Virus record (IMG/VR): IMGVR_UViG_3300027749_002909
Span: 1-63,343 of that record
DNA length: 63,343 nt
Origin: a virus
Strand: one strand, 5' to 3'
The translations under genes were made by a program, and so were the position numbers. Shown here piece by piece: positions 1 through 63,343 of this stretch (position 1 is the stretch's first letter; the number at the start of each line of letters is the position of its first letter). The notes below the pieces were generated by a model. That model made no database searches, was not told the origin of the DNA, and saw only the letters and a program-made list of their open reading frames with translations.

Positions 1-210
1 ACGGCTATACGCACACCAACCGAACATAACACATTGAGTAATAAAAATAGGGTACAGAATGATAAGAGGCGGAGTTGGTACAGTGAGCGCCATTGTGACC
101 GCACAGCCGATACTAAGAAACCAAGCCGTAATTTCAATGATAAAACGAAAAGCGTTTGTTGAATAGTCATGTTTGATGTAATTGAGTATATTAAGTACGA
201 TTAAATTCAT
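1..210 (-). CDS. Membrane protein, partial (C-terminus beyond window)
   Basis: An open frame starts with ATG at 210-208 and stays open to base 1, giving 70 codons with no stop, so the C-terminus lies outside the window. The protein begins MNLIVLNILNYIKHDYS and has two hydrophobic stretches, about residues 27-45 and 52-68, separated by a PTPP turn, which suggests at least two membrane helices. It overlaps the end of the preceding gene by 20 nt in another frame. Small membrane proteins of this shape occur in marine T4-like phages, but I assign no function. Confidence 0.7.
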   Translation of the reverse strand, partial: MNLIVLNILNYIKHDYSTNAFRFIIEITAWFLSIGCAVTMALTVPTPPLIILYPIFITQCVMFGWCAYSR

Positions 211-700
211 GTTCGGCGATTACTTGTTGCAAAATTTCCACGACCATTTGATTCAATGTGATATCTCGCTTGTGTGCTTCCATTGCCAATTGCAACATAG
301 TATCATTATCTAAATCAATGGGTACTTGGATACGAGTATCAAACGTTTCATCATTAAAAATAGCCTCTGCCTTTTCTAGGAAATCTTCTTCTGTTTCCAA
401 GTCAATCCACTTAACGTCATCCCATGCTTGGTCAGGATCAACTTTACGTTCTGCTGACTCAATATATAATTCATCTTTGTAGTCTGGATTCAACCAACGA
501 TATGGCTTTTTATTTTCACCAGTACTGCAAACGTCTGCTTGGAAGATTTCTTGTGTCTCGGTACTGTATATTACGCTAGCGTGAGCATATTCGCTTTCAT
601 AGTCTAAGAATCGTGCTGTGGGGCCATAACAGTGCCATTGATACTCACTACCGCTAGTGATTTTGTGACTGAGTGCTTGATTAATTTTGCTTAGATGCAT
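191..700 (-). CDS. Hypothetical protein with ribbon-helix-helix-like C-terminus
   Basis: 169 residues. The C-terminal 45 residues read as a beta strand (TRIQVPIDLDNDT) followed by two helices (MLQLAMEAHKRDIT, LNQMVVEILQQVIAE). This is the pattern of an Arc/MetJ-type ribbon-helix-helix DNA-binding fold or of HicB-type antitoxin tails. The first 120 residues are acidic, contain many Trp and Tyr, and resemble nothing I can name. Its ATG lies in the neighbourhood of the stop of the preceding gene at 700, so translation is probably coupled. A regulatory role is inference from the fold pattern only. No toxin partner is visible beside it. Confidence 0.65.
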   Translation of the reverse strand: MHLSKINQALSHKITSGSEYQWHCYGPTARFLDYESEYAHASVIYSTETQEIFQADVCSTGENKKPYRWLNPDYKDELYIESAERKVDPDQAWDDVKWIDLETEEDFLEKAEAIFNDETFDTRIQVPIDLDNDTMLQLAMEAHKRDITLNQMVVEILQQVIAEHEFNRT

Positions 701-909
701 TATTTTTTCCCTTCAAGTTTTGTATAGTGTTCAATGATAGGTTCAATATTGTTATTATATATCTGTTCCATTGTTTTGTAAAGCATTTTGGCATCCTGGT
801 CTGTCATACCCGCTGTCCAAGATGGGTCATCAATAGGGTCTTTTCGTAATCCATAATCATGTCTGTAAGTATAGCACATGTCGGTAATAATTTGTTCTTT
901 AGTTTTCAT
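700..909 (-). CDS. Small hypothetical protein
   Basis: 69 residues from ATG at 909-907, chosen because it overlaps the stop of the preceding gene as ATGA (906-909). A longer frame reaching 927 would lie inside that gene. The protein starts MKTKEQIITDMCYTYRHDYG and is rich in charged residues and Tyr, with no signal peptide or membrane segment. It is part of a string of very small translationally coupled genes typical of phage accessory regions. Function unknown. Confidence 0.65.
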   Translation of the reverse strand: MKTKEQIITDMCYTYRHDYGLRKDPIDDPSWTAGMTDQDAKMLYKTMEQIYNNNIEPIIEHYTKLEGKK

Positions 910-1217
910 AATTTTAATAGTGCCCACATTGTGGTCTTTTCTAAATCAGTTTCAAATTCTGGATACACTTCATCCAATTTAGTTTGCTCAATTTTGGTAT
1001 AACCTTTGTCTAGCTTTTTAAGGAAAAATTTATGTACATCCCAGAGACTACCTTCAACCATTTTAGTTTGTAGCTTTTTGCCACGGCGCCCCCAAAAGGT
1101 TACATACTTACCATCATCACGGTAAGATGCGGTTGGTGTAATTAATTCAATCGCACCCCACACCTTGTCGGCATTTGTCTTTTCGTCTTTGTACCAACCA
1201 ATAAATTTATAGTCCAT
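906..1217 (-). CDS. WGR-domain-like small protein
   Basis: 103 residues. The core KYVTFWGRRGKKLQTK (residues 37-52) carries the Trp-Gly-Arg signature that names WGR domains, which are known in PARP and bacterial nucleic-acid proteins, and the flanking beta-rich stretch and C-terminal helix have about the right size. The domain makes up nearly the whole protein. Known WGR domains contact nucleic acids or protein partners, so a DNA-end or regulatory role is possible, but nothing in the sequence proves it. Its stop overlaps the next ATG as ATGA. Confidence 0.6.
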   Translation of the reverse strand: MDYKFIGWYKDEKTNADKVWGAIELITPTASYRDDGKYVTFWGRRGKKLQTKMVEGSLWDVHKFFLKKLDKGYTKIEQTKLDEVYPEFETDLEKTTMWALLKL

Positions 1218-1240
1218 TATTTTTAACTTTGAAATAGTGT

Positions 1241-1450
1241 TTATTTGTTTCGTTCGTCCATTGACTTCATCATTGATTTCATCATAGTTGCCATTTTTTG
1301 CATAGCAACCTCAGGAGATTCTGTTTGACTACAAGCTGCCTTAACCTCTTGCTTTTGCCACTCTTTGGCTGCTTGGTCGCACAAGTCTTTGTTAGTATAA
1401 GTACCGGCTGTCTGTAATCCAGTTGCAGTGATAATCATTAATGCCCACAT
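1241..1450 (-). CDS. Small hypothetical protein, possibly exported
   Basis: 69 residues. It opens with a short hydrophobic run, MWALMIITATGLQTAG, and has two cysteines (about residues 24 and 40) that could form a disulfide. It ends in a Met/Lys-rich amphipathic stretch (MQKMATMMKSMMKSMDERNK). The hydrophobic part is too short for a confident signal peptide. ATG at 1450-1448 overlaps the preceding stop as TAATG. No function recognised. Confidence 0.55.
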   Translation of the reverse strand: MWALMIITATGLQTAGTYTNKDLCDQAAKEWQKQEVKAACSQTESPEVAMQKMATMMKSMMKSMDERNK

Positions 1451-1677
1451 TATTCTACTCCAAAATGTTCTTTAATGCTTTTTGATGCTAAACGTATTGC
1501 TCTATCCCAATCTTCGGCACTATCTTCTTCACCGCACTTGTTAACTTCCTTAATACATTCTGCCACAATCAGCTTGGCAAATTCTCTGTAATCAAAATCA
1601 CTCAACCCTTCACGATCACTACCATAGGGTGCAATTAGTCCTGCCTGTCTAGCAAGTTCTTTAATTCGTTCACTCAT
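1450..1677 (-). CDS. Small hypothetical protein (MSERIKELARQAG family)
   Basis: 75 residues, starting MSERIKELARQAGLI, then DYREFAKLIVAECIKEVNKCG and ending KSIKEHFGVE. The pattern of two helices, a conserved 'FAKLIVxECI' heart and a C-terminal 'HFGV' is common in small phage proteins of unknown role. The 45-residue neighbour at 1877-2014 shares the 'ELA..' helix and an FGV-type end, so the two may be divergent copies. Start and stop are coupled to both neighbours. Confidence 0.65.
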   Translation of the reverse strand: MSERIKELARQAGLIAPYGSDREGLSDFDYREFAKLIVAECIKEVNKCGEEDSAEDWDRAIRLASKSIKEHFGVE

Positions 1678-1877
1678 TTTGAGTCCTTATAAAATTTTGC
1701 AAGTTCTTTTTTGGTAACCAAGAAATGAAACCGTTTAGTTTCATTATAACATTGCTCATATCCCTGTTCACTGATTTGATAATTATGCAATTGAACAACA
1801 CGGTCATCGGCTAGTTCATCAGCAGTAAACAAAGGATATGAATACTCTTTACCTAGATATGTGATTGTGATATTCAT
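1674..1877 (-). CDS. Small hypothetical protein
   Basis: 67 residues beginning MNITITYLGKEYSYPLF, a likely beta hairpin, followed by an acidic helix and a basic C-terminus (KKELAKFYKDSK). There is no membrane segment or recognised motif. ATG at 1877-1875 overlaps the stop of the 45-codon gene upstream as TAATG, and its own stop overlaps the next ATG as ATGA. Function unknown. Confidence 0.6.
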   Translation of the reverse strand: MNITITYLGKEYSYPLFTADELADDRVVQLHNYQISEQGYEQCYNETKRFHFLVTKKELAKFYKDSK

Positions 1878-2014
1878 TACCTTACTCCAAATTGTTTATC
1901 CATTGCCTGTGCTATGTCGGCTATAAAGGATTCATAGTCAACACCTTCTTCGGCACAGACTTTTTTAGCCAATTCCACCACATGTTGAATTAACTGTTTT
2001 CTTGTTAGAATCAT
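1877..2014 (-). CDS. 45-residue hypothetical protein
   Basis: A short frame from ATG at 2014-2012 to TAA at 1879-1877 encodes 45 residues, starting MILTRKQLIQHVVELAKKVC and ending AMDKQFGVR. It fills the space between two genes exactly: its start overlaps the upstream stop (TAATG) and its stop overlaps the downstream start (TAATG). This perfect coupling is the main evidence that it is real. The sequence suggests two helices. It resembles the small gene at 1450-1677 in length, helix pattern and FGV-type ending. Confidence 0.6.
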   Translation of the reverse strand: MILTRKQLIQHVVELAKKVCAEEGVDYESFIADIAQAMDKQFGVR

Positions 2015-2352
2015 TACTTAACTCCAAATGTGTTCAATGCTGGGTGCAATGTATTAATCAATAGTGTCTCACGTGCATGAGCAGGACGCTTACCACGCAC
2101 AACTTCAATAACACCGAATACAAAACGCTCGGCTCCACGTTCACGCAATGCACTAGACAGTCCCCAATCTTTGCGTTCAGTCATAGCACGTTGCATATGC
2201 TTTTGCATACGACGGACCAATGTCTTACGCACATTACCTGCAAAACACACCGCAGTCAAACCAATATAGTATTCAAGTGTTGCTGTATCTTGGATAAAAT
2301 ACAATACTTGATTACGATCAGTTCTACGTTTACGGGCGATTTTTGAGTTCAT
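2014..2352 (-). CDS. GIY-YIG-like nuclease
   Basis: 112 residues from ATG at 2352-2350. Order of elements: basic N-terminus, VLYFI (residues 16-20) in the place of the GIY strand, YYIG at 28-31, a basic helix RRMQKHMQRA, and ARETLLINTLHPALN at 93-107 with the Glu that binds metal in this fold and the conserved terminal Asn. This matches a minimal stand-alone GIY-YIG nuclease. Such proteins in phages are homing or repair nucleases, so the role is inferred. A frame extending to 2406 exists, but it would run through the promoter described just upstream. The ATG sits where transcription should begin, so the mRNA may be leaderless. Confidence 0.65.
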   Translation of the reverse strand: MNSKIARKRRTDRNQVLYFIQDTATLEYYIGLTAVCFAGNVRKTLVRRMQKHMQRAMTERKDWGLSSALRERGAERFVFGVIEVVRGKRPAHARETLLINTLHPALNTFGVK

Positions 2353-2358
2353 AAGTGT

Positions 2359-2387
2359 ATTATATACACAAAGCCATTTAACGTCAA
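2359..2387 (-). promoter_or_regulatory. Sigma70-type promoter
   Basis: On the minus strand TTGACG (2387-2382) is followed after exactly 17 nt by TATAAT (2364-2359). This is a near-consensus bacterial promoter that should be read by the unmodified host polymerase, so it fits early expression. The predicted start, 6-7 nt past the -10 box, falls on or next to the ATG at 2352. The -10 region lies inside a perfect inverted repeat, GTGTAT-TAT-ATACAC (2355-2369), which could bind a dimeric regulator. Confidence 0.7.
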
Positions 2388-2428
2388 GCCTGGAATTTGG
2401 TGGCAAAATAGGATTTTGCTATATGAAA

Positions 2429-2445
2429 TGCTTAATTTTTAAGCA
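2429..2445 (-). terminator. Possible terminator hairpin after the GNAT-like gene
   Basis: TGCTTAA and TTAAGCA form a 7-bp stem with a 3-nt loop. On the minus strand the hairpin is followed by TTTCATAT, only a weak U tract. A second 6-bp hairpin (2456-2471, GTTGTA/TACAAC) overlaps the stop codon of the upstream gene. Their position between that stop and the promoter at 2359-2387 suits a transcription-unit boundary, but the stems are AT-rich and termination is uncertain. Confidence 0.35.
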
Positions 2446-2464
2446 GTTTTAGACTGTTGTATTT

Positions 2465-2935
2465 TTACAACGGATTTTCAGGGGTTTCTTTAGGAGATTC
2501 TAGTAGATACTCATAGTTGGTAGTATCTATATTTTCTCTAAAAATGATAGCACCATTCTTAAGATGGAATCTTCGGGCCAAGTTAGTCTTAGGGCTTAGT
2601 GTCACAAATCTAGTAACGCTAGGATATTGTGATTGGATTCCCTTTACTGCTTGATACAGTAATTCTTTTCCTTTGCCGCTTTTGTAACTCCAGATAGTGT
2701 AGAATATTGCGGTAGTAGGAACTGTTGATGTTTTCTTTAACCCTTCAACATCTTCGGGAACGAAATCATGAAAGCTAACACAAACCATTGCTTCTGGTTG
2801 TTGTTCTTCGTCAGTTAGTGCTGCTACAACTCTGCCATCACTAACTCTAAAGTCAGTAGATATTTCAGGACGAACCGGATCGTCTTTGATAAAACTCAAT
2901 AGTGTGTGTGATAGGTCTGTGATAAATTGAAACAT
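2465..2935 (-). CDS. GNAT-like acetyltransferase family protein
   Basis: 156 residues. The middle and C-terminal parts follow the layout of a small GNAT fold: a beta-rich segment with AMVCVSFHDFVP (about 49-60), a turn with YKSGKGKELLYQAVKGI (84-100) in the place of the acetyl-CoA loop and helix, then VTLSPKTNLARRFHLKNGA (111-129), where GNAT proteins carry a conserved strand and helix. Similar small proteins recur in T4-like marine phages. The substrate is unknown and activity is not shown. A CATAAATA octamer lies 8 nt before the ATG, and the tmRNA terminator precedes the gene, so it probably starts a new transcript. Confidence 0.55.
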   Translation of the reverse strand: MFQFITDLSHTLLSFIKDDPVRPEISTDFRVSDGRVVAALTDEEQQPEAMVCVSFHDFVPEDVEGLKKTSTVPTTAIFYTIWSYKSGKGKELLYQAVKGIQSQYPSVTRFVTLSPKTNLARRFHLKNGAIIFRENIDTTNYEYLLESPKETPENPL

Positions 2936-2977
2936 GATATTGTTATTTATGCGTATATTATAAAAACAGAATTTATC

Positions 2978-3006
2978 TATAAAAATAGGGACCGAAGCCC
3001 CTATTT
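2978..3006 (-). terminator. Rho-independent terminator of the tmRNA gene
   Basis: On the minus strand AAATAGGGGC (3006-2997) pairs with GUCCCUAUUU (2992-2983) around a UUCG loop (2996-2993). This gives a 10-bp stem closed by the very stable cUUCGg tetraloop, with one G·U pair, followed at once by TTTTTATAG. It is a textbook intrinsic terminator and marks the 3' end of the tmRNA coding piece. Confidence 0.85.
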
Positions 3007-3193
3007 GCTATTTTTGGTTACAAGGTATAACTACCTCGGGTATCATGCCGCTAGGGCAAATACCTCGTCATTAGATGCGTTTGCATTTAAAAGGTTTTGT
3101 GTCTACGGCCGAGTCTCCCCAACCCTAACGGCTTCTACATTGCCGGACTGTCCATTTCTGTACTCTTGACCCAATCGATCCTGTGTCAGGCCC
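2983..3193 (-). ncRNA. tmRNA coding piece
   Basis: It begins GGGCCTGACACAGGATCGAT, matching the usual tmRNA 5' end (acceptor strand, then a D-like loop). It then carries a linker expected to hold the first pseudoknot, the tag frame, a short AGGTA-GTTA-TACCT hairpin just after the tag stop, and the terminator stem. I could not fold the pseudoknots by eye. The length, about 210 nt, is plausible for a compact two-piece tmRNA. The exact 3' end is set by the terminator and any trimming. Confidence 0.85.
3043..3084 (-). other. tmRNA tag-peptide reading frame
   Basis: From the resume codon GCA (3084-3082) the frame reads ANASNDEVFALAA and stops at TGA (3045-3043). With the alanine delivered by the charged tmRNA, the full tag would be A-ANASNDEVFALAA. 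The AN start, acidic middle and LAA end are the hallmarks of ssrA degrons recognised by ClpXP and SspB. FALAA is the usual ending in betaproteobacterial tags, from general knowledge. Confidence 0.9.
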
Positions 3194-3205
3194 ATTAATA
3201 ATATA

Positions 3206-3361
3206 TCACTCGTGCAGTCTGTTAAATTTTTTCATTTTATCAGATGCATACGTAGTAAAAAACATTGGAAAGATTCCGTGTATCAATAAAGCGATTCCCA
3301 TTGACCACGTAAAAGCCAAATGCTCAATGTACCCCATTCCAACGTCTTTTAAGTGTTTCAT
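3206..3361 (-). CDS. DUF6356-like small membrane protein inside the tmRNA intervening segment
   Basis: 51 residues from ATG at 3361-3359 to TGA at 3208-3206. It opens with MKHLKDVGMGYIEHLAFTWS. A hydrophobic helix follows at about residues 18-37 (ALLIHGIFPMFF), then a charged tail. The 'Y-EHL-F-W…LIHG.FP.F' pattern matches my memory of DUF6356, a family of tiny membrane proteins of unknown function. The gene lies wholly between the CCA end of the tmRNA acceptor piece (3372) and the first base of the coding piece (3193), with 10 nt and 12 nt to spare. No clear ribosome binding site is visible, so translation from the tmRNA precursor or an excised spacer is inference. Confidence 0.7.
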   Translation of the reverse strand: MKHLKDVGMGYIEHLAFTWSMGIALLIHGIFPMFFTTYASDKMKKFNRLHE

Positions 3362-3371
3362 AATAAATTAT

Positions 3372-3437
3372 TGGTGGACCTGGCGGGCACTGCCCCCGCG
3401 TCTTGAATCCTTTTCTATCTACTTCATACAGTCTTAA
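3372..3437 (-). ncRNA. tmRNA acceptor piece
   Basis: The minus strand reads …GACGCGGG-GGCAGTG-CCCGCC-AGGTCC-A-CCA. It holds a 5-bp T stem (GCGGG/CCCGC), the 3' acceptor strand, discriminator A and an encoded CCA at 3374-3372. The T loop is GGCAGTG, not the usual TTCGANT. I believe purine-rich T loops also occur in other two-piece tmRNAs but could not check. The upstream limit is bounded by the stop of the 43-codon ORF at 3441. Confidence 0.8.
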
Positions 3438-3440
3438 CTC

Positions 3441-3572
3441 TTACTTAACTGTTTCTGTATGCTTGCCTTTAAAACTTTTCTTTAGTAGTTTAAGCCAAAG
3501 TACTTTGGCTTTTACTAAATTATGTTTTAACTCAGCACGGTTAAGTTTTAATATTAGTTTTTTAGTTTTCAT
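3441..3572 (-). CDS. 43-residue basic hypothetical protein
   Basis: ATG at 3572-3570 to TAA at 3443-3441. The protein starts MKTKKLILKLNRAELKHNLV and continues as a single Lys/Leu-rich, probably helical chain, very basic. Small Lys-rich helices of this kind occur in T4-like phages. It ends a few nt before the tmRNA acceptor piece, so the two are probably on one transcript. A GATAAATA octamer 4 nt before the ATG could be its late promoter. The call rests on the clean frame and context and could be wrong. Confidence 0.45.
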   Translation of the reverse strand: MKTKKLILKLNRAELKHNLVKAKVLWLKLLKKSFKGKHTETVK

Positions 3573-3576
3573 ACTA

Positions 3577-3584
3577 TATTTATC
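3577..3584 (-). promoter_or_regulatory. Late-promoter-like octamer (GATAAATA)
   Basis: GATAAATA on the minus strand differs at one base from the T4 late consensus TATAAATA. It is placed to start transcription at about 3571, on the ATG of the 43-codon ORF, and would drive that ORF and the tmRNA precursor. No -35 element is expected for T4-type late promoters. AT-rich chance matches are possible. Confidence 0.4.
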
Positions 3585-3595
3585 ATGTATTGATT

Positions 3596-4183
3596 CTACT
3601 TGTTTGCAAGTGGATTGTCAATAGCTTTTTGTATCTTTTGGTCAATTTCTCGTTTCAATTGTTCCACTTCTTTTGAAATTTCTCTACGTGCCGATGCCAT
3701 TTCACTACGAACTGCTGCTGCTTCTGAACGGGCCTTATCTAAATCTTCTCTAACACCCTTACGCATTTCACGCATTTCGCCTTCAGTTTCACGTTGAGCA
3801 GTTTTTACACTGCGTTCAACTTGTTCTGTTACTGACTCATTGCGGCGAATATCACTCTTTAGGTCGTTCTTGATGTCACGAGTGTAGTCGCTGGTTTTGC
3901 CTGATGTTTCTTCAATAACTGCCAGTCGCTTGTCAAAGCCCGATAAGTCTGGTGCTGAGTATTCAGTTATCTTTTTCTTCATGCCCTGGTAGTCCTTGTA
4001 AACTTCAAAGGCACCATACAATCCACCCAGCAATGTACTTGCTAGTGTCGCTGCTACCATAAGTTTGGCAGGGGTAAATTCATATCCACCAATTGAGATA
4101 ACTGTGTCTTTGCTGGCATACTTCTTTACCGCTGCTTCAGCTTGGTCAATCTTTGCGTCAACGCTTTTGATTTCTTCTGTCAT
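3596..4183 (-). CDS. Membrane-anchored coiled-coil protein
   Basis: 195 residues from ATG at 4183, chosen for the AAGGA placed 9 nt upstream. A TTG at 4213 in the same frame lies inside the preceding gene and lacks a site. There is a short acidic N-terminal helix, one transmembrane helix at about 40-60 (LMVAATLASTLLGGLYGAFE), then more than 100 charged residues with heptad-like spacing and no Pro or Gly, which is a long coiled coil. This suits an inner-membrane anchor with a cytoplasmic or periplasmic rod. It follows two secreted proteins almost without a gap, so the three may act together at the cell envelope or in lysis, which is inference. Confidence 0.7.
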   Translation of the reverse strand: MTEEIKSVDAKIDQAEAAVKKYASKDTVISIGGYEFTPAKLMVAATLASTLLGGLYGAFEVYKDYQGMKKKITEYSAPDLSGFDKRLAVIEETSGKTSDYTRDIKNDLKSDIRRNESVTEQVERSVKTAQRETEGEMREMRKGVREDLDKARSEAAAVRSEMASARREISKEVEQLKREIDQKIQKAIDNPLANK

Positions 4184-4187
4184 TTTA

Positions 4188-6203
4188 TTATTCCTTATTG
4201 TATTGACTGTCAACTATTTGCTTCCAACGAGTTTCATTGGCTCCGCTGAGTTGACGTTGTGCGGATCTATTATCTACTGTGGCCTTGTAGTATTGTTTTG
4301 CTACTGTAGCGCCCAGTGCGTCTGGTACCAGACTGTTTTGATATGCGCTAAAGCCCGGCACATATCCTATCAAGCCCACTAGTAGTCCTTGTGTAGCTGT
4401 TTGTGCTTCCATGGTTGCTGCCCGGCTGACATCTTTAGCTAGTTCTTTGGCTTTTTCTGTTGCTGCTGATCTAGCTGCTGCTGCATTACCACCGGCTTTC
4501 TTTTCTACACTGGCCACAGCACTGTCAGTTTTCTTGGCATCAACCTTTTGTTCTGCTGCTGCACCCGGAGGAGGTGGCGGGGGAGGTGCAGATGCTGAGT
4601 TCATTGTGCTGGCACTAGGCGGTGAATTGATTACTGATATAGGGGAAGTAACTGAAGTTGCTGATGTAGCGGATGGTGCTGCCACAACCGAATCCACTGT
4701 AGAGTTTCCCGTTGCAGACACTGCATTAGAAGGATCATTGCGTTGAACTTCCACTGTAGTGGTCAGTGCTGAATTAACAGCAGTGGTCACAGCAGGGTCT
4801 AGATTCACAAGATACTTGATAGCATAGGCTGTTTTGTATCCTGTGCATTTGTTGCTGAACAAGCTGTCCAACAAGCACTGCTGATTTAAATATGCTTCTG
4901 CATAGCCGGGGCAATCAGTTGCATATAACGGACTTGCTGTACATTGTTGATTTTTATAAGCGGCGGCGTACCCAGTGCAATCAGATGCATATAATGGACT
5001 TAATGAACACTGTTGAGTTTTGTAAGCAGCCGCATAGCCGGGGCAGTCAGTTGCATACAATGCGTTTGCTGTACATTGTTGAGTTTTGTAGGCAGCAGCA
5101 TAACCGGGGCAGTCACTTGCATACAGTGCATTTATACTGCATTGTTGAGTTTTGTATGCTGCTGCATATCCTGCACAGTCACTTGCATACAACGGACTTA
5201 ATGAACATTGTTGAATTTTGTAGGCAGACGCATAGCCAGGACAATCAGTTGCATACAATGAACTAGCTGTGCATTGCTGTGTTTTGTAGGCTGCTGCGTA
5301 CCCCGTACAGTCACTTGCATACAATGCATTTATGCTGCACTGTTGATCGTGATAGGCAACAGCGTAGCCAGGACAGTCAGTTGCATATAACGGACTTGCT
5401 GTACATTGTTGAGTTTTGTAAGCTGCCGCATAGCCTGGACAGTCAGTTGCGTAAAATGGATTAGCGTTGCACTGCTGAGTTTTGTAGGCAGTAGCATATC
5501 CAGGACAAGTGGTTGCATACAGGGAGTTTGCTGCACACCGTTGGTCATAGTAAGCCTGCTGATATCCTGGACAAGCCGAATTATACAAAGGATTAGAACT
5601 GCATTGCTGTGAAAAATATGCTTGGGCATAACCTGGGCAAGTACTGTCATACAAGGAATTAGCACTACACCGTTGAGCAAACACCGCAGCGGCATAACCT
5701 GAGCAAGTGGTAGAACTCAATGGATCAGCAGCACACGGATCAGCGGTGTATACTGCTTTGCTATACATGTCATAAATGCTGGCGTTGCCATTTATCCCTG
5801 GCGTCATTTTAAATGTGCCCAGGGTTGTTATATCTCGTGCATTGTTAAATCTATATTGATAATTTTGATTACCAGATTGCCATACACCCTGATGAGACCA
5901 GGTTTGATTATAAATGCTGATATTCCCACTGTCTCTGATGTTTATGTTAACATTAGCATAGTTTGCCATCCACCAGGAGCAACTGCCGTCCTGATTGGTT
6001 GCCGTGCATTGGGTATTGCCAAATGAGTATTTGTATCCGTAATCAAAACCGTGTATTTGTACACCGGCACCTACTGAACTCAGGGCCTGATTGATGGCAT
6101 AGATTTGAGCCCCGGTAGTTCCAGGCAGCAGATTACCACTAATAGTCTGTGCCGTTGTACAGCCAATACACAGCATTAACAATAACGCTGCTAGTTGCTT
6201 CAT
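4188..6203 (-). CDS. Secreted protein with fourteen 22-residue Cys repeats
   Basis: 671 residues. A signal peptide (MKQLAALLLMLCIGCTTAQ) is followed by a Trp/Tyr-rich domain (about 25-150) with one Cys pair. Residues 157-464 are fourteen tandem 22-residue units with consensus CxxxxLYATDCPGYAAAYKTQQ, two Cys per unit. After that come a Ser/Thr/Pro linker with PPPPPPP, an Ala/Lys-rich helical stretch, and a hydrophobic segment near the C-terminus (GLLVGLIGYVPGF). The Cys GCTTAQ near the signal cleavage site could also make it a lipoprotein. The regular Cys spacing implies a disulfide-stabilised rod outside the cytoplasm. The family name is unknown to me. It overlaps the upstream gene as ATGA. 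Confidence 0.75.
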   Translation of the reverse strand: MKQLAALLLMLCIGCTTAQTISGNLLPGTTGAQIYAINQALSSVGAGVQIHGFDYGYKYSFGNTQCTATNQDGSCSWWMANYANVNINIRDSGNISIYNQTWSHQGVWQSGNQNYQYRFNNARDITTLGTFKMTPGINGNASIYDMYSKAVYTADPCAADPLSSTTCSGYAAAVFAQRCSANSLYDSTCPGYAQAYFSQQCSSNPLYNSACPGYQQAYYDQRCAANSLYATTCPGYATAYKTQQCNANPFYATDCPGYAAAYKTQQCTASPLYATDCPGYAVAYHDQQCSINALYASDCTGYAAAYKTQQCTASSLYATDCPGYASAYKIQQCSLSPLYASDCAGYAAAYKTQQCSINALYASDCPGYAAAYKTQQCTANALYATDCPGYAAAYKTQQCSLSPLYASDCTGYAAAYKNQQCTASPLYATDCPGYAEAYLNQQCLLDSLFSNKCTGYKTAYAIKYLVNLDPAVTTAVNSALTTTVEVQRNDPSNAVSATGNSTVDSVVAAPSATSATSVTSPISVINSPPSASTMNSASAPPPPPPPGAAAEQKVDAKKTDSAVASVEKKAGGNAAAARSAATEKAKELAKDVSRAATMEAQTATQGLLVGLIGYVPGFSAYQNSLVPDALGATVAKQYYKATVDNRSAQRQLSGANETRWKQIVDSQYNKE
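4812..5735 (-). repeat. Fourteen tandem 66-bp coding repeats
   Basis: The array encodes the 22-residue Cys units of the secreted protein. The central units are the most alike (ASDCTGYAAAYKTQQ, ATDCPGYAAAYKTQQ), while the first and last are diverged. That is the pattern expected when internal copies are exchanged by recombination. Several units also come in alternating types (CTAS-, CSIN-, CSLS-), suggesting duplication of multi-unit blocks. Confidence 0.85.
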
Positions 6204-6676
6204 TTTTCACGCACAATAGCAGGGATACGAGCAGGTTCAGCGTCCCAGATTGCCTTGGCTTCTGCACCAATCTTGCCGTCAACAGGGCAGGGTGTCCCTG
6301 CATTCATCATGGCGTCAAACACTCTACGGTCTTGACACATGGCAGCAACAGCAGCCACTTTCATACCCATGTCATACAGAGTCTTGCTCAACTTTAAACG
6401 TTCGCAGTTGTAGTCAATTCGTGTGCCACCAAAGCTGATACCAAAGATTTGCGTTTGTGCTGCTCCACTAAAGCCTGTTACACAGATGTCACTATTGATG
6501 CTGGTAACGCTGGGCGCAATAGCACTAGGGGGAGGGCTGACTACAGTGGTCTTGCTGTCGCTGATGCTGCTGGTCTTGCTGTCGCTGGTGGATTGAGTCA
6601 CAATTGGGTCTGACTGTGCTTGAGCCAGCATACAAATGCCCATGCTCAGTACTACCACTAGTTGTTTTAAATTCAT
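6200..6676 (-). CDS. Secreted protein, YDMGMKVAAVAAMC type
   Basis: 158 residues. A clear signal peptide (MNLKQLVVVLSMGICMLAQA, cleavage after AQA) is followed by a Ser/Thr/Pro linker and a compact domain with four Cys (IC, NC, MC, TPC). Its heart is YDMGMKVAAVAAMCQDRRVF, a motif that recurs in exported phage proteins of unknown function. An AAGGA site lies 8 nt before the ATG. The gene is coupled to the following secreted repeat protein by ATGA, so the two may form a periplasmic or surface pair. It is the first gene after a non-coding gap that contains a candidate late promoter. Confidence 0.7.
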   Translation of the reverse strand: MNLKQLVVVLSMGICMLAQAQSDPIVTQSTSDSKTSSISDSKTTVVSPPPSAIAPSVTSINSDICVTGFSGAAQTQIFGISFGGTRIDYNCERLKLSKTLYDMGMKVAAVAAMCQDRRVFDAMMNAGTPCPVDGKIGAEAKAIWDAEPARIPAIVREK

Positions 6677-6770
6677 TATTAATCCTTTTATTATTATTAA
6701 AAGGTAGAATTAATAGTTAGCCACCCTGGCATCACGCAGGACAGTAAGACTTATTATTTTTCTTATTGTG

Positions 6771-6816
6771 TTTATCTACCCTTAACTACTATTTATAGCT
6801 AGTTTGAGTAGATAAA
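6771..6816 (-). promoter_or_regulatory. Nested inverted repeat with TATAAATA at its tip (candidate late promoter)
   Basis: Outer arms TTTATCTAC (6771-6779) and GTAGATAAA (6808-6816) and inner arms AACTA-CTAT (6784-6792) and ATAG-C-TAGTT (6795-6804) can form one long hairpin with a small internal loop and one bulge. The apex reads CTATAAATAG on the minus strand and so contains an exact T4-type late octamer TATAAATA (6797-6790), 113 nt before the next ATG. No U tract follows, so it is not an ordinary intrinsic terminator. The rest of the 147-nt gap holds nothing else I recognise. Confidence 0.5.
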
Positions 6817-6823
6817 TCTATGA

Positions 6824-9787
6824 CTATTTGCTGTATTTAGAATCAAACATGGCTCGTAGCCACGGCCAATCATAGCTGAGTTTTAATTTCTCAAAGTTAC
6901 CATTCACTTCTTCAAAATATTCAACTGCATGTTGTGCACCATCTGTACTATACTCATTGAACTTGCCCATACCAACAGTTAGCCACATCTCAAGTCTATT
7001 TCTGCTAATCTCGCTATCTTCTGCACGTAGCTTTAGTGCTTCCCGGAAACTAGTACGCCATGTGCTCCAAGCATCGGTGTTGAAGTTGGCGATACCGCTG
7101 TTGATTTCTACCACTTCATGCTCGTCATCCATAGTAAAGTCAAGACCTTTACCTTGATTGGCAAGAGTTAATTTCTTATTATAAGCAATCATAGCCATGT
7201 GACCATACTTTAACCCATTAACAGGATTTGCGGCATGAAATACATAATGCTTGGGTAATTGCAATCTATCTGGTTGCCAGTTCCAATCAAACTTATTACT
7301 AACTTTTAACTTGGCAAACACAGTAAACATCCAAGGGGTATTACTTGCTTCCGCTGCTGCATGATATGATGCTACACGTCCATTTACCCCGTCTACTCTA
7401 GTAACTCTGTTGGGTAGTCCATCTGTTACCTTAAGCAAATGTTGATAATTTTCTTCTGCGCCTGTTTCACCATTGCTTAAGAATACGATATCCATTGGGC
7501 TAGATTTTGCTAATTTACTGTTAGTGATAATATATGGATAATCGTATAACTCACGCTTAATATAGTCTTTAGCTTCTTTGGGCACAACAATACGTGTTCC
7601 ACCTACACTAGTAATCTGTATATTTTTAGATTCAGGGGTCCACAAACTCATTGGTTCATTATCTATTGAATCATTACTTACATTATCGCTTGACAAGAAT
7701 ACAGCGTATGGGAAATTAAATTCAGTATTAATACTACTAATATGTGAATCCCCTTCGGTCACTATCACTGGTGCTGCTAGTCTTTTTACACGCTGATGTT
7801 GATTATAATTAATCTTATTAAAATCTTGCAAGGAAGATAAATCAACTACCAACTCACGCAACTTGTTTACGTCAATTAAAAACGTGTCACCAAACTTTTG
7901 TTGATTACTCGGAAATACATGCAATTGTTCTTTTGCAAACGGATCACATATATAAGTAAAGTCAAAGCCTGTATAATCGCACACAGTACTAACTACCCAA
8001 ACATAGTGTTCTTTTTTAGTTGGTAGTTTAGTTAACAAATTTTTAAATGTGTTCAAATAACTTTCTTGATACGGTACAACAATCTCACCGTCGTTTGCTA
8101 GTTGAGTTGTGTCTGCATTACCGTGGTCAATGTAAACTATATCATACAATATATTAGTTGCTTTTGCTCTACGTTGTTTTACAAAATTTATAGATGACAA
8201 ATGTTCAATTATTTTAATGTATTTTGTATCTTCGGCAAACGTTTCTCTATTCACCATAAATGTAGTTCCCCAATGACTCCATTGAGTACCAAACACATGC
8301 ACCATTTTCATTTGCCATGGATTGGGATAATATTCAAAATCAAAGTCAGTGTAATCTAATTCACTATTAAGTATCCAACATAATTCAGTTGTACTACGAT
8401 TAATACAACGATTGATTGTGTCTACCCAACTATTTAGATAACGAGTCTTTTGTATAGTAGGAAACTTTTGTTTCAATTTCTCAAATCTTGCTTGTGATTC
8501 ATTGTTACTTCTATCAACAAAGAACATATCAGATTTTTTGAATAGACTAGCCAAATACTTTTCAGATAGTTCTTCAGTTTGTACAAATTTAAAATCTGTA
8601 TTACCTTTAAGATACATACTAGCATTAACAAAATATGTTTGTGTAATCTCACTGTCAGGAGAACCAAACACATATACATATTCATTTTCCCATTGAATAT
8701 TAACTATTTCAGGACGCCAATCAAAGTTGAAAGTATCATATTCAATGTTCTTATGCATTGCCCAGAAGATTTCATTAGGATGTTGTTTAACTAAGTCTTC
8801 CAGTGTAGTTTCAATTTCATATTTAGAAACTACAATGTCTTGAAGATTTGGTGTTTTAGTTGATTTTTCAATTCTTTCCAAATATACTATTGCACTATCT
8901 ATATCATCATATACTACATATCTAGGGCCATCATCTCTATCTAGTAATGTACCAAATTGATATATGTAGTTTGGTGCCGTATCATCTGGGTGCCAACTAA
9001 AGTCAAATGTACTAACATCTACTCCGTCAGGAATTATCCAATTTTTTTGACTAGCCAATCGTCTAGCTTTTAATACAGACGGCTTAACATATTTTACGTC
9101 AGTCACGCCCTCTTCAGCACCTTTTGGTATATATCTAGGACCACCTGTCTTTTGCCACTGCGTACTAAATTGATAAATTATTGGAGGTTCATATGGGTTA
9201 GGAACCCAACTAAAGTCAAAACTGTTTTTATCTACATCTTCGGGTACTATCCAGTGTGTACTTGTTTGCGATAGTTTTACTATCTTCTCATTTATATACT
9301 TTTTTTCTGTTGCATCTTTTACATGATATTCTGCCGTAGGCATTATCTGCGCAGGATACCATTGATTACCCCATATGTATATGTATGGTGGATCTGTTGG
9401 GTCAGGATGCCAACTAAAATCAAAAGTACTTGCATCTACTAACTCTGATAATGTCCAATTATCATTTTTTTCATTTTTGCGATTTAAAGGTGTAACATCA
9501 GCACGGTATATAATGACTTCACTTTTTTCAGACGGGCATAGCCAAGTACCACTGTCTTTTTGATGTTGACTGGGCCATACATTGTTGTGTTCTTCTGCCC
9601 ATACATCTTCGTCGGGTAGAAATTCAAAATCAAATTCCCAATCAAAATTACGATAATCACAGTATTCGTTGATTATCCAAAAATGTTCAGTGGTACATTG
9701 TTGTCTAGCATCTTCTAATGAAGTTGCCTGTCTTTCTCTTGGGTGAACATTGGGCTTTTTGTTGAAATAAAATACATCACGGAGCAT
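6824..9787 (-). CDS. Eight-module repeat protein related to the nearby glycosyltransferase-like protein
   Basis: 987 residues. A module of the type W(I/V)(I/V)…D…FDF.W.P(D/N)P…YIY.FG.QW…Y occurs eight times, starting near residues 34, 110, 177, 249, 339, 470, 595 and 817. The last copy sits in a C-terminal region (about 740-987) that resembles the 317-residue protein at 27148-28101: both have RVDGV.G..A.(Y)HAAAE.S.T and (N)GL(K/R)YG. In the shorter protein the segment before the module reads FILIDGDN, a DxD-type sugar-nucleotide site. Here the same place reads MFTVFAKLK, with no DxD. I infer a binding or scaffold protein built from an inactivated glycosyltransferase-like module. It has no signal peptide. 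Confidence 0.6.
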   Translation of the reverse strand: MLRDVFYFNKKPNVHPRERQATSLEDARQQCTTEHFWIINEYCDYRNFDWEFDFEFLPDEDVWAEEHNNVWPSQHQKDSGTWLCPSEKSEVIIYRADVTPLNRKNEKNDNWTLSELVDASTFDFSWHPDPTDPPYIYIWGNQWYPAQIMPTAEYHVKDATEKKYINEKIVKLSQTSTHWIVPEDVDKNSFDFSWVPNPYEPPIIYQFSTQWQKTGGPRYIPKGAEEGVTDVKYVKPSVLKARRLASQKNWIIPDGVDVSTFDFSWHPDDTAPNYIYQFGTLLDRDDGPRYVVYDDIDSAIVYLERIEKSTKTPNLQDIVVSKYEIETTLEDLVKQHPNEIFWAMHKNIEYDTFNFDWRPEIVNIQWENEYVYVFGSPDSEITQTYFVNASMYLKGNTDFKFVQTEELSEKYLASLFKKSDMFFVDRSNNESQARFEKLKQKFPTIQKTRYLNSWVDTINRCINRSTTELCWILNSELDYTDFDFEYYPNPWQMKMVHVFGTQWSHWGTTFMVNRETFAEDTKYIKIIEHLSSINFVKQRRAKATNILYDIVYIDHGNADTTQLANDGEIVVPYQESYLNTFKNLLTKLPTKKEHYVWVVSTVCDYTGFDFTYICDPFAKEQLHVFPSNQQKFGDTFLIDVNKLRELVVDLSSLQDFNKINYNQHQRVKRLAAPVIVTEGDSHISSINTEFNFPYAVFLSSDNVSNDSIDNEPMSLWTPESKNIQITSVGGTRIVVPKEAKDYIKRELYDYPYIITNSKLAKSSPMDIVFLSNGETGAEENYQHLLKVTDGLPNRVTRVDGVNGRVASYHAAAEASNTPWMFTVFAKLKVSNKFDWNWQPDRLQLPKHYVFHAANPVNGLKYGHMAMIAYNKKLTLANQGKGLDFTMDDEHEVVEINSGIANFNTDAWSTWRTSFREALKLRAEDSEISRNRLEMWLTVGMGKFNEYSTDGAQHAVEYFEEVNGNFEKLKLSYDWPWLRAMFDSKYSK

Positions 9788-9795
9788 GCTAATAC

Positions 9796-11277
9796 TTATG
9801 ACAAAACTTTGACCCCATATAGTTTTTCAAATCTGTCTGCATCTGCTCGGTCGTTAACCATTGGTTCACCGCGAATGTTTAAACTTGTGTTCAATAGCAT
9901 TGGGCAATCAGTCAACACATACCATTTTTCTAATAGTTCTCTGATTCCCGATCCATCTTTTGGTACAGTTTGTACACGACTAGTCCCGTCATAATGTACA
10001 ATAGCAGGAAACAATTCAGGATACTTGCAATTACTGATAACTTGCATATACCTACTATTATCCCACTGCCGAGGCATAGCAAAATACTGATGGGCATACT
10101 CCTCAAGAATGACTGGTGCAAATGGTCTAAACTTCTGTCTACGTTTAATCTCATTTACTTTGTCTTTAATCTCATCTCCTCTTGGGTCTGCAAGGAGACT
10201 TCTGTTTCCCAATGCTCTCGGGCCAAACTCTGCACGTCCCGACGCAACACCAACAATGCGATCAGTAAGTAACACATCAAGTATGTTATTAACAGGATAC
10301 TTACCAGAAATATTATGACCAAGAAAAGCATCAGTCCAATTAGTTTTGCGACCGTAGCCAAGACATGCTGCGCCGAGACTATTACCCGCATCACCGGGGT
10401 TAGGCATGATCCAAATATTTTTATAGAAGTTCCCCAGTAATCTGTTTGCTAAACAATTCAATGCTACGCCGCCGCCGTATACTAGATTTCTACTAGTGCC
10501 TATCATTCTGGCTTTACTCATTACTCTAGCAATCATGTGTTCTACTAGATGTTGACTGCTACTAGCAATGTTCATTGGATCGGCATCTTTTAAGAAATCT
10601 TTATCTACTCCAGTATGTAGATTTTGCTTGAAGGTAAATATATCTTTACTATCTACAAACTCAGTCATCATTTCTTTAATGTGTATTGGTTCACCATATG
10701 CTGCCATACCCATTAAAATATATTCTTCATCAAGTGGGCGCAATCCAACTCGTTCAGTCATTGCTGAATAGAACAATCCAATACTATCAGGATACTTCAT
10801 ACTCCACAGTTTTTTGTATTCCGCTTTGCCGGTTGTAAAATCATACCAAGCATCCCAAATAGTGATAGTATCAAACTCGCCGATAGCGTCAATCACCACG
10901 ACAGTAGCATCTTGAAAGGGACTTGTTTGAAAGCCGGCTGCTGCGTGACATAGATGATGACTGTGAGTATGAATCTTTGGTTCACTCATTTGACTATAAG
11001 TAGAACCTAATATCTTTTCCCAAGTTGGCCAAGTAAAGCCCTCACCACTACGTAACTGTCGTAATGATTTTAACCACGGACGTTCATAGTAGTGATATTC
11101 TAAGTAGTCAGAATTGACATGTTTTAGTGTGTCAGTGAGTAATTCTTCACACACATCTTTATCATGCTTATTCTTACTGTAACGTTCACTGTGCCCAGCA
11201 AATAATATGTTGCCATGGTCATCTACTACACTTATTGCAGCGTCATGGAATCCAGCTGATATACCTATATAGTTCAT
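9796..11277 (-). CDS. Carbamoyltransferase, NodU/TobZ family
   Basis: 493 residues, near full length for the family. The N-terminal Kae1-like part starts MNYIGISAGFHDAAISVV and has HSHHLCHAAAG (105-115) with the metal-binding histidines. A YGGGVALNC strand lies at 267-275. The C-terminal YrdC-like part contains GRAEFGPRALGNRS (347-360), the family signature, and RPFAPVI. Such enzymes make carbamoyl-adenylate from carbamoyl phosphate and ATP and transfer the carbamoyl group to a hydroxyl of a sugar or antibiotic. The setting among sugar enzymes suggests a carbamoylated glycan. It starts inside the stop of the SGNH-like gene upstream (ATGA). Confidence 0.88.
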   Translation of the reverse strand: MNYIGISAGFHDAAISVVDDHGNILFAGHSERYSKNKHDKDVCEELLTDTLKHVNSDYLEYHYYERPWLKSLRQLRSGEGFTWPTWEKILGSTYSQMSEPKIHTHSHHLCHAAAGFQTSPFQDATVVVIDAIGEFDTITIWDAWYDFTTGKAEYKKLWSMKYPDSIGLFYSAMTERVGLRPLDEEYILMGMAAYGEPIHIKEMMTEFVDSKDIFTFKQNLHTGVDKDFLKDADPMNIASSSQHLVEHMIARVMSKARMIGTSRNLVYGGGVALNCLANRLLGNFYKNIWIMPNPGDAGNSLGAACLGYGRKTNWTDAFLGHNISGKYPVNNILDVLLTDRIVGVASGRAEFGPRALGNRSLLADPRGDEIKDKVNEIKRRQKFRPFAPVILEEYAHQYFAMPRQWDNSRYMQVISNCKYPELFPAIVHYDGTSRVQTVPKDGSGIRELLEKWYVLTDCPMLLNTSLNIRGEPMVNDRADADRFEKLYGVKVLS

Positions 11278-12059
11278 GTATTATTTTTTATAATTTGATT
11301 CATTTCTTCTGCAAATATCTTATGCATTGCCGGGGAATAATGCCCACCTGGACCCAATGCATCTTGGTATTTACCTTCTATAACTATTGTTTCCATATTT
11401 AAAATATACTCTAGATTAAGATAATCTTTGAAACTTTTTAAATCTTCTTCTACCCGATATACATCTTCGGGTTTAATATTGATTGAGTAGCCCACAGTAT
11501 GAACCCAAAATAGTTTAATATTGTTGATTCTACAAAAGTCCTGAATTAGTATGGCATTTTTATAAAAGTTAATAAGGCAATGATAGTTTTTTTCGTATTC
11601 TGTTTTAAAACGTAACAATGAATCAACCGTGTTATTAATACTATTAATCATAGGGGAAATAGATGTCCACGGCGAATTTATGCCGGGAATCTCAGTACGT
11701 GCTATATCTGTTGTTCCGATAATTGCTACTAAATCTATATTTTTTTTCTTTAATTGAATTAAGTCTGTTACGGTAGTTCTAGCTATTCTATCCATACTAG
11801 AGCCGGCCAATGCTTTATTAATAACGTTATATGCATATGTACTAGCTAATAGTCCCGGGAAAGCCCGCTCTTTCTCTAACTTAAGCACTTTTTCTATACC
11901 TTCAATAGAACGCATATTGTTATTGAATGTACTCATGTACCAATCTTTATATGGAGTAAAGTTTTTTTGATACGGAGAATATCCGGGGAATCCATTAAGC
12001 ATGTCATCTGCTAAATCATGCCCGGCTATAAAACTATCACCATTGCAGTATACTATCAT
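11274..12059 (-). CDS. SGNH/GDSL-like hydrolase
   Basis: 261 residues. Block I is CNGDSFIAG with Ser9 as likely nucleophile. A Gly/Ser segment (ALAGSSMDRIART) matches block II, VAIIGTTDIAR block III, and GGHYSPAMHKIFAEEM near the C-terminus carries the His of block V. The usual Asp two or three residues before that His is not obvious. Such enzymes remove or add acyl groups on sugars. It lies between a tiny ORF and the carbamoyltransferase with ATGA overlaps on both sides, so it is probably part of the same glycan-decorating set. Confidence 0.65.
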   Translation of the reverse strand: MIVYCNGDSFIAGHDLADDMLNGFPGYSPYQKNFTPYKDWYMSTFNNNMRSIEGIEKVLKLEKERAFPGLLASTYAYNVINKALAGSSMDRIARTTVTDLIQLKKKNIDLVAIIGTTDIARTEIPGINSPWTSISPMINSINNTVDSLLRFKTEYEKNYHCLINFYKNAILIQDFCRINNIKLFWVHTVGYSINIKPEDVYRVEEDLKSFKDYLNLEYILNMETIVIEGKYQDALGPGGHYSPAMHKIFAEEMNQIIKNNT

Positions 12060-12154
12060 TTGTAAATAAACGGATCTCGTTTACGCAACTCTTTAATACG
12101 TTTACGATATTTGTATTCTCTAACTAAACTTTTAAACCATCGTATTATAAACAT
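12056..12154 (-). CDS. 32-residue basic ORF ending DPFIYK
   Basis: ATG at 12154-12152 to TGA at 12058-12056. The protein starts MFIIRWFKSLVREYKYRKRI and ends RKRDPFIYK. A short hydrophobic/aromatic start is followed by a very basic helix. Its stop overlaps the next ATG as ATGA, and its start overlaps the preceding gene by 23 nt, so it fills the only gap there. I recall similar tiny phage ORFs ending in DPFIY, which supports it being real. Function unknown; membrane-surface binding is plausible. Confidence 0.55.
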   Translation of the reverse strand: MFIIRWFKSLVREYKYRKRIKELRKRDPFIYK

Positions 12155-12893
12155 TTTTTACCTTTATAAAGTTATATAACTCATCGGCATATAATAGATG
12201 AGGAGTTTCATTGTGATGCCAATACTTTGCTTTTGGATTAGTATACCCGGCGTTTTTGTATTTTATGTAGAATGAGTTTTCAGCATTTTCCATATTGTAA
12301 TATTTAGTAGTATCAATTTGTTCTAGGTAAAAACTTGTATGTTTGTTTTTTTTACCAAATACGTGAGTAGAATTGCACATTAAATAATCAATATGTTTTG
12401 ATTGTAAAAAATATTGAATTTGTAATACTAAATTAGCACTTATTATTTCTAAATAATTTTCGTTTTTGGCTATGAATTTATGATATTCAATTATGAATAT
12501 TTTTTCGTCAGGATCACCACCGAGCCATCCTAAATTGATGCGATTATACATTTCACCTGTACTAGCATGATAATCATTAAAAGGATTATGATCTCCAAAC
12601 CATGTTCTTCTCTCCCAAGGAACTTCCATTCTAGTACTATCTGTCCAACTAACTAATACAAAAACTTCCATAGTTTCAGAATTGTATTTCTCATTAAACC
12701 ATTGAAGTATGCTTCGTGCAATTGTTGGATTAGTTGAACCGGGTTCTGCTGTGTTAATAGGTGTATACCCTAACTTACTTGCTAAAATATTACCAAATGA
12801 ATTTTGTCTGTTGTATGTAGAATCTTGATTCCCATCTATTTCAGAACCGGATGCGTGACTGCATCCAGCAATTAACATTATCTTTTGTTTCAT
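12132..12893 (-). CDS. SGNH-like protein (DUF6071 type)
   Basis: 253 residues. It opens with IMLIAGCSHASGSEI, in which Ser of CSHASG is in the nucleophile position, has NTAEPGSTNPTIARSI as a block II-like segment, VLVSWTDSTR as block III, and YWHHNETPHLLYADEL near the end with candidate His residues. The order fits the SGNH fold in the form I know as DUF6071 in phages. It differs from the neighbouring SGNH-like protein in most of its length, so the two probably act on different substrates. No signal peptide. Confidence 0.55.
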   Translation of the reverse strand: MKQKIMLIAGCSHASGSEIDGNQDSTYNRQNSFGNILASKLGYTPINTAEPGSTNPTIARSILQWFNEKYNSETMEVFVLVSWTDSTRMEVPWERRTWFGDHNPFNDYHASTGEMYNRINLGWLGGDPDEKIFIIEYHKFIAKNENYLEIISANLVLQIQYFLQSKHIDYLMCNSTHVFGKKNKHTSFYLEQIDTTKYYNMENAENSFYIKYKNAGYTNPKAKYWHHNETPHLLYADELYNFIKVKNVYNTMV

Positions 12894-12896
12894 TTT

Positions 12897-15137
12897 TTAA
12901 CTGCGTTTTGTAATAGATGCTACATCAATTGTTACAACTTCTTGCTTAGACATAGCTTCTTTTTCGGGTATAACTACATTAGTAGTGTCAGCCACTTTTA
13001 CTTGATAATCAGTATAGTTACTCCAATCACCAGAATCGACCCAATGTAATTTGAACGAAAAATCAACTGTTTCATTTAAATGTTTTTCTTCGTTGAGCAA
13101 ATCCATAAAATCTGCGCCGCTGCGGCCTTCTTCATCACTCCATTCTGGTTTTGCTAATTTTCTAGCACGTTTTGTTGTGTTACTTTGTAATCTGCTATAG
13201 TCTTGTGCGTAGAACGGACCCTTGCGTCCGAGTGGAGGACGCTCTCTGTCATCAAAATTGTTATCTACTTGATTAAAAATAATATCAAAATCAGCATCCC
13301 ATTTACCTTCATCAGTTATATTAAACTTATAAGTAGCGTAATACATACCGGGACCAAACTGACTCCCAAACTCTTTCAAATCTATTTCAGGGTTGAATCT
13401 TACTTCGGCTTTGTAACCACCGCGTGTTTTCCATAACATTCTAAAGAAAGGCCACATTTCATTTACTAGTGTGTCAGCAAATGGATTTATATCTGCTTTA
13501 ATTATATTGTAATCAAACTTCTCATATTCAATCTCTTTGATACACAATGGATCATTTAATTCAATTTTATAATGGTCTTTAGCCAAACTATCTCGTATCG
13601 GGTAACCTATAGGTACATCACTACATCCCTGCAAAAAATCAGCAAACATGTGAAACGTTTTAACTCTAGTCATAACGTGTGTTCCGCCTATTTTAAAGTC
13701 ATTACTGATCCAATGACCCTGATACTTATGCCAACTGATATTAAACTTATGAGGATTTTGTCCTACAATAGTTTCAGGACCTAATCCATATCCTACCCCT
13801 AGTCCTGCATTGTTGATATTGTTATTACGCATACGCCATAACAAAGTCATGCTGTCAGCATAGTCTTGCCAGTCTTCTGTAGGAAATCCTACGATCCAAT
13901 TGGTTGCTGCCCATATGCCTACTTTCTTTCCGTCAATAAAGTTCTGTTCCATTTCAGCAATAGTAACACCTTTAGCCATGTCATCTAGGACTTTTTGACT
14001 ACCGGATTCTATTCCATAGTTAAACATAATACAACCACCTGCTACTAGGTCTTTGAAGTATTCTAAATCCATACGACCGTCGCATCGTGCATACCCTGTC
14101 CATTTTATCTTCAAGTCTTTAGCAGCAACGCCCTTAACAAATGCACGTAGTTCTTTTAAATTACCGTTAACTAAACTATCGATAAACCAAATAACATCAG
14201 TACCTTTATTATAATACAACCATTCAATTTCTGTAATCAAATCAACTGCTTGGCGCTGACGATACTTCCAAAAATGAGTTTCTTCACAAAAAGTACACTT
14301 AGCTGTACACCCACGACTAATTTCAGTGTTGACGCCGTTAGGTAATTCATACAAACTAAAATCAATAGATTCATAATCTGGCATCGGTAAGCCGTTAATA
14401 TTAATGCGCTGGTCTTCTGGTTGATTTAATATTTTAGGTTCAGTGTGTACAACACCTTCTTCTACTTCATCAAGCAAGAACAATAGATTAGATTCCCCTT
14501 CACCAACCACAACGTAGTCATAGTAAGGTTCAGTTTTAAACCAACTCTTATGCACGTTTGGTCCACCTACTGCAATTTTTACATTAGGTAATCTACGTTT
14601 CAGTTCACGGCACATCCATTTGCTAGGTTCTTCACTAATATAATAGATACTGAATCCCACTACTTCAGGGTTCAATGCAACAATATCATCTACTGCTTTA
14701 CTAAGTATAGGCTCTAATACAGGATGTATATCATTCATATAAGTTTCACCTAGCCAGTGCCAACTGCTACTAGGATCCCATAATCTGAATGGAAGTTTAT
14801 TATTAGGTTGCCAATCGTTTCTATACTCGTTGTACGCACGAACATTCAAGTCCATGATATGAGTTTCATATCCTGCGCTTTTAGCGATGCCACTCAATCT
14901 AGCTAAACTAAAAGGTGGCATATATGGACTCCATTCTGGGCATAACACCAACACTAGTTTTGTCTTGCGTGTTTTGTAATCTACATATACCGGGGTTAAG
15001 TTCTTTTGTTCCGTTTTTTTAGCATAAGGAGCAATTGCTTCCATCATACTACGATGACGGGCATCCGTAATGTCCTCGGTTGGTCTTTCCTTTGGTATGA
15101 GTTTATCTACCGCAAGACTTTTTAAATTAAAATCCAA
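12897..15137 (-). CDS. B12-binding-type radical SAM protein
   Basis: 746 residues. Residues about 60-230 form a cobalamin-binding-like Rossmann domain (LVLVLCPEWSPYMPPFSLAR, VGFSIYYI, KIAVGGPNVH, VVVGEGES) but lack a clear DxHxxG, so B12 may bind base-off or not at all. Residues 277-284 hold CTAKCTFC, the CxxxCxxC of the radical SAM 4Fe-4S cluster, followed by a TIM-barrel-like stretch and a 200-residue C-terminal domain I do not recognise. Members of this family methylate or rearrange unactivated carbons. Start is TTG at 15137-15135 (no ATG nearby) with AGGAG 7 nt upstream. A TTAAATA motif lies 20 nt before the start. Confidence 0.75.
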   Translation of the reverse strand: MDFNLKSLAVDKLIPKERPTEDITDARHRSMMEAIAPYAKKTEQKNLTPVYVDYKTRKTKLVLVLCPEWSPYMPPFSLARLSGIAKSAGYETHIMDLNVRAYNEYRNDWQPNNKLPFRLWDPSSSWHWLGETYMNDIHPVLEPILSKAVDDIVALNPEVVGFSIYYISEEPSKWMCRELKRRLPNVKIAVGGPNVHKSWFKTEPYYDYVVVGEGESNLLFLLDEVEEGVVHTEPKILNQPEDQRININGLPMPDYESIDFSLYELPNGVNTEISRGCTAKCTFCEETHFWKYRQRQAVDLITEIEWLYYNKGTDVIWFIDSLVNGNLKELRAFVKGVAAKDLKIKWTGYARCDGRMDLEYFKDLVAGGCIMFNYGIESGSQKVLDDMAKGVTIAEMEQNFIDGKKVGIWAATNWIVGFPTEDWQDYADSMTLLWRMRNNNINNAGLGVGYGLGPETIVGQNPHKFNISWHKYQGHWISNDFKIGGTHVMTRVKTFHMFADFLQGCSDVPIGYPIRDSLAKDHYKIELNDPLCIKEIEYEKFDYNIIKADINPFADTLVNEMWPFFRMLWKTRGGYKAEVRFNPEIDLKEFGSQFGPGMYYATYKFNITDEGKWDADFDIIFNQVDNNFDDRERPPLGRKGPFYAQDYSRLQSNTTKRARKLAKPEWSDEEGRSGADFMDLLNEEKHLNETVDFSFKLHWVDSGDWSNYTDYQVKVADTTNVVIPEKEAMSKQEVVTIDVASITKRS

Positions 15138-15185
15138 AAATAATCTCCTATATAGACTATTTAATTGAATAATAATTAGTCTGTT

Positions 15186-17486
15186 TTATTTTGAGTAGTG
15201 ATTTATGTTTGAGTAAAAATGCGAATGATTATATTCTACTATTTCTTTTATTTGATTTTGCCAATCAATCCATTCTTTGGAAGTTTTTTGCATCAATCTG
15301 GTTATCTCTGTCCAAATAGCATCAAATCTATCATTATCGTTTTCAATGGAATCGTATGATTCGTCAATCATGGGGGCAAAAGTTTTGTAACCCATTTTTC
15401 TTAATTCAGCCATAGTATGCGGCCTGCATAATAGTATAAAAGGATGTTTCATTGCAAGACATTTAAATGTTTTTTCGGATAGAAACAAACAATCTTCAAT
15501 ATTATTATTAGGAATATTAAACAAGGTTTCGGTCACTATACTAAAATAGCTATCATCAAAATACGTGATGTCAGCAAGTGTTATATCAACTGGATTGATT
15601 CTTTCCTTTGTTATATTCAATCGTATAGGAAATATATCTTTGTTTTGCTTTATAAATTGATATTCATCTGATAATGAATCAATATTGTTCACCCACCCGT
15701 TTGATCCTTCAAAGGAGTAATAACTACGTTTTAAATAATCACTTGCTAGCACTTTTTCAAGTAATCTAACTCTATGCGCTCTAGCTACTTTATTGAAGCA
15801 AAGAAAATCCTTTGATTTTTCTTTTATTTTGTAATTAACCAAGTCTTTGTAAACATGATATTGACGTTGAGTGTGAAATTGAAAAGCATGTGCTGATAAT
15901 ATTGATATTTTATTTTTCCAATTGGTATCCTTAGCTATTTTAGAAAGATAAATTCTATCATATATTTCTTGAGCATTTGGTGATGCACATAGATAAAATA
16001 AGTTCTCTGAGTCAATTATATGACTGACTAAATTTGCAATGCGGTGAATTTTTCCAATTATAAACGGCATAACTGGTTCACCTAGTTTACTGAAGAAAAA
16101 TTTACGTGCGCCATTTTTATATGCTTCTATAATTTCAGAAACAATCATTTCAGTTGGGCGTGAAATAAATGTAGTAATAGTATCAACTTCCGCAGATATC
16201 ACATGCATTGTGTTTTCATAATCTTTCATTTCTGACCAAATATCAAGTATAACACTTTTCATATAAGGGGCAGTTGTGGGTGGAGGTTGAAAATTATGTC
16301 TCTGTCTAGTATTGCCATAATGTATTAATTCTCCCCCTCTAGCTAAATCAATTTTTCGCCACGGATCTATTATTACTGACTCTAGCCTGATGGAAGATAT
16401 TATATGCTCTACCCAATCTTCCCAGTAACCTATTAGGTATACTTCTGTCCAATCTAATTTTAAATCCAAATCATTGGTATTCTTATCATAATAATTTACA
16501 TTTCCGCCGTGCTTTTCAATATAATATCCAACTAACATACTAGCACTACCGTTAGTGTAAGGAACGCTTGGCTTATATGCTTTTCCAATTATAGTTACAT
16601 TATTACCATTTTTTAAACAGCGTAGTGCCATGCGCTCTGCTTGTACTTCTCTAGCAGTCATAATACTATCAAACAAATCATAACTTAAATCTAGCCTATC
16701 AGCCAGATAACGCAATGCAATATTATCTCTGGGATGACAAGCTCCTGCATCTCCCAATCCAGCTTTCATATAAGCAGGTCCCGTAATACGATGTGTACTT
16801 TTAGCTAGTGCTTGCGTTACAACATCAACATTGATGTTGCCATTAGTTTCAGCAACATCTTGTATCATATTAACTAATGCTAACTTTGCGCTAATAAAAG
16901 TGTTGTAGAAAATTTTTATTGATTCAGCTTCATCCCATGTACTCACTTCATATCTAGGGTCGTTTTCCATAAATAATTTATAGAACTCAATTAATTCTTT
17001 TGCATCTCCGGTTAGACTACCATCATGTGTGCCAATGATAATCATTTCAGGATTTACCATATCCCATTTAATTGTGCCCATGGCAATTAAATATGGGTTA
17101 TAAATAAATCGTGCATTAGTAATGCAAGGTTCTAGTATATTACGCACTGTCCCAGGTAATACAGTACTAATAAGAATCACTAACTGATTTTTATTTACGT
17201 ATTTGTTTACTTCAACTAGAATGTCAGTAACAATAGTATAATCAAAATCTTTGTTTGGTAAGTGACTACTTGGAGTTTCTCCACCATAGATAGGGTCGTG
17301 TGGGGTAGGAGCCGCAATAAAAATAAAATCTCTATCTTTAACTGCTTCTTCAATTGTGTTTTTCATGGGAAACATTGGTAATCTCGGAGAGATATCATAC
17401 CCCACTACATTATATCCAGCACCTACCATAACTTCGGCACAGTCTTGCCCTAATTTGCCACATCCTATCATTGCTACTGATTTCAT
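15186..17486 (-). CDS. UDP-glucose/GDP-mannose dehydrogenase fused to a glycosyltransferase-like domain
   Basis: 766 residues. Residues 1 to about 370 are a nucleotide-sugar 6-dehydrogenase: GCGKLG at 8-13 binds NAD, FYNTFISAKLALVN at 193-206 has the conserved Lys201, and GLGDAGACHPRDN at 243-255 has the catalytic Cys250. This part oxidises a UDP- or GDP-sugar to the uronic acid. Residues about 400-766 are a second domain whose end (SIVTETLF…SEKTFKCLAMKHPFIL…GYKTF…DESYD) matches the 443-residue protein at 19738-21069. The usual central and C-terminal dehydrogenase domains look shortened. The fusion implies that the oxidised sugar is passed to the second domain, which is inference. Confidence 0.75.
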   Translation of the reverse strand: MKSVAMIGCGKLGQDCAEVMVGAGYNVVGYDISPRLPMFPMKNTIEEAVKDRDFIFIAAPTPHDPIYGGETPSSHLPNKDFDYTIVTDILVEVNKYVNKNQLVILISTVLPGTVRNILEPCITNARFIYNPYLIAMGTIKWDMVNPEMIIIGTHDGSLTGDAKELIEFYKLFMENDPRYEVSTWDEAESIKIFYNTFISAKLALVNMIQDVAETNGNINVDVVTQALAKSTHRITGPAYMKAGLGDAGACHPRDNIALRYLADRLDLSYDLFDSIMTAREVQAERMALRCLKNGNNVTIIGKAYKPSVPYTNGSASMLVGYYIEKHGGNVNYYDKNTNDLDLKLDWTEVYLIGYWEDWVEHIISSIRLESVIIDPWRKIDLARGGELIHYGNTRQRHNFQPPPTTAPYMKSVILDIWSEMKDYENTMHVISAEVDTITTFISRPTEMIVSEIIEAYKNGARKFFFSKLGEPVMPFIIGKIHRIANLVSHIIDSENLFYLCASPNAQEIYDRIYLSKIAKDTNWKNKISILSAHAFQFHTQRQYHVYKDLVNYKIKEKSKDFLCFNKVARAHRVRLLEKVLASDYLKRSYYSFEGSNGWVNNIDSLSDEYQFIKQNKDIFPIRLNITKERINPVDITLADITYFDDSYFSIVTETLFNIPNNNIEDCLFLSEKTFKCLAMKHPFILLCRPHTMAELRKMGYKTFAPMIDESYDSIENDNDRFDAIWTEITRLMQKTSKEWIDWQNQIKEIVEYNHSHFYSNINHYSK

Positions 17487-18139
17487 TTTTGTTTCTCATT
17501 ATAAGGTGTAACTGTCAACTTATTTAATACATATAGTTCATCTATGTTATTGCTGTAGATTTTAATATAACCCAAGTCTTGTAGAAGTTGACTAAACATT
17601 GTATATGTCGTATTAGTATCATAGCAGTTTTCAAACTCATTAACTTCTGCCCAAATAGCCCAAGGTCTATGATTACCTATATTACTTAACACTTTGTATT
17701 CTGCCCCCTGTACATCCATATGAATAAAATTAGGAGTTACATCGTGTGTACTACAAAATGTATCTAGCCGCATTGTGTTGACTGTCTGCGGTTCTCCCCA
17801 AACAAAAGTACCAGCTGGAACTTCTGTTTTGTTTGGTTTACATATACTACCTGAATATGGCCAAGTTTCTCCATTGTATGTAGCTGATGGGTAAAAAGTT
17901 ACAGTCTCGTTAGAATCTGATAGTGCTATATGGAAGTAATTTATACCGCGTCTTTTTGCTTCGCTTGTATTACGTTCTTTCCATACATCAGCACATTCAA
18001 ATGCATATATCGTAGCATTAGGTAATAGTTGTTTAAACATTGCAGCATCTCCGTCAACTGCTGCACAACCAATATCAAATATAGACATTGCCTTGTCTCC
18101 AAAGTTTTCTATTAACCAATTGGTGTTTATGTCACTCAT
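17483..18139 (-). CDS. FkbM-family methyltransferase
   Basis: 218 residues. SIFDIGCAAVDGDA (about 19-32) is the SAM-binding loop, IYAFECADVW the acidic loop that holds the ribose, and NFIHMDVQGAEYKVL (about 156-170) the FkbM signature. FkbM enzymes O-methylate sugars or macrolides. The gene lies between an epimerase and a sugar dehydrogenase with ATGA overlaps on both sides, so a sugar is the likely substrate. Confidence 0.78.
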   Translation of the reverse strand: MSDINTNWLIENFGDKAMSIFDIGCAAVDGDAAMFKQLLPNATIYAFECADVWKERNTSEAKRRGINYFHIALSDSNETVTFYPSATYNGETWPYSGSICKPNKTEVPAGTFVWGEPQTVNTMRLDTFCSTHDVTPNFIHMDVQGAEYKVLSNIGNHRPWAIWAEVNEFENCYDTNTTYTMFSQLLQDLGYIKIYSNNIDELYVLNKLTVTPYNEKQK

Positions 18140-19113
18140 ACTAAATCTTTCTTACCTAGATCAATCTGTGTCTTTATCCATTTATATGTTTCTGTTAGCC
18201 CGTACTCTAAGTTCTCAGCAGGTGACCAATCAATCGTTTTCTTAATCAATCTGTTGTGACTATTTCTTCCTCTTACTCCCATAGGACCATCTACATTGTG
18301 TATTGAAACACTCTTATTAACTAACTTTGCAATTAAGAAAACTAAATGATTAATACTAATCATTCTTTCACTTCCCAAGTTTAATGGAACTTCACAGTCA
18401 CTAGCCATTATACGATTTATGCCTTCTATACATTCATCAATATATAAAAAACTGCGTGTTTGGTTACCCGGTCCCCATATATCTACATCACCGTGATCGT
18501 TACACATTGCTATCTTACGACACAATGCTGCGGGTGCTTTTTCTTTGCCATTGTTCCAACTACCCTTAGGGCCAAAGATATTATGAAAACGTGCGATACG
18601 CACACGCATACCATAGTTACGTGCATAAGACATATATAGTCTTTCACTAAATAGCTTCTCCCAACCATACTCACTGTCAGGTGCTGCTGGGTATGCACTA
18701 TCTTCGCTTAGTATTGGGTTATTGGGATCGGTTTGATTATGTTCAGGATACATACACGCACTACTGGAATAAAAAATATTCTTTACACCCTTCTGCTGCA
18801 TCTCATTTAATATGTTAAGATTAATCATTGCCGAGTTATGCATAATGTCCGCGTCATGTTCACCTGTAAAAATGTAACCGGCGCCTCCCATGTCAGCGGC
18901 AAGTTGATATACTTCGTCAATATCACTGTTGATTAAGTATTCAACATTACGTTGATTACGCAAATCCATTATATAAAATTTGTCAGCAGTAGATTCACTG
19001 TATTCTGGATACTTTAAATCAGCACCAATAACATAATGCCCTTGACTTTTAAATTTCTCTACTAAATGTGAACCTATAAATCCACCTGCTCCGCATACTA
19101 AAATCTTTTTCAT
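18136..19113 (-). CDS. GDP-mannose 3,5-epimerase-like NAD-dependent enzyme
   Basis: 325 residues, full length for an extended short-chain dehydrogenase. GAGGFIG at 8-14 binds NAD, SSSACMYPEH around 116-125 holds the catalytic Ser/Cys region, and Y149xxxK153 is in YGWEKLFSERLY. The run RIARFHNIFGPKGSW and the following KEKAPAALCRK are characteristic of plant-type GDP-mannose 3,5-epimerase, which converts GDP-D-mannose to GDP-L-galactose or GDP-L-gulose. Substrate is inferred from this similarity. It would supply an unusual sugar nucleotide to the surrounding transferases. Confidence 0.75.
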   Translation of the reverse strand: MKKILVCGAGGFIGSHLVEKFKSQGHYVIGADLKYPEYSESTADKFYIMDLRNQRNVEYLINSDIDEVYQLAADMGGAGYIFTGEHDADIMHNSAMINLNILNEMQQKGVKNIFYSSSACMYPEHNQTDPNNPILSEDSAYPAAPDSEYGWEKLFSERLYMSYARNYGMRVRIARFHNIFGPKGSWNNGKEKAPAALCRKIAMCNDHGDVDIWGPGNQTRSFLYIDECIEGINRIMASDCEVPLNLGSERMISINHLVFLIAKLVNKSVSIHNVDGPMGVRGRNSHNRLIKKTIDWSPAENLEYGLTETYKWIKTQIDLGKKDLV

Positions 19114-19132
19114 ATATATTTCTTTTCGTAAA

Positions 19133-19738
19133 TCATGTTCTACTCAATAATACGTTGACCGGCGTTGATGCATATAATGAAAATCCATACTGCGCCATAT
19201 GATCAATAAGAGATTGTTCTTTCTGATCATGCTCAATGCAAAGTAACTTACAACTTGGTGCCAAGTTCCAGTCAGTACTAGTAATAACTGAGTGATTCTG
19301 TCCTTCAATATCAATGCTAATAAAGTCAAAGTTACGTGAACTATATTGTTTTAATAATGAGTTTAATGTAATAGCATAATGTGTTATTGGTTTCCACTCG
19401 TAGTTATGTTCTTTTTTATGCCAGTCCCAATTCTGCATATGCTCAGATGACGTTGAACTCAATTGACCATTCTCGTAAAATATTACAAACCCTTCTGTGG
19501 TATCAATGACAGCCAATACCAATTCTGATCTAGTTCCAAACTGCTCATAGTTATTAATCAATTGGCGAAATGTCTGTGATTCTGGTTCAACTGAAATGCC
19601 AGACCATCTGTCTAACAATAACTGATATACATTACTGTAAACGATGCCGTCTGCTGCACCTACATCTAAGAATGTTCCAACAGTGTCTCCAAAGAAATCT
19701 TTAATATACTGTTGTTCTTTGTATTGACTATGATCCAT
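19133..19738 (-). CDS. FkbM-family methyltransferase (second copy)
   Basis: 201 residues. TFLDVGAADGIVYSN (about 17-31) is the SAM-binding loop, ISVEPESQTF the acidic loop and FDFISIDIEGQNHSVI (about 138-153) the FkbM core. It differs strongly from the FkbM protein at 17483-18139, so they are not a recent duplication and probably methylate different positions. It starts inside the stop of the transferase-like gene upstream (TAATG). It is followed by 19 nt of non-coding sequence. Confidence 0.75.
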   Translation of the reverse strand: MDHSQYKEQQYIKDFFGDTVGTFLDVGAADGIVYSNVYQLLLDRWSGISVEPESQTFRQLINNYEQFGTRSELVLAVIDTTEGFVIFYENGQLSSTSSEHMQNWDWHKKEHNYEWKPITHYAITLNSLLKQYSSRNFDFISIDIEGQNHSVITSTDWNLAPSCKLLCIEHDQKEQSLIDHMAQYGFSLYASTPVNVLLSRT

Positions 19739-21069
19739 TATAATTTATTCCTCACAATGTTAGATATTTTTGCAACTGCATGTCTTGTACTTGCTGTGCG
19801 AATCACTTCATAGTTATGGTCTAGTATAGGCTTCACTTTGTTTCTGAAATCTAGTATCTGCTCACTAGTCCAAGTACCAATGTATGCAGCTATCTCCATG
19901 AGTTTACGCATTCTCTCATCATGATCGGCTATATCATCATATGACTCATCCCAAAATTCACTGAAGGTTTTAAATCCTAATTCGTGCAGACCCTTCAATA
20001 CACCCTTCACTCCTACAACAATGAATGGATGCTTTTCTTTTGTAGGTTTAAAAGACTTTTCAGTTATAGATATTTCGTTGTCATAGAAATTAGTTTCCGT
20101 TACTATACTAACTAATGTTTGCTGATAAAATTGTCTAGTCTTGTTATCATAATCCTGACACATTACAGTAATGTTAGTTTCGTCATCAAGTTTCAATGGC
20201 AACCTATCAATGAATCTTTGTGTGCAATTATCATCAATTGCAAAGACATTATTCAGTCTAATTTTGTCAAAACTAGGAATAGTACTGCGTCCTGGATAGT
20301 CTTGATCTTCGTCACTAAAGCTAACCAGTGAACGGTCTACAAGATTATGTTTCTCTAAATTAACAGCCATTTCAATTCTGTGCCTGCGTATTCTACGATT
20401 CCACATTAGAAATAGTTTAGGTGGAATAATTGTTTCATCGTAAGGCGGCATATCATTTGTATTCTCTGTGTTAGGAATGAAATTTGTAAATGATGTTGGA
20501 TAAGTTACGATAGATAAACGATTGTGAGGATTATCAGGAATATTCCTAGACACACAATATTGCCCATATATTTCAGAGGCATTGATACACCCGGTGAGGT
20601 AAATAATTTTGTGTAGTGGAATTTTGTGTACATTACTGAAATAAGAGTGTAATGAATTGATATAATTATCCTGCATAAACGCTTCAATGCTATGATTAAT
20701 CAGTATATATCCGCTATTATTTCGCACATTATTAATTATGTGAAAAGGAACATGTCCAAACTCTAGTATGCCATCATGTCCGGTAAAGTATTGACTAAAA
20801 GGGATTCGCCATGTCAAAGTAAATGGTAGTATAAACGGTCTAGTTTCTGTACCGTGATCAATGGATACTGAAGGATATACTTCGTACTCACTATTATGTT
20901 CGTGAGCCTCAAAGAATTTAACTAAGTCATCTCCAAAATACTTAATAGAATCTACTTGCTTTACCCCGGTCGCTATATTAGCAAAGTTCAATATATTTGG
21001 TAGCTCAGTATTCCATATAGGCCCACGTGGGCCTATCCAATTGTACACTAATTTGATTTTGTCTGACAT
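19738..21069 (-). CDS. Putative glycosyltransferase-like protein
   Basis: 443 residues. The C-terminal 150 residues contain VSIVTETNF, SITEKSFKPTKEKHPFIVVG, LGFKTFSEFWDESYDDIADHDER. They are shared with the C-terminal domain of the dehydrogenase fusion at 15186-17486. The 'TEK-F…-PFI-G' arrangement recalls the nucleotide-sugar-binding half of GT-B or GT10-type transferases, but I cannot name a family with certainty. The N-terminal half (LVYNWIGPRGPIWN…) looks like a separate domain. No membrane segment. Context supports glycan transfer. Confidence 0.55.
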   Translation of the reverse strand: MSDKIKLVYNWIGPRGPIWNTELPNILNFANIATGVKQVDSIKYFGDDLVKFFEAHEHNSEYEVYPSVSIDHGTETRPFILPFTLTWRIPFSQYFTGHDGILEFGHVPFHIINNVRNNSGYILINHSIEAFMQDNYINSLHSYFSNVHKIPLHKIIYLTGCINASEIYGQYCVSRNIPDNPHNRLSIVTYPTSFTNFIPNTENTNDMPPYDETIIPPKLFLMWNRRIRRHRIEMAVNLEKHNLVDRSLVSFSDEDQDYPGRSTIPSFDKIRLNNVFAIDDNCTQRFIDRLPLKLDDETNITVMCQDYDNKTRQFYQQTLVSIVTETNFYDNEISITEKSFKPTKEKHPFIVVGVKGVLKGLHELGFKTFSEFWDESYDDIADHDERMRKLMEIAAYIGTWTSEQILDFRNKVKPILDHNYEVIRTASTRHAVAKISNIVRNKL

Positions 21070-21074
21070 AACTT

Positions 21075-22046
21075 TTATTTATTATTTAAGAATTTGGGTA
21101 TAATAATATCAGTGCCACAATGACAATGCTCTTTAGCGCAAACAATTTGTTTGGGACCTGCACGAGAAATATCTTTAAGTATGTGTCCAACAACACCGCC
21201 CATGCCACAACTTGCTAAACTCATTTCACCTGTAGGGTTAATAAATATTGCATCCCCAACATTGCATTTCCAACCACGAAAGAAGTTATTACCAGCAACA
21301 ATTACTTCATTGCTATTACAAACCTCAGTATGATTATCATCATATTTATTATAGCTAACCGTATAGTTGGTTCGCTTCTCTGGCTTTGGTATAGTTTGTT
21401 GATGTTCGCTTGTACAGTCGTTTATGAATTGAGTCTTTGCTGGGTCTTTGTAGGTCCAGGGCCCTGCATTAACACTCATTTCATCAAATAGAGGTGTCCA
21501 CTCTAAGAAGTAGTTTGGCATCACTGTTTTTAAATGCTTACCAAACTCAACTACTTCCCAAAATCTTTCTTCATGCAACAACATCTTAGTAGCTAAGTAA
21601 TTTACTTTGTCACAGAGATATATGCTATTTTCTTCGTATCGTTGTTTGTCGGCAAATTCTACGTGAAAGCTAGCAACAACATCATCAAACAGATAGTGAT
21701 TCTTTTCCCACCAAGCTAAGGGACGACTTAAGTTAGTATTAACTGCTAGAGTAGCTTGGGGCAATTCTTTGTATAACCATTCACAAATTGGTATAAAGTT
21801 GCGCCATGCAGTAGGTTCACCCCCGCTAAAGAAAAACTTAAAGTTCTTGTACCCGACCGCTTTATATCTGCCAATAATAGTTTCTAAATTTTGTATGTAC
21901 AAATCTAGATTACCGTTATTTACATCAGTACCTCCCCAATTACCCGGATTGCAATAACTGCATTTAAAGTTACAATAATTATTTACTTGCCATGTAATTG
22001 CTAGATACGGCTCAGGGGCTTCAATTGCTATTAACTTGCTGCCCAT
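21075..22046 (-). CDS. Radical SAM protein with SPASM-like C-terminus
   Basis: 323 residues. CNFKCSYC (Cys25, 29, 32) binds the radical SAM cluster and SGGEPTAW (74-81) contacts SAM. The C-terminal third has a Cys series WKCNVG, LASCGMGG, CAKEHCHC that could hold an auxiliary iron-sulfur cluster, as in SPASM or twitch enzymes. The overall length fits the anaerobic sulfatase-maturase/peptide-modifying group. The substrate is unknown. It overlaps the end of the upstream twitch protein by 16 nt. Confidence 0.78.
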   Translation of the reverse strand: MGSKLIAIEAPEPYLAITWQVNNYCNFKCSYCNPGNWGGTDVNNGNLDLYIQNLETIIGRYKAVGYKNFKFFFSGGEPTAWRNFIPICEWLYKELPQATLAVNTNLSRPLAWWEKNHYLFDDVVASFHVEFADKQRYEENSIYLCDKVNYLATKMLLHEERFWEVVEFGKHLKTVMPNYFLEWTPLFDEMSVNAGPWTYKDPAKTQFINDCTSEHQQTIPKPEKRTNYTVSYNKYDDNHTEVCNSNEVIVAGNNFFRGWKCNVGDAIFINPTGEMSLASCGMGGVVGHILKDISRAGPKQIVCAKEHCHCGTDIIIPKFLNNK

Positions 22047-23302
22047 GCGTATACCTCTTTAAGTTCTGGAATAATATCTTCTAACGTTTCATTTCTATAC
22101 TCATCTAACTCATCATTGAATTTTTTGAATTCTAATATGCCGCCCTTGTTCTCATCACCGACACTTAAGTTATAGAGTATCATATTGAAACCATTTTGTA
22201 TATCTTGATTATCTAAATACTTAGCCTGATGCTGTTTGTATTTTTCCATCAAACCTTGCTTAATGTGTTTAGGCAATATCATAATATTTGCATACCATGG
22301 ATTAGTTGCTAAGTTAAATCTAGGACTTGAGTTGGCAGTAATAAAGCCTTCATTAATCATGTAGTCAAAGAATTCAGGAAAATCAAATACGTTCCAAATA
22401 CTAATTGTAGGAGTAATTTGAAATTGTGCATGCGGAACTTGTTCTTTGATAGCTTTAATGTTTTTAACGATACGTGACCAGTCAGTACCTTTGCGTATTG
22501 CTTCTGCTACATCTTCGGCTGCATCTAGACTAGCCCAAATTTGAAGTTTAGGGAATTTCTTCCAATATCCAATCAAGTCTTTGTCTTTGTATTTTAGTGA
22601 ACTAAGATTAGTGGTGTAAGTCAATTCAATTGTTTCATTCAATCCATTTTCAATCCAGTAGTCAAGGCATTCATAGTGTTCAGGAGTAATAATAATCTCA
22701 CCGCCCGCAAAATAAACTTCAGAAACATCTTTAAGATAAGGTTTTAATTTATTCATAAAATTCATTTCTTCTGCTGCATTGATAACAATTTTCTTAGTTT
22801 TAAAATATTGTTCATATACTTCAGTACCCCGTTCGTCTACAAACTCTTGCGCCCATAGACTTGAGCAGCCCGGGCCACATGAACGACATTTCATATTACA
22901 TATATTACTAAAGCGCAGATCCATATATCTCATTTTGAAATCAGTTAATTCACCGTCATCTTTTGTAGTTTCACTGATATCTTTTACATAATCAAGTCCT
23001 CGGCGCTTATTGTGACTTTGACGCATTGTCCAAGTACCCATTAATTCTAAATCATAGCAGCGTTTGCAAGCCTCAACTGGTTCATCGTTGAGCATTGATG
23101 TACGCATTTTTTTATAATCTTCGCTATTCATCATTTGAATAATAGACTCATCATCTTTGATATTTGCTACAGGCATATTACTGTCAGCTACACAACAGGG
23201 CATTACTCTGCCGTCCGGCCATGAATGAAAATGAATCCAAGGTAATACACAAAAGTGCTTACCATTCTTTACTAAATTCTCTACTACGATTGAATCTTGC
23301 AT
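22031..23302 (-). CDS. Twitch-domain radical SAM protein (1)
   Basis: 423 residues. An N-terminal twitch-like domain has FCVLPWIHFH (Cys18), MPCC (Cys36, 37) and CKRC (Cys79, 82). The radical SAM core follows with CNMKCRSC (Cys135, 139, 142) and AGGE (199-202). This N-terminal-twitch layout is a described family of unknown substrate, common in phages and in glycan clusters. GGAG five nt before ATG supports the start. It is the last of four such genes in transcription order and about as long as the two before it. Confidence 0.82.
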   Translation of the reverse strand: MQDSIVVENLVKNGKHFCVLPWIHFHSWPDGRVMPCCVADSNMPVANIKDDESIIQMMNSEDYKKMRTSMLNDEPVEACKRCYDLELMGTWTMRQSHNKRRGLDYVKDISETTKDDGELTDFKMRYMDLRFSNICNMKCRSCGPGCSSLWAQEFVDERGTEVYEQYFKTKKIVINAAEEMNFMNKLKPYLKDVSEVYFAGGEIIITPEHYECLDYWIENGLNETIELTYTTNLSSLKYKDKDLIGYWKKFPKLQIWASLDAAEDVAEAIRKGTDWSRIVKNIKAIKEQVPHAQFQITPTISIWNVFDFPEFFDYMINEGFITANSSPRFNLATNPWYANIMILPKHIKQGLMEKYKQHQAKYLDNQDIQNGFNMILYNLSVGDENKGGILEFKKFNDELDEYRNETLEDIIPELKEVYAWAAS

Positions 23303-23304
23303 TC

Positions 23305-24531
23305 TTACTCCGTTAAATCTTGTAATTTATTTAATTCAGGGAAAGTTTTCCAGAAACTTTCATTACGTATTCTATCGCCCGAATCTGTGTGCATCATAAA
23401 TGTTTCTTTGTTGTCTGTCCATGTGTCAGATTCTTTTGCAAAGTTTACTGCATCTGTTACCAATCGGGATAGTGATGTGCTATCACCTTCGTTGTTTTGT
23501 GCCCAAACTAATGCTTTGGTTGCTGCTTCAACTTTTAATTCTTTGGGTAGACTTTTACCGCTATAATAGCTAGGATGTACCGCTAGATATAAACTATGAT
23601 ACCAATCATCTCTACGAATAATACCTTTATCTTTTAAGTAAGAATAGAATTCCCCGATAGTTGAATAATTAAATATTGAGAATACAGTGTTCATTTGAAA
23701 TGAGACATAATCCAATTCTCGGAACTTTAGTAGATTGCTCTCAACAAGTCCCCAATCTGTTCCATGCCGCAACCATTCAGCACGTTCACCGTAATGATCT
23801 ACACTACAACTTAACTCAATCTTCTTAAAGTGTTTCCACATGTCTAACAAGTCATAGTCCTTAAACTTGATATTGCTAGCATTTGTGTTGTATCGTAATG
23901 TAATGTCAGTGCGACCTTTGCGAATCATTTCTTCTAACATTATATAATGTTCTTCGGTCAATGTAGGTTCACCACCGGCAAAATAAGCTAGATCAATATG
24001 TTCTACTTGATCTAATACTTCACGTAATAGATTACCCTTCTCATCAGCATGAATAACAATAGGATGCTTTGGGTCGTGATTGGCTCGCATTTCTGCTCCC
24101 CATTGACTACTAAATTCACTGCCACATGTTCTGCATTTAAAATTACATATGTTACTGAATCTGATATCAAAGTAATGCATTTTGAAGTTGGGCACAGTTC
24201 CATCAGCTAGCGTAGTAGGAACCGTTGTATCAAAATGTTTACCAAAATGTTCTTTACTATAGTTTCTAAAACTATGCGGACCTGCTTCTTCGTGCTTGTA
24301 GCAGAAGTTACATATCTTGTTTGGTTTATCGTTTAACATATCCAAACGTAATTGTTTCATCTGCTCATTATTGAAGGCATCTTTAAGACTAGTTTGTTTG
24401 GTGTTACCAAATGGTACTGTATAGTCATTACTACAGCAGGGATAGATATCCCCTTTTGGGGTAACATTTAAATGTACCCAAGGGAACATACAGAAAGTTT
24501 TACTTTCATTTAATAGATATTCTTTGTTCAT
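23305..24531 (-). CDS. Twitch-domain radical SAM protein (2)
   Basis: 408 residues. Twitch cysteines are Cys14 (FCMFPWVHLN), Cys32-33 and Cys74/77. Radical SAM cysteines are 129, 133 and 136 (CNFKCRTC), with AGGEPTLTEEHY after them. It is most similar to the neighbour at 24528-25757, including the starts (MNKEYLLNESKTFCMFPW and MNKEYQLFKSKTFCMMPW), so the pair arose by duplication. ATGA overlap with that neighbour. Confidence 0.82.
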   Translation of the reverse strand: MNKEYLLNESKTFCMFPWVHLNVTPKGDIYPCCSNDYTVPFGNTKQTSLKDAFNNEQMKQLRLDMLNDKPNKICNFCYKHEEAGPHSFRNYSKEHFGKHFDTTVPTTLADGTVPNFKMHYFDIRFSNICNFKCRTCGSEFSSQWGAEMRANHDPKHPIVIHADEKGNLLREVLDQVEHIDLAYFAGGEPTLTEEHYIMLEEMIRKGRTDITLRYNTNASNIKFKDYDLLDMWKHFKKIELSCSVDHYGERAEWLRHGTDWGLVESNLLKFRELDYVSFQMNTVFSIFNYSTIGEFYSYLKDKGIIRRDDWYHSLYLAVHPSYYSGKSLPKELKVEAATKALVWAQNNEGDSTSLSRLVTDAVNFAKESDTWTDNKETFMMHTDSGDRIRNESFWKTFPELNKLQDLTE

Positions 24532-25757
24532 AGTAATCCTGCTAGTTCTGGAAAAGTTTTAGCAAAATTCTCCACTCGTATATTATCTAATCGTTGTATT
24601 TCACTTCTAAATTTATCTTTATTTTCTTCCCATGTATTTTTAGAAAATAACCAGCCCAATGATTGTTCGGGTTGCATCAGATGTTTATTCAAAAATTTGT
24701 TATCATTTAAAATTGTAATACATTTCTCTAAACTTTCCTTACCTTTTAATTTATAATCATTTGGTAAAACATGACTTGAAATATGTTCGGGGTCAGACAT
24801 ATTATATATAGAATAAACATGGTCTTTTGGAGCATACAACTGCTTATTTATTAGATATTGGTAAAACTCATGTATAGTTAATAAATTAAACACACTCAAA
24901 ACAGTATTCATTGTCAATTGTATATACGGGGCTTTCTTTACTTGAGTAAAGTTTTCCTCTACTTTACCCCAATCTGTCCCGTTTCTTATATATTCAGCAC
25001 GAGCACCATAATGATCAATACTGGCATAAATTTGAATTTCATGTTTAAAATGTTTCCATAAATCAAGCAAATCTTTATCTTTAAATTTCAAATTACTTAA
25101 GTTAGTATTATATCGTAATATGATATCCGTACGTTTTTGTTTTATCATTTCTTCTAACAAAACATAATGTTCTTCGGTGATTAATGGTTCACCCCCTGCA
25201 AAATATGCAGTTTCCATAAATTGAATTTGATCTACTACTTCCTGTAAAAATTTTGGATTATCATTTTTAGGAATGATACGTGCATACGGTAATTTATTTT
25301 TTAAATCTTCTTGTTCCCATTGACTACTAAACGCTGCTCCGCAGGTTCTACATTTAAAATTACATATATTATTAAACCTAATATCAAAATATTTCATTTT
25401 AAATTCAGTTACAGCACCGTCTAGTGTTGTGTTATTTAATGCTTCATCGTAATAATTTCTATAATTAGTATTCATTTGTTGTCTAGAACTCCTAATATTA
25501 ACTTTTTCATGTTCATAACATTTAGTACATTCACTATTAGGAACCTCGCTAATCATATCCACTCGTAATTGTTTCATTTTTTCACTATTTACAATTTCTA
25601 TTAATGATTGTGTTTTTGTGTTACCCATCCCATTACCAGTAGTAGCAGATTCTGCAATGCAACAGGGTGCAGCAACTCCCGATGGTGAGGCATGCAAATG
25701 AATCCACGGCATCATACAAAATGTTTTGCTTTTAAATAACTGATATTCTTTGTTCAT
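24528..25757 (-). CDS. Twitch-domain radical SAM protein (3)
   Basis: 409 residues. Twitch cysteines are Cys14, Cys32-33 and Cys77/80. The radical SAM motif CNFKCRTC is at Cys132, 136 and 139, followed by AGGEPLITEEHY. Closest relative in the window is the 408-residue protein downstream. Variation is greatest in the last 100 residues, which in such enzymes probably shape the substrate pocket. Its codons look more AT-rich than those of its sister gene, so the copies may have separate histories. Confidence 0.82.
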   Translation of the reverse strand: MNKEYQLFKSKTFCMMPWIHLHASPSGVAAPCCIAESATTGNGMGNTKTQSLIEIVNSEKMKQLRVDMISEVPNSECTKCYEHEKVNIRSSRQQMNTNYRNYYDEALNNTTLDGAVTEFKMKYFDIRFNNICNFKCRTCGAAFSSQWEQEDLKNKLPYARIIPKNDNPKFLQEVVDQIQFMETAYFAGGEPLITEEHYVLLEEMIKQKRTDIILRYNTNLSNLKFKDKDLLDLWKHFKHEIQIYASIDHYGARAEYIRNGTDWGKVEENFTQVKKAPYIQLTMNTVLSVFNLLTIHEFYQYLINKQLYAPKDHVYSIYNMSDPEHISSHVLPNDYKLKGKESLEKCITILNDNKFLNKHLMQPEQSLGWLFSKNTWEENKDKFRSEIQRLDNIRVENFAKTFPELAGLL

Positions 25758-27148
25758 AATGGGTTCAATTGATTAACTTCTTGACATAATCTATAAAATC
25801 CCATATATTCTGGGAAAATAGCTAGCATATCAGTATCTCTACGTTCGTCTAATTCATTGAACCAGTTGTAGAAATCTTTACGTCCTTCAATCAATTTTTC
25901 TTCTGAGTAGTGAGTGGATTCCATATAATCAACTACACGTTTAAACTTTTCATATTCAACAGTGGTAAATTTATTACTAGCACTATCGTCTACGTTAGCT
26001 AGCATAAATGCTAATGCATCGTGCATATAGGACATGAATTCTTCTTTAGGAAGAATGTTCATGTCATACTGAATTGGATCACGTAAATAAGGGGTATCAA
26101 AGCGAACACGATGGCTCTTAATGTCATCATACCAACCATACTGCTCGCGCCACTCTAAAAACTTAGCTAAAAAATCTTTAAATGTTGTTACACTAAAAAT
26201 ATTAAATGTAATCATAAACGTGATTGGACTATTGGTTCTATTAAGATATGTATGAAAGTTTGTTTCCCACAATTCTAAATCTAATCCAGTGCGAATGTAT
26301 TCAGCTTTAGGGCCCCATGTATCTAAGCTAGTGAATAGTTTAAATGCACGTATTTTTCCGTCATCACATAACTGTTTTACGTTGTCACTTAGTTTCTCAA
26401 CTAGTGCTGTTTTGGTACCCAAATTACTGTTGATGTTTAGTTCTAACCAAGGCATAGGATCACTGTCAATTTCTTTCAATAGCTTCCATGTGCTAGTATG
26501 CATAGTAGGTTCACCACCTGTAACCCGCATGATATTTAAAGTTTTGCGTAGTTCAGGCCACCATTTCCAAAATGCTTCAACATAGGGATTTTCTTCTTCA
26601 CGTTGATATAGTTTCATCCAGTCAACATCACAACGATGGTTCTTTACTGTTGTTACAGGACCGTTGTTTTTGATTTCATTGTAAAAACTAGTACTATATT
26701 TTGGATGACAGTAACCACACTTGAAATTACATTCGTTGCCAAAGTTAATTTCTAAGTATTCGGGATTGATGTTCTGGTCCCAAGGGCCCTTAACAGTTTG
26801 CTCATATCGTTCTTCGGTGAAGATACTAGCATTCCGAATATGACGGTCACTGACATAGTCCGATCCCATTGCTTCAATATTCCAACAGTACTGACATCCT
26901 GTGGGCTTTTTACCCTCAAGCATTTCTTTACGTTCAAGTTTCTTGTGCATTGTGTTGTGCAATGCAGAAGGGTTATCGGCTAGTTCACTTAGGGGAATTT
27001 TGTGTGGTTTGGGGTGATAGCAACTATGTGTCTCGCCTGATTGCAAATACATAGTTACATGATGCCATTTAGCTAAACAGAATGAAGTTGTAGTTTCATT
27101 CTCAATTTTAATCTTAATGTCTTGAATTCTTTGGTGTTCACTACTCAT
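25754..27148 (-). CDS. Twitch-domain radical SAM protein (4)
   Basis: 464 residues from the ATG at 27148-27146, which overlaps the upstream stop as TAATG and has AAGGA in range. An ATG two codons earlier (27154) is the alternative. Counting from the earlier ATG, the twitch cysteines are about 26 (FCLAKW), 45 and 87/90 (CQYC), and the radical SAM motif CNFKCGYC is at 142, 146 and 149, followed by TGGEPT. It is the most divergent of the four, with an insert after the cluster motif. It is the first in transcription order. Confidence 0.8.
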   Translation of the reverse strand: MSSEHQRIQDIKIKIENETTTSFCLAKWHHVTMYLQSGETHSCYHPKPHKIPLSELADNPSALHNTMHKKLERKEMLEGKKPTGCQYCWNIEAMGSDYVSDRHIRNASIFTEERYEQTVKGPWDQNINPEYLEINFGNECNFKCGYCHPKYSTSFYNEIKNNGPVTTVKNHRCDVDWMKLYQREEENPYVEAFWKWWPELRKTLNIMRVTGGEPTMHTSTWKLLKEIDSDPMPWLELNINSNLGTKTALVEKLSDNVKQLCDDGKIRAFKLFTSLDTWGPKAEYIRTGLDLELWETNFHTYLNRTNSPITFMITFNIFSVTTFKDFLAKFLEWREQYGWYDDIKSHRVRFDTPYLRDPIQYDMNILPKEEFMSYMHDALAFMLANVDDSASNKFTTVEYEKFKRVVDYMESTHYSEEKLIEGRKDFYNWFNELDERRDTDMLAIFPEYMGFYRLCQEVNQLNPL

Positions 27149-28101
27149 TACCATCCTTCAATTCTGCGAATAACATCCATCTCTGTTACGAGCGGACCTA
27201 GATTATGTTTGTCAGTGTTGTAGTGACGTTTAAAAAACTTACTTTGTTCTTTTCCTAATGTACACATGGGCAATCCAAGTTTGTCGTGTAGTGCTGCACC
27301 TAATAGTGTTGCTTCACGTTCAGGATCTCTATGTTCTTGTTCTTCCCAAAGTGTAATATAGTTGTCAAACCATTGCACATTAGTATAGTCCCAACCAGTT
27401 AACATGGTCATGTATGTGCCTAATCGTGCGCCGTAAATAGCCCACATGCCATTCTCAACATCTGCCCCAACATTGTGCCAGATAGTTAAATTGTTTAAGT
27501 TGCGACTTGCGACAGTTTCTTTGAAAGTTTCTATATCAGGCTTTGCACCTTTGTCAAGAACCATTTTCACTCCTTCACGGAATCCAGCACGCCACGCTTG
27601 AAACGGGGTATAATTAGGATAAGTAGTAGAGTAACAATCATGCATTGCCCAGTATAAGTTATCTTTGCTATCCATGCAGAAATCAGCAATACGTGTTACA
27701 TCACCGTCTGTTTGATTTTCATGTGTTTTCATATTAGCAACATAAGTCTTTGTCCAACTGCTCATGCCACCATTGCCATAGCGCAGCCCGTTGATGCTGT
27801 TGATAGCTTTCCAACGATACTGTGCTAATTTAAATTTAGAATCTTTTTCAGTAAAATCTAATTGAAGGTTGAAGAAACTTTCTTCTGGCATGTTATCACC
27901 ATCAATCAGAATAAAGCGTTCAGTACTACTTAATTCTGCTGCTGCTTTGTGTGCAGCATCACTACCCTTAACACCGTCTACACGTTGCGCCCAAGGAACC
28001 ATGTTCTTTACTTTAAGCCAGAATTCTTCTTTTTGTGGCTCATCATAACTTAGGTAGATACAATCTAAGTCGGCCATATCAATGATATCACTGTAGTTCA
28101 T
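27148..28101 (-). CDS. Glycosyltransferase-like protein
   Basis: 317 residues. CIYLSYDEP near the start, RVDGVKGSDAAHKAAAEL (40-57), then FILIDGDNMP (63-72) with a DxD-type motif that in GT-A enzymes binds the metal and sugar nucleotide, and INGLRYGNGGMSSW. Its layout is shared with the C-terminal part of the 987-residue protein at 6824-9787, where the DxD is lost. No membrane segment. It overlaps its neighbours on both sides. Sugar and acceptor unknown. Confidence 0.6.
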   Translation of the reverse strand: MNYSDIIDMADLDCIYLSYDEPQKEEFWLKVKNMVPWAQRVDGVKGSDAAHKAAAELSSTERFILIDGDNMPEESFFNLQLDFTEKDSKFKLAQYRWKAINSINGLRYGNGGMSSWTKTYVANMKTHENQTDGDVTRIADFCMDSKDNLYWAMHDCYSTTYPNYTPFQAWRAGFREGVKMVLDKGAKPDIETFKETVASRNLNNLTIWHNVGADVENGMWAIYGARLGTYMTMLTGWDYTNVQWFDNYITLWEEQEHRDPEREATLLGAALHDKLGLPMCTLGKEQSKFFKRHYNTDKHNLGPLVTEMDVIRRIEGW

Positions 28102-28435
28102 AAATGTTTAATTTCCATTTAGTATGAACATCTTGCTCGCCAACTATAATACTAATATCTTCAGGGTGACAACTAACACCTTCTTCATTGTCTGGCATTA
28201 GTTTATATACTACTGCATTTGGTTTGACTCTTGAAATCCTACCATCGATTACTCTTATATCAGGTCTAGCTTCAGCAAATGTTTGTGTATCAACAACAAT
28301 GTATTTGCCCTGCATAGATTTGTCGCCGGTATAACATATAACTGCGCCGCTGTCATCATAGTACAACCTAAATTCAGGTGTTTCTAATTTGGGTGCTTCC
28401 CAAACAACTACATAATCTTCTTCGTTCGTACTCAT
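28088..28435 (-). CDS. Conserved small phage protein (YYDD…EARPD type)
   Basis: 115 residues. The core EFRLYYDDSGAVICYTGD, then KYIVVDTQTFAEARPDIRVIDG is a pattern I have seen in many marine phage proteins of unknown function. It is beta-rich with no membrane segment or catalytic motif. It sits between two glycosyltransferase-like genes with overlaps, so it may be an accessory subunit, which is inference. Confidence 0.6.
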   Translation of the reverse strand: MSTNEEDYVVVWEAPKLETPEFRLYYDDSGAVICYTGDKSMQGKYIVVDTQTFAEARPDIRVIDGRISRVKPNAVVYKLMPDNEEGVSCHPEDISIIVGEQDVHTKWKLNIYELQ

Positions 28436-29187
28436 ACTATTATTTTATCACAAAAATTTTTCACATGATAGTGAAATGGATACTGCTGCGGAACTGTTTG
28501 AATTCTAATGTGATCTGGCAAACATTCATATACAAACGTATCTGTCCAGTTTTCTGTAGGATTACCATTAATAAAAGATTTCATATGAACCATACTCATC
28601 TCTGTAAACTTAGGCAGTGTAGTTTTATCTATGCCTATTATATGGCAAGCTATAGAATATGCCCAATCAGTGGTTGCAATTTCTTGAGGATTACATTTTA
28701 GTATGGCCTTGTATTCTGCCCAATTTTCAAACACATCTCTAACTATCTCAAAGAACTTTTCCGCAGTAGCTGACTTCTTAAAATAAGTTATGGAATTGTA
28801 CACATCAGGCAACTTGTTGTCAACTATGAATCTGCGATAGAATCTTACGTCCGATATTTCTTGGTTGAAGTTTCTGATTGTGCTTGATACTACTACATCT
28901 CGGTCTTTAAATACATCCCACCAATGATCTATATTGCGCGGTATGTACATATCTGCTTCTAATTTAATAGTATACTCGTATGGACTAGCTTCATATACTT
29001 GCCAATCGTTGATTAGTTTCCATTCACTATCAGGTGCTAAGTCACCATGAGGTAACATGTCGGTTGTGATAATAGTTACATTGGCATCAGGCATGACTCT
29101 TAATATGCTTTTACGTAATGTTTCTGCACATTTAGTATAACTGGTTTTCTCAGTATCCTGAGCCATTATAACGAAACCTTTATTCAT
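28432..29187 (-). CDS. Glycosyltransferase-like protein, GT-A type
   Basis: 251 residues. The start GFVIMAQDTEKTSYTKCAETL and NVTIITTDML form the first half of a GT-A fold. YTIKLEADMYIP (72-83) has EAD in the DxD position, and a His near the end (SMVHMKSF) could complete metal binding as in GT8-like enzymes. It is related in plan to the next gene upstream (29180-29989). ATGA overlap with its follower. Confidence 0.65.
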   Translation of the reverse strand: MNKGFVIMAQDTEKTSYTKCAETLRKSILRVMPDANVTIITTDMLPHGDLAPDSEWKLINDWQVYEASPYEYTIKLEADMYIPRNIDHWWDVFKDRDVVVSSTIRNFNQEISDVRFYRRFIVDNKLPDVYNSITYFKKSATAEKFFEIVRDVFENWAEYKAILKCNPQEIATTDWAYSIACHIIGIDKTTLPKFTEMSMVHMKSFINGNPTENWTDTFVYECLPDHIRIQTVPQQYPFHYHVKNFCDKIIV

Positions 29188-29989
29188 AGTTAATCAACTC
29201 CATGAAGTTGTCTTTGTCCATCATATGAAAGTCCATATCTTTTATAATAGTATATTCTTTACGAATTTTGCCGCGCTGCCAGTTATCAAACATTACAGTG
29301 TATTCAGTGTTAAAATCATTGTCATTATTTCTATATACTGTAGTATTTTTACCTACATGTACCAAGTTCCATGGTATAATATCTGATTTGGGTGTAGTAT
29401 GACCATTGACAATTCTTGTAGCCAATGTTAATGCATAATCATTACGAAAAGTTGCAGATATAAATCCATATATATTAGCATAGTGTTGAAAATTATTTTG
29501 AATCATTTCTAAACACTCAAATATTTGTTTTGCTCTTTGTGTTTTTTTAAATGTAATTGCTGTAGCCCACAATGTGTTGAAACTGTATGCACTTAATACT
29601 TCTTGTGGTACATTTGAATGCATCAAAAAACTAGTAGTGTCATGGCAGCAAAAATCAGTAGGCATGTTAAATGTAGTTAGCAATTTATCTGAGTTTACCA
29701 TATAGTCAGTGTCTAGCAATAATGTTTCATCATAAGGACTGAATTGGTATGCACGGAATCTTCCTTTATTAATCCAAATGCCCCAGTCTCTTCGGTTGTT
29801 CTTGTCAGCCGGAGCCAATACAACATTATCAAATTTATAAGGTTGATAAACCGGAAGAGATTCACTATCTGTTACAATTGTAACAGGTATATCCAAAAAA
29901 TGATTGATGCGTTTGGCAGTTGCCACTGCCATATCATAGTAATTAAATTTGGGACTATTAAATGCGAAAAGTAATGCCCCTCTACTCAT
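29180..29989 (-). CDS. Glycosyltransferase-like protein, DTD motif
   Basis: 269 residues. LLFAFNSPKFNYYDMAVA begins the fold, VTIVTDSES follows, and ETLLLDTDYMV (88-98) has a clear DxD motif. WNLVHVGKNT near the end supplies a His. The plan is GT-A. It is the first of the transferase genes after the fibre region in transcription order, which makes modification of virion appendages one possible job. It overlaps both neighbours. Confidence 0.68.
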   Translation of the reverse strand: MSRGALLFAFNSPKFNYYDMAVATAKRINHFLDIPVTIVTDSESLPVYQPYKFDNVVLAPADKNNRRDWGIWINKGRFRAYQFSPYDETLLLDTDYMVNSDKLLTTFNMPTDFCCHDTTSFLMHSNVPQEVLSAYSFNTLWATAITFKKTQRAKQIFECLEMIQNNFQHYANIYGFISATFRNDYALTLATRIVNGHTTPKSDIIPWNLVHVGKNTTVYRNNDNDFNTEYTVMFDNWQRGKIRKEYTIIKDMDFHMMDKDNFMELINYE

Positions 29990-30294
29990 CTTTTAGTCTC
30001 TAGTTCTTTCCATTCTTTGTGCCATGCAAGCATAACAGATTCGTATGTTGTGGTTAAGATTTTTAATAGTTTTTCTCTGTCAACCATAACTGGATTATCA
30101 AAGGTATCAATTAATACAACAAACTCACTATCAGATAGTGCCGAAAGTAAAGAGATTGTTTGCGAGTCTGCACGCCAAAGGCCAGACTGATCAGCTACGA
30201 TAAATTTGCTATCATATTTGTCTTTTAAATATGATTTGGCTGAATTGTGATTGAAGCGGGCTTTGGCTTCGGTGATTAATGTCTTTGTATCCAT
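29986..30294 (-). CDS. Conserved phage protein beside fibre genes
   Basis: 102 residues from ATG at 30294, chosen because AGGAG lies 5 nt upstream; a frame to 30309 lacks a site. It begins MDTKTLITEAKARFNHNSAK, then LKDKYDSKFIVADQSGLWRAD, FVVLIDTFDNPVMVDREKLL and a helical Trp-rich end. This small protein type is usual next to tail fibre genes in T4-like phages. A fibre chaperone is possible but unproven. A CTAAATA motif is 17 nt before the start. Confidence 0.65.
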   Translation of the reverse strand: MDTKTLITEAKARFNHNSAKSYLKDKYDSKFIVADQSGLWRADSQTISLLSALSDSEFVVLIDTFDNPVMVDREKLLKILTTTYESVMLAWHKEWKELETKR

Positions 30295-30311
30295 GTGTAC
30301 TCCTATCAATC

Positions 30312-30318
30312 TATTTAG
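30312..30318 (-). promoter_or_regulatory. Late-promoter-like motif (CTAAATA)
   Basis: CTAAATA on the minus strand, 17 nt before the ATG at 30294, with the ribosome site AGGAG between. The same spacing is found at 31297 and 56501. CTAAATA-type late motifs are known in cyanophages related to T4. Confidence 0.4.
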
Positions 30319-30343
30319 ATAGATATGAAGGCTATGAGAAAAA

Positions 30344-31297
30344 TTATGAACCTGATACTGTTCCGGTTACGCTAAGTGTGCCCCAACTATTAGCCAAATA
30401 TGTTGTTTCGGGAGCCTGCACAGTGACTGCGGTCGTAGTACCTGTACCTACAGTATATCCGTTGGGTATTTCATCCCAAGTAGTATATATAGTAATAACA
30501 CTACCCGCATCACCATTTGATCCTTGAGTGCCATTACTTTTAGCTATCATATTAATATTAGTAGCTAGATAATATGCAGGCCCAGTAGTTGCTGCTTGTG
30601 AAAATACATTTGCATTGCTTGTGGTCATTGCAAAGTATCCTAAATTAGTGCCAATAGTCGGTGTGGCTCCACCTCCGCCTATTTTAGTTATACCGTTAAA
30701 TGAAGTGCTAGCAATTGTAATTGAACCACTTGACGGTGAACTCATTGCTACTGTACCTACATTACTTGCTAAATTATTCAGCAATAAATTAATACCAGCT
30801 GTATTATTAGCATGTGAGCATGTGACTTTTAATTGACCGCCTGAATTAAAGAAATATCTGGCTGCATCTCCATTTGCAAAAGTTACAGTATGTATAAAAA
30901 CTAATGCGTTAGCCCAAGTAGAACTATATGTTGCTGCATTAGAAATACTACTTCCTTGAGTGGCTGCATTTAATCTACTGCCATATATAGTTGTTAAGTT
31001 ATTGGGGATAGCCGAAATATATTCAATATTCCCGCCAACAACGGGTGCAACTACACTTGTGATACTAGTACCTTGATGTGATGCTGAATTTGATGTTTTG
31101 TTAACCAAGTTAGCCCAATCAGTAGCATACACTGTGTTACCCGTTGCTACATTTGCTAATGCAGTCTGACCATATCCGGCAGTAGTACCACCAGTTGCCC
31201 ATACAGTGTTCAGTGCACCAGATGATGTGATTGGATTACCACCTACTAGGGTGTTATAATCTAATGCTTGAATATTTCCGTATAATGCGTATGTCAT
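30344..31297 (-). CDS. Virion appendage/fibre protein, paralogue A
   Basis: 317 residues, Gly/Ser/Thr/Asn-rich with predicted beta structure throughout. Key segments: NTVWATGGTTAGYGQ, GDAARYFFNSGGQLKVTCS, and GSVITIYTTWDEIPNGYTVG. The 'YFFNSGG' block is typical of tail-fibre-like proteins in marine phages. It is roughly 70% identical by eye to the next gene upstream (31326-32282). A motif AATAAATA is 16 nt before the ATG, so it may have its own late promoter and be made in a different amount from its partner. Confidence 0.65.
   Translation of the reverse strand: MTYALYGNIQALDYNTLVGGNPITSSGALNTVWATGGTTAGYGQTALANVATGNTVYATDWANLVNKTSNSASHQGTSITSVVAPVVGGNIEYISAIPNNLTTIYGSRLNAATQGSSISNAATYSSTWANALVFIHTVTFANGDAARYFFNSGGQLKVTCSHANNTAGINLLLNNLASNVGTVAMSSPSSGSITIASTSFNGITKIGGGGATPTIGTNLGYFAMTTSNANVFSQAATTGPAYYLATNINMIAKSNGTQGSNGDAGSVITIYTTWDEIPNGYTVGTGTTTAVTVQAPETTYLANSWGTLSVTGTVSGS
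30827..30886 (-). repeat. 60-nt perfect direct repeat, copy 1
   Basis: This 60-nt block is identical to 31809-31868 and encodes the GDAARYFFNSGGQLK region in both paralogues. Surrounding sequence differs at many third positions, so the perfect match suggests recent gene conversion or strong constraint on the DNA itself. Confidence 0.85.
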
Positions 31298-31313
31298 AAA
31301 ATTCTCGTTGTAC

Positions 31314-31321
31314 TATTTATT
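31314..31321 (-). promoter_or_regulatory. Late-promoter-like octamer (AATAAATA)
   Basis: AATAAATA on the minus strand, 16 nt before the ATG at 31297 and lying just before the stop of the preceding gene is cleared. One mismatch to TATAAATA. Confidence 0.4.
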
Positions 31322-31325
31322 AAAA

Positions 31326-32282
31326 TTACGAACCTAATGCTGTGCCGGTTATAGAAATTGTTCCCCAGCTATTAGCTAGATAGGTTATTTCTGGTGCTTG
31401 AGCAGTAACTGTAGTTGCAGATCCGGTGCCCACTGTTAATCCGTCGGGTACTTCGTCCCATACTGTATAAAGAGTTATAACTGAACCGGCATCGCCATTT
31501 GATCCTTGAGTACCATTACTTTTAGCTATCACACGAATGAATGTTGATAAATATCCACTTGGCCCAGTTGAAGCAAGTTGTGTAAACACATTTGCATTTG
31601 ATACTGTCATTGCAAAGTATCCTGAATTAGTGCTAATTGTAGGGGCGGTGCCACCTCCGCCTACTTTTGTTATTCCATTGTATGATATAGCTGCAATCGT
31701 TGCTGTTCCTGAATTAGGTGCACTTAAAACGACAGTACCAATATTACTTGCTAAATTGTTAAACAACAAATTAATGCCGGCCGTACTGTTAGGATTGCTA
31801 CATGTAAGTTTTAATTGACCGCCTGAATTAAAGAAATATCTGGCTGCATCTCCATTTGCAAAAGTTACGGTATGAGTAAATGTCAATGAATTAGACCAAG
31901 TACTAGCATATGTTGCTGTATTTGCAACCGTAGAACCTTGAGTAGCAGCATTTAGTCTAGGGGCATATATAGTTGTTAAATTTGTAGGTATTGCAGATAG
32001 GTAACTAACTGTTCCACCTGTAACAGGTGCAGTAACGCTGGTTATAGTAGTACCCTGGTGTGACGCACAATTAGCGGTATAAGTTACTAAATTTGCCCAT
32101 TGAGTCAGTGCAGCAATAGTATTGCCTGCTGCCACATTAGCTACCGCAGTTTGACCATATCCTGCAGTTGTCCCGCCGGTTGCCCACACTGTATTCAGAG
32201 TCCCGGAAGATGTGTTGGGATTTCCGCCAACCAATGTGTTAAAATCTAAAGCTGCTATTGTTCCGTATTGTGCGTAAGTCAT
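31326..32282 (-). CDS. Virion appendage/fibre protein, paralogue B
   Basis: 318 residues, co-linear with the neighbouring 317-residue protein with only single-residue length change. Shared landmarks: NTVWATGGTTAGYGQTA, RYFFNSGGQLK, AKSNGTQGSNGDAGSVIT, YLANSWGT at the end. Differences concentrate around residues 55-130 and 165-245, which may be exposed or receptor-facing surfaces. AAAGG before the ATG supports the start. No late motif is seen directly upstream, so it is probably expressed from the preceding transcript. Confidence 0.65.
   Translation of the reverse strand: MTYAQYGTIAALDFNTLVGGNPNTSSGTLNTVWATGGTTAGYGQTAVANVAAGNTIAALTQWANLVTYTANCASHQGTTITSVTAPVTGGTVSYLSAIPTNLTTIYAPRLNAATQGSTVANTATYASTWSNSLTFTHTVTFANGDAARYFFNSGGQLKLTCSNPNSTAGINLLFNNLASNIGTVVLSAPNSGTATIAAISYNGITKVGGGGTAPTISTNSGYFAMTVSNANVFTQLASTGPSGYLSTFIRVIAKSNGTQGSNGDAGSVITLYTVWDEVPDGLTVGTGSATTVTAQAPEITYLANSWGTISITGTALGS
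31809..31868 (-). repeat. 60-nt perfect direct repeat, copy 2
   Basis: Identical to 30827-30886, at the same position of the paralogous gene. Confidence 0.85.
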
Positions 32283-32291
32283 GCGATACCT

Positions 32292-33539
32292 TTAATTTGA
32301 TACTGAGACAGTTGCCAATACAGTACCAACGCAACTATCAACTTTATTTGCTAATGCACGTCCAATTACGTTGAACGCAGTTGCTTCACCTGCTTTAGCA
32401 GCCCGCGCTATACCATTACCTGCACTGACTAGACGATCACCTTTCTTAACTATACCAGTGACTTTAACTTGAACTCTACCGGTCATAGCTACAGGAGGAT
32501 GAGTAGAGTCAGTTCCTGCACCTGAATTCATCAAATAAGCAGCAGTATCAGATATAACTCCAAAGATATCTTCACTTAATTCGTATTTGGCACTGGTGAT
32601 TTCTTTCTCTCCGCCTAATTCTACAACAGTACCTGCGTCATAATATGCATCTGCTTCAAATCGTTCAGCCAAGTCAGCATAAGTTGCTAGCAATCTACTG
32701 CCAGATGTTAATGTCCAATTACCAGTTAAACTACCTGAAGTAGAATTTGCACCAGTCGTGATATTTGCCGTTGTAACGCTTGCAGGAGCAATACTTCCGG
32801 TAAACTGAGGAACTGCATTTGATCCAGTTAAGTAGTCATACACGTTACCGTTATTATATGTACCAGCAAAACTAATTGGATTGCCATTTGCATACATATA
32901 TCTGTCAGTTTTAATACCATACGTATTACCAGCATTATTGATAACAATGTTACCTGAATTCATGTACACACCAGTTCCTGCAACAGAATTTGCAGTTCCT
33001 GTACCATTAAGAGTCCAAGTACCAGTTAAATTACCTGATGTACCGGCTGCGCCTGTTGTGATTTCTGCTGTGTTTAATGTTCCAATATTACCAGTTGTAA
33101 CATTAGCATTTGCTATTGATGCATTGGCAGTGACAGTTGCTAGCCGAACAGTTATAGTATCTGCTGTAATACCATTAGTAATGGTTTGATTATTTGCAGT
33201 CAGATTACCAGTAATTGTTACAGCACCAAATGTTGTTGTACCACCACTAGAAGTTGAGGTCAATGCTAACCAAGCATTTGCATTACTAGTTCCGTCAGCA
33301 GGACAGACATACATGGTATTAGAATTAGTGTTATACCAAAGCTGTCCCTGTAATGGATTAGCAGGGGGGCTAGTATTAGCGTAGCTTTCCAGTTGATGCA
33401 CAAAGTTAGTATCTAAATAAGAACCGTAGCCAGCATAGTTTCTGCCCGGTAGTGCTAGTGAAGTACTAGTTGTATTAATAGTACCGTCAGCAATGGTCGT
33501 TAATACTTGACCATTAGTTTTTACAATTGTGTATGCCAT
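32292..33539 (-). CDS. Tail fibre protein with peptidase G2/IMC-like C-terminus
   Basis: 415 residues. The N-terminus (MAYTIVKTNGQVLTTIADGT, then LPGRNYAGYG, DTNFVHQLESYAN, NPLQGQLWYNT) is the virion-attachment domain type common in T4-like cyanophage fibres. A repetitive TGN/TTA-rich shaft follows (about 110-275). The last 140 residues (YADLAERFEADAYYDAGTVV … EDIFGVISDTAAYLMN … RVQVKVTGIVKKGDRLV) resemble the peptidase G2 or intramolecular-chaperone domains that trim themselves after trimer folding. I cannot identify the catalytic pair with certainty. GATAAATA lies 23 nt before the ATG. Confidence 0.72.
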   Translation of the reverse strand: MAYTIVKTNGQVLTTIADGTINTTSTSLALPGRNYAGYGSYLDTNFVHQLESYANTSPPANPLQGQLWYNTNSNTMYVCPADGTSNANAWLALTSTSSGGTTTFGAVTITGNLTANNQTITNGITADTITVRLATVTANASIANANVTTGNIGTLNTAEITTGAAGTSGNLTGTWTLNGTGTANSVAGTGVYMNSGNIVINNAGNTYGIKTDRYMYANGNPISFAGTYNNGNVYDYLTGSNAVPQFTGSIAPASVTTANITTGANSTSGSLTGNWTLTSGSRLLATYADLAERFEADAYYDAGTVVELGGEKEITSAKYELSEDIFGVISDTAAYLMNSGAGTDSTHPPVAMTGRVQVKVTGIVKKGDRLVSAGNGIARAAKAGEATAFNVIGRALANKVDSCVGTVLATVSVSN

Positions 33540-33562
33540 TTTGAAATTACTCCGATATCTGT

Positions 33563-33570
33563 TATTTATC
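33563..33570 (-). promoter_or_regulatory. Late-promoter-like octamer (GATAAATA)
   Basis: GATAAATA on the minus strand in the 31-nt gap before the fibre gene, 23 nt upstream of its ATG at 33539. GGAG lies between motif and start. One mismatch to TATAAATA. Confidence 0.4.
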
Positions 33571-34191
33571 TTAAATTGTTACTAAGTTAGTCAGACTTTG
33601 AATCCTAACTGTGTAATCTATTTGAATCTGTCTATTTAAACTCTTTTGAACCGGGTGAAATATCACATGGGTCAATAATCTGGTAATAATATTACCATTA
33701 ACATCTGCACCATAATTAGCAAGAAGTCCTAATTCATCAAAGATATAAGAACTATCTGTTTGGGTACTATTGTCAAATGCTGCTTGCCCTGAAGGTTCGC
33801 CGTAATCTAGCAAACATTGCACTAAAATATCAGTATAAACTTTACCAGTAGTATGATTTACTGTCATTTTATTGCGGGTAGGATCTAAATTGAAAACACT
33901 TGTGTCATCTACGATTTTTGCGTAAGTTTGATTGTAAAGTGCTGCATTTTGTCCGGTTACGTTTGGGGGTAGATAAGTGATAACCCCGGTATCCGAGACA
34001 CTTGCGCCGCCATTACCAAACGCCATTTGGTATATTTCCCCATACCCTCGGCTACTTAGTGTGTCAGCAATAGCTTCTGACATGGTTTCATAGTTTATAG
34101 CGTTTTTCTTATCTACAAATATTTCCCCGTTATTAGGATCATAGATTTTGATAAATCCTTCTATTTTATATGATAGTGTTATTACTGACAT
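33571..34191 (-). CDS. Virion structural protein, baseplate-proximal
   Basis: 206 residues starting MSVITLSYKIEGFIKIYDPN. Features: DTLSSRGYGEIYQMAFGNGG, a TYLPPNVTG loop, and VIFHPVQKSLNRQIQIDYTVRIQ at the end. The mix of short strands and Asn/Thr loops, and its place between the giant structural gene and the fibre, fit a tail or baseplate component conserved in marine myophages. I cannot equate it with a T4 protein by sequence. The ATG overlaps the stop of the 48-codon gene as TAATG. Confidence 0.6.
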   Translation of the reverse strand: MSVITLSYKIEGFIKIYDPNNGEIFVDKKNAINYETMSEAIADTLSSRGYGEIYQMAFGNGGASVSDTGVITYLPPNVTGQNAALYNQTYAKIVDDTSVFNLDPTRNKMTVNHTTGKVYTDILVQCLLDYGEPSGQAAFDNSTQTDSSYIFDELGLLANYGADVNGNIITRLLTHVIFHPVQKSLNRQIQIDYTVRIQSLTNLVTI

Positions 34192-34337
34192 TAATTATCG
34201 CCTCGCATTTGTATCAAAACTTCATTGGTTTCTGGGTCTGTTATCTTTAAACTGGAAGAAAAATAGAAGCCACCTAATTCATTGGGTTTGGCCGCTGGCT
34301 TCTCGGGTGTTTTGTTTTCTTCTAGTTTTTCATTCAT
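34191..34337 (-). CDS. 48-residue hypothetical protein (PEKPAAKP)
   Basis: ATG at 34337-34335 to TAA at 34193-34191; the stop overlaps the next ATG as TAATG. The N-terminus is charged and Pro/Ala/Lys-rich (EENKTPEKPAAKP), probably unfolded, and is followed by GGFYFSSSLKITDPETNEVL. That stretch echoes the start of the next protein (GFIKIYDPNNGEIF). The resemblance suggests the small protein carries one strand pair of the same type and may bind the same partner. A GATAAATA octamer ends 5 nt before the ATG. Confidence 0.6.
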   Translation of the reverse strand: MNEKLEENKTPEKPAAKPNELGGFYFSSSLKITDPETNEVLIQMRGDN

Positions 34338-34342
34338 ATACT

Positions 34343-34350
34343 TATTTATC
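34343..34350 (-). promoter_or_regulatory. Late-promoter-like octamer (GATAAATA), possible leaderless start
   Basis: GATAAATA on the minus strand, in the 14-nt gap between the giant gene and the 48-codon gene. If transcription starts 6 nt past the motif as in T4, it begins exactly at the A of the ATG at 34337. Confidence 0.38.
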
Positions 34351-34351
34351 T

Positions 34352-37300
34352 TTAACTTATATCCGTTCTTAAGAAAATTGCTCCCTGAGTGTACGCAATC
34401 TGTAACGGATCTCCCTCTACTGGGTTATAAATTCCGGGTATTGGATTCCATGTACTTTGATATAAAACGTCTGACATTCTATTATTAGGTATTAATCCAA
34501 ATACTTCTGTATACAATGGAATATAATTTTGTTCCCCTGTACCATTCGTACCCCTGATTAGTTTAGTTACGGTATTAAGTGCTAAATTGCATTCACCAAA
34601 CCCAATTTGCTCTCCGTTAATGTACAATAATCTACCTTCAACTGAAGTGATTGTCAAATCATCCCCGGTAGTAACTTGAGCAGAAATCTGCAATATTGGA
34701 GCAGTATCTACAATAATTATTTTGTAATTATTAGAATTGACTTCGGTAGCTGTAGTGTTGTTATACACAGTCAAATGACATATAACGTTTTTATTAGATG
34801 ATAGTCCAATATTATACTTACCGTCAATTATTGAAGGGGTGATTACATTTTGAACAACAGTATCAGTGATGCGAGATATATCATTTAAGTAAATTGTTTG
34901 ATCAGTATATGACAATGATCTAGTTAACCAAGTTCTAGTTTGAACATTTGCTCGGTAAACTGCGGCACGATTGGTTGTACTGACATTTAATAAATAAACT
35001 TCTTCATTTGGTGTTGCAGTTGGCATCATACTGGTTATTATGATGCTATCACCAGTAACAATAGTTGACAATATACTTAGGTTGTTATTGGCATTTAGTT
35101 TTAGCGATGATGATGGAACACGATAACCATTGATAGTTACCCACAATCTGTCTACATTCACTTGCTCAAAATCACTATCAATTGTAAATATTCCGTCTTT
35201 CCAAACATAACCACCGGATATATAATTAGATGCAAATATTACTGGATAATTAATTGCATTTAATGCAGGATTGTATGGTTCTGAATATAAATCAAATACC
35301 GTGCTGCTTATTATTTTAGCATAATATGTATTGTTGTTTAATTGAATAGACCCCAATGTTCCGTCAATACGTACTAGTGCATTTTCTGTTAAATTATTGT
35401 TTATACCGGTTGTCACACGTATAGCAGGTGACCCGCCCATGTATCCCTGAATATTATCAGATGAATTTGTCAAATTAATCAATGTTCCAAATTCGTCAGC
35501 AATAGTAAAGTCAGTTAAATTAAGTATATCTTTAATAAAATACACTTGACCTGTTGTATCTATTCCACCTACATTAGCTAGTAACGCTTGTCCAGTACCA
35601 CTTCCAGTTGTTGCCGCAGTAAAGATATCTCCTACTGCATAAACTACACCAACTGTACCTGCTGTTGTGTTCCATTGAAGTTGAGTGGTTCCGATTAATG
35701 TAGTAATTTGATATATCTTTCCTACACCAAATGAACCTGCAGCAAATATTGGTGCTTTAAATATTATATTTTGATCTACCACTAATGAAGTAGTGCTATC
35801 GCAACTTATATAATCACTTGCATCAGTACTGTTAACGTTGACTGTTGCAGCTGGAGGAGTAATAGAATTATTAATATACACGATATTAGCAACAGTTACT
35901 CCATTAACAACCCCTGTCATTGTCCCAGTATCAGTAGTTACGACTGTAGGCAAACCACCTAATTGTGTAGATACTGTAAAATCAGTAGAGCTTAAAATTT
36001 CAGTAACATAATAAGTTACACCTGCAATTAATCCACCTAAAGTAGGACTGTTAAATATTATTGGATAATTCAACAATAAGCTAGCAGTTGTGCCTGAACC
36101 CAATGTTAAGTAATTTAATTCTTGGTCAAACAATACTATTTCAGGACTATCTTCGTCAAATGTATACGTGTTGGGCGAATTTTCGTCAAAAGAAGCCACA
36201 CTGTGTACGGTATTACTTACTGTGATTGTTGTTACAGTAGAACCAGTTGAACCAGTAACACCATATTGTGTATTAAAATATTGACGTTCAGTTAAATTAT
36301 ATGATGTAACTGCAATAGAACTATCAAGTGCAGGAGGACTATTAAACAATATTGTATTTGTTACTGCACTAATAGTGTATGCTGATGCAGTCTGACGTAT
36401 GCCATTTATTTCTACAATAGCACTAGTAGTATTAGTATCTCCTACATAATTATCCAAGTAGAATAATGAACTTGACCCGTTTCCTGCAAATATCTGCACT
36501 TGAGGAATAGTATAACCGTACTGTATAGGATATGTTTGTCCAAACAAGCTGTATGATATATAGTGTTCTGTAACGTTAAAGTTATTTGCAAATATTAGCG
36601 CAGCAGTTATTCCGTTATCTGCTATACCAATAGCAAAATCATTAGTTATTAAAGTTGCCCCACCGGTGGCATTAGTCAATACTAGTTCACTTCCACCTAC
36701 TGTTTCAGAAATAGTAAATTCATTATTATCATATATAGTTTTAATATAATAGATTTGATGAGGAACAATAACTCCACCAAAGATTGTATCACTAAACACA
36801 ATAGTAGTGTTAGGGATAAAAGAACCGGTAGAATTAGTTGTTATGGTATTAGTAATAGCTTTTGTTTTGAATACCGATGCAAGTGTTCCCAATACTAATT
36901 GAGTTCCGTTATCATATACTGCAGGGGGTGTCCATACTACACCCGTACCCACTTGAATAATAGCAGTCATTGATCCAACGGCTGTGGTTAATTCAAAGGT
37001 TTCTCCTGCTGTACCAGTGGTTGAATTGTAGTATAGTGATACTGTAATTTTATTAGAAATTCCGCTTATAGATTTAACATAATAAATTTGGTCTTCAACT
37101 ATGTTACCAAATACTGCGCCACTGAATGTGATAGGACTATTTAACACAAAATCAATAACACTAGTGCATGTTATAGCATTGCTTATTCCATCAGTAGCGG
37201 TTGCAAGTATTTCAATTGGCTCAGTAGTTGGTCTTATTAGTCCAGATCCATTATATATATCTGCACTATAATTTGCATTTACATAAATCTCTTGGAAACC

Positions 37301-40300
37301 AGTAATTAAATTTAAACGAACGGGGTCAGTTTCAGTATTTGCTTTTACTAATTGATCACCGTTACCAACTTCATAAACATCAATTCGTAATATATTTGAT
37401 ACCCCCTGCGAAACAAACACTAGCGGGGTGTTTAGTATAACGAGTTTGTTTATCCAATCAATTGCGTAATCAATATTTTCATATATTGTTGTACTTACAC
37501 CAGTTGTGTAATCAATTACAAATACACTTAATTGTGCTGGGGTTGTTACTATATGAGCAAAACTATAATCAGTTTGCGAACCTGATGTTGGTGCGATTTC
37601 TTTAGAAACTACGTTATAACCAACATGTTGGTATATAGTTTCATCCCAATTTGTTCCGGGACGAGTAGCTACTGTCATCATAATGGTGTCTGAGACAACA
37701 CCCGGTACCATTTCTTCAGGACCATAACCTGAAAGAAAAGCATCACCTTGAATATTGTACGCTGATGGAGCAGTTTCAAACACTGCGGACGCTGTCCAAG
37801 TTATCGCATCACTACTTATTAAAATAGTATTATTATAACCAACTGTAACATACTGTGCTAAATCATTATTCCAAACAACACTAGTTAGATCTTGAGTGAC
37901 TCCTGAAGTTTGTGATGTCCATGTTATACCGTTAATGGGTGCTGTTTTTATAGTTCCATTTTTTCCAACTACTACAAACAAACTGTTGTCATTATCCCAT
38001 ATGATATTGTTTAAATCATCTATGCCACCTGAAGATTGTGCAAACCAAGTTACAGCATTTGTACTAGTAAATACGACACCATTGTTACCAACTATAACTA
38101 TATTTTCACTATTTGCAGCGATTGAATTAAATCCATAATTTGTAGCAGTAAATGTCACTTGATTCCAAGTGTATCCATCTGTGCTTGTAAATATTATGCC
38201 AACATCTACTGCAATGCCATTATCTAAATATTGACCGGCACCAACAGCAACAAATCCAGTAAATCCAGTAGTGCTTACATAAGCAACACTGTTTAATTGA
38301 TTAGTTAATGCACTGCTTGTAAATTGATAACGCTCTGTCCAACTGTATAAATCAATTGATGATATGATATTACTACCAACTGCTACATATACACCATTAT
38401 GATATGCTGCACTATTTAAGAACGATGAAGGAACAATCAATGATGATAAATCAAAGTTAGTTATATCATATGGAGTACTATCATACGGAGTGAATGCACC
38501 ATTAGTAATCCAAACAAATCCGTTATCACTAACAAGCAACGGGGTTGCACTGTTAGTAGATGTTAATACATATTGACTTCCTGCAAATAATATATCAGTT
38601 ATACCAATTGATTGATTTGTTAACTTAGTAATAGTCCAATTATTAGTATCAACACTAGCAGAAATTGCTGAGTAGGTAGCTGTATCTGAACCTGCTAGGT
38701 AAGTTATACCATTCCAAACTATAGTTTTTAAATCAACACCCGTAACTGCAAATGGTTGATCAATAAGAATAGTATCTAATATAAATTCGTCTGCCGGGGC
38801 AAATGCATTACCTAAATAATTGCTATTTGGATAAGTTATACCGTCTACTAGTTGAGTTAAATCTACACCGGGCATATTTACTGTAGGTTGATAGTAACCT
38901 ATAATTCTGTCTAGTGCATTTAATCTTCTATTACCTGAATCTAATAATTCCCATTTGCCTAAAATGAATTCGTTATCGTTGTTACTTATGATACACTGAT
39001 ATACTTGTTTGTTATATTTTACAATACTACTACTAAAGAAGAACGGCTCTGGTAACAACGCATAGTCACCTGACTTAGCCATTGTCATTGATCCAGACGC
39101 ATTTGTAGTAATATCAAAAACAGTTCCACCTAAAGTTTCTGAAATTGTGACAGTAGTAGTAGTTGGTTTAGACAATACATAATATGTTTGACCCAACGTG
39201 ACTCCACCAAATACGTTACCAGTAAACACTACCAGGTCATTTAAGTTAAAGCTAGTTGAACTAGTAACAGTAAATCTGTTATTAGCTGCTGTTGCAATTG
39301 TAGCAGTAGTTGAGGTTGTACCCACATACGGGAAGTTTTGACCAGTAACTGGAGCTGTTAAAATAGAATTACTATAAACAGCCATTTGATTTTCTGATAT
39401 TACTTTTAAGTAATAGTTAGTTACTGTTCCTGCAGGAGTACCACTTGCGATAGCAGAAGTTACTCCACCAATAGAATCAATAGTCAACACAGTTAATAGT
39501 AAATCGTTTGATGTGGTAGTTCCTCCAATTGAAGTTCCCAAAATAGTTATAGTATTATCAACTGCGTATCCTTCACCAGCCAATTGAATTATTGTTCTAT
39601 ACCCGCCCAAAATGTAACTTACATCAAATATTGGGGCAGTAACTGTAACTTGGGTGAATACTACTGCACCTGTCGCATTAGTTAATGTATCTGCGACTTC
39701 TATGTATGGTTCACCTGAACCGTACATCGTTCCGCTGTCAGTATTAGTAGTATAATCAGTGCCACCGGGTACTTCTGAAATAGTGAAATCAGTTGCAGAA
39801 ACAAGCTGCTTTACATAGTATATTACATTTAGTGCTACTTGTCCAAGAGAGGTACCACTAAATATGATTGGCATGCCCTCATATAGTACATTAGTATCAG
39901 CACACACAAGATAATTTGTTCCGGTCGTAGAAGTAACTGTTATTGATGTTATGCCAGAATCAGTTATAGTATAGTACGGGGTTGCTGCTAATAACCCACC
40001 AATGTTACTTGCTACCTTAAATCTCATGCCAGTGTATATGTTAGTAATTCCACCGGTATTACTTAATAAACAAACTCTGTTTACTGTAGATAAAGTTGCA
40101 GAAATTTCTCTAGTTGTCAAATTAGAAACTGTTCCAGAAACACCAGTATATTGAGATGATGTTTCATATAATGTAAACTCTTGCCCGGTTACTTGACCAG
40201 GACTTATTGGTACTGCTACATTTAATGTCATACTACCAGTACCAGTTGATAATGGTACTGCATTTATTTGACTAGTTACCGTGAACGACCCGGTATCAGT

Positions 40301-43300
40301 TGTCAATATTACAGCACTTCCGTTAACTGCTGTAGCAACAGAGAATGTTGTGTTACCACTGAATAATTCTCTTATATAATAAGTAGTACCTGCTACTATG
40401 TTTCCAATAGTATTGCCCGTAAATATTATAGGTTCATTTACTGTTAATCCCAGTGTACTACTACAGGTGACTGAATTATTAGAAGATGATGTAGCTGTGC
40501 AAGTTAGTACAGTTGGATCGCTCACTGTAGACATGGTAAATGTCTGTGCGTCAATAACGGTTGTTACATAATATTTTTCATTGGCTACAACATCCCCAAA
40601 TACATTACCGGTAAAATATATAGGAAGACCTACATAAAATCCAGTTGTTCCGGCAAGTCCGGTTGCAGTAAGCAACACAGTTACGTTGTTTGTGGTTGCT
40701 GTGGTTGCAGTTGCATTTCTTATAGCGTCATAGTTGACTGTTAATACTGCTTGGTTAGTCAACTGACCAACAAACATTGTTAATCCTGCTACAGGAACCG
40801 TTGCTGTGCTAAGTGTAAACGTAGCGCCCGGGTTACCATCAACATCTACTGTGCTAGAAATTGTAAATCCAGTATCTTCTAGTACAGATGTAGTTGGGTT
40901 TGGTAACTTTACTAGAGATTTTACATAGTAGGTAGTGTAATTAATTAGATTACCTACTGCTGCTCCCTCAAACTTTACTGGCATACCCACATAGAAACCA
41001 ATAGTAGAACCTATATTGTCATTGACATCGGCTCCGCCTACAGTAGGGTTAATACGTATAGTATTTGGATATAATGACGCTGATCCATAAGTTTGAATAG
41101 TATTTCTAGTTCTTGAAGACCAAGTAAGTGTCTGTTGATTCGCTACATCTAAAATTTCAAATGCTGCGCCGTCAGCACTCGCTAGTATTGAACTAATTGG
41201 TGGTTGAGTGCTTTCTAATGTTATAGCACTAGATGAAACCTTACTACTGTTATTAAATGATCCTGCGTAAAACGCACCATAGAATCCGGCTGCTTCCCAA
41301 GGTATTACTTGAGAAGTATATGATGTTCTGTCAAAGCGTAATGCTATAATATTTTCTCTTGTTGGAACTGAACTAGTGATGCAAGATGCAACTGCCCCGA
41401 TACTAAAGTTTTGGGTTCCGCTTCCTGCATTAACTAAAACAATACGATTTTGATCATTTAACGCATCTAAATAACTGCTATAAAGTGCAATTATTGGATA
41501 TGGTGTTACCTCTAAGAGGTTTACATAATATTTTTGTCCATCAATTAATCCGCTAATTTTAGTTGAATCTGCCGCCGCAGTATAAACAATCAAATCACCG
41601 GTCTGTAACAGTGGTGAAATTAATTGTATAGTATTAGATACTATGCTTACCTGGGTGCTATTTACCGATACAACAAGTGATGGGTCAATTATGATTTGGG
41701 GTAATACAGCATAGCCTTCACCCGGGTCAATAACATTTACACCAATGACTGCACCCAAACTCATTATGGGTTCTAACTGTGCAACAACTCTTGGTATCGG
41801 ATATGTGTTTAAATCAATATATGCTGTTACTCTAGGAGGTTCAGCGTATGCTCTACCGCTATTTAGTACTAACACCGCAGGTAAATCTATGAAAATATAT
41901 TCACCGGGTATATGAACAGATACAGTAGTGCCATTTACTCCGCGTGATAACCCGGTCAATTCATTTGTCGCTAAGTTTCTACTGTTATAACCAATCTCTT
42001 CGGTGCCAATTAATATAGTACCGACTACAGGGAAACCTGATACATTATCTACAAAACATGAACTTGAATTCAATGAAAGATAAGAAGTTAAAACTGAAAT
42101 TTGATATCCATTTTGTCCTATAATACTTAATCCATAGTTATTAAACCACTGACTATAACTAACATCTTGCCATATAGGGTCAGTATACAAATATTGATCA
42201 ACACCGGACGGATTTGCATAAACTAATTGAGGGGACACAAATTGGTCAATTGACGAATTATATTTGGCTGGCAAATCAAAATCAGTAATGTCACCTTCGT
42301 ATACATTAATTCCGGTATACTTAAACAAGAAATCTTTTATTACTACATGATAAGGTTTCACTTCATTTAAATACCCAGATAAAAAGTCTTGATTGTCTGA
42401 CTGGAATACTTCAATTGGACGTAGTTCACGTATAGTATGTGATACATCTAAGAAAGATGTTTTGTTTAACCACGGTAAGTAATTTTGATTTTCTACAGTT
42501 TCACTTTGGATGTAATCAAATAACAATATTAAACTTTTGTTTCTGAATATTAATAATTCACCTGTGTAAATTTCTTCGTTTAATGCACGAACGATATAGC
42601 GTGTTTCAACACTTGGAAATTCATCATATGGGGTAGTGTCAAAGAAGTTGTCACCAAATCCCAATCTAGCACTAGAATAATCCCATAGATAGCTACTGAA
42701 TTCAATAGTTCCATTTTCTAAACCAATACGAGTCCATACACCGGCGCCATCATAACGATATGTTTCTGAATTTCCATTACCATTTGTAGCAACAGTTACA
42801 ATTGTTCCGCTTGCTACATTTAGAGTAGACAAGTCAGCGTATATAGCAACTTGAATTGCAGATTTGGTATTATTACTATAACCGGGTGCCCACCAGTTAA
42901 TTAGACTCCAATAAGCAGCGGTATCATAAAATTCACCTGATGAATACAAAAATTGAGGATTTCTTATTTCAATAATTGGGAACTGTGATAATATTGCGTT
43001 AGCATATTGTAAATAATTCTTCAATGCACCAAATCTATTATAGAAGAAACTTTGTCTTGGCCTAGCAAGTACACCAGACTGAACTAATTTTGGTAAGAAC
43101 GGGTCAGGAACCACTGCGCCTGAATTGTCAACTCCACACATGCTGTCTAGCATTCTATTGTATAATCCAATAGGAGAAGTAATTCCTACCGCGGCATGAT
43201 TTTGATATCCAGCTGCTGAACCAGGTAGTCCATCTAAGAAATCATCTGCATAATTAGCACGAATCAAACTATATTGATTATGCGCCACGTCATCATTTGT

Positions 43301-46300
43301 ACCGGTAGCATATCCAATGTGTAGTACTGTATCAGTGGCATTGATGAAATCAAAGCAATTGTACAAGCCAAAAACACTTGGTAGTAATGGTGTGAAATAA
43401 CTAATACCCGATGCTTGTGGGTTAGCTATATAACCTTCTAACGTTGAGTCTGCTAAAGTTTTTCCCAAACGTTCAAATATTATATTGGTATTTCTAGCCC
43501 AAAAGTAATAAACAGGAGTAAGTGTACCTTCGGCATTTATGATACTCTCTATCACATAGTTATCAATATTATAAGGCGTTCCTGGACCTTGATATTGTGC
43601 AGGAGGAACATTGCTTGCTATCCAAGAATATACTGTTACTGTACTTCCCGGAAACACTCTGCCCCAATACTTGCTATTATATACAATATCATTTTGATGA
43701 TAATTAATAAAGCGAGAGTTAGCTGTGTTGAACCAAAGCTGACCAACTTTATCAGCTACCCACACTAAACCAGATTGAGTGTTACCTGAATTGTTATATC
43801 CTGCAGGATCAACATTTGATACAACATCAATGTTTTCTGCTACTGCACCTAATAATTTTCCCTGAAGTGGATCAATATAATCTAAATTTTCTAATGTGTT
43901 ATTGGTAGTTGCGCTAAACAATTGAATATTTGCAATTCCATTAATATCTACAATAGCAGATGAACTTCTATACACTGTCCAATCAGGATTGTTACTAGCA
44001 CTAATATAAGTTACTACCTGACCATTGGTATCATTCGCATTAGTAGTAGGACTAAAGTTAGTTGCGCCCACTACCACACGATTTTCATTAAAATCCAATG
44101 CTGAACCATAGTAGGGTTGTGAACCGTAGTCTAGATCTTTTGCATTTGTACTTTGTGCATATACAAACTTACCTGGATTATCTAAATTTTCATTATACGC
44201 TGACAAATAATCAAACATATATACTGCACCTGCATTAGTGAACGTATCTGTCCACTGAGTTGCATTATTGTCAAAAACAGTATCGTTATCTATCTCATCA
44301 TCAGTAAAGTCAAATGTAGTTGCTGCATATCTAGTGCCAACTGGTGCACTTACTACGATTGATCCAGAAGTACCAAATTTAACGACAGTACCAAATTGAG
44401 TGCGGCCTTGTAAATGAGGGCTATTAATTTTTTGTGTTTGCTTATATAAAACTACACCCATCTCACCTAAAGTATCGCTATCTAATATAGTTAACGATAG
44501 TTTACTTCCAGCAACTCCAAGAGCAATATCAACCAATGTTATTATTAATTTTCCGTTAGTCGCTGCTGCATATACATTAATAATTGAACTTAAATTGATT
44601 GCGTTTGCTGCGGTAGTAGCATCACCAATTGGTAGTGTAACTTGAAACCCATTCAATAAAATTGTTCTAGGTGTAGTTATGTTACAGTTTGCTGTACCAA
44701 TAATGATACCGTATTTTTCACCACCGTTGGTATATCTATGCACAGCACCTTCGTAGTTTTGTTCAGATAATTCAAACGGTGCTCCAACTAATATTTCATT
44801 TGCAAATGTATTAGTATCAACACTTGTACCAAACTGTACACCAATTCTAGGTGTTTCTTCGTTAGTTAATGTCTGAGCTAATGTAAATTCACTACTACCT
44901 ACATTTATTATATCACCCGCATTTAATGTAGGGGTTAGCCCGCTATAGACATTTAATATTGACCCCACAACTGCATACATATTATCTTCTAATAGAGTTC
45001 CGTTAACTGTTAGATACAACGGGGATATTTGACCGGTTGCGGTCATTGTTCCTGTAGAATTAGTTAATGTTAAAGTATCACCGTCTCTAGTCAATGATAG
45101 TGTAATAGTTGAACCAGAAATAAGTTTTACATAATATACTATATTAGCAGCTACTCCACCGTAAGGTGTGCCTGTAAATACGATTGGTGTTCCAGTAGCA
45201 CCGTCAGTTAACCCTGATACACTTCCCAATGTAATTGCATTACTTGATATAGAATTTGCTGTGGTTGATAATGTTGATGGTGTAAACGCTAATTGGAATG
45301 TTAATGGAGTATATGCTTGGCTGCTAGTCTGTGCTTCAAAGTTTTGAGATGTTCTTGCAAAAATATATGTGTATCCATAATTCTCAATAGTAGTATCGTA
45401 ATTTTGGTCGGGTGCGCCAACTACAACAGTGTCACCGTAGTAGTCAGTGACTAGTGAATATCCAAAATTATCTCCCGATACTAGTCCCGCAACAGTTAAA
45501 ATATTTACGAGTTCATACAATTTGGTTATAGTTGATTGACGATATACATAAACTCTATTACTTTCAATATCAGAAATGTATAGCCATTTCTTATCACCGG
45601 ACATACTTGTTGAACTACCCCAATTTCCGATAGTATTTGGAGCAACAATAGTTTGAAGTAATGAAACAGTGTCAACTAGTGTATTAGTAATTAGTTGATA
45701 GACATAAACATTAGGTGTTATTGTAGGTTCAGATATAACAAACAAATCATCGGCATATGAAATATATGAACCAAATGATACTCCGTGTGCAATAGTTTGT
45801 ACTACACGATAAGAATCTGTAATATTGTCGTAGGTATAGCGATACACTTCACCTGCTGCACTATCACCTATTAGGTAACCCATTTTAGAAGTATATGCTA
45901 CTGCACTACCAAATGTTTGACTGTTATTTCTTAAAATCTCTTTGTCATATTGATAGTTTAAAGTCTTACGATAAACAGCCCAGCTACCATCGTTATTGGT
46001 ATCAACCCATACTTTTAATTTATTAAATTCGTTGTCTAACAAAGGTAAGTTAATTATTTCAGGTGCAGTAGCAACACGCTGACTTTGCATTCTGAAACCA
46101 ATACCTAAACCAGTTATATTAATTGTGTTAGGATCAAGTGATAAGTTAATAATAACTCTAAAAGGATCTACAACACCGGCTACAATATAATAATTATTGA
46201 TACTTGCATTAAAATTGGCAATAGCAAAAATTTGATAAGTTTTTAATGTATGTGCTTGACCAAAAGTAATAGTTACCGTGCCATTTAAATTGTTCTGAGC

Positions 46301-49300
46301 ATTAACTATAGAACCCAAGCTAGCAGGGGTATATACTTGCCAGTCAGCCAAATAATTAGCTAACCAAACGTAATCACGCACATAAAATTGACTTATTGGA
46401 ATTACAGTACCGCTAGAATTTCTAGCAGTTGCCAATCCAGAGTAAAAATAACTAGCCATTTTAACGTCATTGTAATTTACATATCCGGCTGTAGGATACA
46501 ACGATGACAATTGAGTATTAGATATAGTAGGTAGAATATCTACTGTATTGATTGGTCTACCATAGTTGAACACTGAGTACAATGGCACTTCTTGCTGTAC
46601 CCCTTCGTTATATACTCCAGCAGTTAGTCCAACTATTGACGGATTACCAGTCAAGTCTGGTTGACTTAATCTGAACTCTATAAAATTATTGTTTAATACT
46701 CCGCCAAATTCTCCTGACTTAATAGCCCAGTTTTCATATATGTCGTAGTTAATTCCACCCTGTGGTAGATTAGCACCTTTAAACGCACTTGCTGCATTTA
46801 AGGTACCCTTCTCTTTTATCATGTTTTTGTAAACATTGACTTGAGTTATATCTGTTAAATCGGCCAATGCCATGTAGTCTCTTGGACGATATCCAATTAA
46901 ACTGAAACTTAGTAAGTCTGCATCGTTTTCCAAGTTAGCTTTATCAGTATCATAATATAGTGTGCTTTCGTATGAACGAGTACTGCTGTTAGGTAATAAT
47001 CCTTTTTGAATTTCGGCATAAGGAGTTTCTTTCCACTCACGCTCATTGAATACTTCTTGTGCTTGAATGATACTTAATGCTGCCCAATATCTATTTTTAT
47101 ACCGAACAATAGCCCCTTTGGTGTATTTTATTTCCTTGACCCACTCTGTTATATTATCTTGGTTTAAGATAAAGCCGGCAGCATCAACAGTACCGTTCCA
47201 GTCAGCAGATTTTGCGCCACGTAAATAAACTCTATACTGGCGTAAGCCTGTAACTAAGTTATAAATTATATCGTTGAATAAAGTTACGTTGTTAAAAACA
47301 ATACCGTGTTCAATGTTACTGATATTAAATTGTCCATAAGAAATACTATCACCCACATTCAACGGTGTTGCTGCAAACGCAGTATTTTGACGTAAGATTA
47401 ATAAATCCCTAGATTGTATAGGGTATAAATTTTGATTTAGTACAAAATTAGTTTCTCTTAGTGTCAATGGTTGAACAATATGACTATCTTTATCAATACT
47501 TAACGTATTGGCTGCTGGATTAATTGTAGCAATACTTCCAACTTCCCAGCCAATTTGCGCCCAATATAAAAATTCGGCAACCATTTGAGGCCAGTTGATT
47601 GGGATACCGTTTTCAATTTCTTCAAATTTTACCCCTTGACTTTCTAAATATTTTCCATAACTATTCAAAAAGGTTGCAACTTGTTGCACATTATAAAATT
47701 CAGTACCGTAAGGAATCAGTGCAACTTTGTCGTAGAAATCTCTAGCTAATACTGCTGATAAGTTTTCTATTGATACCTTATCAGTATTATTATTAATCTT
47801 GGGAACTAGTGTAGTAAAGTACGCATTGGTCTGCGAATTACCATATACTTTAAAGCCGTTTTCTGTAATTTGAATAGCCACCGAACTATAAACAATTCTA
47901 TCAAACGGTTGATTTTCATATAATAATACCCCGTAACTTTCGTCAGGTATTAATAAAGAACTGTTGTTGCTATTTGCAGAACTCTTTTCAACATAGAATT
48001 TCAATAGATTTTTATCACTAAATCCAGCCAAACGATAGACTAAACGAACATCTAAATTATCTAACAATGTAGTAATGTTTGCAGTTGCATCAATACCAAC
48101 TTGTTTTTCAAAATCAACAATCCAGTTAATGTAACTGGTTGCAGGAGTACCATTTCCGTAAATTGCTACATCAGCGACTACTAAATGACTTCTATCATTT
48201 ACTAAATATTGATTAAATTCTACGTTGTATTTGTAATTGTCAACATCAACGCCTAAGTTAAAAAACTCTGCTGGTTTAGTCAATGCTAATATACGCATCA
48301 AGTCAAATGGCCATGTGCTACTTCTGCGATAGCTGAATTCTGCGGGACCTACATCGCCAACTTTCCAATCACGGTTAAATGTATTTTGATTATAGTTACC
48401 CAATATAGAAACAAAAGGTGATACTAAATTACCGGCTGAATCAACTGGTAGTACTTTTAATAATTGAGGGCGAACAAATCTAGGCAATACTATAGGATTA
48501 CCATTGTTCCAATCTATACCCGCTGCTAAATCTCCCCATAGCACTAAGTTTTCACTAGTGTAGGGTGCTGCACCATATCTAGCAGTCCACCAACTTGGTT
48601 GCTTAGTAAATCCTAACATTTCCCAGGGAGTTACATTTGGGGTAGATGTATCATAATAGTATAGATATAATCCTCTAAAATAACCTTGTTCAATTGGTTG
48701 TTGATTTATCTTGTTACCACTGTCTCTGTAATTGAAAGTATATTGATTATTTCTATTATATACTTGTCTCTTGTAATCAATGCGGTTTTCACCAACCCAA
48801 TTTAAAAATGATTCAGAATATATTTGTAAAAATTCATCGTATGAATAACCAGTGTCTCTGAAAAATCCCGGTAACACTTCATATAGTTGTACCGGAATAA
48901 CGTTACTTAATTTTAAATTATTGTAAACACGAGTCTCGTATTCTAATAAAACTTGATCTCTATAATCATTTAACTGACCGGTTGTTGTGTTATAAGTACC
49001 GTATAATTTATTGTATGAGCCATCATGACCTACAATAAAGTATGTTTCTGGAGTATATGCAGTATCAAGTGTAATGCTTGGTATAGTAGCAGGGAACAAA
49101 CCCAATTTAGTGGGAGTATTTGGTACATAACTACCGTATGTTTGATTATACTCGTTGATTGTAATAATGTCATTGGCTAATAAATCTAAAGTAACAGTCA
49201 ATGATGGACTGTTAGTACTTACTGTATAATCAATCCCAGTAGTCAATTGTGTTACTGAAGTAACACCGTCGGTTGTTCTTGTTAAGTATACTAATACACC

Positions 49301-52300
49301 ATAATAATTTGATGTAGTAAAATTATATATTCTGCTCAACGGATAGATACTAGTGTCTAATGTGTTAGCAAATGAATACGTATTGGAAATGAACGGTGCC
49401 TTTGACGGAACCATGTCGCTCCAGAAAAACGACTGACTATCAGATTTAGATGCTGCTATCTTATCCATTGCCCCGTCAAAAATTTGTGCCGGCGTAACCG
49501 CAGTTGCGTATGGTGTTTTATTAACTGTATCAATCAATAAGTTTTTAAAATTTACATACTGTCTGCTGTTGTATAACAACGAATTAAACAAATTGTGATT
49601 TTGTTTACGCAAGAAAGTTCCGGGGAGTACCAAGCTGGCACTATTTTGAATAATTCTAGTTCCCCATGGAACCAAGTTACCCAAATCACGATAATTGTTT
49701 GAACCAAATACAATACCAGTTGTATTTGGATTGTTGAAGAATATACTTTGATATTGTCCTCGTATGTCACCGACACTTGCTGTAGTGATATCTTCATTCA
49801 ATGGATTGTTGCTTAAGTTAGTAGGTACTTGATAATAACCAGTTGCGCTAACTTGGTCGCTCAAAACAAGAATTTGAATTACTGTGCTAACTGCATCAAT
49901 TGTAGGTATTAATACCTTAGTTGAATTTTCAGTTACTGTTACTGTGTATAGAGTTGAATCAAGATATGTATTATTCACATATACTTGTACAGTAGGCCAG
50001 TTAGTTGAACTAGAACTAACCGGAGCAACATCACACGTAAACTCATTTACCGGTGATACAATGGTCCAGTCAAAATCAAAAATTTGATATTGTACGCTGG
50101 GTGAAACCGCAGTTTGCCAACCCAATTCTCTTACAAAGTCTACTCGTGATTGATAGTTATAGACATATCCGGTGTTTACTTTTTGTGTTATTGGTGTTGT
50201 TCCTGTAACATAATTAAACGTTTGAGAATTCAATGTTACGTCAAAACTTATGTCACCCACGTTAGCTACTGCACTATAACGAATGGGGAATCCTAATACA
50301 GAATCATTTGCACCAATACCCAAACCATATGAGAATAATGTACTACCAATAAATGATGTACCTACATACACTAATTTGTCGCCAAAACTTATCCCGTTGT
50401 GGTCAAATATATCAAATCTAGGTGCTTGATTAATTTGTGTTTTTTGTTGCCCTGCATACCAGTTAACACCATTAAAGTAAAAATCTTTACCCCTGTTATA
50501 GTAACCGCGATAGATTGCAGTTTGCTCATCTGGTAAAACTGCTCCATCTTCTGCTTCAGTCAATGTAATTACTGGAATAGAAGATGTGCTAATTGTAGAA
50601 AAGCGAGAAACATAAATTTTGTTTCTTACTTCTATGTTTGTATCTGCTGCGAATACAACTCTTGAACCATCAAACAATGAGTAATTGTCTAGGGTAGTAT
50701 CCGCAGATACTACTGACGCTACTGAGGTTGCAGCAATAATTGATTGGTTATCCCATGATACAGTTATTACAGTATTATATCCAACAGTAGTTACATTGGT
50801 TATATAAGTAACTCTAGGCAATACTTCTGTACTATCAGTGATATATTGACCTGCTTCAAACAATCCAAAAACATCAGTACTAGGTATTGTAATAGTAGTG
50901 CTATATGGATAGATAGAGGTAGACATTGTACCACTACCATTAACCAATACAAATGCACTACCCTGTTTTGTAGTAGATATTGTTACAGTATTACCTGATA
51001 TACCAGTAATATAATATTTGGTTCCTGAAACAATATTACCAAAAACACTTCCACCAAATGTTATCGTATCGTTTACAAATAATCCGTTAACGGAACTTAA
51101 TGCCACTTGATTAACTAATGAATACGTGTTGGTTGCTGTTACTGTAGTTACAGCACCTGTTACAGGGGCAATCACTGCATTATATGCAGTGTATCCAGCA
51201 GTATCCGGATAGTAGTTAGCTTGTCCTGCAACTAGACTAAATGCATCTGTTGTTCGTGTATCTATAAAGTCTATTGGATTTTTACCCAAAGCCCCTGCAT
51301 CAAACATTCTAAGATTTGGATAGAATTCAATGATGGGCCGTTTTGCTTTATTTGCATCTACCGTATATGTAGAAACCAATAATGGATTATTATTGTATGC
51401 TGCGCTTGCATTAATAACATCAATATGAAACCAACGATTGCTTCTTGACCAGGCATTTCTATTAATTGCATTTCTGGCAATTGTGATATATTCGGGTGTT
51501 ATTGGTATATATAGATTGGAATCATAATTACCCACATCGTATGCAGTAGTATCGTATGGTATGTATGCACTTTCTGAAAATTGACCCGGTGAGACTAGTG
51601 TTGCAACTGGTATTAACTCAATTGCAGTTCCTACACCTTCAACATAGTATTCAACATTATTGAAACTTGCGGGAAATATATCTCCCTGAAATAAAACTTT
51701 TAAACCATTGGTGAATACTACTCCATTAGATGCAGTATAATTAGTTTTTCCTAAAATATCAGTTATAACATTAATTTGATTTGTTTTATTATTTTGAATT
51801 AAATTAATAATCCCTACTTTGTTAGGAGAAGTACCGTCTTGGTAATACAGTGTGTCAAGTATAGCACTGTTATAAGGAACTAGAGAAATAAAGCCTGCAG
51901 TATTTCTATAAAATCTTCTGTTTATCCATTCAGTTCCAAATGAAGGTATTATGTTTTGATTTGTAGGGATAACTCCTGCAGGGGTTAGCTGAATTATAGG
52001 GTTATCAATTTCACCTATTAGAGTAATAGTATAAAAATTAGCATTTACTTCGCTATAAAAACCACCTTCATAGTTATTATAATTTGCAGAAGATCCGGGA
52101 TAGTCAGTTGCTTCATTATATGCAACGCCACCGTCTTGATCGTACAATGTTTGATCGTAAAACTTTTGAACATACCCGGATTCGTTTTCAACTCCTGTGT
52201 TATAAAACATAACGGTTAATCCGTCTAATGCAGTTACTCCGTCAATACCCCCAATAGAATTCACTAAAGCACCGTTAACTTCACTAAAAGGTAAAGTAGA

Positions 52301-53080
52301 TACTACTCCAACTGGATTATTGCCGGGAAAATTATATTCATCTAATGCATTTTTTTTCGGTACTGTAAAAGTTACAACACCTTGTTCAGCACCATTATTT
52401 GAAACACCATATACATCACGTGTCTGTACGTTTGGTTGGGTTGGACTTAGTCCGGTTACGCCCGGGGCTCCCTGAATCCAAAACTGAGAGTTTTGATTTA
52501 CAGCAAAAGTATAAGTACCTCCTCGTAACAGAGTTAATGTAGGATTAGCACTAGGTACAGGTTGTGTCTCTGATGAGATGAGATAGTAATTAGGATTGCT
52601 TTGAACAATGTAGTTGGCAGTATTGTATACAATACTTGATGAGACAATTACACGTTCAGGACCCGTTGGCAACCAATAATATTGATTAAAATTAATTATC
52701 TTATCTAAATCAGTAAATGAATCCCATGAATAAAATTGGCTAGTAAATAATCTACTATTATTTTCAGTTATACCACCCTCAAGATTTAACCCATCAACTA
52801 TGCCAGGATAACTAATAAAATCATTAGCAGTTGTTTCGTTTTGTTTTAAGAATACAACACCCGGATCTAATTGATAATCTTTTCTAGTCTTATTAGGTTC
52901 AGTTACATAATAATCATTAGCATTTACACCGTATCCAAATCTACTACCTACATAACCCTGAATCTGTTTAGTATTGGGTTGTGCTACCAATTGGTCAAGC
53001 GTTGCTGCTAGAAATTGACTATTGGTTGTGGTTTTAAATATTTCTGGTAAAAAATCTAATGTTCTAATTCTTGTTGCCAT
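34352..53080 (-). CDS. Giant modular tail/baseplate structural protein (6,242 residues)
   Basis: One uninterrupted frame of 18.7 kb. The N-terminus (residues 1-60, LDFLPEIFKTTTNSQFLAAT … QIQGYVGSRFGYG) looks like a virion-docking segment. FG-GAP-like beta-propeller blades (FGSAVAY, FGYSLVTD…VVVGAP, FGTSVD…ILVGAP, YGSALDF…VVVGA) occupy about 2385-3020. FLSGYLNEVKPYHVVIKDFL is near 3578. BNR/Ycf48-like repeats (STDGYTWNQV, STNAVTWFAQ, SSDAITWTAS) lie at about 4790-5100. A small module P(I/V)xF(T/S)G..(F/I)G.(I/V)…YY(V/I) recurs a dozen times, most densely from about 4000 to 5900. Its place after gp6 is where T4 has wedge genes 7 and 8, so a wedge or long host-contact structure is likely. Exact role inferred. 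Confidence 0.75.
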   Translation of the reverse strand: MATRIRTLDFLPEIFKTTTNSQFLAATLDQLVAQPNTKQIQGYVGSRFGYGVNANDYYVTEPNKTRKDYQLDPGVVFLKQNETTANDFISYPGIVDGLNLEGGITENNSRLFTSQFYSWDSFTDLDKIINFNQYYWLPTGPERVIVSSSIVYNTANYIVQSNPNYYLISSETQPVPSANPTLTLLRGGTYTFAVNQNSQFWIQGAPGVTGLSPTQPNVQTRDVYGVSNNGAEQGVVTFTVPKKNALDEYNFPGNNPVGVVSTLPFSEVNGALVNSIGGIDGVTALDGLTVMFYNTGVENESGYVQKFYDQTLYDQDGGVAYNEATDYPGSSANYNNYEGGFYSEVNANFYTITLIGEIDNPIIQLTPAGVIPTNQNIIPSFGTEWINRRFYRNTAGFISLVPYNSAILDTLYYQDGTSPNKVGIINLIQNNKTNQINVITDILGKTNYTASNGVVFTNGLKVLFQGDIFPASFNNVEYYVEGVGTAIELIPVATLVSPGQFSESAYIPYDTTAYDVGNYDSNLYIPITPEYITIARNAINRNAWSRSNRWFHIDVINASAAYNNNPLLVSTYTVDANKAKRPIIEFYPNLRMFDAGALGKNPIDFIDTRTTDAFSLVAGQANYYPDTAGYTAYNAVIAPVTGAVTTVTATNTYSLVNQVALSSVNGLFVNDTITFGGSVFGNIVSGTKYYITGISGNTVTISTTKQGSAFVLVNGSGTMSTSIYPYSTTITIPSTDVFGLFEAGQYITDSTEVLPRVTYITNVTTVGYNTVITVSWDNQSIIAATSVASVVSADTTLDNYSLFDGSRVVFAADTNIEVRNKIYVSRFSTISTSSIPVITLTEAEDGAVLPDEQTAIYRGYYNRGKDFYFNGVNWYAGQQKTQINQAPRFDIFDHNGISFGDKLVYVGTSFIGSTLFSYGLGIGANDSVLGFPIRYSAVANVGDISFDVTLNSQTFNYVTGTTPITQKVNTGYVYNYQSRVDFVRELGWQTAVSPSVQYQIFDFDWTIVSPVNEFTCDVAPVSSSSTNWPTVQVYVNNTYLDSTLYTVTVTENSTKVLIPTIDAVSTVIQILVLSDQVSATGYYQVPTNLSNNPLNEDITTASVGDIRGQYQSIFFNNPNTTGIVFGSNNYRDLGNLVPWGTRIIQNSASLVLPGTFLRKQNHNLFNSLLYNSRQYVNFKNLLIDTVNKTPYATAVTPAQIFDGAMDKIAASKSDSQSFFWSDMVPSKAPFISNTYSFANTLDTSIYPLSRIYNFTTSNYYGVLVYLTRTTDGVTSVTQLTTGIDYTVSTNSPSLTVTLDLLANDIITINEYNQTYGSYVPNTPTKLGLFPATIPSITLDTAYTPETYFIVGHDGSYNKLYGTYNTTTGQLNDYRDQVLLEYETRVYNNLKLSNVIPVQLYEVLPGFFRDTGYSYDEFLQIYSESFLNWVGENRIDYKRQVYNRNNQYTFNYRDSGNKINQQPIEQGYFRGLYLYYYDTSTPNVTPWEMLGFTKQPSWWTARYGAAPYTSENLVLWGDLAAGIDWNNGNPIVLPRFVRPQLLKVLPVDSAGNLVSPFVSILGNYNQNTFNRDWKVGDVGPAEFSYRRSSTWPFDLMRILALTKPAEFFNLGVDVDNYKYNVEFNQYLVNDRSHLVVADVAIYGNGTPATSYINWIVDFEKQVGIDATANITTLLDNLDVRLVYRLAGFSDKNLLKFYVEKSSANSNNSSLLIPDESYGVLLYENQPFDRIVYSSVAIQITENGFKVYGNSQTNAYFTTLVPKINNNTDKVSIENLSAVLARDFYDKVALIPYGTEFYNVQQVATFLNSYGKYLESQGVKFEEIENGIPINWPQMVAEFLYWAQIGWEVGSIATINPAANTLSIDKDSHIVQPLTLRETNFVLNQNLYPIQSRDLLILRQNTAFAATPLNVGDSISYGQFNISNIEHGIVFNNVTLFNDIIYNLVTGLRQYRVYLRGAKSADWNGTVDAAGFILNQDNITEWVKEIKYTKGAIVRYKNRYWAALSIIQAQEVFNEREWKETPYAEIQKGLLPNSSTRSYESTLYYDTDKANLENDADLLSFSLIGYRPRDYMALADLTDITQVNVYKNMIKEKGTLNAASAFKGANLPQGGINYDIYENWAIKSGEFGGVLNNNFIEFRLSQPDLTGNPSIVGLTAGVYNEGVQQEVPLYSVFNYGRPINTVDILPTISNTQLSSLYPTAGYVNYNDVKMASYFYSGLATARNSSGTVIPISQFYVRDYVWLANYLADWQVYTPASLGSIVNAQNNLNGTVTITFGQAHTLKTYQIFAIANFNASINNYYIVAGVVDPFRVIINLSLDPNTINITGLGIGFRMQSQRVATAPEIINLPLLDNEFNKLKVWVDTNNDGSWAVYRKTLNYQYDKEILRNNSQTFGSAVAYTSKMGYLIGDSAAGEVYRYTYDNITDSYRVVQTIAHGVSFGSYISYADDLFVISEPTITPNVYVYQLITNTLVDTVSLLQTIVAPNTIGNWGSSTSMSGDKKWLYISDIESNRVYVYRQSTITKLYELVNILTVAGLVSGDNFGYSLVTDYYGDTVVVGAPDQNYDTTIENYGYTYIFARTSQNFEAQTSSQAYTPLTFQLAFTPSTLSTTANSISSNAITLGSVSGLTDGATGTPIVFTGTPYGGVAANIVYYVKLISGSTITLSLTRDGDTLTLTNSTGTMTATGQISPLYLTVNGTLLEDNMYAVVGSILNVYSGLTPTLNAGDIINVGSSEFTLAQTLTNEETPRIGVQFGTSVDTNTFANEILVGAPFELSEQNYEGAVHRYTNGGEKYGIIIGTANCNITTPRTILLNGFQVTLPIGDATTAANAINLSSIINVYAAATNGKLIITLVDIALGVAGSKLSLTILDSDTLGEMGVVLYKQTQKINSPHLQGRTQFGTVVKFGTSGSIVVSAPVGTRYAATTFDFTDDEIDNDTVFDNNATQWTDTFTNAGAVYMFDYLSAYNENLDNPGKFVYAQSTNAKDLDYGSQPYYGSALDFNENRVVVGATNFSPTTNANDTNGQVVTYISASNNPDWTVYRSSSAIVDINGIANIQLFSATTNNTLENLDYIDPLQGKLLGAVAENIDVVSNVDPAGYNNSGNTQSGLVWVADKVGQLWFNTANSRFINYHQNDIVYNSKYWGRVFPGSTVTVYSWIASNVPPAQYQGPGTPYNIDNYVIESIINAEGTLTPVYYFWARNTNIIFERLGKTLADSTLEGYIANPQASGISYFTPLLPSVFGLYNCFDFINATDTVLHIGYATGTNDDVAHNQYSLIRANYADDFLDGLPGSAAGYQNHAAVGITSPIGLYNRMLDSMCGVDNSGAVVPDPFLPKLVQSGVLARPRQSFFYNRFGALKNYLQYANAILSQFPIIEIRNPQFLYSSGEFYDTAAYWSLINWWAPGYSNNTKSAIQVAIYADLSTLNVASGTIVTVATNGNGNSETYRYDGAGVWTRIGLENGTIEFSSYLWDYSSARLGFGDNFFDTTPYDEFPSVETRYIVRALNEEIYTGELLIFRNKSLILLFDYIQSETVENQNYLPWLNKTSFLDVSHTIRELRPIEVFQSDNQDFLSGYLNEVKPYHVVIKDFLFKYTGINVYEGDITDFDLPAKYNSSIDQFVSPQLVYANPSGVDQYLYTDPIWQDVSYSQWFNNYGLSIIGQNGYQISVLTSYLSLNSSSCFVDNVSGFPVVGTILIGTEEIGYNSRNLATNELTGLSRGVNGTTVSVHIPGEYIFIDLPAVLVLNSGRAYAEPPRVTAYIDLNTYPIPRVVAQLEPIMSLGAVIGVNVIDPGEGYAVLPQIIIDPSLVVSVNSTQVSIVSNTIQLISPLLQTGDLIVYTAAADSTKISGLIDGQKYYVNLLEVTPYPIIALYSSYLDALNDQNRIVLVNAGSGTQNFSIGAVASCITSSVPTRENIIALRFDRTSYTSQVIPWEAAGFYGAFYAGSFNNSSKVSSSAITLESTQPPISSILASADGAAFEILDVANQQTLTWSSRTRNTIQTYGSASLYPNTIRINPTVGGADVNDNIGSTIGFYVGMPVKFEGAAVGNLINYTTYYVKSLVKLPNPTTSVLEDTGFTISSTVDVDGNPGATFTLSTATVPVAGLTMFVGQLTNQAVLTVNYDAIRNATATTATTNNVTVLLTATGLAGTTGFYVGLPIYFTGNVFGDVVANEKYYVTTVIDAQTFTMSTVSDPTVLTCTATSSSNNSVTCSSTLGLTVNEPIIFTGNTIGNIVAGTTYYIRELFSGNTTFSVATAVNGSAVILTTDTGSFTVTSQINAVPLSTGTGSMTLNVAVPISPGQVTGQEFTLYETSSQYTGVSGTVSNLTTREISATLSTVNRVCLLSNTGGITNIYTGMRFKVASNIGGLLAATPYYTITDSGITSITVTSTTGTNYLVCADTNVLYEGMPIIFSGTSLGQVALNVIYYVKQLVSATDFTISEVPGGTDYTTNTDSGTMYGSGEPYIEVADTLTNATGAVVFTQVTVTAPIFDVSYILGGYRTIIQLAGEGYAVDNTITILGTSIGGTTTSNDLLLTVLTIDSIGGVTSAIASGTPAGTVTNYYLKVISENQMAVYSNSILTAPVTGQNFPYVGTTSTTATIATAANNRFTVTSSTSFNLNDLVVFTGNVFGGVTLGQTYYVLSKPTTTTVTISETLGGTVFDITTNASGSMTMAKSGDYALLPEPFFFSSSIVKYNKQVYQCIISNNDNEFILGKWELLDSGNRRLNALDRIIGYYQPTVNMPGVDLTQLVDGITYPNSNYLGNAFAPADEFILDTILIDQPFAVTGVDLKTIVWNGITYLAGSDTATYSAISASVDTNNWTITKLTNQSIGITDILFAGSQYVLTSTNSATPLLVSDNGFVWITNGAFTPYDSTPYDITNFDLSSLIVPSSFLNSAAYHNGVYVAVGSNIISSIDLYSWTERYQFTSSALTNQLNSVAYVSTTGFTGFVAVGAGQYLDNGIAVDVGIIFTSTDGYTWNQVTFTATNYGFNSIAANSENIVIVGNNGVVFTSTNAVTWFAQSSGGIDDLNNIIWDNDNSLFVVVGKNGTIKTAPINGITWTSQTSGVTQDLTSVVWNNDLAQYVTVGYNNTILISSDAITWTASAVFETAPSAYNIQGDAFLSGYGPEEMVPGVVSDTIMMTVATRPGTNWDETIYQHVGYNVVSKEIAPTSGSQTDYSFAHIVTTPAQLSVFVIDYTTGVSTTIYENIDYAIDWINKLVILNTPLVFVSQGVSNILRIDVYEVGNGDQLVKANTETDPVRLNLITGFQEIYVNANYSADIYNGSGLIRPTTEPIEILATATDGISNAITCTSVIDFVLNSPITFSGAVFGNIVEDQIYYVKSISGISNKITVSLYYNSTTGTAGETFELTTAVGSMTAIIQVGTGVVWTPPAVYDNGTQLVLGTLASVFKTKAITNTITTNSTGSFIPNTTIVFSDTIFGGVIVPHQIYYIKTIYDNNEFTISETVGGSELVLTNATGGATLITNDFAIGIADNGITAALIFANNFNVTEHYISYSLFGQTYPIQYGYTIPQVQIFAGNGSSSLFYLDNYVGDTNTTSAIVEINGIRQTASAYTISAVTNTILFNSPPALDSSIAVTSYNLTERQYFNTQYGVTGSTGSTVTTITVSNTVHSVASFDENSPNTYTFDEDSPEIVLFDQELNYLTLGSGTTASLLLNYPIIFNSPTLGGLIAGVTYYVTEILSSTDFTVSTQLGGLPTVVTTDTGTMTGVVNGVTVANIVYINNSITPPAATVNVNSTDASDYISCDSTTSLVVDQNIIFKAPIFAAGSFGVGKIYQITTLIGTTQLQWNTTAGTVGVVYAVGDIFTAATTGSGTGQALLANVGGIDTTGQVYFIKDILNLTDFTIADEFGTLINLTNSSDNIQGYMGGSPAIRVTTGINNNLTENALVRIDGTLGSIQLNNNTYYAKIISSTVFDLYSEPYNPALNAINYPVIFASNYISGGYVWKDGIFTIDSDFEQVNVDRLWVTINGYRVPSSSLKLNANNNLSILSTIVTGDSIIITSMMPTATPNEEVYLLNVSTTNRAAVYRANVQTRTWLTRSLSYTDQTIYLNDISRITDTVVQNVITPSIIDGKYNIGLSSNKNVICHLTVYNNTTATEVNSNNYKIIIVDTAPILQISAQVTTGDDLTITSVEGRLLYINGEQIGFGECNLALNTVTKLIRGTNGTGEQNYIPLYTEVFGLIPNNRMSDVLYQSTWNPIPGIYNPVEGDPLQIAYTQGAIFLRTDIS

Positions 53081-53108
53081 CTTTATAATCTCTGTGGTTA
53101 TATACTAC

Positions 53109-56100
53109 TTATGCTATCTGTAATTCAGCGGGTGTAAGTGCTGCAATGACTATAACATCATTGGCTGTGGCAGCATTTACAAATATTTCGTAAGGAGAAC
53201 ATTTTATTTCATATAAGTCACCAAATGCCATTGTGGGGTCGTTTGGTACTAGTACACAAGAACTAACTAGTTCACCAATAGCATTATGAATGTATGCGCT
53301 TAATTCACTGAAGTAAAAAGTATCTCCAAAATTCCAATTATTAATATTAAAATAATTATTCATTTGTGTTAGTACAGCACTGCGAATTTCACTATCACTA
53401 GCATTGGTGTTAGAGTTCTTAATAACCTTGATTGTTCCTCTAAGAGCAGCAGCAGCCTTAGCACCAAACAATGGTTTAAATATAACGCTGTTTATGATAA
53501 CACTATCACTAAGCATTTTAAAATCTTGTACTTGACTATACTGTGTAGTTAGTTCACTGATAGTTGGACGCATAGGGATAGGTACTGTGTTTGTACTATC
53601 TTGAATATAATTCTGATATTGAGTGTAATAAGCCTGAGTAACTACATACAAGTCAATGATGTTTGTCGTAGCAGGATCAATACGAGTAGTATTGTTACTG
53701 TTGTGACGATACTGAAATTGTAATCCTTGACGACCTGGTTTCATTGAATATTGTGGTTGTGCCACTAAAGTATAGTATGGTGTAGTAACTGTAGGATCCT
53801 GTACCGTAATATAGAATACATTATATTTTCCTGCTGCGTTTATTTCATTATACGCATAGAACAGTTGACCCAATGGGTAATCATATTTTACAACTTCAAT
53901 CTGATTGGTAGTTGCATATTGATAAGAAACTGAGGTACTAGCAATCAATTGCTCACGTGTTAGATTAACTGCATCTTGTAATTGCTCAAAGAACGTATAG
54001 ATACCGACGTTGGTATTACCTGTTATATACCCGGTTACTTCATTGAAGAAATCAGGATTCTTTACGATTGTTCTGTCATTAACGTCAATACTAGCAACTT
54101 CAACTTCAAAGTCATCAATGTAGCCGTCACTTTGTACAGTTTGTCCGACTATACTAGCAGTAACAGCTTCACTTAATGGGTAATTAGAACCTGGTTGTGT
54201 ATTAGTAGTCAATACCTTTACAAAGTCTTGCAATATTACACCAGAGAAAGGATCATATACAAGTTTGCCGGCTTCATACGTGAATCTAGTATCTGCTACA
54301 CTGCCAAAATAATATGCTAATGAACGATAGGTAACAGTATATCTGTTATACCCAACACTTTCAAAATTTACAAAATAATTAGCATCATTGTATCTTCCCA
54401 CTGACCAACGCTTTTGAGCAATGGTTAATGAATTATTGAATATGAGCGAGAAATTTTGTTGCAGTTCTAATTTGATTCTAGCTTCTGATATTACAGAGTT
54501 AGGTAGCACATTAGAGAACACCGGTATTACTGTAGTTATTATTGCGCCTGCAGGGACATAACCATTTAATGTTATAGGTCCTGTGCCATTAGCAAATTGA
54601 CCTGTACCATTATTATATCCATCTCCAACAACATTCAATACAGTAGTCCATATGTAAGTTATATCAGATGGACTAGCTATTCCACTAACTAATCTGTTGT
54701 TAGTGTCAAAATAATAACCAGCCGGGGCGATAAATTTTATCGTTGCACCTTTTGTTATATATTTTGCATTGTATGTAGAATAAGTGCCTGTTGGCACAGG
54801 AGTTTCTGCACCATTAGTAATATTGTAAAAATAACCGGTTAAACTATTAGCATCTACTGTGCTTGTTTTCCAATATAGTGTGCCATCACCTGACGCAGAA
54901 TCAATCGTGTACCTAGGGTAATTTTGATTATAATATTGAACAGAACGATTATCCGAAAGTATAGCAGCTAATGTATCGGTTAGAAAGGTGATGATATCGG
55001 TTGAGGTGTTAATCACTAATAAAGCATTACCGTCAGTATTGTTTAACCAAATACCACCGTCATTTGAAAAACTATTAGTACTGGAATATTTTCCAGTAGG
55101 GTCAAGTAAATCTAAATTTTTACTTACACCAATACTACTGCGATTAATTGCTTTACTCTTAATAATAGAACTATACAATGTATAAGGGAAGTTGTTATAA
55201 TCTTCACCATTAACCATACGATTTTGAGTATAGTAACGACTTGGGGCACGTTGTTTTATATCAGCTAGTGATTCACGTACTTGTGCATTTGTTACTGGAG
55301 TTTGCAATCCCAAACCAAGTGTGAGTGTTTCAATGCGACCTACTCTACTTACGTAAGATATTGAAATAGAAATACCTTGCATTTCGTTTGGATCGATTGT
55401 GTAAGTTAATGCATTGCCTGCACGTACATATGCTCTGAAGTTGCCTACAGGAATATTACTGAATACACCATCACCAAACACATAACTTACCTGGTCATTA
55501 AATCTGCTGTTGACAGAGAATATATTCTTAACACTAGACTCAGTTTGTAAATATGCATCTGCATAAACATTGTCTACTTTTTTCCATATACCAAATGAAC
55601 CATTAGCTTGACTTATTTGATATAACCAAGTGTCTGTGTTGTTGATACCTTGAATATCAATATCAACAACTTGATTAGCTATTTTTTGTTGCAATGTAAA
55701 ATCAAAATTCTGTAATGTTCCTTGTTTAAAGTAAAAGAAGAATCCTGTATTTGGGCTGCCGTAACCTAATTTGTCATTACGATATAGCATATTAAATTTA
55801 TTTGTGGGCGCAGGGGGGATTTCATAAACATAATCTTCTCCCACTGTTGTGACACTGCACAACTCAAAGTTCATGTTTAGTCCACCTATAATAGATGTAA
55901 ATGGTATTGCAGGCAAACTAGCTGCGGGTATTTGCATGGTGTATTCTTCTGTTTTCACACCAAGAATTTGTGCAGTATTACCCGGAGTTCCTATTCGTTG
56001 AGTATTAATCAATGTGGCATTAATAATGGTATTGAACTGATCTAGCCAATTTGAGTTTGCAGGATCATTCCAAAGTACAGGAATATTACTTAAATTAAAA

Positions 56101-56501
56101 CCGTTAAGGTCAGTCAAATTCTGAGTAGTTCTAACGCTAGTTACTTTTAAATAACCCTGCCCTGCTAAGTTTCGCTTAGGAGTATAGCTTACTAAATTAG
56201 CTAATTTGATAACGCTGTCTCTACGTTCAGCAGTATCAATAAAGTTTTCACGGGTATTTAAGTCGTTACGAAATGCAAGACCCTGACCCATAAAGGCCAT
56301 TACGTCTAATAGTGCAATAAATTCTGAACTTTCAATATAGTCATTGTATGTTTCAGGATAATACACACGCAAATAATCAATGAAACTTTTACGTAATGTT
56401 TCATAATCATAGCTGCGGAAATCTGCTTCACGGAAAGTTTGGTAAATGGCTTTCCAGTCATTTACTCCAAATAATGCTGATTGTCTAGATGAGGTTGCCA
56501 T
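53109..56501 (-). CDS. Baseplate wedge protein, gp6-like
   Basis: 1,130 residues against about 660 in T4. The N-terminus (FGVNDWKAIYQTFREADFRSY … SSEFIALLDVMAFMGQGLAF … ENFIDTAERRDSVIKLANL) and the segment APSRYYTQNRMVNGEDYNNFP (about 430-450) are characteristic of gp6 of T4-like phages. The middle carries the Baseplate_J-like part (ISISYVSRVGRIETLTLGLG). Gp6 forms the ring that joins the six wedges around the hub. The extra length lies in the middle and C-terminal regions and is beta-rich. A GATAAATA octamer is 17 nt before the ATG. Confidence 0.88.
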   Translation of the reverse strand: MATSSRQSALFGVNDWKAIYQTFREADFRSYDYETLRKSFIDYLRVYYPETYNDYIESSEFIALLDVMAFMGQGLAFRNDLNTRENFIDTAERRDSVIKLANLVSYTPKRNLAGQGYLKVTSVRTTQNLTDLNGFNLSNIPVLWNDPANSNWLDQFNTIINATLINTQRIGTPGNTAQILGVKTEEYTMQIPAASLPAIPFTSIIGGLNMNFELCSVTTVGEDYVYEIPPAPTNKFNMLYRNDKLGYGSPNTGFFFYFKQGTLQNFDFTLQQKIANQVVDIDIQGINNTDTWLYQISQANGSFGIWKKVDNVYADAYLQTESSVKNIFSVNSRFNDQVSYVFGDGVFSNIPVGNFRAYVRAGNALTYTIDPNEMQGISISISYVSRVGRIETLTLGLGLQTPVTNAQVRESLADIKQRAPSRYYTQNRMVNGEDYNNFPYTLYSSIIKSKAINRSSIGVSKNLDLLDPTGKYSSTNSFSNDGGIWLNNTDGNALLVINTSTDIITFLTDTLAAILSDNRSVQYYNQNYPRYTIDSASGDGTLYWKTSTVDANSLTGYFYNITNGAETPVPTGTYSTYNAKYITKGATIKFIAPAGYYFDTNNRLVSGIASPSDITYIWTTVLNVVGDGYNNGTGQFANGTGPITLNGYVPAGAIITTVIPVFSNVLPNSVISEARIKLELQQNFSLIFNNSLTIAQKRWSVGRYNDANYFVNFESVGYNRYTVTYRSLAYYFGSVADTRFTYEAGKLVYDPFSGVILQDFVKVLTTNTQPGSNYPLSEAVTASIVGQTVQSDGYIDDFEVEVASIDVNDRTIVKNPDFFNEVTGYITGNTNVGIYTFFEQLQDAVNLTREQLIASTSVSYQYATTNQIEVVKYDYPLGQLFYAYNEINAAGKYNVFYITVQDPTVTTPYYTLVAQPQYSMKPGRQGLQFQYRHNSNNTTRIDPATTNIIDLYVVTQAYYTQYQNYIQDSTNTVPIPMRPTISELTTQYSQVQDFKMLSDSVIINSVIFKPLFGAKAAAALRGTIKVIKNSNTNASDSEIRSAVLTQMNNYFNINNWNFGDTFYFSELSAYIHNAIGELVSSCVLVPNDPTMAFGDLYEIKCSPYEIFVNAATANDVIVIAALTPAELQIA

Positions 56502-56518
56502 AGTTGTTCTCTTTTAAG

Positions 56519-56526
56519 TATTTATC
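56519..56526 (-). promoter_or_regulatory. Late-promoter-like octamer (GATAAATA)
   Basis: GATAAATA on the minus strand, 17 nt before the ATG of the gp6-like gene, in the 52-nt gap after the gp25-like gene. One mismatch to the T4 late octamer TATAAATA. This is among the best-placed of the set. Confidence 0.45.
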
Positions 56527-56553
56527 ATACCTGAGAACACGGTTTTTTAAGGA

Positions 56554-57003
56554 TTACTGCAAAACTGCAATATTAGTAGAACTATTAAAGAATACGTTTA
56601 ATAATAGTGCTTGATTGAAGGGAGCAACAGCCATCTCTACTTCAAGCAATATTCCAAGTTCTTGCGGGTATGCTCTTATTGAATTTAATATCAATCTAGG
56701 GTCTAAATTAGCGATTCTACGTATTTCATTTTCTATTTGAAACTGTACGTCTGCGGTGTTTGGTTCAAATATGAATGACCACAATGTAGTTCCATATTCG
56801 GGTTTACCGACTTTTTCACCCTGTCTAATGTTTAATGAATTAACAAAATCTCGTAGTACTAACGGGACATCTACTAGTCTAAATTTATTTCCAAGCTGAA
56901 CTGGTTGGGTAGTTGAACCCACTCCACCGCTAGTACCTGTAGGTAAATTAGTAGACCTAGGTACATTTGTGTTTATAGTGCTGAATCCGATATATGAGGG
57001 CAT
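56554..57003 (-). CDS. Baseplate wedge protein, gp25-like
   Basis: 149 residues, close to the T4 length of 132 with an N-terminal Thr/Gly extension. The core DFVNSLNIRQGEKVGKPEYG, then TTLWSFIFEP and FQIENEIRRIANLDPRLIL are the hallmarks of the gp25/IraD-like fold, which forms the sheath-initiation side of the wedge. It follows the spike gene by 7 nt. CATAAATA (57015-57008), lying over the end of the spike gene, is only 4 nt from the ATG. Confidence 0.88.
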   Translation of the reverse strand: MPSYIGFSTINTNVPRSTNLPTGTSGGVGSTTQPVQLGNKFRLVDVPLVLRDFVNSLNIRQGEKVGKPEYGTTLWSFIFEPNTADVQFQIENEIRRIANLDPRLILNSIRAYPQELGILLEVEMAVAPFNQALLLNVFFNSSTNIAVLQ

Positions 57004-57010
57004 GACGTAT

Positions 57011-60000
57011 TTATGCTGACACAGTAGTTGAGCTTGGCGGTGGTTTACCGGTAGTTAATGTGTATAGTTTATTTCGTGCAGTTAGTAACTTTTTATCTAA
57101 TTCGTCTAGATTGTTTTTAGCTGTTGCAACTGCTTGTTCTAGTGTAGATATAGCAGGATCACCCTGTGGTAAATCTTGTTTAGCTGTGCTAAGTGCATAT
57201 CTCGCATTTGCTACAGCCCTAGATAAATCAAAACGAGAATCAGCTAATGTTGCAATTTCTTTTGAAGTTGCATCATATGTATCAATTTCAGCTTGTGATA
57301 GGTCGCGACTGGGATTAGCAACAAGTCCTGAGAAGTTTGGTCTTGGTATCTTTGGATCACCTAATAATGAGTTAATCTGTGAAGTAATTTCACTTCTATC
57401 TACAGTATTTGTGGCAACAGTTGGTAACTTTATTGATACCGGGCCAGCTGCACTTAATGCACTAATATTAGATTGCAACTGTGCCGATGCACCAGCTGGT
57501 AAGCCAGCTGATACTAGGGCTGTTAAACTTTCTTGTCCACCTGCTATTTTATCTGATAATGCGCTTAGTGAACTTGGTATACTTGGAATAGCTGAACCAG
57601 TAAGACTTGCTAGACTTGGTAGTCTACCGGCTGACGCACTTACTAGACTGCTAGCTGCACTTGTTGCTGATGAAATTCCATTAACTGCAGCCGCAGATGC
57701 ATTTGACGCAACGCCAGATACACCTGCTAGTGAAGGTAACTTATTAACAGCGCCACTAGCAGAATTTACAAGTGAAGAAACAGCTCCGGCTCCTCCGGGT
57801 AGTGCATTTACTCCACTAGCAATTGAATTGGTAATTGATGATGGAGAGATTACTATAGCCCCTGCAGTGGTTGCCGGTGTACCTGCCGCAACGCCAACAG
57901 AAGATGCTATTGCAGCAGCACCCGATGCAACACCGGCTGTTGCCGCCGTAACACTTGCTGCTGCATCTGCTATGATTGGTGTTGCGGCTGCTGCCTCAGT
58001 CTTGGCTTGAGCTTCTGCATTGCTTTTGGCAATCGCTTTTAAATCTTGAGGAACACCGGGTTTAAATGCTTTAAATGACGCTGTAATTGCTGAGAATGCT
58101 GAACCAGCAATTCCTTTTGCAGCATCAATTACTCCGCTCAAGCCTTCGCTTGCTGATTTGCTTAGCCCACTCAGTGACAACGCTATTGAACTTAATCCAC
58201 CCGTTGCGTTTGTTGCTAAATTAGCAGCAGATTTTCCGCCGGCAATTGCATTAGATACTGCACTTGGTACTCCACCTGCTGCTGCTGCCGCTAATGTACT
58301 AGTAACACCCGTAATATTATTAGTAGATGCTGCGTTCTTCACAAAGTCTGTTGTAGAACTTAGGCCCACTTGTGAAACAGAATTTACTAAACCAGCAACT
58401 ACTGCAGGTGATTCATTACCAGTAATAAGTCCTGATTGTTGTAATGAAGTTTGTGCTTGTTGGAAGTTTTGAACCTGTGCTGACACTTGAGCAGGTATGT
58501 TTTGAGTAAAAGCTGCAAGTGTTTCTGCACCGGGTTTCCCTGTAAACAAATTATCAGTCATTGCAGCTTTTACAGTTGAACCTGATTGTACTAACCCAGT
58601 AACTAGTGCGGCTGAACCGGTTTTTAGTACGCCGGCAGTTTCCATTTGTTGTGGTGTCATTGCTAATTTACCTACCGCTGCGTTTACTTGCCCAGTTGCA
58701 TCAGTAATAACTCCCGATCCACTTGTAACCACCTCTGGATTTGCAGCCGCTGCTTGAGTGGCTACTCCACTGACCATAGAACCAGTTACGTTTTTGTCTA
58801 ATGCTTTACTTGTAGCTTCAGTAACAGGTACCGTTGATGCGTTTGCTGTACTAGTAGGGTTAGTTGGTGTAGCTGGCGTACTGTTATTTGTAGCAGCAAC
58901 AGCCGGTGGAGGAGGTGTTGGCAATTCTGAACTTGCATTGTTGCTAACTTTGACATCAACTCCTTGGTTGGCATTTGCCCAAGGTGCATGAGCCGGTGCT
59001 CGGCTCACAATAGATAATAATTTGCCTGGTGCTGCTGCATATCCCTTCACTGGATCTGACAATGTATCGGCGTGTGCTACAAGAGGTATCAATGGAGTGA
59101 ATGCTGGTGTGACTGATGTAGACCCAGTATTAAGATTTACTTTTTTACCATTAATATACATGATGCCCTCGCTAGCGTAAGAACCTTCGCCAGCTGCTGC
59201 CATACTCATGGCACCGGTAACTTTAACAGTATATTTACCTATTGTGTATCCACTAAAATTTCCGCCTGCTCTCCAAGCTATATTATTTTCAGCATTTATG
59301 TTTATGTTATCTGCTGCAATGTTTAAATCTTTTTTAGCATTTATATTAATATTATTATCAGCATGTAAGTTCAAATCACCCTGAGTTCTAATGTTAACAC
59401 TGTTGGTTGAGTACATATCAATAGTACCCTCTTTACCCAACTCTATCCAACTTTGTCCATTACTATGAATTATATGCAGACACTGACCATCATCACTCAT
59501 CAGTATTTGATGACCCAATGCAGTTCTAAGTCGTATCAACTGATCTTTACCCAATACAGTGCCGTCATCCATTACGATGCTGTGTCCACCTCTACGAGCA
59601 ATAACAGCTAGTGTTTCTTTTTCTCCCTTAATACCCTTTGATATAATATCATCATCATTATATCCACCTTGAAAAATAGGTCTTCCTGGAGTACTAACTC
59701 CCCAACCAACACGTGATGGACTTTCACGTAATGCGCTACTTGATACTGGTCCTCTAATAGGATCTCTAATCAACCCTTGCTGAGTATAAATGCTTGCAGA
59801 AAAACTATGTACAGGTTTAGCTTTATTTAAAAAATCTGCACTATTGGTAATTGCCGGATTATTTGTGTTTAAATTAGTTGTGGGTAGTTTAGTAGAGCCA
59901 CCTAAACTTTTTGCTTCACCCTCATTCAGTGTAACATTTTCTGATGATCCTATTGCAGGGACCATTTGTAACACTTCTGGTTTGGGAACTCCGCCTATGT

Positions 60001-60364
60001 AATAACCATAACTCATATCACCGTTGATGAATATACAAATTACTATGCTACCTATGTCAGGTGGACTATACCACATACCGTAAGAACTCGGATTTTCTGT
60101 ATAACTTCCATAAGTATCTTTACCTCCGCTAGCCTCAGTGTTGCCAAAAAACGGAACCATCATGCCCACTGTAGTCCAACTGGAACTATCATCTGGGTCA
60201 GGTGCACCAAAGTCTGAAATATAAACTTGTAATCTACCTGAACGAACAGCGTCAATGTTATTCTTTACTACCCCCAGTACCGGTACTGAACGTATTACGC
60301 CGCCGCCGGCATCGGGTTTACTTTCTTTGGTTGCACCAATTGGTTTAAAATAATTTTGTGGCAT
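57011..60364 (-). CDS. Baseplate central spike protein, gp5-like without lysozyme
   Basis: 1,117 residues. An OB-fold-like N-terminal part (VLGVVKNNIDAVRSGRLQVY … WTTVGMMVPFFG … DIGSIVICIFINGD, about 28-120) is followed by a linker and then the repeating segment IELGKEGTIDMYSTNSVNIR, LNLHADNNININAKKD, LNIAADNININAEN (about 298-362), the beta-prism that forms the membrane-piercing needle. No lysozyme domain with a Glu/Asp/Thr triad is seen between them. From about residue 460 to 1000 the protein is Ala/Ser/Val/Gly-rich and low in complexity, then a charged helical end. That tail is unusual for a gp5 homologue. It may be flexible or bind other hub parts. Confidence 0.8.
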   Translation of the reverse strand: MPQNYFKPIGATKESKPDAGGGVIRSVPVLGVVKNNIDAVRSGRLQVYISDFGAPDPDDSSSWTTVGMMVPFFGNTEASGGKDTYGSYTENPSSYGMWYSPPDIGSIVICIFINGDMSYGYYIGGVPKPEVLQMVPAIGSSENVTLNEGEAKSLGGSTKLPTTNLNTNNPAITNSADFLNKAKPVHSFSASIYTQQGLIRDPIRGPVSSSALRESPSRVGWGVSTPGRPIFQGGYNDDDIISKGIKGEKETLAVIARRGGHSIVMDDGTVLGKDQLIRLRTALGHQILMSDDGQCLHIIHSNGQSWIELGKEGTIDMYSTNSVNIRTQGDLNLHADNNININAKKDLNIAADNININAENNIAWRAGGNFSGYTIGKYTVKVTGAMSMAAAGEGSYASEGIMYINGKKVNLNTGSTSVTPAFTPLIPLVAHADTLSDPVKGYAAAPGKLLSIVSRAPAHAPWANANQGVDVKVSNNASSELPTPPPPAVAATNNSTPATPTNPTSTANASTVPVTEATSKALDKNVTGSMVSGVATQAAAANPEVVTSGSGVITDATGQVNAAVGKLAMTPQQMETAGVLKTGSAALVTGLVQSGSTVKAAMTDNLFTGKPGAETLAAFTQNIPAQVSAQVQNFQQAQTSLQQSGLITGNESPAVVAGLVNSVSQVGLSSTTDFVKNAASTNNITGVTSTLAAAAAGGVPSAVSNAIAGGKSAANLATNATGGLSSIALSLSGLSKSASEGLSGVIDAAKGIAGSAFSAITASFKAFKPGVPQDLKAIAKSNAEAQAKTEAAAATPIIADAAASVTAATAGVASGAAAIASSVGVAAGTPATTAGAIVISPSSITNSIASGVNALPGGAGAVSSLVNSASGAVNKLPSLAGVSGVASNASAAAVNGISSATSAASSLVSASAGRLPSLASLTGSAIPSIPSSLSALSDKIAGGQESLTALVSAGLPAGASAQLQSNISALSAAGPVSIKLPTVATNTVDRSEITSQINSLLGDPKIPRPNFSGLVANPSRDLSQAEIDTYDATSKEIATLADSRFDLSRAVANARYALSTAKQDLPQGDPAISTLEQAVATAKNNLDELDKKLLTARNKLYTLTTGKPPPSSTTVSA

Positions 60365-60366
60365 GA

Positions 60367-62901
60367 TTAATAAATTCCCCCAGTAGAATTGTATCCACCG
60401 TCATCATCTTGTACTCTACCAGTTTTAGTAGGTACAGTTTTCGTTTGATTTTGAGAATATTTTAAGTTGGGAGAATTAAAAGCAACTACTCCATCAATTG
60501 TATCCTCCGGAGCAGTATAAGGAGTATTTTGAGTAAAGCCAGTTTCAGCCTTTGCCAAAAGGGAGTTTGCAGCCTTTAATCTATTTATTTCAGCTTGACT
60601 TTGAAATTGATCTGCAACCAATCCAGTTGGACTAGCAGTTGGACTAGCAGCTGGTCTACCGGCATCAGTCTTAGTTTCATCAGTTTTTGACAAATCACTT
60701 TGAGTCAAATCTAACTCTTGTTCAAATTTTCCACCTTGAAATGTGCTACGTGCAACTTTAACCAGATAGCTTATACCGCCTCCTCGCTTGGCTATTTGTG
60801 CCTGTATATCATCGGAGTATTTATAAAATAATATTGAATCATTAATACTCATCAAACCGGTAGAGTTTTTATAATCTTGTGGTTCTTTGAAATTGATTTC
60901 TATAAAAACCTGTCCTCCGTTTGGATTTACTGTATACCCGTCAGGTCCATAAAATCTATTATATACCTCTCGTACACTGCTTGCTGAAGTAGTCATTAGA
61001 AAATCAGGATCTCCTAAAATTTTTATTTTACCTTCGGCATATGCACCGGGCTCAAACAGACTAGTCAAATATGAGTTTTGTGATTGTTTTCCATCACCTT
61101 GTGCACCTGTTTTGGATTGATTTTGTTCTTTATTAGCCTTAGTAGGTATTTGTTGGCTTCCAACATGTGATTGTTCATTTATAGAAGGAGATATTGCAAC
61201 GTTAAAGTATGCTTGGTCAAAAGTTAGTTGAAAACTCAACACCTCACTATTTTTTCCAGTAAATGTGTATTCATATCGCTTGAACGGTCCATAGTATGGA
61301 GGAGTTTTTTTAATGTAAGGACTAGTGACTACTGGTGTTGAGTAGGGTTGAAAGACATAATTGATTTCATATGCAAAATCACTTTGTTTTTCATCCCAAC
61401 CTAAATTTGTTATTTCGGGTGTTACATTATACCAAGATATATTATTCTTTCCTGCAGTAGGTACCTCACCTTCAGATTCGTCATTTGATTTATAAATTAC
61501 AGTCAACGCATTTTCTAAAAAAGCACTTTGTGTTATAACTTGCTGTATAGCTTGCAATATTGGAGTACCGCGCATAATAGTAATTTGTCTTTCATTTGGC
61601 ACGGGTTTGGCAGATTCTTCTGTTATTATATTTGATTCTGCTGTATTTGCAGCATTATTCATTTTCCATTTTAATTTATCTAAATCAGCCTCGCTAACAA
61701 TACTAGCTTGTCCTATCGTTTGATCAGTGTCTCCTAAGTAAGTAACTTTATACCTATTGGGTTTTTGAATCTTACCTTCATTAAATAACTTTATTTGGTC
61801 GTTATTGAGTTTGGTAAACATACCTATTTTACCATCAGAGTTGCCCATAAATGCATCATCAACTGTGCCACCTATCATGGTTACACCGTTATCTAATATA
61901 CCATTTTTAGTACCAAGTACTTCGCTTATTATTGGGGGGACGGCTGTACAATGATAAACCACGGCTTTCCCATCTAGTTTAAATTTAAGATCTTGTATTT
62001 TAATATCATAGAACCGTTGATAAACTCCATTAGCATTACCAGCTGGATCACCGTTATATCCTATTTCATCCTTAGAACTTATTAAGTTGCCATCTTTGTC
62101 GTATCCTTGAAATCTGATACCTAATATAAAAAATTGTCTTTGTGGATTTTCTACTTTGTTTGAGTTTGAAGGAGTTGTATTTGATCCGGCTGTTGGCGCG
62201 GGTGTTCCTTGGCTAGCTAATAAATCATCCCGTGCATTTTGACCGGTAACCGGCGTTCCTTGGCTAGCTAATAAATCATCCCGTGCATTTTGACCGGTGG
62301 CTGAAGAAACCGAGCTAGCTGAAGAAGTCGGACTAGCCGAAGCTGTTGAACCAGCATTAAGAGCATCTAATGCTTTTTTTAAATTTGATAAAAAAGAGAA
62401 TCCATATGGTTCAATAATATCAAAAGTTATTTCTTCAATGCCAGTTGATGTTTGAGTTGTTTTACCACTGATATTTGAGAGAATTTTTAAATTATCTATA
62501 TAATAATCTAACTCAAAACCAGAGGCACGTTTAGAAGTAGAATTATTAATACCACCACTTTGTGCAACCAAAAAAACGCCTTTATTTGGATCAGCGGGTG
62601 TTTGAAAAGATGTAATATCTTTTCTACCTGATAATATAAAGTCATTATAAGCAGTAGGTGTTATCATGTATAATGATATTTGATACGTATAATTGCTAAA
62701 GTTTCCTAGGGGATTTTGTAGTCGCTTGCCGGGTGCAGAGTTGGAAGTAGGACCGGGGCGGGCAGCGGCTGTGGTTGGAGTTGCTAGCGCCTCTATTCTA
62801 GCTTGACCAAGCTGCGACGGGTCAAGAAATTGATTTGGTGGATTTTGTTTATCATCATTCGCCCCGCCGGAAGCTATATATACTTCATCGTGAATTGCCA
62901 T
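60367..62901 (-). CDS. Baseplate hub-type structural protein
   Basis: 844 residues. The Pro/Ala-rich N-terminus leads to NYTYQISLYMITPTAYNDFI and FLVAQSGGINNSTSKRASGF, then a low-complexity Ser/Ala linker (about 190-245) with a duplicated 17-residue unit. After that come YNGDPAGNANGVYQRFYDIK, ENALTVIYKS, ISWYNVTPEI and PPYYGPFKRYEYTFTG. Large proteins of this kind sit next to gp5 in jumbo and marine myophages and are detected in virions. A gp27-like hub role is inferred from position only. ATG follows the gp53-like stop directly. It ends 3 nt before the spike gene start. Confidence 0.6.
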   Translation of the reverse strand: MAIHDEVYIASGGANDDKQNPPNQFLDPSQLGQARIEALATPTTAAARPGPTSNSAPGKRLQNPLGNFSNYTYQISLYMITPTAYNDFILSGRKDITSFQTPADPNKGVFLVAQSGGINNSTSKRASGFELDYYIDNLKILSNISGKTTQTSTGIEEITFDIIEPYGFSFLSNLKKALDALNAGSTASASPTSSASSVSSATGQNARDDLLASQGTPVTGQNARDDLLASQGTPAPTAGSNTTPSNSNKVENPQRQFFILGIRFQGYDKDGNLISSKDEIGYNGDPAGNANGVYQRFYDIKIQDLKFKLDGKAVVYHCTAVPPIISEVLGTKNGILDNGVTMIGGTVDDAFMGNSDGKIGMFTKLNNDQIKLFNEGKIQKPNRYKVTYLGDTDQTIGQASIVSEADLDKLKWKMNNAANTAESNIITEESAKPVPNERQITIMRGTPILQAIQQVITQSAFLENALTVIYKSNDESEGEVPTAGKNNISWYNVTPEITNLGWDEKQSDFAYEINYVFQPYSTPVVTSPYIKKTPPYYGPFKRYEYTFTGKNSEVLSFQLTFDQAYFNVAISPSINEQSHVGSQQIPTKANKEQNQSKTGAQGDGKQSQNSYLTSLFEPGAYAEGKIKILGDPDFLMTTSASSVREVYNRFYGPDGYTVNPNGGQVFIEINFKEPQDYKNSTGLMSINDSILFYKYSDDIQAQIAKRGGGISYLVKVARSTFQGGKFEQELDLTQSDLSKTDETKTDAGRPAASPTASPTGLVADQFQSQAEINRLKAANSLLAKAETGFTQNTPYTAPEDTIDGVVAFNSPNLKYSQNQTKTVPTKTGRVQDDDGGYNSTGGIY
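62204..62298 (-). repeat. 51-bp tandem duplication in the hub-type gene
   Basis: 44 bases at 62204-62247 recur exactly at 62255-62298, a period of 51 bp. They encode two copies of TGQNARDDLLASQGTP in a low-complexity linker, in frame. Perfect identity suggests a recent slip or recombination event. Confidence 0.85.
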
Positions 62902-63213
62902 TTAAATTCCCAATACTTGTTTTAATGCATCTAACTTGGGCAAGTAGATACCAACGCCTTCAATGAAATCAAAATATGGATCTTTTAATCTATTTGGATT
63001 TCTACTTGCAAAAACCCACCACAATCTACTATCACTATATAAATCATATGCCAATGTGTCAGGTCTAAATGCATATACTGAAGTTATTTGCCAGTATATA
63101 TCAGAGGGTTCAAGTGGTATTTGTCTATTGATCATAACGTCTAAAAAGGTGTTATTGACTATTCCAGTATTATAATAGGGGCTACTTGCTGGATATAAAT
63201 TATTAGCTGCCAT
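62902..63213 (-). CDS. Baseplate wedge protein, gp53-like
   Basis: 103 residues from ATG at 63213. A GGAGGA site lies 8 nt upstream, and the ATG overlaps the preceding stop as TAATG, so a TTG two codons earlier is rejected. The run PSDIYWQITSVYAFRPDTLAYDLYSDSRLWWVFASRNPN is the gp53 pattern, including the LysM-like 'D-LAYDLYGD.RLWW' core. Then comes DPYFDFIEGVGIYLPK. T4 gp53 (196 residues) links wedges to the hub; this copy is shorter and keeps just the core. Confidence 0.85.
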   Translation of the reverse strand: MAANNLYPASSPYYNTGIVNNTFLDVMINRQIPLEPSDIYWQITSVYAFRPDTLAYDLYSDSRLWWVFASRNPNRLKDPYFDFIEGVGIYLPKLDALKQVLGI

Positions 63214-63343
63214 TACCAAATTCCTCCACCGGCACGTTGAGTGCCTCTTAATAATGCACCAGTGGCATATTCTTTTAAACTAAACTTATTACTAATGTCA
63301 TTTCGGGTAACAATCGGTGCTGCTGTTAATGTTATACTTATTT
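63213..63343 (-). CDS. C-terminus of an unidentified protein (cut by window edge)
   Basis: A frame enters from the right edge and ends at TAA (63215-63213). The last 42 or so residues include VTRNDISNKFSLKEYATG and end LLRGTQRAGGGIW. Its stop overlaps the gp53-like start. The N-terminus is outside the window and the family is not recognised. By position it should be another virion or baseplate gene. Confidence 0.55.
   Translation of the reverse strand, partial: ISITLTAAPIVTRNDISNKFSLKEYATGALLRGTQRAGGGIW

Follow-up and report, generated by a model that had tools for sequence, protein, structure and literature searches.

A putative DUF6356 small-protein gene within the intervening segment of a phage permuted tmRNA: a spacer that looks like an exchangeable gene slot

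Can the spacer removed from a tmRNA precursor carry a protein gene of its own? The question is raised by a viral contig of 63,343 nucleotides (IMG/VR record IMGVR_UViG_3300027749_002909, the whole of which is called the window below), in which an earlier note, made from the letters alone, had placed a complete 51-codon frame at 3206-3361 within the intervening segment (IVS) of a permuted tmRNA. These coordinates proved exact, and the tmRNA lies on the same strand as the frame (Rfam RF04321). The spacing claimed for it was equally accurate, with the ORF starting 10 nt past the CCA and its stop codon ending 12 nt before the mature coding piece.

The permuted tmRNA occupies 3433..3043 on the minus strand, where the RF04321 match (93.3 bits, above the Rfam gathering threshold of 47; E 9.5e-17) covers positions 1-213 of the model. 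A second Rfam model, alpha_tmRNA, matches just under its own threshold, and ARAGORN misses the locus that RF04321 finds. The acceptor piece, with its encoded CCA at 3374-3372, stands upstream of the coding piece, whose mature 5' end is position 3193 at the first letter of the acceptor 5' strand GGGCCTG, and the RF04321 alignment and the fold give an acceptor stem of 7 bp across the IVS (CAGGUCC/GGGCCUG). The tag frame is intact and has a hydrophobic, Ala-rich end followed by a stop, the T arm is uninterrupted, and Rfam finds no group I intron in the T-loop region of this tmRNA. A sigma70-like promoter likely drives the unit, as judged from a consensus match only. The features of the locus are as follows.

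3593..3621, minus strand: sigma70-like promoter, TTGACA-17-TAGAAT, 11 of 12 matches (consensus match only)
3441..3572, minus strand: ORF of 43 aa immediately preceding the tmRNA, a homologue (49% identity) of the L526/L532 IVS cargo
3372..3433, minus strand: acceptor piece (T arm, acceptor 3' strand, CCA at 3372-3374), from the RF04321 alignment; the 5' end of the RNA may be further upstream
3194..3371, minus strand: tmRNA intervening segment, 178 nt, between CCA and GGGCCTG in the RF04321 alignment; removal on maturation inferred
3360..3372, minus strand: 5' strand of the IVS-end stem, AAUAAU-U-UAUUAU, including the A and U of the start codon (fold)
3206..3361, minus strand: 51-codon DUF6356 small-protein ORF inside the IVS (frame, PF19883, pN/pS, AlphaFold2)
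3197..3209, minus strand: 3' strand of the IVS-end stem, GUGAUA-U-AUUAUU, including the stop codon (fold; general IVS-end complementarity)
3043..3193, minus strand: coding piece (acceptor 5' strand and tag region), from the RF04321 alignment; the 3' end of the RNA is further downstream
3043..3084, minus strand: tmRNA tag reading frame, ANASNDEVFALAA and stop (sequence reading inside the Rfam match)
2983..3006, minus strand: terminator-like hairpin 3' of the tmRNA (consensus match only; symmetrical, listed by the tool on the plus strand)

Two further observations concern the rest of the contig. A single open frame of 6242 codons (34352-53080, minus strand) takes up nearly one third of it, and a baseplate wedge gene is also present. 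Between 9796 and 27154 on the minus strand, a carbamoyltransferase, a UDP-glucose dehydrogenase and several radical SAM proteins are clustered, which is unusual phage cargo.

The window ORF runs from ATG (3361) to TGA (3206). Its length alone is weak evidence that it codes, as an ORF as long arises in 2.6% of dinucleotide shuffles of the IVS (p ~0.026), and no Shine-Dalgarno sequence is visible upstream of it. The suspected likeness to DUF6356 was borne out in Pfam (PF19883, 39.3 bits against a cut-off of 24.4, E 7.3e-10, profile positions 6-58 of 64). Residues H3, L4, Y11, H14, H28 and P32 are invariant in 24 aligned sequences, so that the window protein shares conserved residues with other phage members of the family, and an AlphaFold2 model based on 24 phage relatives predicts with confidence (pLDDT 92.6) one hydrophobic helix of 20 residues (11-30), followed by a turn at HGIFP and, at 38-49, a further helix. 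The closest relative found, a free-standing gene at L392, is 71% identical, and the two genes differ by 9/5/25 at codon positions 1/2/3, with a pN/pS of 0.22; the corresponding ratios against L393 and L394 are 0.39 and 0.42, none of them corrected for saturation. A broken frame or the lack of codon-type conservation, either of which would have refuted the idea, was thus not met with, although part of the constraint may belong to the L392 branch, given that this relative is free-standing. Recurrence in other tmRNA spacers, for which the earlier note had recommended a search, was found in three further phage types (L031, L053 and L295), and L053 and L295, the closest two copies that both lie in IVSs, have a pN/pS of 0.30. 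Because of the homology, the codon-type divergence and this recurrence, the ORF stands far beyond chance, and its proposed status as a real protein gene nested in a non-coding RNA gene is supported as far as sequence evidence goes.

The DUF6356 family is not confined to this position. That all phage DUF6356 genes lie inside tmRNA is ruled out, most of the copies found being free-standing. At two of these (L001 5001-5141 and L008 1895-2041) a conserved gene that looks Dps/ferritin-like (MLADSLKNLLANSYAFVIKAQQFHWNVEGPNF) follows directly 3'.

How general the arrangement is was assessed in viral contigs. One scan, for an alpha-type T arm together with CCA and without any selection on IVS length, returned at least 120 loci, and many of their IVSs hold complete ORFs; among the matches listed, about one sixth have an IVS of at least 128 nt (at least 140 nt from the CCA to the GGATCGA motif). 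Three further viral scans were restricted to IVSs of set lengths, so that most scans admitted ORF-compatible lengths only. The ORF-filling statistics rest on 295 distinct IVSs, of which 211 measure 128-330 nt and 84 are shorter. A sense ORF covering at least 70% of the IVS occurs in 171 of the 211, against 24 on the antisense strand and 21.6 expected from dinucleotide shuffles, while IVSs below 128 nt show no excess (18/84 against about 25 expected). A second tmRNA type, with a GGTTCGA T arm, carries a sense ORF in 29 of 32 IVSs against 4 antisense. Rfam confirmed an RF04321 permuted tmRNA at all 17 loci chosen. The phage loci are related to one another, and the counts are therefore not independent.

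Before clustering, the ORFs were cut at the mature end, as tmRNA-derived tails otherwise merge families. The 187 trimmed ORFs fall into about 28 multi-member families and 32 singletons, and pN/pS lies between 0.07 and 0.5 in nearly all multi-member families, the exceptions resting on one or two close pairs. The cargo proteins are of 30-75 aa and belong to dozens of unrelated families. Pfam matches were obtained for DUF2061 (E 3.5e-20) and DUF6356, the latter at the window and at the three loci named above, and for most families neither Pfam nor PHROGs gave a match. A membrane helix is likely in 14 of 56 families when judged by a simple cut-off on hydropathy, so that membrane proteins are common among the cargo without being the rule. 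We have shown, at the level of sequence comparison, that the IVS frames are real and under selection and that they lie at fixed distances from the tmRNA ends. DUF6356 is one among dozens of interchangeable IVS cargos predicted in this way.

At L119, L131 and their relatives there are two overlapping frames, the short upstream one (..GDSDEEP..) running over the start of the main cargo, which suggests translational coupling. The IVS of L030 contains a tRNA T arm-like sequence at 1439-1464 (GGTTCAAGTCCC), possibly a tRNA or tRNA remnant within a phage tmRNA.

The exchange of cargo can be followed on closely related tmRNAs. In 35 locus pairs the mature tmRNA is at least 90% identical over at least 200 nt and the cargo is unrelated; L087 and L223, which carry unrelated cargo, have identical tmRNAs over 210 nt, and L053 (DUF6356) and L349 (another family) are 97% identical in their tmRNAs. 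These comparisons show predicted cargos to be swapped on nearly unchanged tmRNAs. The tmRNA nearest to that of the window, at L370 (91%), has a different peptide in its IVS and a DUF6356 gene directly upstream, a layout also seen at L393 and L394. Several further cargo families likewise occur about 90-110 nt from an IVS, in what amounts to a neighbouring slot, and since the same families are found within the IVS and directly upstream of the tmRNA, both positions exchange small genes. As different phages carry different IVS proteins, the spacer has the look of a gene slot, exchangeable and so far unrecognised. The tmRNA at L394 (1693-2138) has an apparently very long tag frame of about 28 codons (AKASTSGSFKFSGKGVKLASARREAVLA), against the usual 10 or so.

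The layout has little counterpart in host chromosomes. A pattern of 172-202 nt gave 92 matches in viral contigs against 11 in 84,980 bacterial and archaeal genomes, and most of the 11 are repeats or have no ORF, and a host origin of the layout was rejected on these grounds. In 190 alphaproteobacteria, RF04321 matches mostly span 190-270 nt in total, and the long IVSs inspected among them have repeats and hold no ORF. The exception is a marine alphaproteobacterial lineage (L472 and L480) with a hydrophobic 49-aa ORF (MQKIKDIIKIAIGLEVIVILAFLVV...) in the IVS of its chromosomal permuted tmRNA, which lies between thymidylate synthase and, at the other end, a fumarase-like and an sspB-like gene (L472, 5519-7527). 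This type of ORF is present in 3 of 61 relatives, the third copy having an internal stop. With one lineage found, ORFs almost never occur in the IVSs of alphaproteobacterial chromosomes.

A cultured example is available in phage Melnitz EXVC044M (MZ577097.1), which infects OM43 strain H5P1. Its tmRNA is annotated as SsrA with no CDS inside, and the IVS contains an unannotated ORF (MFKWLSKTRLVVITRDYFRERNRKADAKIPKYLSGTRSV..., also given as MFKWLSKTRLVVITRDYF...), preceded by TTGGAGAAGTAT and homologous to the IVS cargo of L088 and L135. Directly preceding this tmRNA is a gene related to a further IVS family (L074 type). The available part of the Melnitz paper treats the phage tmRNA and mentions no IVS ORF (PMC9004378). 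No match was obtained among isolate phages when the ORF and the tmRNA of the window, and three further cargo families, served as queries.

We contend, with considerable confidence, that the IVS of permuted tmRNAs in many aquatic phages serves as a slot in which one small protein gene can be exchanged for another, and that in the window this slot holds a DUF6356 membrane-type peptide that is co-transcribed with the tmRNA and translated, its production being inferred. The transcript of the cargo gene would be the tmRNA precursor itself, cutting by RNase P together with 3' processing at the CCA would set the IVS free as a short mRNA, and either the precursor or this excised IVS would be translated; there are no expression data. 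It can then be asked whether one precursor serves as both tmRNA and mRNA, with processing choosing between them.

The two ends of the IVS form a stem. In 95% of the IVSs of ORF-bearing length, the opening nine nucleotides are complementary to the final nine (3-5 nt away from the mature end) at no fewer than 8 of 9 positions, compared with 27% for ends swapped among loci. The stem continues the acceptor stem and usually holds the Shine-Dalgarno sequence or the start codon, for example CCA-UAAGGA...UCUUUAUGA-U-GGG, and because it often contains the Shine-Dalgarno sequence, unrelated cargos share their last residues (SL or FF). We infer that it serves mainly the folding of the tmRNA precursor and may also damp translation initiation.

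Plain genome compaction, in which the IVS is merely free space in a crowded genome, the cargo is translated constitutively and the end stem has no role beyond tmRNA folding and processing, has in our estimate an even chance of being the whole explanation for the position of the cargo. The stem is also present in IVSs too short for ORFs, and cargo alternates between the IVS and the place next to it on the upstream side, which is what would be expected if position matters little. Compaction accounts for part of the order in start and stop placement as well. There is however more order than packing needs, as starts fall repeatedly within the stem and stops are docked at precise processing points: 88 of the 187 cargos stop 1 nt before the mature end, 40 at a UAG 13 nt inside the mature piece, and 17, the window's class, 12 nt before the mature end.

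A bolder explanation, which we regard as possible and rather doubtful, is that cutting of the precursor acts as a translational switch for the nested gene, with the long helix formed by the acceptor stem and the IVS hiding the start and processing exposing it. For the cargos with a stop inside the mature piece, a full reading would be possible only from the uncut precursor, and processing would produce a non-stop message, itself a tmRNA substrate, and so end productive translation; the 40 ORFs of this class speak for such a coupling. By folding prediction, the presence of the stem's 3' strand lowers the accessibility of the start region in 86 of 98 cases (mean 0.31 in the precursor, 0.58 with that strand absent). 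Excision alone barely shifts the mean (0.31 to 0.33) and gives a clear gain in only 21 of 98 cases, so that a general rule by which excision exposes the start site is not supported on average. The window is a better candidate than the average case, though: the A and U of its AUG pair with its own stop-codon region in the predicted fold (MFE -68.6 kcal/mol, z -4.05), and its predicted accessibility rises from 0.37 in the precursor to 0.60 in the excised IVS and 0.94 with the 3' strand absent. Also against this explanation, the stem occurs in IVSs without ORFs and need not, for that reason, have evolved for regulation. The suggestion in the earlier note that protein output is tied to tmRNA maturation remains possible, neither shown nor excluded. 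Its fullest version can be put forward only tentatively, namely that the phage IVS is a dedicated exchangeable cargo bay whose small proteins are produced in time with the processing of the tmRNA, a single precursor giving a rescue RNA and, by way of the start-hiding stem, a timed mRNA for a host-manipulating peptide.

We consider it very improbable that the cargo is a mobile or selfish element which spreads by targeting tmRNA in the manner of an intron homing-endonuclease gene. Cargo does vary on nearly identical tmRNAs, and homing-endonuclease genes are known from tmRNA group I introns, according to the available part of PMC11915505. The small size and dozens of unrelated families of the cargos argue against it, as do the absence of any endonuclease match in Pfam or PHROGs at E 0.01 and of any group I intron in the Rfam scans of tmRNAs (the window and 17 loci). 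No LAGLIDADG-type or other endonuclease was found among 50 cargo representatives, and the window protein matches DUF6356 only. That the frames are chance openings or decayed genes in a structural RNA spacer is a reading with next to nothing left in its favour, since the merely modest rarity of the window ORF's length is outweighed by Pfam membership, by purifying selection across families and by sense ORFs 8-fold over shuffles and 7-fold over antisense.

On the slot reading, a hidden class of protein genes is added, which annotation pipelines skip because the genes sit inside an RNA gene, as in Melnitz, where only SsrA is annotated. A discarded spacer of the ribosome-rescue RNA becomes a genetic element in its own right, and the phage tmRNA becomes a simple marker for dozens of new phage small-protein families. 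The claim that the arrangement had not been described before stands within our search, as the open-access literature yielded no account of a protein-coding frame within a tmRNA IVS, subscription-only papers lying outside the search; an S. meliloti ribosome-profiling paper gives the tag peptide only.

Several known systems resemble this one in part. The permuted tmRNAs of alphaproteobacteria, betaproteobacteria and cyanobacteria (RF04321, RF01849-RF01851) have the same order of acceptor piece, CCA, IVS and tag-bearing coding piece. Their IVSs are short, at 75-125 bp (PMC2704228), and those long ones that were inspected, few in number, contain repeats or lack an ORF, apart from the one marine lineage; a repeat in a permuted tmRNA IVS has already been reported in the available text of PMC11915505. 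The DUF6356 family (PF19883) is itself known, with the window protein as a member and most of the phage copies found free-standing. Melnitz and the window both have a phage permuted tmRNA with an IVS ORF, whereas their cargos belong to different families. In tmRNA group I introns, a LAGLIDADG homing-endonuclease gene accompanies 36 of 883 intron forms, as given in the accessible part of PMC11915505, and there too a protein gene lies within a segment removed from a tmRNA precursor; that intron is however self-splicing and its endonuclease selfish, whereas the phage IVS is inferred to be nuclease-processed and carries many unrelated small proteins. Closest in position is the permuted tmRNA of GCA-2688965 sp002688965.2, in which a tRNA-Ala is nested in the IVS, called a unique feature in the portion of the source available (PMC11915505). 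This is an RNA gene and a single case, and that portion describes no protein ORF for the IVS. Among genes nested in the removed parts of RNA genes, the phage IVS thus stands at the far end, as the slot is general and its cargo diverse.
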